32,240 bases of DNA from Polaribacter sp. (GCA_020631275.1 JAHDHO010000004.1:1-32240), one strand, 5' to 3'. Shown: positions 1-32,240, counted from the first letter of the stretch. Notes: a model not told the origin generated them from the sequence alone. Made by a program: numbers and translations.

Positions 1-1
1 A

Positions 2-199
<198 letters not shown>

Positions 200-201
200 G
201 T

Positions 202-567
202 ATGAATTGTCCTTGCAATCCAAATAAATTATATAAAAATTGCTGCAAAAAAGCTCATGATAATATTTTCTCCGCAGAAACATCAGAAGAATTAATGCGT
301 TCTAGATACAGTGCTTTTGTGTTGGGTAATATAAATTATTTACATAAAAGTCATCACAGTACAACAAGATTGTCTAATAGAGAGTATAAAGAATTAAAGA
401 AATGGACACAATCTGTTGATTGGGTAAAACTTCAAATTCATAATTCTACGGATAATAGTGTAGAATTTACTGCATTTTTTATAGAAAACGGAAATTTAGA
501 AACAATTAAAGAACATTCTATATTTTGTATTGAAAATAATCATTGGGTATATTTAAATGCAGTTTAA
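202..567 (+). CDS. YchJ-like SEC-C motif protein (UPF0225 family)
   Basis: N-terminal CPCxxxKxYKxCC SEC-C zinc-binding motif, followed by LMRSRYSAFVLGNINYLHKSHH and a WxxLxIxxS...VEFxAFF pattern typical of the YchJ family. Confidence 0.85.
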   Translation: MNCPCNPNKLYKNCCKKAHDNIFSAETSEELMRSRYSAFVLGNINYLHKSHHSTTRLSNREYKELKKWTQSVDWVKLQIHNSTDNSVEFTAFFIENGNLETIKEHSIFCIENNHWVYLNAV

Positions 568-615
568 GTAGAGCTATTTTATTACTTTTGCATACCTAAC
601 TACAACTTATTTTTT

Positions 616-1266
616 ATGAAACAAATTATCATTTTTTTGTTGTTAATTATTGTTATTTTAATTGGCTACGGAAAATACAATCAGTACAAAAGATACAACT
701 CACCAAAGGTTAATTATACATCTTCAAAAACTGTAGATTTAGAATACTATAACCAAGACATTGTTTTAAAGTATTATGAGTCTGTAGAAGAACTTAATAG
801 TTATGTTATGCTACAATGGTCTGCAAACAACATAGATGTAAGAACGCCAGAGGACGATGATAATAAAACCAAAATTGCTGTTAAAACCTATGCTAAAAAA
901 TTAGCCGTTCTTAAATATTATGAAGATATTTTATCTAAATCTTCGGAATTAAAATCGAAAGGATTAACGAGTGAAGAAATTAAATTTTTAACTAAAAACG
1001 GTATTGATTTAAAAACCTACAATAAAAATCTTTACAAAAATAAGTTAATCACGTTATTTAAGAATACTCCTCAAATTAAGTTTGGAAGCAAACATCCAAT
1101 TGTTTTTGAAATTCAAAAGATTTTAATAAAAAAAGGATACAAACTAGAATTAGATGGTGTTTATAAAAAAGAAACTTTTAATATAATTAAGAATTTTGAA
1201 ACTAAAAACAATTTTTTATCAGATGGTGTTTTAGACCTTTTAACTTTAGAAGCACTTTTAAAATAA
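616..1266 (+). CDS. Membrane-anchored protein with C-terminal peptidoglycan-binding-like domain
   Basis: N-terminal hydrophobic helix (IIIFLLLIIVILIGYG); C-terminal FGSKHPIVFEIQKILIKKGYKLELDGVYKKETFNIIKNFE resembles the PG_binding_1 repeat. Confidence 0.6.
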   Translation: MKQIIIFLLLIIVILIGYGKYNQYKRYNSPKVNYTSSKTVDLEYYNQDIVLKYYESVEELNSYVMLQWSANNIDVRTPEDDDNKTKIAVKTYAKKLAVLKYYEDILSKSSELKSKGLTSEEIKFLTKNGIDLKTYNKNLYKNKLITLFKNTPQIKFGSKHPIVFEIQKILIKKGYKLELDGVYKKETFNIIKNFETKNNFLSDGVLDLLTLEALLK

Positions 1267-1280
1267 ATATTTATAAAGAA

Positions 1281-1318
1281 AAAAACGTCTAGAAACATTA
1301 AAGCATCTAGACGTTTTT
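1281..1318. terminator. Bidirectional intrinsic terminator between convergent genes
   Basis: 13-bp perfect inverted repeat AAAAACGTCTAGA (1281-1293) / TCTAGACGTTTTT (1306-1318) with a 12-nt loop, A-tract on one side and T-tract on the other, between a plus gene and a minus gene. Confidence 0.9.
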
Positions 1319-1335
1319 AAAAAAATAATGAAACT

Positions 1336-2754
1336 CTAATTTTTCATAAACTTTAAACTACCAACAGCATTATCTATTGTATATTTAATCATGTAAACTC
1401 CCTTACTCAAATTTGATACATCAATACTTTTTGATTTTTCATTTATTTGAATATTTTTTACTTGTTTACCTAAAATATTATAAACACTAATTTTAGAAAT
1501 TATATTATCCGAAGAAATATTTAAGTAATTATTTGTAGGATTAGGATACATAGAAATGTTTAATAAAGAATCTCTATCTACACTTGCTACTGCCGCATTA
1601 GAACTTAAAACAACACTACCTAAACTAGCTTCGTTAGACGGATTACCCAAAGCACCTTTTACAGAAAAACCGTATTGAATTATAAAACCTGCTTGTAACT
1701 CTGCAGCTAATGCCGAAACAGAGAAAGAAGACATGCTACTAGTTAATGTTACATTCTTGTTTACAACTGTAGCATAACCATTATTAGGATCTAAGGCTTT
1801 TATAAATGCAACAACTGTATAACCAGCATCGATTGTATAACTATCAATATTTGCAGAAAAAGTTAAATCTGAATCTGCCAATCCGTTATTTTCTACATAA
1901 GAACTTGCTTCTATATATTTATTTGGTGTTGTTGTATTATCAAACCAAGATGCATTTGTGTTTTCTGCCGACCAAATAGCAAAGTTTGGTTGTAATGTTA
2001 CCGTTGAAGCTGCAACAGTAGTTTTTAAATTTGCAACATCATAAGAAAATCCAAAAGCATAACTGTCATCCGAAGTATTAAATGCATTTACATATCCATT
2101 CCAAGTTTTAGAACCATCGATAGTTACACCATCATTAGTTGCATTTCCAGAATTATCACTCGCATTTTCAGTAACTACAACACTACCTAATGATGCTTCA
2201 TTTGCAGGATCTCCTAATGCACCTGTGACAGAAAAACCATATTGAATTATAAAACCAGATTGCAGTTCTGCACCTGTTGCAGATATGGTAAAAGAGCTCA
2301 TTCCGTTTGTTAAAACGATATTTTTGTTAACCACAGTTGCATAACCATTATTTGGATCTAAGGCTTTAATAAAAGCGACAACTTTGTATGCAGAATCCAT
2401 GGTAAAAGCATCTAAATTTGCAGAAAAAGTTAAATCCGAACCTGCTAATCCGTTATTTTCTACATAAGAACTTGCTTCTATATACTTATTTGGAGTTGTT
2501 GCATTATCAAACCAAGATGTATTTGTATTTTCTGCCGACCAAATTGCAAAGTTAGGTTGTAATGTTACTGAAGAAGCTGCAACCGTAGTTTTTAGGTTCT
2601 GAACATCATAACTAAAACCAAAAGCATAACTATCATCAGAAGTATTAAAAGCATTAACATAACCACTCCATGTTTTCGAACCATCAACACTTACAGTGTT
2701 TTGAGCAAATCCAAAAGCAGTTATTAAAAGAAGTAATAAAGTAATTTTTTTCAT
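1336..2754 (-). CDS. T9SS type A sorting domain-containing secreted protein with two tandem copies of an unassigned domain
   Basis: Signal peptide MKKITLLLLLITAFGFAQ; two ~180-aa repeats (VDGSKTWSGYVNAFNTSDDSYAFGFSYDV... and IDGSKTWNGYVNAFNTSDDSYAFGFSYDV...); C-terminal ISMYPNPTNNYLNI...ISVYNILGKQV...LSKGVYMIKY...SLKFMKN is a T9SS type A tail. Confidence 0.85.
   Translation of the reverse strand: MKKITLLLLLITAFGFAQNTVSVDGSKTWSGYVNAFNTSDDSYAFGFSYDVQNLKTTVAASSVTLQPNFAIWSAENTNTSWFDNATTPNKYIEASSYVENNGLAGSDLTFSANLDAFTMDSAYKVVAFIKALDPNNGYATVVNKNIVLTNGMSSFTISATGAELQSGFIIQYGFSVTGALGDPANEASLGSVVVTENASDNSGNATNDGVTIDGSKTWNGYVNAFNTSDDSYAFGFSYDVANLKTTVAASTVTLQPNFAIWSAENTNASWFDNTTTPNKYIEASSYVENNGLADSDLTFSANIDSYTIDAGYTVVAFIKALDPNNGYATVVNKNVTLTSSMSSFSVSALAAELQAGFIIQYGFSVKGALGNPSNEASLGSVVLSSNAAVASVDRDSLLNISMYPNPTNNYLNISSDNIISKISVYNILGKQVKNIQINEKSKSIDVSNLSKGVYMIKYTIDNAVGSLKFMKN
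1606..2700 (-). repeat. In-gene tandem duplication, 567-bp (189-aa) period
   Basis: Equivalent codons of the two copies lie at 2681 and 2114 (567 bp apart); the protein copies are very similar over ~178 residues. Confidence 0.9.
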
Positions 2755-2811
2755 GTGTTAATTGTTTTTTAGTTAATTAATCAATATTAACTTAAAATAT
2801 TTAACAATCCT

Positions 2812-2840
2812 TAAAAAACACCACAACAAAAAACATACAT
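2812..2840 (-). promoter_or_regulatory. Conserved upstream motif copy A
   Basis: Plus strand TAAAAAACACCACAACAAAAAACATACAT, 28/29 identical to 20325-20353 upstream of susC; 57 nt before the ATG of the 1336-2754 gene. Confidence 0.7.
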
Positions 2841-3046
2841 CATAAAATAATAATGATTTTATTATCAAATAACCACAAAACCAGTAATAATAAGAAAAAT
2901 TAGAAACAATTTATTTATTGACTAAAATAAAATAATAAATAAAATCTTGTTGTATAGGTAATGTATGGTTTTAAAATATCTTACAGCAAAAATAAAATAC
3001 AGAAAACAAGAATTAACAATTAACAAATTAACTATATAACAAGCAG

Positions 3047-3112
3047 TTAAGGTATTTTTCAAGATATAAAACTAGATACAAATATAATTATGTTGTGCTA
3101 CAAATACCTTAA
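3047..3112. repeat. Distant inverted repeat TTAAGGTATTT ... AAATACCTTAA
   Basis: Perfect 11-bp arms at 3047-3057 and 3102-3112 separated by 44 nt. Confidence 0.6.
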
Positions 3113-3116
3113 AATA

Positions 3117-3132
3117 AGCCACTAAATTGGCT
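3117..3132 (-). terminator. Possible weak terminator hairpin at the end of the PUL operon
   Basis: Minus strand AGCCA-ATTTAG-TGGCT followed by TATTTT, overlapping the stop codon of the MFS gene. Confidence 0.35.
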
Positions 3133-4555
3133 ATGTATTGCTATTTCTTTTATCTAACTCAGCTCTTATAAGCAATGTTTTTTCTTCTGTAACATCATAA
3201 TTTCTCATTACGTACATTGCTGCCAAAGTTCCTAAGATTGGTAATCCCGAAAAGAAAATTCTTAACCCAAACATTGATTCTTCAGTTTGAATAGCCGCAC
3301 CAGATTCAAAATTTACAAAAGTTAAAATTAATCCACTTAATAAACCTGCAATTGCTAATCCAAATTTAACCATCCACCAATAAATTGCGCCAAAAATACC
3401 TTCTCTTCTTTTATTTGTATTTAACTCGTCGATATCAATAACATCAGAAGTCATAGACATCATCAAAGTAAATAAACTTCCAATACCAAAAGAAAAGAAT
3501 GGTAACGCAAACAAAAACATATATGGTTTACCCGGAATAAATAAAAACCAAAGTAGTATATACCCAACTACAGAAATACCTTGAGAAATTAAAAATGCTT
3601 TTTTCTTACCCATTTTTTTAGACATTTTAGCTACAATAGGTATTACTAAAAAAGTAGTTACTATTGCACCAACACTTCCAAATAAAGTGGGCCAAAGACC
3701 AAAATTAGATTCGTTTCCAGCAAATAAGTAATATTTAATAATGTAGTAAGAAAAACCTGCAATTGTATTGAAAGCATTAAATATTAAAAAAGTTGCAATA
3801 CATAATTTTTTAAAAGGTTCAATTTTTAAAGCAGCTCTAAAACCTTCTATTATTTCATTAAAACTACCACCGATATTACCTAATGTTAAAGACGAGTAAT
3901 TTTCATTTAAAGTTGACTTACTTTTGATAAAAATTGCAGGTACCGCAGCCAAAAAAGCACAAGCTATTGCTACATATATCGCTAAAGATCTAGTTGCAAC
4001 ATCGCCAGACGTAAATAATGTTGTATCTGCCATTAAAACCCAAAACCAAGGAGCAATTACCCAAGCCCATTGCCCAATTAATTGCGCTGTCGCCATTATA
4101 TTTGTTCGTTCATGAAAATCATCACTCATTTCATAGCCCATAGCAACATATGGAACACTAAAAATGGTTAACCCTAAATAAAAGACAAAAGACCAAAGTA
4201 AGAAATACGTAAAATTATAGTTTACAGAGTTTGATATATACATTTGCCACATCAAAGCAAACGAAACACCCATTATAATTGCACCAATTAAAACATATTG
4301 TCTTCTTCTACCCCATTTTGACTTAGTGTTATCTGAAATAAACCCCATAATAGGATCTGTAATTGCATCAAAAATTCTAGGAAGAAAATATAAAACACCT
4401 AACATCCAACCAGGAAAACCCAAATTTTCTACTAAAACCACAGTAAAAATTCCTAATACTGCCGGAAACATTTGATTTGCCAACATCCCTAAACCAAAAG
4501 CAACTTTTTGTCCGAAAGAAACTTTTTTCTTTTTTAATAAATTAGTTGATTCCAT
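3131..4555 (-). CDS. MFS transporter, GPH-type glycoside/cation symporter
   Basis: Multi-pass hydrophobic protein with DAITDPIMGFISDNTKSKWGRRRQYVLIGA, a signature of the GPH/MelB-like MFS_2 family. Confidence 0.85.
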   Translation of the reverse strand: MESTNLLKKKKVSFGQKVAFGLGMLANQMFPAVLGIFTVVLVENLGFPGWMLGVLYFLPRIFDAITDPIMGFISDNTKSKWGRRRQYVLIGAIIMGVSFALMWQMYISNSVNYNFTYFLLWSFVFYLGLTIFSVPYVAMGYEMSDDFHERTNIMATAQLIGQWAWVIAPWFWVLMADTTLFTSGDVATRSLAIYVAIACAFLAAVPAIFIKSKSTLNENYSSLTLGNIGGSFNEIIEGFRAALKIEPFKKLCIATFLIFNAFNTIAGFSYYIIKYYLFAGNESNFGLWPTLFGSVGAIVTTFLVIPIVAKMSKKMGKKKAFLISQGISVVGYILLWFLFIPGKPYMFLFALPFFSFGIGSLFTLMMSMTSDVIDIDELNTNKRREGIFGAIYWWMVKFGLAIAGLLSGLILTFVNFESGAAIQTEESMFGLRIFFSGLPILGTLAAMYVMRNYDVTEEKTLLIRAELDKRNSNT

Positions 4556-4560
4556 ATTTT

Positions 4561-6057
4561 TTAGATTGCGGGAATAATAATTGTTTGAATTGCTTGTGCA
4601 TCAATTTTTATAGATACCGATTTCTCTAAAAAATTTAAAGTGAAACTTTTTTGATTGAAGCCTTCATTAAAAACTACTACAGCAATAGAATCATCTGGAT
4701 TTTTGGCTGCTGTTACCTGTAAATCTTTATCAGAATTTGTAACTTCTATTATTACAGCTTCTGGTCTTATGTATTTACTAAAATGAGCTAAAGTGTAGTA
4801 TATTGGTGTAAAATACACTTCGTCTTTCTCTGGATCTACAATTACAGGTGCAACACACCAATTCTTAAACCAATTGGGTCCGCCTTGTGTATCTAAAACC
4901 ATATTCCAATCTACCCAACCATCTACATAATTATTTAAACAACCAATAATATCTCTTGCATATCTATTTACAGGCGCGTATTTTGGGTGTAAATGTCTAT
5001 CTTTTTCAGAAGCCCAATCCCAACCCCAATCTGTTGCTTCTTTAGACCAATACCATAAATCATCTTTCCATTTTGGCACTTCAGAATCTACACAACCTTC
5101 TGTTTCTATTAAATATTTGTTTGGAGATTTATGATGAGCATATTGCAAAGCCTCCGGAAAAACCTCGTACGTGCTTTCGTACCAGTGAATTGCTGTTCCG
5201 TCAAAATACTTAGCGCTTTCTTCGGTTTTATACATTTCATCTACCCACTCTTTTAAACCCGCTCTATTTTGATCGTATCCTAAAATCTTAACATCTGCTT
5301 TGCCTTCTTTTTCTAATTTTGGCCCTAAATAATTCTGAACAAAATCCGTCATTTCTTTTGGTGAATAATGCATGCTTTCCCAATTATTACCATTTCCATG
5401 CGGTTCATTTTCTACGGTAAAGCCCCAAATATCTATTCCTTCATTCTTATAAGCATCCACATATTTAGAAAAAAACAAAGCCCATGTATCATAATATTTT
5501 GGCAATAATTTACCACCAACCCAACTATTATTATCTTTCATCCAAGGTGCAGCAGACCAAGGAGAAGCAATAATTTTAAAACCATCCTTAGAAATCGCCA
5601 TTGCATCTTTAATCATAGGTATAATATCATCTTTATCTTCAGCAACAGAAAAATGTTTTAATTCTACATCGTCTGCGACTGGTGTATAAGAATAATTTGA
5701 CAATGAAAAATCACATGAATTCATATGAGTTCTTGTAAGAGAATATTTGGCACCTGATTCTCCGAAATAGGCTTCTAAAATCTGATTTCTTTTTACTTTG
5801 CTCAATTTATTTAACAAATACGCAGATGACTCTGTAAAAGAACCTCCAAAACCTGTTATCGTTTGAAACTTCTTTTGATCGTTAATTTTTATTGTTGATG
5901 AGTTTTCGTCTCCAGAAAAAGGTTTTATTTTAGAAAGTTTATTTCCTCTTGCAGAAGTTTCAAAAATTTTCACCTCTAAAACTTCTTGTTTTTTTCCGCA
6001 GCTTACTATCATCAAAATTGACATAAATAATAAGATGTTTTTTAGATCTATTTTCAT
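4561..6057 (-). CDS. GH30-family glycosidase lipoprotein (probable beta-1,6-glucosidase/glucanase)
   Basis: Lipobox MIVSC; FQTITGFGGSFTESSAYLLNKLS; acid/base motif WGFTVENEPHG; nucleophile region YLIETEGC; SPWSAAPWMKDN; typical of GH30. Confidence 0.9.
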   Translation of the reverse strand: MKIDLKNILLFMSILMIVSCGKKQEVLEVKIFETSARGNKLSKIKPFSGDENSSTIKINDQKKFQTITGFGGSFTESSAYLLNKLSKVKRNQILEAYFGESGAKYSLTRTHMNSCDFSLSNYSYTPVADDVELKHFSVAEDKDDIIPMIKDAMAISKDGFKIIASPWSAAPWMKDNNSWVGGKLLPKYYDTWALFFSKYVDAYKNEGIDIWGFTVENEPHGNGNNWESMHYSPKEMTDFVQNYLGPKLEKEGKADVKILGYDQNRAGLKEWVDEMYKTEESAKYFDGTAIHWYESTYEVFPEALQYAHHKSPNKYLIETEGCVDSEVPKWKDDLWYWSKEATDWGWDWASEKDRHLHPKYAPVNRYARDIIGCLNNYVDGWVDWNMVLDTQGGPNWFKNWCVAPVIVDPEKDEVYFTPIYYTLAHFSKYIRPEAVIIEVTNSDKDLQVTAAKNPDDSIAVVVFNEGFNQKSFTLNFLEKSVSIKIDAQAIQTIIIPAI

Positions 6058-6064
6058 AATATTT

Positions 6065-7075
6065 TTATTTTTTATCTAAAGATGAATACACGTTTTTCAC
6101 AATAGAAAAAACCTCTTTTTTCTTTCTATTAATATCTACTATCCCCCAAAATTCTTCATTGGGCGCACCGTCGTATGGCACACCAGAACTATTAGGAGCC
6201 CAACCGCCAATATCTTGTTGATTATTATTACCGGCTTTCCATAAACCATCTGTAAAAGAAAACAATGTTACACCGTTACCTTTATCTTTATTCGCTACAA
6301 TCTTGCTTAAAATTTTTGAAGTAGCTGCTGCTTGTGCCTTCTCGTTAATTCCTTTTTCAAAACCATCTTTAGCAATTGTCATATAACTATCACTTCCTGC
6401 TTCTGATAAATACATAGGTTTAGAACTAATTTTTTGCCATTGCATAAAAATTTCTTCCGGATTATCCCATCTATAAACATTCATCCCCCAGACATCTATA
6501 TTTTTACCCTTTTCATATGCAATAGCATCTGGCAACTCACCATGAGCCGTTGCTACTGGATGATTACTATCTATTTTATGAATTGCTACTGCTGCTTTAT
6601 CCATAACGTTATACCAATTTAAAATATCACCATCAAACCATTCTGGATGATAATTGTATTCATTCCCCAACTCCCACATTAAAATTGCCTTATGATTTTT
6701 AAATTTCTCTATATAATTTAAATAAGAGCCCGAAAACAAATCATTTTTACCATCTTGTTTATACCCAAAACCAATAATTACTTTAATACCTGCTTTTTCC
6801 AATTTATTTAAAATTGCAACCTCTGCAATAGGTTCATATACTCTTATAGTGTTTATGCCTGCATCTTGCATTAATTTTAAATCTTGATCTATACTTTTGA
6901 AACTTCTTTTATTGCTTCCTTTAGGAACCGGATGATAGCAAATTCCTTTAATAAAATAAGGTGTATTATTTACTAAAATCTTATTTTTTGCCACACTTAC
7001 AACATCAGTTTGTACCTCTTTATTACAAGTGGTAAAAAGTAATATCGATAAGAAAATTAATACGTAATTTTTCAT
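6065..7075 (-). CDS. Clan GH-A TIM-barrel glycosidase lipoprotein (GH2-catalytic/GH5/GH72-like; family uncertain)
   Basis: Lipobox LFTTC; FIKGICYHP, AGINTIRVYEPI; acid/base LMWELGNEYNYH; putative nucleophile MYLSEAGSDSY. Confidence 0.7.
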   Translation of the reverse strand: MKNYVLIFLSILLFTTCNKEVQTDVVSVAKNKILVNNTPYFIKGICYHPVPKGSNKRSFKSIDQDLKLMQDAGINTIRVYEPIAEVAILNKLEKAGIKVIIGFGYKQDGKNDLFSGSYLNYIEKFKNHKAILMWELGNEYNYHPEWFDGDILNWYNVMDKAAVAIHKIDSNHPVATAHGELPDAIAYEKGKNIDVWGMNVYRWDNPEEIFMQWQKISSKPMYLSEAGSDSYMTIAKDGFEKGINEKAQAAATSKILSKIVANKDKGNGVTLFSFTDGLWKAGNNNQQDIGGWAPNSSGVPYDGAPNEEFWGIVDINRKKKEVFSIVKNVYSSLDKK

Positions 7076-7090
7076 TTATAAGTTTAGTAT

Positions 7091-8365
7091 TTAGGGAAGT
7101 AAAACCGCCTCCATTAATTTTTGCTTATTCCCGTTATAAGACTTTATAATTGGTAAATTATTTCTTGTTAATGATTTAAACACATTTTTATCTACCAATT
7201 GCCATAGCGCAAATTTGGCCTCACTTTTATTATTTATTAATCCAAAGTGATTTTCTGATCCATCAGGATTTTCAGCATCTTTCCATTGCTCATCAAAAGC
7301 TTCAAAATAAAAACAAGTAACTCTATTACTACTAGACCATTCTCTTATAGATTTATAATATAAGGCTTGCTTATATTCATCGGTTGCTTTAGATCCTTTA
7401 GAACCATAAAAACCATTAGAATTTGTTGCCCAACCAGTTTCGCCTATATGAATCGGTTTTTGAACACCAAGACTTTCAACATATTTTTTTACATTTTCAT
7501 ATTGATTAATCGCATATTTTGCAGCTTTTTTCATTAAAGAATCTATTCTTAATTCTTTAGTTTTTTCGACACTTTTATCATTATAAACTTTCCAAAAAAC
7601 AGGATTATAATGTGTATCATGCATTGGATATGTGTGCATAGAAATAAAATCTACAGCTTTAATTAATTGTTTTAAATCCTTTGTATGGTAAGCTGTATCA
7701 CCACCACCCCAAGAGGCAAAATTATCTGAACTTGTAACCCAAAGTTTACTCGGCAACTCGCCTTGTTTCTTTAACTTTTGAAGATAATTCACCCATTTTA
7801 ATATCACTTTGGGCTGAACATAATAACTTGTTGCCCATTTTACCATTGCCTCATTACCAACAGAAATAATTTTTACAATTTTTGGATATTTCTTTGCCAA
7901 TGTAACAGCTGTTTCTATTTCAAAGGCATTTCTATCACTTTCTTCAAAATGATTAGGAGCTTTATTATTACTCCCAAAAGCGTTTTTGCAATCGATCCAA
8001 GCACCCAACATTACATACATTTCAAAGCCATTTTCTTCTTGTTTAAGTTGATAAATAGCTTCTAACAAATTTGCCGCTTGCTTTAAATGAACATTATACG
8101 TTCTTAAAACTTTAATGTTCATTGCAGACAAAATTTTTAAATCATCTTTTAGTTCTTGCATTGTAGGCTGAATATCTCTTGATTTTTGTCGATATCCGCC
8201 ATATGAAATAGCTAAATACTCTGCATTACCTAGAATTTCTGATGCTGACAAATTTCCATCTTCAACCTTGTTCTTAGTTGCATTACCTTTACATGAAATG
8301 ATAAAAAAGAGCATAATTATCCACACAAAATAAAGGACACAATTCTTCTTTTTTATCATTTCCAT
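7091..8365 (-). CDS. GH17-family beta-1,3-glucanase-like lipoprotein
   Basis: Lipobox IISC; MNIKVLRTYNVHLKQAANLLEAI; ISVGNEAM acid/base; FISMHTYPM; IHIGETGWAT nucleophile; all typical of GH17. Confidence 0.85.
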   Translation of the reverse strand: MEMIKKKNCVLYFVWIIMLFFIISCKGNATKNKVEDGNLSASEILGNAEYLAISYGGYRQKSRDIQPTMQELKDDLKILSAMNIKVLRTYNVHLKQAANLLEAIYQLKQEENGFEMYVMLGAWIDCKNAFGSNNKAPNHFEESDRNAFEIETAVTLAKKYPKIVKIISVGNEAMVKWATSYYVQPKVILKWVNYLQKLKKQGELPSKLWVTSSDNFASWGGGDTAYHTKDLKQLIKAVDFISMHTYPMHDTHYNPVFWKVYNDKSVEKTKELRIDSLMKKAAKYAINQYENVKKYVESLGVQKPIHIGETGWATNSNGFYGSKGSKATDEYKQALYYKSIREWSSSNRVTCFYFEAFDEQWKDAENPDGSENHFGLINNKSEAKFALWQLVDKNVFKSLTRNNLPIIKSYNGNKQKLMEAVLLP

Positions 8366-8380
8366 TTTTATAATACTTTA

Positions 8381-11300
8381 TTAAAATGACACTCTAATAC
8401 TTGTCACCTCATTGGTTCTTTTGAATAATTTCATACTAACTTTTTGAGTTAACTCTAATTTTTTAAAAACATCTTTTTCGCCATTTTCATAAAAAACAAT
8501 TACATTTTTAGTTCCTGATTTCTCATAAACTATGGGTACTTGGCAATACGTAAAACTCAATTGATTTTCTAAAACTTTAATTGATTTTACATCACCAGAA
8601 ACTGCGACGTAATTAAAAAGCTTTTCTTCTGATAAAAATTCTGAAGATTTTAATAAACGAGGATTAAAAACAATTTTCCCATCCTTAACAAAAACCCCTA
8701 ATTCACCGAATCTACTTAAAATATCTTCCTTAACTTGACCTGTCATACCTGGTTGTTGCGCTCCTTTACCAGCAGGTGTATGAGAATAAGCATCCGTAGG
8801 AAATGCACCATATAATTTTGGAGATTTGTGCACTCCAATTCCTGCATTTATTTCATAATAATGATCTAAAAGTCTTCCAATAATAGCTTCATCTTCATTA
8901 TTTCTTACTGCCAATAAGCAGTTTTCTTGCACAGCAACTAATAATTTAGAAACCATGTGCCAATAAATTGAACCTAAACCTTCGTAACCAAAAAATGTAC
9001 CTGAACGACCTGTAAATGATTTATGATCAAAAATATCTTCAAAAATTGCAAAAACTTTAGCTGAGTCTTTATCTATTAATTTTTGGTACTTTTCTTTTGA
9101 TAAATTACCTAAAGCTTCTTTTAAGCTATTTGCATTATTAAAATTACCGTTAAAATGATAATTTCCTAAAATATCTTTTTCAATAATTTCTTTATTATTC
9201 TCTTTTACTAAAGCAGATAATAATTCTGAATTTTCAACACTGTTTTTAGCGATGTTATTCTTCTTTGTAAATCTTGGTAACTCTTTATTTGGATATAAAA
9301 TGTAACTGTACTGATCTTCTCTAAAAAGCGCACTGTTTTTTAATCCATCTAACAAACTAAGCGCTTCTTTTGGTGATAAATAGCCAGAACTTAAAACAGC
9401 AACCTGCCCTTCTAACATTTCAGACAGATAAGAAATTGATACCTCTTCTTTGCTTTCTATCGTCATTAAATTATAAGCATGAAACATATTATCTTTACGC
9501 TTGTTTGCTCTAATAGAATGTTCTAAGTACTTGTTTGTAACATTTATAAATGCTAATAAATCTTCTTTAGATATAGTTTTTTTTGTTGCAGAAAATCCAT
9601 TTTTATAAATATCTAATCTGTATTTACTCGCGGGTATTCCAAGACCATCTAACACTGTTTTTCTTTCTTTATCTGTAAAATCTCTAGATAAAATAGATTG
9701 ATATTTATTTAAAGTAGCTAAGACTTCGTTGAACAAAGTTTGTAATTCAGAAGAAATATTTACTTCAGAAATTGAAGATTCGCTTACTATATTCTCGTAA
9801 AAATTTAAGAATCTGCGTAAATAATAAAGTGTAACCATAGAAACACCATTACCTACCAAAGCGTTATTGGCATCGTTCCATTCTGGTCGTTGGGTATTCA
9901 ACCAAATACCTGCTTCTGGTATAAAATTAGAAACCTTTGCTAAAACTGTTGCTAATAATTTTTCTATTAAATTAACCTTATAAATTTCTTTATTTTTAAC
10001 TTCTAAAAGCGCTCCATCTGCACCAAGTTTACTTCTTTTATTATCTATTTCTGCATTTAATTGGTAATCAAAATCAATTGTATCTTTCGGATTTTCTAAT
10101 ATTTCTTCGTAAGATTTGATTTTGTATGGCACATTTGCATATACAAAAATATCCTCTGTAAATAATTTTGTTAATTCACTTGGGTAATGTTTCTCGATAA
10201 ACTCTAAAAACTTAAGCAAATAAATAATTTGATGATCACCCCAATAACCAATATAAGACCAAGGGTCGTGCTCTTCTATAACTTCCCAATCAAAACCACC
10301 TTTTGTAACTCTGTAAGGATTATAACCATCAAAAGTTGTTGCATTTAAAAACTTATGAATCATACTCTCGATAAACTCCGGATAAGAATGCGCTAAAGCC
10401 TCCCAATTCTGAAAAATATCACGCCAATTCCCCTCATAATCTAAAACTTTAGATCCGTCAACTTCATTTTTCGTATTGATAGAAAATTTGTTCCAAGGTC
10501 TACTTGGGTCTCCGTGTCTTCTACTAAACTTTAATGGTAAATACTCTAAACATAAACGCTTAAAATCTTTATCTGAGCTCGAATTCGCAATCTTTTTTAC
10601 TTCGGATAAGTTAAAAACAGCAGTTAATTTATTTAATTCAGCTTTATTATCTTGAAACACATTCTTATTTGCTTTTTGTAAATAGTTGATAAAATCTTCT
10701 TTTTCGATAGTATAATTATCGTCAAAAATTCCACCTCTCATTATATTAAAAAGCGTATTAGAAAAGTGTCTTGTATTCACTAAATCGTCTTCTGTTAACT
10801 GTAAACCGTCTGCAGAAGCCGTTAACTTTATTAAGTTTTTTGTACCCAAATCAATATCATCTTGCAATAAATTTTCTACTGCAGTTTTAGATTTTATTAT
10901 TTCAGAAATTTCTACAACATCAGCTACAGATTGATTTACGTTAGCAACTTGCAACCATTTTTTTTCTGAATTAGAAGGTAAATTGAATTCGAAAGCAGTT
11001 AAATAAGCACCTTTTTCTGCTTTAATTGCTGTTTCTTGCTCTAAAGCAACACCTCTTCTAAAGTTATTAATTTGTAGTGATGATAGTAAATAAGTAGGAT
11101 TGTTGATACCTAAAGACCATACAATGTTTGCTTTTAATGCTTCACTAGGTTCTGCTTTATCTACAATAATTGCACTTAAAGCATAAATACCTAAACCAAC
11201 ATGTTCTTCTAATTCACATTTTTTATAAGCATCTGCCAAATTACTAATATTTGCTTGTAAATCTGACCCAATACCAAACGGAATTATATCTTGAAAACCA

Positions 11301-11815
11301 TCTAGAGCTTCAACATTTATATTGGTTTTAGCATTGTTTACTAGAGTTGCTTTTCTAACAAAACCAAACTTATCACTAGAATTCCATTCATACTTAAAAG
11401 TTAATTCTAAATCGTTATTAATTTCTTCAAAAACAATTTTATTACCAAAAGTATTCTTATAAATATTTCTTGTTATATCATACAAACCAGCTTGTCTATC
11501 AGAAAAAGGTTCCCAAAGTTTTGTGCTTTCTTGCTCTTTTATTCTAAAAATAGTTTTACAACCTGTTGTTTCTGCTAACGCTGTAATTTTATCGTCTGTA
11601 TAATACGGAAATAAAGCATATTGAGCATTTTTTCTACCAGCAGTTAAACCACCATTACTCGATACAAACATCCAATGGTTCGAGTCTGACACAATGGTCA
11701 TAAAAAAAGGACGCATTGTATGTGTGTTTTCAATCTTATAAAAAGACTCTTTTTCTATAGTTACCAATTTTCCGTTATTAGTTACTATTGGCTTATCTTT
11801 AAAATCAGTACTCAT
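8381..11815 (-). CDS. Probable beta-1,3-oligoglucan phosphorylase, GH149-like (GH94/GH149 lineage)
   Basis: 1144 aa with no signal peptide; RRHGDPSRPWNKFSI, YEGNWRDIFQNWEALAHSYPEF, FDWEVIEEHDPWSYIGYWGDHQIIYL, EGLGSIYWHMVSKLLVAVQE; size, motifs and beta-1,3-glucan PUL context fit GH149. Confidence 0.75.
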   Translation of the reverse strand: MSTDFKDKPIVTNNGKLVTIEKESFYKIENTHTMRPFFMTIVSDSNHWMFVSSNGGLTAGRKNAQYALFPYYTDDKITALAETTGCKTIFRIKEQESTKLWEPFSDRQAGLYDITRNIYKNTFGNKIVFEEINNDLELTFKYEWNSSDKFGFVRKATLVNNAKTNINVEALDGFQDIIPFGIGSDLQANISNLADAYKKCELEEHVGLGIYALSAIIVDKAEPSEALKANIVWSLGINNPTYLLSSLQINNFRRGVALEQETAIKAEKGAYLTAFEFNLPSNSEKKWLQVANVNQSVADVVEISEIIKSKTAVENLLQDDIDLGTKNLIKLTASADGLQLTEDDLVNTRHFSNTLFNIMRGGIFDDNYTIEKEDFINYLQKANKNVFQDNKAELNKLTAVFNLSEVKKIANSSSDKDFKRLCLEYLPLKFSRRHGDPSRPWNKFSINTKNEVDGSKVLDYEGNWRDIFQNWEALAHSYPEFIESMIHKFLNATTFDGYNPYRVTKGGFDWEVIEEHDPWSYIGYWGDHQIIYLLKFLEFIEKHYPSELTKLFTEDIFVYANVPYKIKSYEEILENPKDTIDFDYQLNAEIDNKRSKLGADGALLEVKNKEIYKVNLIEKLLATVLAKVSNFIPEAGIWLNTQRPEWNDANNALVGNGVSMVTLYYLRRFLNFYENIVSESSISEVNISSELQTLFNEVLATLNKYQSILSRDFTDKERKTVLDGLGIPASKYRLDIYKNGFSATKKTISKEDLLAFINVTNKYLEHSIRANKRKDNMFHAYNLMTIESKEEVSISYLSEMLEGQVAVLSSGYLSPKEALSLLDGLKNSALFREDQYSYILYPNKELPRFTKKNNIAKNSVENSELLSALVKENNKEIIEKDILGNYHFNGNFNNANSLKEALGNLSKEKYQKLIDKDSAKVFAIFEDIFDHKSFTGRSGTFFGYEGLGSIYWHMVSKLLVAVQENCLLAVRNNEDEAIIGRLLDHYYEINAGIGVHKSPKLYGAFPTDAYSHTPAGKGAQQPGMTGQVKEDILSRFGELGVFVKDGKIVFNPRLLKSSEFLSEEKLFNYVAVSGDVKSIKVLENQLSFTYCQVPIVYEKSGTKNVIVFYENGEKDVFKKLELTQKVSMKLFKRTNEVTSIRVSF

Positions 11816-11948
11816 TGACTTTATTTTTATTTTATTATTTTAAAAAATTGATATAAAAATCTTGCACTCTAATTCTTAAGAATGTACAATTCTATGACCT
11901 AAATACCTTAATTTTATTTAATACAACTACTTACAAAAGAGTTGTTTA

Positions 11949-13661
11949 TTATTGAAATACTTTAATATAATCTACCTCCATTACATCTTCTGTAAAAGCT
12001 GGATCTACATCACCACCAAGTGTTCCTCCCATAGCAACATTCATAATAAAAAAGAAGTCTGAATTAAAAGGCAAAGAAGTATCATTTGCAAGTGTATGGT
12101 AAGCAACATTGTCTATAGAAAATTTAATTTCAGTTTCAGACCAATCTATCGAATACACATGAAATTCTGTTGTAGATGTTGGCAAATTAGTAGACATTGA
12201 TGGTCCGCCTCCACCAAAATTACCAGGATAATGTATGGTGCTTAAAACTGTATTTTTATCACTCCCTTTTTGCTCCATAATATCCATTTCTCCTGCATTT
12301 GGCCAACCAACCGAATTAAAATTGGCTCCTAACATCCATATTGCAGGCCATGTACCTTGCGATGCTGGCAATTTGGCTCTAATTTCAAATCTACCGTAAG
12401 TAAATTCTTGTAACCCTTCCGATTTTAATCTAGCAGAAGTGTAACCCGCACCATTTTTCTTTGCTTTAATTTTTAAACTTCCGTTTTCTACAATTACATT
12501 TTCTGCATTATTCGTATACGTTTGAAGCTCGTTATTTCCCCAGCCACCTGCACCTAGATCGTAAGTCCAGTTTGCTGCATTTGGCGCTCCATCAGTATTA
12601 AAATCATCTTCCCAAACTAAATTTGTAAAAGCAGAAGTTGTTGCAGAACCTGGTTTTACTGTTGTAAATTTAAAATACCATGCTAAATTAGGATCTACAC
12701 CATCTAAAGTTCTAACATACATTTCTGTTTCTGAAATTTCTAAAATTTCGAAACTTGTAGAACTAACATAATATGCCATAAAACCACCGTTAGAAAAATT
12801 CATTTGAGTTCCTCTTGGCTGAAAAGCAGGATCTGCTACTTTAGACCAATCTTCAGATGAAGGTGCTAATGAAACATTACTATCGAATGAAGTATCAAAA
12901 GTAAAACATTCATCTCCGTTTGCTCCAGAAGCACCAACAACTGTTTGGTGTGCTGCATTTCCGTTGAAAAAAGTTTCTCCTTTGTTATCTAAAGCATACG
13001 TCATCGAGCCGTCTTCATTAATTGTAAATGTTAACTCATCGTCTGAATAACAATCATTTGTTGTACCTGCTGCGGCTGCAAAAAATGCTGGATAATAATA
13101 CTGACTTGGTCCTCCGTTAATTTGAATATCAAACGCTAAAGAAGGTCCAACACCTAAAGCACCATCAACAGTATTGTCGATGTACCAAGTTTTAGAAACC
13201 GGTGTAGTAACTTCTAAAATATCGTTACCAGCAGCATCTTTAGTCAAAGGTGCACCAGATAAAAAAGATCTAGCTTGAATATCATCAAAAGCACTAAAAA
13301 CCTCTAAAAGTACTGTAGAAGATGATGAAACACCACCTTTACCAGATGCAATAATTGTTACATTATATGTGTTTACCCCAGTTTTAGTAAATCTGTGTTC
13401 TACTTCTCCGCTAGAAGAAGCCACTTTATCAGAACCATCACCAAAATTATAAATATAACTTACTGCGTTGTTTGCAGTGGCTTTAAATTTTACAATTCCA
13501 GATCCATCACCATAAACGTTCACATCATCTTTCCCTATAATTTCATTTTGAATATTAATATTACTAGGAACTGCTATTTGACCAAATTCTTGATCTTCTT
13601 CTTGACAACTAAATAGTGTTATTGTCAATGAAAATAATAGTATATATTTTAATGTTTTCAT
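11949..13661 (-). CDS. GH16 endo-beta-1,3-glucanase (laminarinase) lipoprotein with PKD domain
   Basis: Lipobox LFSC followed by QEEDQE; PKD-like YIYNFGDGSDKVASSSGEVEHRFTKTG; GH16 NELQTYTNNAENV...GTWPAIWMLG...WPNAGEMDIMEQKG with the ExDxxE catalytic motif. Confidence 0.95.
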   Translation of the reverse strand: MKTLKYILLFSLTITLFSCQEEDQEFGQIAVPSNINIQNEIIGKDDVNVYGDGSGIVKFKATANNAVSYIYNFGDGSDKVASSSGEVEHRFTKTGVNTYNVTIIASGKGGVSSSSTVLLEVFSAFDDIQARSFLSGAPLTKDAAGNDILEVTTPVSKTWYIDNTVDGALGVGPSLAFDIQINGGPSQYYYPAFFAAAAGTTNDCYSDDELTFTINEDGSMTYALDNKGETFFNGNAAHQTVVGASGANGDECFTFDTSFDSNVSLAPSSEDWSKVADPAFQPRGTQMNFSNGGFMAYYVSSTSFEILEISETEMYVRTLDGVDPNLAWYFKFTTVKPGSATTSAFTNLVWEDDFNTDGAPNAANWTYDLGAGGWGNNELQTYTNNAENVIVENGSLKIKAKKNGAGYTSARLKSEGLQEFTYGRFEIRAKLPASQGTWPAIWMLGANFNSVGWPNAGEMDIMEQKGSDKNTVLSTIHYPGNFGGGGPSMSTNLPTSTTEFHVYSIDWSETEIKFSIDNVAYHTLANDTSLPFNSDFFFIMNVAMGGTLGGDVDPAFTEDVMEVDYIKVFQ

Positions 13662-13691
13662 TTTTATATTTTTATAAAGTTATCTTTTATA

Positions 13692-15683
13692 CTAGTTGCT
13701 AGATAATGAAACATTATCAATATTAACTTGACCTACAGCTGCACCTAAATCGAAAATTACTCTGGCATCTGTTGCACCAAAATCTGTTGCCGTTAAGGTT
13801 ACACTATACGTTGTTACTTCTGTTGTTATATTTACAGTTTCTGCTGTATTAGACCAAGGCGCTGCGCTTAAACCAATTCCTGCAATTATTGGTCTATTTA
13901 CATCAGACCAAGCATCAAAAGTTAATGTGTATGTGTTTCCTTGAACTATTTCTACCTTCTGACTCAAGTTTACATCATAAGGATTTCCTGCAGCTGTTAC
14001 ATTTACAGAATAATATGTATTACCATTATCTGTAACTACTGGTGCAGAAGAGTTATCATCTACGCCTATTAACCAAGAATCGCTTCCGTTTTCAAAATCT
14101 GAATTATTTAACACATTTCCTTTTCCTATGATTAACGATACGTTATCAATATTTACTAAACCAACTGCTGCACCAATATCGAAAATTACTCTCGCATCTA
14201 TTGCCCCAAATTCTGTAGCCATAAGTGTTATTGAATATGAAGATCTTGTTGGAGTAATGTTAACTGTTTCTGTTGTATTAGACCAAGGTGAAGCACTTAA
14301 ACCAATACCTGCAATAATTGGTCTATTTACGTCTGACCAAGCATCAAAAGTTAATGTGTAAGTATTGCCTTGAATAATTTCTACTTTCTGACTTAGATTT
14401 ACATCATAAGGATTTCCTGCAGCTGTTACATTTACAGAATAATATGTATTGCCATTATCTGTAACTACTGGTGCAGAAGAATTATCATCAACACCAATTA
14501 ACCAAGCTTCACTTCCATTTTCAAAATCTCCGTTTGTTAATAAACCATCGTTAAAAGTAGTTGAAGCATCTGGCTCTTTATAGAAATAAAAATTATCTAT
14601 ATAAACTACATTAGAAATGCCATCAGAATCAATTAAAATTTGAGTAATCTTATTCTTGTTTGCTAGATCACCACCGTCAAAACCTGTAATATCTAAATCT
14701 ATACTTTGCCAAGATCCACCAACGGTTGTGCCTAAAGATTCTACATCTTCACCACCATCTACAGTGTTAACTATTTTAACTAACAACTCATTGGTAGCAT
14801 CATTAGGCACCCAATAATCTATGTGTAATTTTTCCATAGAAGATACATCGATTCCGCTATCGTAAATGGTAACCATACCAACAAAATCTAAATTTGTTAA
14901 TTTCCAAACATTATTATTATCTATTGTTACTGCTTCGAAACCAGAAGAAGACCAAGTTGTAGGTAATTCGTTTAATGTTACATCGGTATAAGTATCACTA
15001 AAAATCGAAACAACGTCTTCTGCTTTTCTATTCTTCGGATTTGGTGCCGCTTCTAATGGCGCTAAAATTTCTGTTACTGTAAATTCTTCTGTATATTCTA
15101 AAGTTGCAATTGCTGCACCTTTTGCTACAATTTTAATTGAATAATCACCCGCTTCTTTATAAAGGTAAGAAATAGTTTCACCTATATTACCAGAAACTGG
15201 TTCGGTTGCATTTACTTCACCTGAATAAAAATCGAACATGGATGCAAAATCTGCATTTACAGTAATATTTACTTGTTTAGATATTGCTGCATCATTTTCT
15301 AAAACTACAACTATATTTTGAGGTGCTTTAAATGAAACTACCAATTGTTGTATAGCTTCAGTTTTATCTCCGTTTAAATTATAAGCAACAATTTTTACAT
15401 CGTGCGTACCTTCTGAATAAACATTAGATGCACTTTCGCCTTGTTCTAAATTAACCGGCGTAGTAGTATCTGCATCAAAATAAACATCGTAATAAGTTGC
15501 TCCTTCTGCATTTGGCGTAATTGTAACTTCGCCAGTATTATCTTGCTTTATATTATAACTAGCTGTAACATTTGTTGGTGCCGATATATTATCTGCAAAA
15601 GAAAGGTCGTTTAAATTATCTTTACACGCTGCAAACAAGAACAATACGATAAAGAATCTATATATATTATTTATTTTTTTCAT
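13692..15683 (-). CDS. SusE/F-position surface glycan-binding lipoprotein with PKD-like domains and two tandem CBM4_9-like domains
   Basis: Lipobox LFAAC; Ig/PKD-like N-terminus; two copies of NxDFENGSxxWLIGVDDNSSAPVVTDNGNTYYSVNVTAAGNPYDVNLSQKVEI.QGNTYTLTFDAWSDVNRPIIAGIGLS. Confidence 0.8.
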   Translation of the reverse strand: MKKINNIYRFFIVLFLFAACKDNLNDLSFADNISAPTNVTASYNIKQDNTGEVTITPNAEGATYYDVYFDADTTTPVNLEQGESASNVYSEGTHDVKIVAYNLNGDKTEAIQQLVVSFKAPQNIVVVLENDAAISKQVNITVNADFASMFDFYSGEVNATEPVSGNIGETISYLYKEAGDYSIKIVAKGAAIATLEYTEEFTVTEILAPLEAAPNPKNRKAEDVVSIFSDTYTDVTLNELPTTWSSSGFEAVTIDNNNVWKLTNLDFVGMVTIYDSGIDVSSMEKLHIDYWVPNDATNELLVKIVNTVDGGEDVESLGTTVGGSWQSIDLDITGFDGGDLANKNKITQILIDSDGISNVVYIDNFYFYKEPDASTTFNDGLLTNGDFENGSEAWLIGVDDNSSAPVVTDNGNTYYSVNVTAAGNPYDVNLSQKVEIIQGNTYTLTFDAWSDVNRPIIAGIGLSASPWSNTTETVNITPTRSSYSITLMATEFGAIDARVIFDIGAAVGLVNIDNVSLIIGKGNVLNNSDFENGSDSWLIGVDDNSSAPVVTDNGNTYYSVNVTAAGNPYDVNLSQKVEIVQGNTYTLTFDAWSDVNRPIIAGIGLSAAPWSNTAETVNITTEVTTYSVTLTATDFGATDARVIFDLGAAVGQVNIDNVSLSSN
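13695..14545 (-). repeat. Tandem duplication of CBM module, 429-bp (143-aa) period
   Basis: Blocks near 13980-14059 and 14409-14488 are almost identical at the nucleotide level (GGTGCAGAAG at 14041 and 14470). Confidence 0.9.
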
Positions 15684-15693
15684 CTTTTAACTA

Positions 15694-17184
15694 TTAATTA
15701 TATCCTTGATTTTGAGACCAACGATTACCTGTTAATTGAATTTCTATTGCCGGAATTGGAAACAGCTCATTTTTATCTGTTTGAAAACCAGAAATATTCG
15801 CTGCTGCTTCTCCCGTTCTTACTAAATCGAAAAATCGATGCCCTTCACCAGCTAATTCTAATCTTCTTTCATTAAAGATAATAGCTGTTAAATTTGCTCC
15901 GGTTTCTGAGATATTATGTAACATGTCTCCAAAAGCACGTTGCCTTACTAAATTTAAATATTCTAATGCCTTAGCATCATTTGCCGTAGGTTTTCTATTA
16001 TGAGCCTCTGCAGCCATTAACAGAACGTCTGCAAAACGAATTGCTCTGTAATTATTAGGATTTGTTAAATTTCTATCAGCTTGTGCATCTGTACCTCTTT
16101 TTCTTGGTAAATATTTTTTATTAAAATAACCAGTATGTTCGAAACCAGTATTAAATTCTGCTCCTGTTTGAGTTGCCCAAGCATTAATATCTAAAATTGT
16201 TAGATCTTTTCGCATATCACCGTCTTCAAAAGCATCTACTAAATCTTGTACAGGAACGTTAAAACTAAAACCAGAAGTAAACTCTGGTCCTTCATAACCT
16301 CTTACACCGTTAAATCCAACAGCAACATTACCTTCACTACACTGTAAACATCCAAAACCCGCACCTTGTGTTTCTGTATATTGCACTTCAAACACAGATT
16401 CTACACTATTTTCATTATCATTTTCAAACAAATCCATAAACGTAGCTGCATCCGTAACTAAACTGTGTGGTCCATTTAAAATTAAATTATCTAAAACGTC
16501 GGCAGCTTCTGTAAATTTATTTTGATATAAATATGCTTTACCTAACAAAGCTTCTGCTGCTCCTTTAGTAACTCGTCCTGTTTCTGACTGAACATATGGC
16601 AAATTGTTTGCCGCAAATATTAAATCTTGTTCTATTTGCAAATAAACCTCTGCTTTAGGCGTTCTATCTAGATTAAATTGATCTCCAAAAAGAATTCTTT
16701 GATCTACAACCAAAGGCACATCACCAAACCATTTTACCAACTCGAAATAATAATAAGCTCTTAAAAATCTTGCTTGTGCAATCACTTCTTCTTTACCAGA
16801 AAAATCTATTTTATCTTTAAACTCTAAGATATAATTCGCTCTGTTAACACCTGCAAACATCCAACTCCAGATATCTCTTAATTGCTGATTTTCTGATGTA
16901 TGAATCATGTCATCAATTTCTTGAATAGCAACAACATCTGTTGCACTTTCTCCGCCTGCTAATGTATTATCTGATGCAATTTCACCTAACAGAACGTTTA
17001 AATACGAAGATTGTAACATATCATAAGCACCAATTAAAGCGTTTTGATAATCTTCTTCTGTATTAAAATAATCTTCTGAGTTTTCTGCTGTCGATTCTAC
17101 ATCAACAAAATCATCACTACAACTTGTAATTAAAATTGAAGAGAATAAAAAGATAGCTATATATTTTATATGTAATTTTTTCAT
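15694..17184 (-). CDS. susD: SusD/RagB-family nutrient-binding lipoprotein
   Basis: Lipobox ITSC with SDDFVDVES; ARFLRAYYYFELVKWFGDVPLV; RAIRFADVLLMAAEAHNR; ERRLELAGEGHRFFDLVRTG. Confidence 0.97.
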   Translation of the reverse strand: MKKLHIKYIAIFLFSSILITSCSDDFVDVESTAENSEDYFNTEEDYQNALIGAYDMLQSSYLNVLLGEIASDNTLAGGESATDVVAIQEIDDMIHTSENQQLRDIWSWMFAGVNRANYILEFKDKIDFSGKEEVIAQARFLRAYYYFELVKWFGDVPLVVDQRILFGDQFNLDRTPKAEVYLQIEQDLIFAANNLPYVQSETGRVTKGAAEALLGKAYLYQNKFTEAADVLDNLILNGPHSLVTDAATFMDLFENDNENSVESVFEVQYTETQGAGFGCLQCSEGNVAVGFNGVRGYEGPEFTSGFSFNVPVQDLVDAFEDGDMRKDLTILDINAWATQTGAEFNTGFEHTGYFNKKYLPRKRGTDAQADRNLTNPNNYRAIRFADVLLMAAEAHNRKPTANDAKALEYLNLVRQRAFGDMLHNISETGANLTAIIFNERRLELAGEGHRFFDLVRTGEAAANISGFQTDKNELFPIPAIEIQLTGNRWSQNQGYN

Positions 17185-17194
17185 GGTCTATTTT

Positions 17195-20100
17195 TTAAAA
17201 ATTAACATTTAATCCTACTAAAAAAGTCTTTGGAGTTGGATAAAATCCTTGATCAATTCCGCCACCAATTGGTGCTCCGTTAGAAGTTGTTGGGTCGTAA
17301 CCTCTATATTTAGTTAACGTAACTAAATTATTTGCAGATACATAAAAACGGAACTTACTTAAACCTACTTGTTCTAATATTTTTTGGTCTAAAGAATACC
17401 CCAATTGTATATTTTGCAACCTTACAAAAGAACCATCTTCTACAAAAAAGTCAGAAAAAAGTGCGTTACTATTTGCCCCTGTTGTAACTCTCGGAAAAGT
17501 ATTTGATGTTCCGGCACCTGTCCATCTATCTAAATAATATCTTGGTCTGTTTGTTAATGGTAAATTTCTTTCGAAGTTTCTTACAATTTCATTTCCAAGA
17601 GATGCAAAAGCATACATGTTAAAATCGAAATTTTTATAGTCAAAAGAAAAATTTAAACCCATTGTTACATCAGCAATAGGATCTCCGATGTATGTTTTAT
17701 CTTCATTTGTAATTTCTCCATCGTTATTAATGTCTCTAAATCTTAAATCTCCAGGATTCGCATTTGTCTGTGTTGCATGTGCATCAACTTCTGCTTGAGT
17801 TTGAAAAATTCCATCTGTTTGATATCCGTAGAAATAACCGATTGGCATACCTGCTTCCATTCTAGAAGGTGGATCTTGACCTACACCAAATGAACCGCCA
17901 AATAAAACGCCGCTTTCATTACCAACAAATAAAACTTCGTTTTCTAAAGTTGTGAAATTATACTTAATTCCGAAGTTAAAATCTTCTGAAACCGTTTCTT
18001 TGTAACCAATTGAGAACTCGAAACCTTTATTCTCTACAGTACCTGCATTTACAATAGGACTTCCAGAACCTGGTGCAGAAGCACCTAAGATTCCTGAAAC
18101 TTCTGGATTTAACAATAAATCTTCAGTTCTCTTATTAAAGTAATCTGCAGTAATATTTATTTTATTAAAAAGCTCTAAATCTACACCAATATCTAAAGGA
18201 ATTTGTTTTTCCCATTTAATTTCTGGATTCGATATTGCGCCAAGAGCAGTTCCGAATTGCAATTGATTATTAAAAACATATTCTCCTTCACCTGATAAGG
18301 TAGAAACAAAACCAAAACTCGAAATTCTATCGTTACCAATTACACCGTAACTTGCTCTTAATTTTAAAAAGCTTAAAACATCGTTATCTTCTAAAAACTT
18401 TTCTTTAGAAGCTACCCAACCAACTGATGCAGTAGGAAAATATCCAAATTTATTTTTTGGTCCGAAGTTTGAAGATCCATCTCTTCTAATTACTGCAGAC
18501 ATTAAATACTTACCATCATAATTGTATTGCAATCTTGCAAAATAAGATAACAACCTACTGTCAAAAAAACGTCTTGGTTGATTGCTAAGTGCTAAATTAT
18601 CTTGAGATGTATCTGCCCCTGAAACACTAACACTCTCTAATGTATTACCATTAGCTCCGAAACCTAATAAATTAGACTTATTAATTCCTTGAGATCTAAA
18701 AACCGAAGTACCTAATAAGACTTTAACATCATGAACATCATTAAAAGTTTTCTCATATTTTAATAAAGCATCAAAAGTATAATCTTTATAAGTCTGTTCA
18801 CTTTCAAAAACAGATGAAGTATTATTTGCATCCGTTAAATCTGCAAGAGCACTTACAGTATTAAACACCTTACCAGAACCATAATAAACTTCTGGACTAT
18901 AACTTTTTGTTTTTACTGATGCATGGTTAAATTGAATTCTAGATTCTGCAGAAAAACCGTCTAAAAAAGAATAATTTAAACCATAGCTACCAGCAAATTT
19001 ATTTACCCATGTTCTATTGTAAGCGTTTTCTGTTTGCGCAAGAGGATTCACAACTTCGATACCAACACCTGTGTTTGGCGCAAAAGAATAATCGCCATTA
19101 GCATCTCTAATTGAAATATTAGAAGGCATGTTTAAGGCATTAAATAAAACAGAACCTAAAGCATTTTCTGGCAAACCTCTTCTATTAGTATTCGTATAAA
19201 TTGAAGAAGATGTAAATTTTAAATTTTCTAAAATATCTGTACTAAAATTAAATTTAGCTGTAGTTCTATTAAAATTCGCTTTAGAACCACCTACAATACC
19301 ATCTTGATCTAAATGTGATGCACCAAAAGAATACGTAGATTTATCGGTACCTTTGGTAGCATTAAAATCTATACTAGAAATTGCAGCGTCTTTAAAAACT
19401 TCGTCTTGCCAATTTGTACCTACACCCAAATTAGAAATATTGTTAAAAGGCAAACTCTCTGCATTTGCAGCAAAAGCTTCGTTTGCTAAAAGAGCATATT
19501 CTGTAGCGTTTAATAAGCTGATGCTTCTAGTAGTTCTTTGAAAACCTGCATAAGCGTTTAAATTGTATTTAAACTCTGTATTTTTTCTACCAGATTTTGT
19601 TGTAATAATAATAACTCCGTTTGCACCACGTACACCGTAAATACCAGCCGAAGCATCTTTTAAAACATTCATAGATTCGATGTCTGATGGATTTATAACA
19701 CTTAAATCTTCTATAACATTACCATCTACCAATATTAAAGGGTTGTTATTTCCGTTTGTAGAAATACCTCTAATTCTAATATTTAAAGCTGCACCTGGTG
19801 CACCAGAAGAAGATGTAATGTTTACACCTGCAACTTGACCTTGTAAAGCTTGTTCTATTCTTGTTGGTTTTAAATTCTGAATTTCTTCACTCGAAACAAC
19901 GGCAACTGCACCTGTAATTTCCTTTTTCTTCTGAGCACCATAACCTACTACAACAATTTCATCTAAAGATTCTGATTCTACTGTTAAAAAAACATTTAAA
20001 TTGATAGAAGAAACTGTAACCTCAACCTCTTTTTCTGCATAACCTAGATATCTAAAAACTAAAACTGCTCCTTTTCTTATACTGTTTAGAGAGTAATTTC

Positions 20101-20269
20101 CTTCAAAATCTGTATTTGTTCCTTTAGCTGTACCTTTTAATATGATGCTAACTCCTGGTAGCGGATCTCCATTAGCAGCATCTTTAACAACACCTTTTAT
20201 ATTTATAGTTTGTGCAGTTGCACAAAAACCTATAAATAATAGAAGTAAAAATGTGATTTGTTTTCTCAT
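17195..20269 (-). CDS. susC: SusC/RagA-family TonB-dependent transporter
   Basis: Carboxypeptidase-like N-terminal domain (IKGVVKDAANGDPLPGVSIILKGTAKGTNTDFEGNYSL); DEIVVVGYGAQKKKEITGAVAVV; plug GVRGANGVIIITTKSG; 1024 aa. Confidence 0.97.
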   Translation of the reverse strand: MRKQITFLLLLFIGFCATAQTINIKGVVKDAANGDPLPGVSIILKGTAKGTNTDFEGNYSLNSIRKGAVLVFRYLGYAEKEVEVTVSSINLNVFLTVESESLDEIVVVGYGAQKKKEITGAVAVVSSEEIQNLKPTRIEQALQGQVAGVNITSSSGAPGAALNIRIRGISTNGNNNPLILVDGNVIEDLSVINPSDIESMNVLKDASAGIYGVRGANGVIIITTKSGRKNTEFKYNLNAYAGFQRTTRSISLLNATEYALLANEAFAANAESLPFNNISNLGVGTNWQDEVFKDAAISSIDFNATKGTDKSTYSFGASHLDQDGIVGGSKANFNRTTAKFNFSTDILENLKFTSSSIYTNTNRRGLPENALGSVLFNALNMPSNISIRDANGDYSFAPNTGVGIEVVNPLAQTENAYNRTWVNKFAGSYGLNYSFLDGFSAESRIQFNHASVKTKSYSPEVYYGSGKVFNTVSALADLTDANNTSSVFESEQTYKDYTFDALLKYEKTFNDVHDVKVLLGTSVFRSQGINKSNLLGFGANGNTLESVSVSGADTSQDNLALSNQPRRFFDSRLLSYFARLQYNYDGKYLMSAVIRRDGSSNFGPKNKFGYFPTASVGWVASKEKFLEDNDVLSFLKLRASYGVIGNDRISSFGFVSTLSGEGEYVFNNQLQFGTALGAISNPEIKWEKQIPLDIGVDLELFNKINITADYFNKRTEDLLLNPEVSGILGASAPGSGSPIVNAGTVENKGFEFSIGYKETVSEDFNFGIKYNFTTLENEVLFVGNESGVLFGGSFGVGQDPPSRMEAGMPIGYFYGYQTDGIFQTQAEVDAHATQTNANPGDLRFRDINNDGEITNEDKTYIGDPIADVTMGLNFSFDYKNFDFNMYAFASLGNEIVRNFERNLPLTNRPRYYLDRWTGAGTSNTFPRVTTGANSNALFSDFFVEDGSFVRLQNIQLGYSLDQKILEQVGLSKFRFYVSANNLVTLTKYRGYDPTTSNGAPIGGGIDQGFYPTPKTFLVGLNVNF

Positions 20270-20324
20270 AAATAAAGAGTTTTATTTTTTTGATAAATTT
20301 AACACCGTTTAATTGCTAAATCGA

Positions 20325-20353
20325 TAAAAAACACCTCAACAAAAAACATACAT
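20325..20353 (-). promoter_or_regulatory. Conserved upstream motif copy B (upstream of susC)
   Basis: Plus strand TAAAAAACACCTCAACAAAAAACATACAT, 28/29 identical to 2812-2840; 55 nt before the susC ATG. Confidence 0.7.
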
Positions 20354-20451
20354 AGCAATTTTTAACACAAAACACTTTGTGACCCCTTATTTTATGTAGA
20401 AACGCAGACCTTAGTAAATCCGAAGAAATTATTAATGTTGTGGTATTGTAT

Positions 20452-20466
20452 AGTATAAAATATACT
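20452..20466. repeat. Small inverted repeat in the susC/regulator intergenic region
   Basis: AGTATA-AAA-TATACT perfect 6-bp arms, just downstream of the regulator stop; possibly a hairpin. Confidence 0.4.
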
Positions 20467-20477
20467 TTGATGTGGTC

Positions 20478-23285
20478 TTAAATGTTCAAAATATAATTTG
20501 TTAAGTTCATATCGTGCTCTAAATTCATCTTTTTTCTTAATCGATATCTTTTAACCTCTACACTTCTAGGGGAAATATTTAACAAAGGAGCAATCTCTTT
20601 AGAAGATAAATTTAACCGAAGATATGCGCACAACCTCAAATCATTAGGTGTTAAATTATCGTGCTTCTCTTTCATTTTATCTAAGAAATTTTGATCTGCA
20701 TTATTAAATGCTTCTTGAAACATTTTCCAATCGTCTGTATTGTTTAAATTATTATCAATAATTTTAACTACCTTTTTAATGTTTTGTTCATCACCTTTAA
20801 GAAGTTCAGTTTTTAAATTACTTAAAAACTCATTCTTCTTTATAATACTCATTGTAGATGTTGCCAATTCTCTATTTTTACTAGCAATATCGTTTCTTAA
20901 CTTTTCATTATTAAGTTTGATAATTTTTTGAGAACTTTCTAACTCTTTTAACTCTATCTCTCTTTGAGCTTTCATTAATAGTTTTTGCTGCTTAGCATTG
21001 TAATATTTCTTTGATAACATATACCATATCAACACTAAAAGAATAAAAATTAGAACATACACTAAAATTGCAAACTCAGACAAATACCATGGTTTTGCTA
21101 TATTAAAATTAAAACTAGCAATGTTACTACTAATTTTACCAGACATTAAAGCTCTAACTTTAAAAGTATAATTACCATGAGGTAAGTTTTCAAAAAGTGT
21201 AGTATTAGACTCAGAATAATCGCTCCATTTGCTATTGTAACCTTCTAATTTATGCTGATATGTTATATTAGCAGAACTTACAAAACTTGGTACACTATAA
21301 GAAAACTCTACACTATTCTCTTTGGTTTTAAATATTACTTCTTTAGTTAATTTTATATGCTTAATAGGCTTATCAGTCTCATAATTAATTACTTTAGTTA
21401 TACTTATATTGAAACTTTTTGGCACCTCAATTTTACTCAAATCCACTATTAAATACCCGTTTATTGTTCCAACCAAATATTTATCATTTTCTAAGTGAAT
21501 AATATTCTCGAAACCAGAAGCCCCCTTTAGTAGATTATTTTTTATAGGAATAATATTTAAATTAGGTTTGTTGCTTAAAGCTCCGGGACTTAAATATCTT
21601 AGCCCTTCATTTGTAAACGCCCACAACTTATTGGTTCGTTTATCTGTAATCAACTTTGCAGATACAAAGTTTTTCTTAGGTAATAAATTACTGTAAACTG
21701 AATCAATTTTAAAAATGTCTTCTAAAGAATTGTACTTAAAAACACCTTCTTTAGATGCATAAAGTACATCATTATTATATTTAATTAAACTAGAATGCAG
21801 TCCTTTATTTACCGACATTTCTTTTTCTACTTGTTCAACATTTTTTAAATCTGAATCAATCTTTAATTTAAAAACGCCTTTATACTCATGATTCACAAAA
21901 ATTTTGGAATTGTCTAAAATTAAAAAATAACGACTCGAATTATCAAAACCATTGATCTTATTTCTTAAAACCCAATTATTATTATTTTTTTGTAATACAT
22001 ACAAACCATCATAACTTCCTTGAATAATTAAATTACCGCTAATTGCCTTAAAATCCCAACTTCCTTGAGAATCAAAAATTAAGTTTGCTTTTTTATCGTT
22101 TATAATAAAAGTACCAGAATCATGACCACAAAACAAAGTTCCGTTGATAGCCTTTAAACTCCATACCTGCCCCTGAGTTTTATTCACAAATTTAAAAGGA
22201 TCTGTTGTGTTGTATTTTTTAACGAACAAACCTTGATTTGTACCTAAATACATGTTTCCCTCAAATAATAAGGTTGTATAAATTGTCCCCAAATATTCTT
22301 TCTGATTTGAGAAAGTTTTAAACGGAGAATTAAAGTTAACTAAGTTTATTCCGTTATCTAAACCCAACCATAAGTTTTTCTCAAAATCTTGAAAAATAGA
22401 AAGTACAGTGTTGTTACTTAATCCTAAATTTTGATTGAGTTCATATTCAATTTCTCCTAATTTATTGATATATATTAAACCATTAGATATCGTACCTAGA
22501 ACAAGAGAATCATCAACTAAAATTTCTGCACTGTAAATAGTATTATATTTTAAAACTTCATCTGCATTAATATTCCATTTTACAACCTTATTATTTTCAA
22601 AAAAATAAAACCCTTTTTTTTGCGTTAAAAAAAGAGGCTTATCGTTTAAATAAAAAATATTTATTAGTTTATTCTTCTTAAATACCGCATCATCAGAAAC
22701 CAAAAGAGAGGCACCATTTTCAATTTTAAACAAGCCTTTTTCAATATCTTGAAAATAAACGACATTATTTACTTTGGCAATCTTGGTAATAGAGTTGAAA
22801 CTTTCTATAATTTTAACATTTCTACTATTTAAGTTGTATAAATAAATTCTTTGTAAAGATTTAAATAACACCCAACCGTCTAACTCTATAATTTCCCATA
22901 TTTGCTCATCTTCTAACATCTTAACTTTTTCGATATTAACGAGAGAAGAATATTTTAGCAATCCAAATTCATCTTTTTCCCAATAACCAAAATCCATAAA
23001 AAAACCGGTGTAAATTCTATTAGAAATACATTTTACAGAACGCATTATAGTTTCATTTGGCGTAACATAAAGTTGCCAATCTTCTCCATTAAACTCTAAC
23101 AAACCTTTATTATTAGCTACATATATATATTTGTTTTCAGATTGAGAAATAGACCAATTTTGGTTTTCCCCACCATATTGTTCAGTCGTGTAAACATCTA
23201 TTGGAGGCACCTCTTGTGATCTTAACACACCTGCTACAAACAACAAAATGACAACAACAATATTTCTAGAAATATACTTTTCCAT
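20478..23285 (-). CDS. SusR-like membrane-tethered transcriptional regulator (Reg_prop beta-propeller, Y_Y_Y domain, TM helix, coiled coil, LuxR-type HTH)
   Basis: Propeller repeats (IFQDFEKNLWLGLDNGINLV); Y_Y_Y segment ITYQHKLEGYNSKWSDYSESNTTLFENLPHGNYTFKVRA; TM ILVYVLIFILLVLIWYML; C-terminal LTPNDLRLCAYLRLNLSSKEIAPLLNISPRSVEVKRYRLRKKM; no histidine kinase or receiver motifs. Confidence 0.9.
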   Translation of the reverse strand: MEKYISRNIVVVILLFVAGVLRSQEVPPIDVYTTEQYGGENQNWSISQSENKYIYVANNKGLLEFNGEDWQLYVTPNETIMRSVKCISNRIYTGFFMDFGYWEKDEFGLLKYSSLVNIEKVKMLEDEQIWEIIELDGWVLFKSLQRIYLYNLNSRNVKIIESFNSITKIAKVNNVVYFQDIEKGLFKIENGASLLVSDDAVFKKNKLINIFYLNDKPLFLTQKKGFYFFENNKVVKWNINADEVLKYNTIYSAEILVDDSLVLGTISNGLIYINKLGEIEYELNQNLGLSNNTVLSIFQDFEKNLWLGLDNGINLVNFNSPFKTFSNQKEYLGTIYTTLLFEGNMYLGTNQGLFVKKYNTTDPFKFVNKTQGQVWSLKAINGTLFCGHDSGTFIINDKKANLIFDSQGSWDFKAISGNLIIQGSYDGLYVLQKNNNNWVLRNKINGFDNSSRYFLILDNSKIFVNHEYKGVFKLKIDSDLKNVEQVEKEMSVNKGLHSSLIKYNNDVLYASKEGVFKYNSLEDIFKIDSVYSNLLPKKNFVSAKLITDKRTNKLWAFTNEGLRYLSPGALSNKPNLNIIPIKNNLLKGASGFENIIHLENDKYLVGTINGYLIVDLSKIEVPKSFNISITKVINYETDKPIKHIKLTKEVIFKTKENSVEFSYSVPSFVSSANITYQHKLEGYNSKWSDYSESNTTLFENLPHGNYTFKVRALMSGKISSNIASFNFNIAKPWYLSEFAILVYVLIFILLVLIWYMLSKKYYNAKQQKLLMKAQREIELKELESSQKIIKLNNEKLRNDIASKNRELATSTMSIIKKNEFLSNLKTELLKGDEQNIKKVVKIIDNNLNNTDDWKMFQEAFNNADQNFLDKMKEKHDNLTPNDLRLCAYLRLNLSSKEIAPLLNISPRSVEVKRYRLRKKMNLEHDMNLTNYILNI

Positions 23286-23502
23286 AATTAAAATTGTATA
23301 GTTTTATTTAGTAATAATAGTCTAAAATTAAGATATTTATATAAATTAGTATAGTTTTTATAATTATATTTTACAAATACTTTTAAAATATACTAAATTG
23401 ATTATAACAAACTTTATATGCTTATTACAATATTTTACCTTTAAAATTACCTTATATAGCTTTTAAACTAAAAAAAACTCACAAAAACCTAATAATCACC
23501 AC

Positions 23503-23537
23503 TTTGTTGTTTTCTTAAAATTTTAACATTATATTTG
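23503..23537 (+). promoter_or_regulatory. Candidate Bacteroidota promoter for the large adhesin gene
   Basis: TTTG at 23503-23506 (or GTTG at 23506-23509), then 23 (or 20) nt, then TATATTTG at 23530-23537, matching the TAnnTTTG -7 consensus. Confidence 0.5.
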
Positions 23538-23540
23538 CAT

Positions 23541-23556
23541 TTAACACTAGTGTTAA
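23541..23556. promoter_or_regulatory. Perfect 16-bp palindrome TTAACACTAGTGTTAA near the expected transcription start
   Basis: Exactly self-complementary; begins 4 bp after the candidate -7 box and ends 21 bp before the ATG at 23578. Confidence 0.5.
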
Positions 23557-23577
23557 CAAAAAATAAATATTATCTAC

Positions 23578-26500
23578 ATGACGAATGTTTTTCTTAAGAT
23601 TACTGAATTTGGGGAAGTTCATAATCTAAAAAACAAAAGAAATAACTTTACATTATCTTTTTTAATAATTGTAATTTTTACATTTTGTAATAATTCATTT
23701 TCGCAAACTATACCGGGCACAGGAACAGTATCATCTAATTGTGGTAACTGTACACCCACAAATTGGTTAGATACTGGTGGTACACCAGATATTTCTAACA
23801 GATTTAATACCGGTGGACAAGGTAGTGCCGGTGGTAATGCAACATGGGTTAATCCTCTACCACTTCCTCCAACAGGAGATTTAACATGGGTATCTATAAG
23901 AGACATTGGTGATGGTGTTGGATTAACAGGTACAGAAGAATCTGTAACTGCTACAATGGGAGAGTTAGTTGCAAACAAGATATATATTTTAAAAATTTAT
24001 ACATTAACTGCTTTATCAAATGCAGATGGTACAGATCCAGCAAACTCTTATTATTCCGGAACTTATATGGATCAATTCGACTTTGAAATCGATAATAATG
24101 GTAGACAAACTATTTCTTCTATAACTAGAGATAAATGGGGAACTAACAATATCGTTTTTATTGCGCAACCAAATTCAGGCAACATGAGTATCTCTTTTTA
24201 CCCTAGAACAGATGCAAATGAAGGTCCTTTTCCATATCAAGGATTAGAAAGCTTACAAATTGCAATAGAATTGAATGCTATCGAAGAACTAGATACAGAT
24301 AAAGATGGTATACCAGATGTTGTTGATATTGATGATGATAATGATGGTATAATAGACACTATAGAATTAACAGTAGGCGCAACTACTTATGATCCTTTAG
24401 GTGATGAAGATGGTGATAAACTACCAAACTATCTAGACACTAGAGATGACGGTACTGGTGATGGCTCTAATACAAGTTATGCAGATTCAAATTCAGATGG
24501 TGTTCCTGATATTTTTGATTTTGATAATGACGGAATTCCTAATCACTTAGATTTAGATACCGATAATGACGGAATTCCAGATAACATTGAGGCTCAAACT
24601 ACAAATGGATATATTGCCCCAAGTGGATCAGTAGGAAACGGATTTACCGACATCGATAATGATGGACTAGATGACAAATATGATCCGGTAGTTGCCGGCG
24701 GAACAGCAGGTATTGCAATTATACCTGTGAATTCTGAAAGTGACGGAGAACCTGATTATAAAGACTTAGATTCTGATAATGATACTGTTTCTGACACAGT
24801 AGAAGCTAATTTAATTTTAAGTGGCAACGTTGGTGAAAATGGTTTAGATAATATTTATGATAACGAAGATAATTATTCCGATGTAAATGGAGCTTTCGAC
24901 AATACTCAAGTAGACAACTTTCCAGATCAAGACAATAATGCTAATTTAGGGTTGCCAAATGACGTAAACTGGAGAGATGTATCTGTTGCTGGTTTTATTG
25001 ATACAGATGGTGACGGTATTGCGAATTCTGTAGATATAGATAATGATAATGATGGTATTATAGACACTTTAGAAGGTTATGAAAGCCAATGTGCAAAATA
25101 CCAAAATGGTACTATAGAATCTGAAGTTAGTATTGTAAATTCTAATAACATAATTGGCGAACCGAACGGTAATTTCGGACAAGTTTATGATGCAGCTAGT
25201 ACTTTTGACTTTGATTTTGGACAAACATATCCTGCAGGAACCCAATATCAAATAACCTGGAGAAGAAGAAACAATATTACTACCGGTACTGCATATATAG
25301 ATTTAAGCGAATCTTCTAACAACACCACTTATGTTTTACATCCAATACGACCGCAAAGCACTAACAATGTTACTTTTCAAAATACAATTGTTACTTCAAA
25401 CGTAAGTTTTAGATACTTAAGATTTGCCAAAGGAACTTTAAATACTGTAGATTATGAAGTCGATGCAATCGGAATTATACAGAATACAAATTGCTCTTTA
25501 GATAGTGACAATGATGGTGTACCTAATTACTTAGATTTAGATTCAGATAACGATGGTATTCCAGATAATATTGAAGCTCAAGCAACAAATACATACATAG
25601 CTCCTAGTGGTGCACCAAACGCTGGCTTTACAGACGCAAATAACAATGGTTTAGATGATAATTATGAAACAGCACAAGGCGGTACAGATATTAATCCTAT
25701 AAATACAGATAGTGCAAATGATAGTATTCCAGACTATATAGATTTAGATTCTGACAATGACGGAACATCTGATAGAGCTGAAGCAAATTTAGTTTTACAT
25801 GGTACTTTTGGTTTAAATGGGCTAGACTCAAACTACGAAACATCTGATAATTATAATGATGTTAATGGAAGTTTCGACAACACTCCTTTCAATGATTTTC
25901 CAGACAATCCAACAGGAGGCGAAATTGATTGGAGAGACTCTACTAGTTCTTTTATTGATACTGATGGTGACGGAATTCCGGATAGTGTAGATTTAGATGA
26001 TGATAATGATGGAATTTTAGATACTGTAGAAGGCTGTAGTAGTTCAAGTCCTGCAATAGAAAACCTATCCTTTACAACCGTTTCTGGTTCTGGTTTTAGT
26101 TATAATGGTAATAATTTAAACTTCACCAACGGTACTGCTGGTTATGTAAATAGTACACATTCTCCTAATTTCTCTACTTATGGGGCTAATGGTAATTTTG
26201 AAATGAAATTTACCGTAAACGGAACCTATACAAATTCTACTAACAGAAGAGTTGTTATTGGAATTAATGAAGCAGGAACAGAATCTACAAACAGTTGGCA
26301 AGATGTAGATTATAGTTTTTACATTACTGGTAGCGGCCAAACACTACAAATTTATGAAAACGGAACTTACATTGGTAATTATGGTAGCGGGGCAAATGGC
26401 AATACACTAAGTATTAGAAAAACAGGTTCGTCTGTTAGCTATTTAGTTAACGGAGTTGTAGTCTACACAAGTTCACAAACAGCAAGAGGAAACGATTATT

Positions 26501-29500
26501 ATATAGATAATTCTTTTTTTGGACAAACTTCTAATTTCGATTTAAACAATTTTCAAATTGAATTTACAAATCCTGCTGACGATTTTGACGGAGACGGAAT
26601 TTTAAACTGTTTAGATTTAGACTCTGATAACGACGGAATTCCTGATAATATTGAAGCTCAAAGCACTTTAGGTTACACAGCACCAGACGGTATTTATGAT
26701 GCCAATGGTGTAGATACCGCATATACTGGTGGTTTAACTCCAGAAGATACAGATACAGATGGCGCTTTTGATTATTTAGATACAGATTCAGATAACGATG
26801 GCAAATTAGATAACTTTGAAGCTGGCTTAACGCTTACGGGTGTATATGGAATTAACGGTTTAGATAATGCGTATGATAATGGTGATAATTATAATGATGT
26901 AAATGGTTCTTTTGACAATTCACAAAGCAATAATTTTCCTGATGAAGATTCTGATGTTTTTAATAATGGTGATGTAGATTATCGAGATGATACATTTACA
27001 AACGATTATGATAAAGATGGTATTAGCGATGAATTAGACTTAGATGATGATAATGATGGTATCGTAGATGCTATAGAATTAGGACCAGGAAGCTGTTTAG
27101 TTTCAAATCCTACCAGCGGATCACTAAATTGGAATAATGAATTCACAAATGGAGATACTAACATCAATACAGGTGATGATCCTTTAGATACATCAGTAAA
27201 TCTATCTAATAATAACGTAAACATGTTATTATCTAGAACTTCTAACGTACTTAGTGAAAGTGAATTTAGGGTAAACAATGCAACAACAACAAATAGTTCT
27301 TACAATTTAAATCAAGGAGCTTCTTTTTCTGCTTTTTCTAGACACACCATTAATTTTGATACTCCTGTATACGGAATAAACTTCACAATATACGATGTAA
27401 ATATTGACGTAAATACAATCGCAATAGATAGGGTTAAAATTATTATAACAAAACAAGACGGAACAAATTACAACCTTACAACAGCAGACTATGTTACCGG
27501 TGCCTCTAACTCTTTTACAGGCAATAATACTTTCTTAGGAACAAGCACAACCGCATCTAATGTAACAATCAACTCGATATCAGAATGGATTACACAAGTT
27601 CAAATTGTATATGAGAACGCAGGTTCTGGTAGTCTAACTGCCACTCAAAACATTGCAATTGGCAATATCGGTTTTTGTACTCCAATAGATAGCGACGGTG
27701 ATACTGTGTTTGATTTTAGAGATTTAGATGCAGATAACGACGGAATACCAGATAACATCGAAGCGCAAACTACTTCTGGTTACATTGCACCAACAGGTAG
27801 TTATAGTCTTTTTGGTATAGATTTAGCATATGACACAGGTATATCACCTGTGAATACAGACGAAACTGGTGAGCCAGATTACTTAGATTTAGACTCAGAT
27901 GATGATGGAATAAACGATATTTTAGAATCTGGTTTAACTACTTTACCTAACAATGGTAGTACAACTACCAACCCAGTTGGTAAAAACGGTTTAGACAACA
28001 CCTTAGATAATGGCGATGACTATGTTGATGTAAACGGTTCTTTTGATAATACACCTACAGATAATTTTACAGACGGTGATGCTGATGTTAATATTGGAGG
28101 AGATTTAGATTATAGAGATGACATTATTGGCGTAGATACAGATAGAGATGGAATTACAAATGATATTGATATTGATGATGATAATGATGGTATTCCTGAT
28201 ATTATAGAAAATCAAGCAGACACATCAATTTCACCAACTTTTGCTACAAACCCAGATGCGTATTGGCCATTAGATAATAATTCTGATGATGTTTCTGGTA
28301 ATGGCAATAACGAAAGACCAGAAACAAATCAACCAGATTATTCTACAGATGCTATTCAGGGAACTCATTCGGCCGAATTTAACGGTAGTAATGATGTGTT
28401 AAGATACAGTCAAAATAACGGCTTTATGGAAGGTACATATACACACATAAGTTTTTCTGCATGGATAAAACCAGATGACGTTACAGGACAAAGAGTTATT
28501 TACGAAGAAGGAGGAGGAACAAATGGTGTAACATTATGGATTAATAATGGTGTAATCACATTATCAACTCGAAGCGGTGGTGCAACTAGCCAAAGAAATT
28601 TAGAACACCCTGTTTCTATTTCTGTAGATTATGCATGGCACCATGTTACAGCTACATTTGTTAATGGCGTATTAACTTTATATGTAGATGGCAACCCAGT
28701 AAGCTTAGATATTTCTGCAGATTACACAACAATACCTAGTCACGGAAGTGATGGCGGTCTTGGTGGACCTATTGATGGTGGTACAAGCGCTGGGGCTAAT
28801 GGTTTTTACTCTGGTTTAATTGATGCTGCCAGATATAGTAATACTCCTGTAAGTGTTTTTTCTGCAGAAGATATTGCAACAGAAGTTGCTTTAGGAAGTG
28901 ATACAGACAACGACGGCATAATAAATAGTTTAGATATTGATGCAGATAATGACGGTATTCCAGATAATATAGAAGCACAACCAACAGTAGGGTATATTTC
29001 TCCAAGCGGATTAGATACTGATAACGATGGACTAGATGATGCTTACGATCCTGATTGTGCGTTAGCTAGTGATTGTGCAGGCATTATTGGTATAGATTTA
29101 ACAACTCAAGAAAATACAGATGTATCACTTACAAATTCAGATACAATTCCAGATTATCTAGATACCGATTCTGATGGCGATGGTTTATTAGATATTGAAG
29201 AAAATGGGTTTACAGATAATGCTGTAAGCGGAACAGATTCTGACAACGATGGACTAGATGATAATTTTGAAGGTGCAAATACAAATGACAGATATGATGT
29301 TAATGATGAAATTAACACACCATCGCAAGACCTACCTGATGAAGACTCTGATGTAAGTGTAGATGATGTAGATTATCGTGATGAAGATTCTGATCCTGTT
29401 TCACCTGATTTTACAGGAAATACATTGTGGTTAAGAGCAGATAAAGATGTAACCGGAGGTAGTACAGTTACTAGATGGGAAGACCAAACAGCAAGTTTAG

Positions 29501-32240
29501 ATTTTGATGCTACTGCCGGTCAAGAACCAGACGCTAGTATAATTGCTAATAATTTAAACTTTAATCCAACAGTAACGTTTAATCAAGCTAACGGAGATGG
29601 TTTAGCTTATAATGGATTATTAAACCCAAGAACAATGTACATTGTCTATAACGACACATCTAACACTGACTGGGCCACTCCATTTACTCATAATGACGGT
29701 GCAGGTTTAGGACACGGAAACGGTAATACATCAAACGGTACCGATTTTGTTTTCGATTCTAATTTTAATCCAATAGAAGTAAGAGGCGGTGTCCAATATG
29801 TGAATGGTTTAGAAACTCAATTAACTGCACACCCAAGGCCAGATGATTTTGAAATGCATTCTCGAATATTTACTACAAATATTTCTCCAGACTCAGAAGG
29901 TTCATATACTTATACTGTGGGTAGAGATCGAAACTTTACCGACAGAGTTATAAATGGTAGTGTAGCAGAAGTTATACTTTATAGTGATGCACATTCAGAC
30001 GAAAAGAAACAAAGAGTAGAAACTTATTTAGCCATTAAGTATGGATTTACGCTAAGTAATAGTAACAATACTTCTGTAACCGACGGAGATTATGTTTTAA
30101 CAGATGGTAATACAAAGATTTGGGATTACACTGCTAATAGTACTTTCCATAACGATATTGCCGGTATTGGTAAAGACGATGCAATGGCTTTAGAGCAAAA
30201 ACAATCTAAATCGGTAAATTCAGATGCGTTGATTACTATTGGTTTAAATACCATTGCTTCCACAAACTTAGCAAATTCAGGTAGTTTTTCTAAAAATAAA
30301 GATTTCTTAGTTTGGGGTAATAATAATGGTAACATAAACTCAATTACAGAAACAGAGTTAATTTGTGCGCCAGAAAAAACAATTGGTAGAACCTGGAAAA
30401 TAGTTGAAACTGGTAATGTTGGTTCAACTCAAATTACAGCAAATAAAGCCATTATTGACGCTGCTTTAACCACACCTAACACTATTAAAGTATTAAAAGT
30501 AGCAGATGACGCAAACTTTACTTCAAATGTTAATTATGTGTTGTTATCAGATACAACTATTAACTCAGAAAATGTATATGCTGCACAATACAATTTTAAC
30601 GGTATAAAATATTTTACTTACTCAGAAATTAACGGTATTTTCTGGAATGGAGACGCAAATGCTTGGACAGGAGGTAATAGTAGCTTAATTGCTGGCGGAC
30701 CAAGCACAAATGCTGCAGACCGTGATAAAGTTATGGTTATTGATGCCCAAACATCACTTACGCATGCAGTATTAACAGAAAATGCAAGAGTTGAATGTGT
30801 TTGGATAAAAGAAAACTCTAAACTTATGGTATCAGATAACCGATACTTAGAATTTGATGAAGACTTTATTTTAGACGGAGAAATGAAATTGATTGGAGAC
30901 GGTCAATTGATTCAAACTCATACTGGCTTTTCTAACGTTCAAGGTAATGGTAAATTATATAGAGATCAGCAAGCTGTTGTACCAAGTATATACAGATATC
31001 ATTATTGGTCATCACCCGTTAGAGAATTAAATCAAGATTCTTTTAGAGTAAGAGAAGTTATGAAAGATGGAAACGAGCCTACTTCTGCTGCATCTACTAT
31101 TACAGAAATAGATTGGTCTGGAAACGGAAATATTTATGATGGAGCACCTGGAGTTGCAGGCGTTACACCTATAAAAATTGCGCCATATTGGATATATTCT
31201 TATTTTAACGGTACTACTCAAGCAGAATATGTACAAAGAAGAGAATCAAGCCCAATAAAAAGAGGGCAAGGTTTTACAATGAAAAGTACAGGACAAAATC
31301 CACAAAACTTTACGTTTGTAGGTACACCAAATGATGGTTCTATAACTTTTGATGTTGACCCAGCAACAACAAGTCTATTAGGTAACCCTTATCCTAGTGC
31401 TTTAGATGCTACAGATTTTATAAATACAAATATTAACGAAATCGACGGTACAATTTATTTTTGGGAACATACAGGAGAAGATCGTTCTAATCCGGCAAGT
31501 TCTGAAGGACATAATTTAACAGGATATCAAGGTGGATATTCTCAAAGAAACATTTCTATGGGAATTGCTGCAAATGGTGTTGGTAGTTTACCTGCATTAG
31601 TTTTTGATTGGACAGACGCTATTTTAAGTAGTAACACCATAACCCAAACAGTCTCTGGAATTACTACTACGGTAACAAAATCTTCTGGAAACATTGGTTT
31701 ATTATCTAATGTATTAGGACTTGGAGGCACTCTAGGTAACATTATTGGAGATGTAGGTTTAACAACTAGTACTTATGATGTGACTTTTGATTTTAACGCG
31801 AAAGTAGATTTAAAATCTATCTATTTATTTAATAATGTAATTTTACCTTTAGCAAATCCAACTGTAACGTTAACTCCTAACGGAGGAGAATCGCCTATAA
31901 CTCAAGAATTATCTGGAATTACAGGTCAAGAAATCACTTTAAATTGGGAAGATGTAACCTCTTTTACCATAACAACAGATAATCCTTATAATTTAATAAT
32001 AGATGATTTAAAATTTACGAAAGGAAATTTACCAAGTTTAGGTAACGGTATTTATCATGCGCCTAATAGATATATTAGTGTTGGTCAAGGATTCTTCGTA
32101 TCATCATCTTCTATTGGTGGAAGAATTAGATTCGAAAACTCTCAAAGAAATTATAGAAATAATAATTATGCATCAGGAGGTACTTTTTTCTTCAAATCTG
32201 ATCAGAAAAAAACAGCTTTAGACCAAGAAATAAGTCTATT
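23578..32240 (+). CDS. Giant secreted mosaic adhesin-like protein with thrombospondin-3-type Ca-binding repeats and LamG/ConA-like domains (3' end outside window)
   Basis: Frame from ATG 23578 reads open to the right edge (2887 full codons); signal-peptide-like NFTLSFLIIVIFTFCNNSFSQTIPG; many D(T/S)D(N/G)DGIPD motifs; LamG-like YWPLDNNSDDVSGNGNN...ISFSAWIKPDD...WHHVTATFVNGVLTLYVDG; later LWLRADKDVTGGSTVTRWEDQT. Likely a T9SS substrate, but its C-terminus is not visible. Confidence 0.9.
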   Translation, partial: MTNVFLKITEFGEVHNLKNKRNNFTLSFLIIVIFTFCNNSFSQTIPGTGTVSSNCGNCTPTNWLDTGGTPDISNRFNTGGQGSAGGNATWVNPLPLPPTGDLTWVSIRDIGDGVGLTGTEESVTATMGELVANKIYILKIYTLTALSNADGTDPANSYYSGTYMDQFDFEIDNNGRQTISSITRDKWGTNNIVFIAQPNSGNMSISFYPRTDANEGPFPYQGLESLQIAIELNAIEELDTDKDGIPDVVDIDDDNDGIIDTIELTVGATTYDPLGDEDGDKLPNYLDTRDDGTGDGSNTSYADSNSDGVPDIFDFDNDGIPNHLDLDTDNDGIPDNIEAQTTNGYIAPSGSVGNGFTDIDNDGLDDKYDPVVAGGTAGIAIIPVNSESDGEPDYKDLDSDNDTVSDTVEANLILSGNVGENGLDNIYDNEDNYSDVNGAFDNTQVDNFPDQDNNANLGLPNDVNWRDVSVAGFIDTDGDGIANSVDIDNDNDGIIDTLEGYESQCAKYQNGTIESEVSIVNSNNIIGEPNGNFGQVYDAASTFDFDFGQTYPAGTQYQITWRRRNNITTGTAYIDLSESSNNTTYVLHPIRPQSTNNVTFQNTIVTSNVSFRYLRFAKGTLNTVDYEVDAIGIIQNTNCSLDSDNDGVPNYLDLDSDNDGIPDNIEAQATNTYIAPSGAPNAGFTDANNNGLDDNYETAQGGTDINPINTDSANDSIPDYIDLDSDNDGTSDRAEANLVLHGTFGLNGLDSNYETSDNYNDVNGSFDNTPFNDFPDNPTGGEIDWRDSTSSFIDTDGDGIPDSVDLDDDNDGILDTVEGCSSSSPAIENLSFTTVSGSGFSYNGNNLNFTNGTAGYVNSTHSPNFSTYGANGNFEMKFTVNGTYTNSTNRRVVIGINEAGTESTNSWQDVDYSFYITGSGQTLQIYENGTYIGNYGSGANGNTLSIRKTGSSVSYLVNGVVVYTSSQTARGNDYYIDNSFFGQTSNFDLNNFQIEFTNPADDFDGDGILNCLDLDSDNDGIPDNIEAQSTLGYTAPDGIYDANGVDTAYTGGLTPEDTDTDGAFDYLDTDSDNDGKLDNFEAGLTLTGVYGINGLDNAYDNGDNYNDVNGSFDNSQSNNFPDEDSDVFNNGDVDYRDDTFTNDYDKDGISDELDLDDDNDGIVDAIELGPGSCLVSNPTSGSLNWNNEFTNGDTNINTGDDPLDTSVNLSNNNVNMLLSRTSNVLSESEFRVNNATTTNSSYNLNQGASFSAFSRHTINFDTPVYGINFTIYDVNIDVNTIAIDRVKIIITKQDGTNYNLTTADYVTGASNSFTGNNTFLGTSTTASNVTINSISEWITQVQIVYENAGSGSLTATQNIAIGNIGFCTPIDSDGDTVFDFRDLDADNDGIPDNIEAQTTSGYIAPTGSYSLFGIDLAYDTGISPVNTDETGEPDYLDLDSDDDGINDILESGLTTLPNNGSTTTNPVGKNGLDNTLDNGDDYVDVNGSFDNTPTDNFTDGDADVNIGGDLDYRDDIIGVDTDRDGITNDIDIDDDNDGIPDIIENQADTSISPTFATNPDAYWPLDNNSDDVSGNGNNERPETNQPDYSTDAIQGTHSAEFNGSNDVLRYSQNNGFMEGTYTHISFSAWIKPDDVTGQRVIYEEGGGTNGVTLWINNGVITLSTRSGGATSQRNLEHPVSISVDYAWHHVTATFVNGVLTLYVDGNPVSLDISADYTTIPSHGSDGGLGGPIDGGTSAGANGFYSGLIDAARYSNTPVSVFSAEDIATEVALGSDTDNDGIINSLDIDADNDGIPDNIEAQPTVGYISPSGLDTDNDGLDDAYDPDCALASDCAGIIGIDLTTQENTDVSLTNSDTIPDYLDTDSDGDGLLDIEENGFTDNAVSGTDSDNDGLDDNFEGANTNDRYDVNDEINTPSQDLPDEDSDVSVDDVDYRDEDSDPVSPDFTGNTLWLRADKDVTGGSTVTRWEDQTASLDFDATAGQEPDASIIANNLNFNPTVTFNQANGDGLAYNGLLNPRTMYIVYNDTSNTDWATPFTHNDGAGLGHGNGNTSNGTDFVFDSNFNPIEVRGGVQYVNGLETQLTAHPRPDDFEMHSRIFTTNISPDSEGSYTYTVGRDRNFTDRVINGSVAEVILYSDAHSDEKKQRVETYLAIKYGFTLSNSNNTSVTDGDYVLTDGNTKIWDYTANSTFHNDIAGIGKDDAMALEQKQSKSVNSDALITIGLNTIASTNLANSGSFSKNKDFLVWGNNNGNINSITETELICAPEKTIGRTWKIVETGNVGSTQITANKAIIDAALTTPNTIKVLKVADDANFTSNVNYVLLSDTTINSENVYAAQYNFNGIKYFTYSEINGIFWNGDANAWTGGNSSLIAGGPSTNAADRDKVMVIDAQTSLTHAVLTENARVECVWIKENSKLMVSDNRYLEFDEDFILDGEMKLIGDGQLIQTHTGFSNVQGNGKLYRDQQAVVPSIYRYHYWSSPVRELNQDSFRVREVMKDGNEPTSAASTITEIDWSGNGNIYDGAPGVAGVTPIKIAPYWIYSYFNGTTQAEYVQRRESSPIKRGQGFTMKSTGQNPQNFTFVGTPNDGSITFDVDPATTSLLGNPYPSALDATDFINTNINEIDGTIYFWEHTGEDRSNPASSEGHNLTGYQGGYSQRNISMGIAANGVGSLPALVFDWTDAILSSNTITQTVSGITTTVTKSSGNIGLLSNVLGLGGTLGNIIGDVGLTTSTYDVTFDFNAKVDLKSIYLFNNVILPLANPTVTLTPNGGESPITQELSGITGQEITLNWEDVTSFTITTDNPYNLIIDDLKFTKGNLPSLGNGIYHAPNRYISVGQGFFVSSSSIGGRIRFENSQRNYRNNNYASGGTFFFKSDQKKTALDQEISL
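24292..29400 (+). repeat. Five Ca-binding cassettes (DLDxDNDGIPDNIEAQ ... NGLDxxYDNxDNYxDVNGSFDNT ... DxDGDGIxDxxDxDDDNDGIxDxxE) within the adhesin
   Basis: DLDxDNDGIPDNIEAQ core starts at 24550, 25534, 26614, 27721 and 28933; spacings 984, 1080, 1107 and 1212 bp. Confidence 0.9.

Follow-up and report, generated by a model that had tools for sequence, protein, structure and literature searches.

Few marine polysaccharides are as abundant as laminarin, which is consumed on a large scale by Flavobacteriaceae; how these bacteria switch on the corresponding genes is the question raised by a stretch of 32,240 nt from Polaribacter sp. (GCA_020631275.1, JAHDHO010000004.1:1-32240; hereafter "the window"), in which nearly the same 29 bp precede both susC, the first gene of a glucan operon, and a distant gene for a protein of the type IX secretion system (T9SS). 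The features concerned are collected in Table 1. As read from sequence, a predicted two-part operator, newly recognised here, has the 29-mer as its promoter-proximal half, and very probably this bipartite operator serves the adjacent SusR-like membrane-spanning activator of the laminarin locus.

Table 1. Genes, predicted operator halves and predicted −7 boxes of the window, in order of position; promoter-sense sequences are those read in the direction of transcription.
Feature	Position	Strand	Remarks
T9SS cargo	1336..2754	(-)	signal peptide, two repeat domains, Por_Secre_tail C-terminal sorting domain
T9SS gene, predicted −7 box	2782..2789	(-)	TAATATTG, 22 nt after motif
T9SS gene, predicted proximal operator (29-mer copy)	2812..2840	(-)	TAAAAAACACCACAACAAAAAACATACAT; promoter-sense ATGTATGTTTTTTGTTGTGGTGTTTTTTA
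T9SS gene, predicted distal operator	2951..2970	(-)	tandem repeat AACCATACATT-ACCTATACA
MFS sugar transporter	3131..4555	(-)	
GH30	4561..6057	(-)	
GH158-like/clan GH-A hydrolase	6065..7075	(-)	Glyco_hydro_2_C match; weak match to GH158 9oro
GH17 laminarinase	7091..8365	(-)	matches 6fcg, E=1.5e-173
GH149 1,3-β-D-glucan phosphorylase	8381..11815	(-)	1797 bits, cutoff 1150
PKD + GH16 β-glucanase	11949..13661	(-)	
CBM4_9 surface glycan-binding protein	13692..15683	(-)	CBM matches laminarinase 16A CBM4 (1gui, E=1.4e-9)
susD	15694..17184	(-)	
susC, TonB-dependent transporter	17195..20269	(-)	first gene of the operon
susC, predicted −7 box	20294..20301	(-)	TAAATTTA, 23 nt after motif
susC, predicted proximal operator (29-mer copy)	20325..20353	(-)	TAAAAAACACCTCAACAAAAAACATACAT; promoter-sense ATGTATGTTTTTTGTTGAGGTGTTTTTTA
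susC, predicted distal operator	20436..20455	(-)	tandem TACTATACAAT-ACCACAACA, orientation opposite to proximal half-sites
SusR-like regulator, 935 aa	20478..23285	(-)	C-terminal GerE/LuxR-type HTH (NISPRSVEVKRYRLRKKM)

By its gene content, that is, SusCD together with GH149, GH17, GH16, GH30 and CBM4, the locus is assigned as a laminarin-type β-1,3-glucan PUL; the nearest named SusC proteins are from Polaribacter. The T9SS gene lies beyond the MFS transporter gene and has its own promoter. For the GH158-like gene, no operator of its own was found in the window; a relative of ~1050 aa elsewhere has one. The T9SS protein ends in a type A sorting domain (PF18962, E=1.3e-15; TIGR04183, 49.2 bits against a cutoff of 23), and its two repeats, of ~180 aa each and ~82% identical, are β-sandwich domains according to a confident structure model (pLDDT 93). 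The best PDB matches of the repeat domain include CBM22, CBM4 and CBM11, all of them weak (E>0.003, TM ~0.3); the fold search gave no confident fold family and the profile search no PDB relative. Among relatives, wholly different middle modules are found between this signal peptide and this sorting tail, behind the same promoter. A role of the T9SS protein as a secreted glucan binder is plausible.

The two copies of the motif (2812-2840 and 20325-20353) differ at a single base, just as the first-pass annotation had described, and 0 such pairs are expected by chance (100 dinucleotide shuffles). Its observation that they share one orientation is equally accurate: the minus strand is the reading direction of both motif-bearing promoters, and the end of the motif lies 57 nt upstream of the start codon of the T9SS-tail gene (1336-2754) and 55 nt upstream of that of susC (17195-20269). 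The genome-wide motif search it had proposed, carried out like all such scans of this genome as a pattern search with mismatches, returned just these two; no third copy with up to 3 mismatches was present in the whole 2.73-Mb, 89%-complete assembly. Further matches to the 20-bp core with up to 3 mismatches were no commoner in the same assembly than those of the reversed control, and core matches with 2-3 mismatches were, at such a control-level frequency, rejected as additional targets in this genome. The sequence flanking the two copies had been considered unconserved; this holds for most of it, but not for a common −7 box and a distal tandem repeat (see below).

Does the element extend beyond one genome? 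In ~400 genomes of the family, 42 matches to the 29-mer were found outside the genome of the window (reversed control, 0), and it is kept in both marine and freshwater Flavobacteriaceae. The 30 loci examined are all β-1,3-glucan loci, 12 with the element before susC and 18 with it before a GH158-like gene; a SusR-like regulator is located on the far side of the site in 22. A named scan of GTDB used the 29-mer pattern with the −7 box built in; among the matches listed, all are from Flavobacteriales or unplaced Bacteroidia. Eighty of the listed loci were annotated, and among these the match precedes susC (37), susD (1), a GH158-like gene (24), a T9SS gene (8) or a GH16 gene (1), so that 71 stand before susC/susD, a glycoside hydrolase gene or a T9SS gene; the remainder are at a contig edge (6) or unknown (3), and the regulator is immediately upstream in 52. 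Closer to the window, 20 congeneric loci, each joined from two stretches and ~0.8 Mb in all, were scanned on both strands with a position weight matrix at a threshold of 14. The coding strand has all 43 matches above this value; the gene that follows is susC, a GH158-like gene or the T9SS gene at the end of the PUL, except in one case, where it is a CBM4-like ORF from the same locus; none was found elsewhere in these ~0.8 Mb. The PUL-terminal T9SS gene has the element in 16 of the 20 loci, and in the other 4 it is without a good proximal site. The comparison of orthologous PULs that had been suggested for this locus thus finds the element retained before susC, GH158-like and T9SS genes.

Such conservation bears on the simplest reading of the two copies, namely a recent duplication or gene conversion devoid of any regulatory role, as could be imagined from 29 bp of near identity inside one contig. 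The surroundings of the copies differ, 16 of the 20 congeneric loci have the element at the same pair of promoters, as do other genera, and in the cross-species conservation profile the core of the 29-mer is far more constrained than its flanks; because of the conservation across species this reading is already refuted, and its probability is negligible.

In Bacteroidetes, the consensus of sigma-A promoters consists of a −7 box, TAnnTTTG, and a −33 box, TTTG. Among 86 motif-aligned promoters, 66 contain TAnnTTT at an offset of 22 or 23 nt past the motif, compared with ~1 per other position, which is the sequence expected of a −7 box at one fixed offset; the TAATATTG variant occurs with the same offset at most T9SS-gene promoters of relatives, and the distance from the end of the proximal pair to the box (TAnnTTTA/G) is ~30 nt. 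The position of the −33 TTTG is filled by the T-tract of the motif, and the conservation profile is without a clear TTTG. Because the predicted −7 box is downstream of the motif, the latter should precede the transcription start rather than belong to the 5′UTR, and the 5′UTR element that the first-pass annotation had allowed as an alternative is accordingly disfavoured. More broadly, the motif might be an RNA element or an extended core-promoter feature (e.g., a sigma-factor element), for which its constant distance to the ATG of susC and T9SS genes (~55-60 nt) and its constant distance to the −7 box could be quoted; yet with the box 22-23 nt downstream the motif should be untranscribed, at GH158-like genes the distance to the ATG varies (~70-130 nt) while that to the −7 box is constant, the motif is specific to the locus rather than found genome-wide, and it is linked to a distal repeat in opposite orientation. 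This possibility is therefore regarded as very improbable.

The distal repeat is the second half of the predicted operator. In sequence aligned upstream of 133 promoters, a tandem ACCnnWACAnn-ACCnnWACA with an 11-bp period, oriented oppositely to the proximal site, was called at a score of at least 12 of 14 in 131 of them, 88-158 bp upstream; the same procedure called it in 1/133 shuffled sequences and in 3/133 when the opposite orientation was searched. The proximal site is built alike: read on the plus strand, that of susC consists of two half-sites with 11-bp spacing, ACCTCAACAAA-AAACATACA (20333-20352), and on the opposite strand the 29-mer fits the distal unit as well (ACCWCAACAAA-AAACATACA). 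A scan of the window for nothing but the distal unit recovered all four sites, distal and proximal, plus one chance match within susC. A 15-bp direct repeat, TGTTTTTT, considered at one stage as the internal structure of the 29-mer, was given up for the 11-bp half-site repeat, which accounts for the distal box too. Contig C118 has a perfect tandem of the distal type, likewise rejected as a further target; it is located inside coding sequence and is without a proximal site. The first reading of the window had noticed neither the distal half of the operator nor the tandem organisation at 11 bp, nor the GH158-like gene as a third target, nor that the substrate is laminarin-type β-1,3-glucan.

The two halves are not placed at random with respect to each other. 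Across promoters, distal-to-proximal distances cluster near 90, 102, 114, 124, 135, 147 and 158 bp, with a period of 11.2 bp, about one helical turn (R=0.63 for the 118 promoters whose distal site is single and unambiguous). Phasing persists on 78 non-redundant spacers (R=0.58; maximum in simulation, 0.34) and with one promoter per genus from 18 genera (R=0.73, period 11.2; 0 of 1000 null draws as large). Phasing at 11.2 bp suggests that both sites need to lie on a common face of the helix. In the window, the tandem centres are ~103 bp apart at the susC promoter and ~131 bp apart at the T9SS-gene promoter, a difference that is not an integral number of turns; the latter spacing is off-peak and a real exception to the whole-turn rule seen across relatives. 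It is one of several off-peak spacings consistent with a regulator that occupies both sites without a loop, the distal tandem raising its local concentration or acting on the end of the regulator gene, and the phasing reflecting crowding or shared ancestry. At susC promoters, moreover, the distal boxes follow directly after the regulator stop codon. Distal boxes are, however, also found at GH158-like and T9SS promoters away from the regulator, and phasing holds with one promoter per genus; occupancy without a loop, together with phasing by crowding or ancestry, is thus judged rather unlikely.

The candidate for the protein that would bind these sites is encoded just beyond the distal operator of susC. 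It comprises an N-terminal hydrophobic leader, a Reg_prop/Y_Y_Y sensor, a single hydrophobic run around residues 737-757 that was judged from sequence to span the membrane, and the cytoplasmic HTH at about residues 850-935; Pfam matches are to Y_Y_Y, Reg_prop (weak) and GerE, and the Pfam scan gave no HisKA, HATPase, receiver or AraC HTH. A periplasmic sensor, one transmembrane segment and an HTH without a kinase, in a gene adjoining susC/susD, are the attributes of SusR-like regulators. The sensor matches structures of HTCS sensors, and like Bacteroides HTCS the protein has a Reg_prop/Y_Y_Y periplasmic sensor and predicted direct-repeat operators (in HTCS spaced ~21 bp; PMC3878776); unlike these, which have kinase, receiver and AraC HTH in one chain, it is without histidine kinase, receiver and AraC HTH, and its output domain is of the GerE/LuxR type.

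Regulator and site occur together. When 60 congeners were tallied from a list of regulator orthologues against a list of cores, the core (≤1 mismatch) was found in 30/40 with an orthologue (~≥45% identity) and in 0/20 without; no targets outside the locus were seen elsewhere in the congeners or in the genome of the window. The element follows nearly all regulator orthologues of at least 42% identity, the proximal match being weak or absent at three orthologous regulators (L046, L051 and L316), and outside the family, at 31-36% identity, regulators are without this motif. Two of the latter may carry related ACTACATC/ACCTCT repeats. The proposal that the motif is a shared predicted site for the adjacent SusR-like regulator remains the best reading, given these counts and the position of the regulator across the site in 22 of 30 loci. 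Likewise the tie between T9SS protein and glucan operon, previously drawn from a single genome, is upheld well beyond it because of the 16/20 T9SS genes with a site in syntenic position and the distribution of the core among congeners.

Recognition helix and half-site vary together. The recognition helix is near-invariant in all 41 aligned orthologues (NIS-P/V-RSVEVKRYRLRKK), and the NISPRSVEVKRY-type helix pairs with ACCnnWACA sites. Paralogous regulators adjoin other susC or T9SS genes, and there the layout, judged partly by eye, is similar while the half-sites differ: a paralogue with a NISVKSVEIRRY helix has ACCTCTACATT tandem repeats and a TTTTGTAAAGGT proximal site, one with NISHRGVETHRY has TACGTCAT tandem repeats and an inverted TGACGTA, and one with NVAITSVEQSRY has TTTTGTAGAGGT 32 bp apart. 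An 11-bp period is enriched in the intergenic regions of paralogues (8 loci compared with 0.9 in shuffles), several of these loci being closely related. As binding by the regulator is inferred, two separate proteins might in theory recognise the 29-mer and the distal repeat, and a different, unlinked transcription factor or a global regulator might bind the motif, with the SusR-like protein a mere neighbour. Against this stand the absence of the motif from the congeners without the regulator, the lack of any target seen outside the locus in congeners or in the window's genome, the use of the same half-site in both elements and the shift of the half-site in step with the recognition helix in paralogous loci; an unlinked factor is consequently considered improbable.

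For the bipartite operator and its neighbouring regulator, the following scheme is proposed. Each operator half would comprise two half-sites at an 11-bp interval; the pairs, distal ACCnnWACAnnACCnnWACA and proximal TGTATGTTTTTTGTTGWGGT (promoter reading), face each other in opposite orientation. By homology to SusR of B. thetaiotaomicron, the regulator would act as an activator whose periplasmic Reg_prop/Y_Y_Y domain responds to a β-1,3-glucan oligosaccharide; the cytoplasmic HTHs of a dimer or a dimer of dimers would then engage the two tandem sites from the same side of the helix, with a DNA loop probably formed between them, and bring RNA polymerase to the −7 box. The targets in this genome would be susCD-SGBP-GH16-GH149-GH17-GH158-GH30-MFS and, independently, the secreted β-sandwich T9SS protein. 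One membrane-anchored sensor thus most likely turns on the laminarin-uptake operon and a secreted surface protein together.

How does this compare with known systems? For Bacteroides starch and dextran loci, SusR operators were predicted as direct repeats with a centre-to-centre distance of 67 or 77 bp (Ravcheev et al. 2013, PMC3878776). The regulator described here is, like the SusR-like regulators of Bacteroides, a Bacteroidetes-specific membrane protein adjoining susC/D, and in both cases there are two well-separated sites at whole-turn spacing and motif similarity tracks regulator similarity (PMC3878776). Unlike there, the sites are 11-bp tandem pairs that face in opposite directions over ~90-160 bp in one-turn steps, and the locus is one for laminarin in Flavobacteriaceae; direct orientation and 67 or 77 bp are not seen here, these being predicted traits of the Bacteroides members and not defining for the SusR-like protein family (PMC3878776). 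Laminarin PULs of Formosa and Muricauda are alike in SusCD, PKD, GH16, GH17, GH30, GH149 and MFS; many Muricauda clusters have a LuxR-type regulator annotated first, and those of Formosa are induced by laminarin over glucose, the available portions of both accounts containing neither an operator nor a co-regulated T9SS gene (PMC6246565, PMC13188888). In the open-licence literature searched, no operator of this bipartite tandem kind has been described for Flavobacteriaceae.

The operator would be a DNA code for switching of the laminarin locus; it would allow the regulon to be predicted from sequence alone, and it would add a T9SS-secreted surface protein to the laminarin response. The half-sites of the paralogues suggest that the grammar reaches other glycan loci. 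Whether membrane-tethered one-component activators of Flavobacteriaceae generally share it, that is, a far 11-bp tandem, an inverted tandem proximal to the −7 box, whole-turn spacing, half-sites set by the recognition helix and a loop anchored at the inner membrane, is evenly balanced; if they do, this shared grammar would constitute a readable code from regulator to target for marine glycan loci.

SusR-like paralogues encoded at other loci (L261-L264, L265-L268 and L269-L277) possess sites of their own, either in 11-bp tandem or with a 32-bp spacing, and there the letters of the site vary together with the recognition helix of the respective regulator. Regulators which lie outside the family, at 36% identity (loci L319 and L320), may be followed downstream by related ACTACATCATTACCTC and ATGTAGAGGT-like repeats, in which the operator might exist in a more diverged form.

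The standard proximal site is missing at the T9SS genes of two related genomes (G405 and G414), where variants are present, for example TGTAGTGTTCA-TGTAGTGGT, which is an 11-bp tandem as in the standard site. Most promoters also carry an extra, weakly conserved feature ahead of the 29-mer (positions -10 to -1), which starts as a run rich in T and closes rich in G (TTTTTTTnnG). Within the window, an operator was sought upstream of the very large ORF divergent to the regulator gene, and none was found.

Coordinates of the two genes discussed
Feature	Position	Strand	Remark
Very large ORF, >2887 aa, Laminin_G_3-type domain	23578-32238	+	extends past window end
PUL-terminal T9SS gene	1336-2754	-	

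Among the PUL-terminal T9SS proteins (that of the window and its syntenic counterparts in L093-L132), promoter, signal peptide and sorting tail are constant, the middle modules differ by swapping among congeners, and near-identical internal repeats occur. The PUL-terminal T9SS protein is thus a predicted surface protein, modular and rapidly changing.
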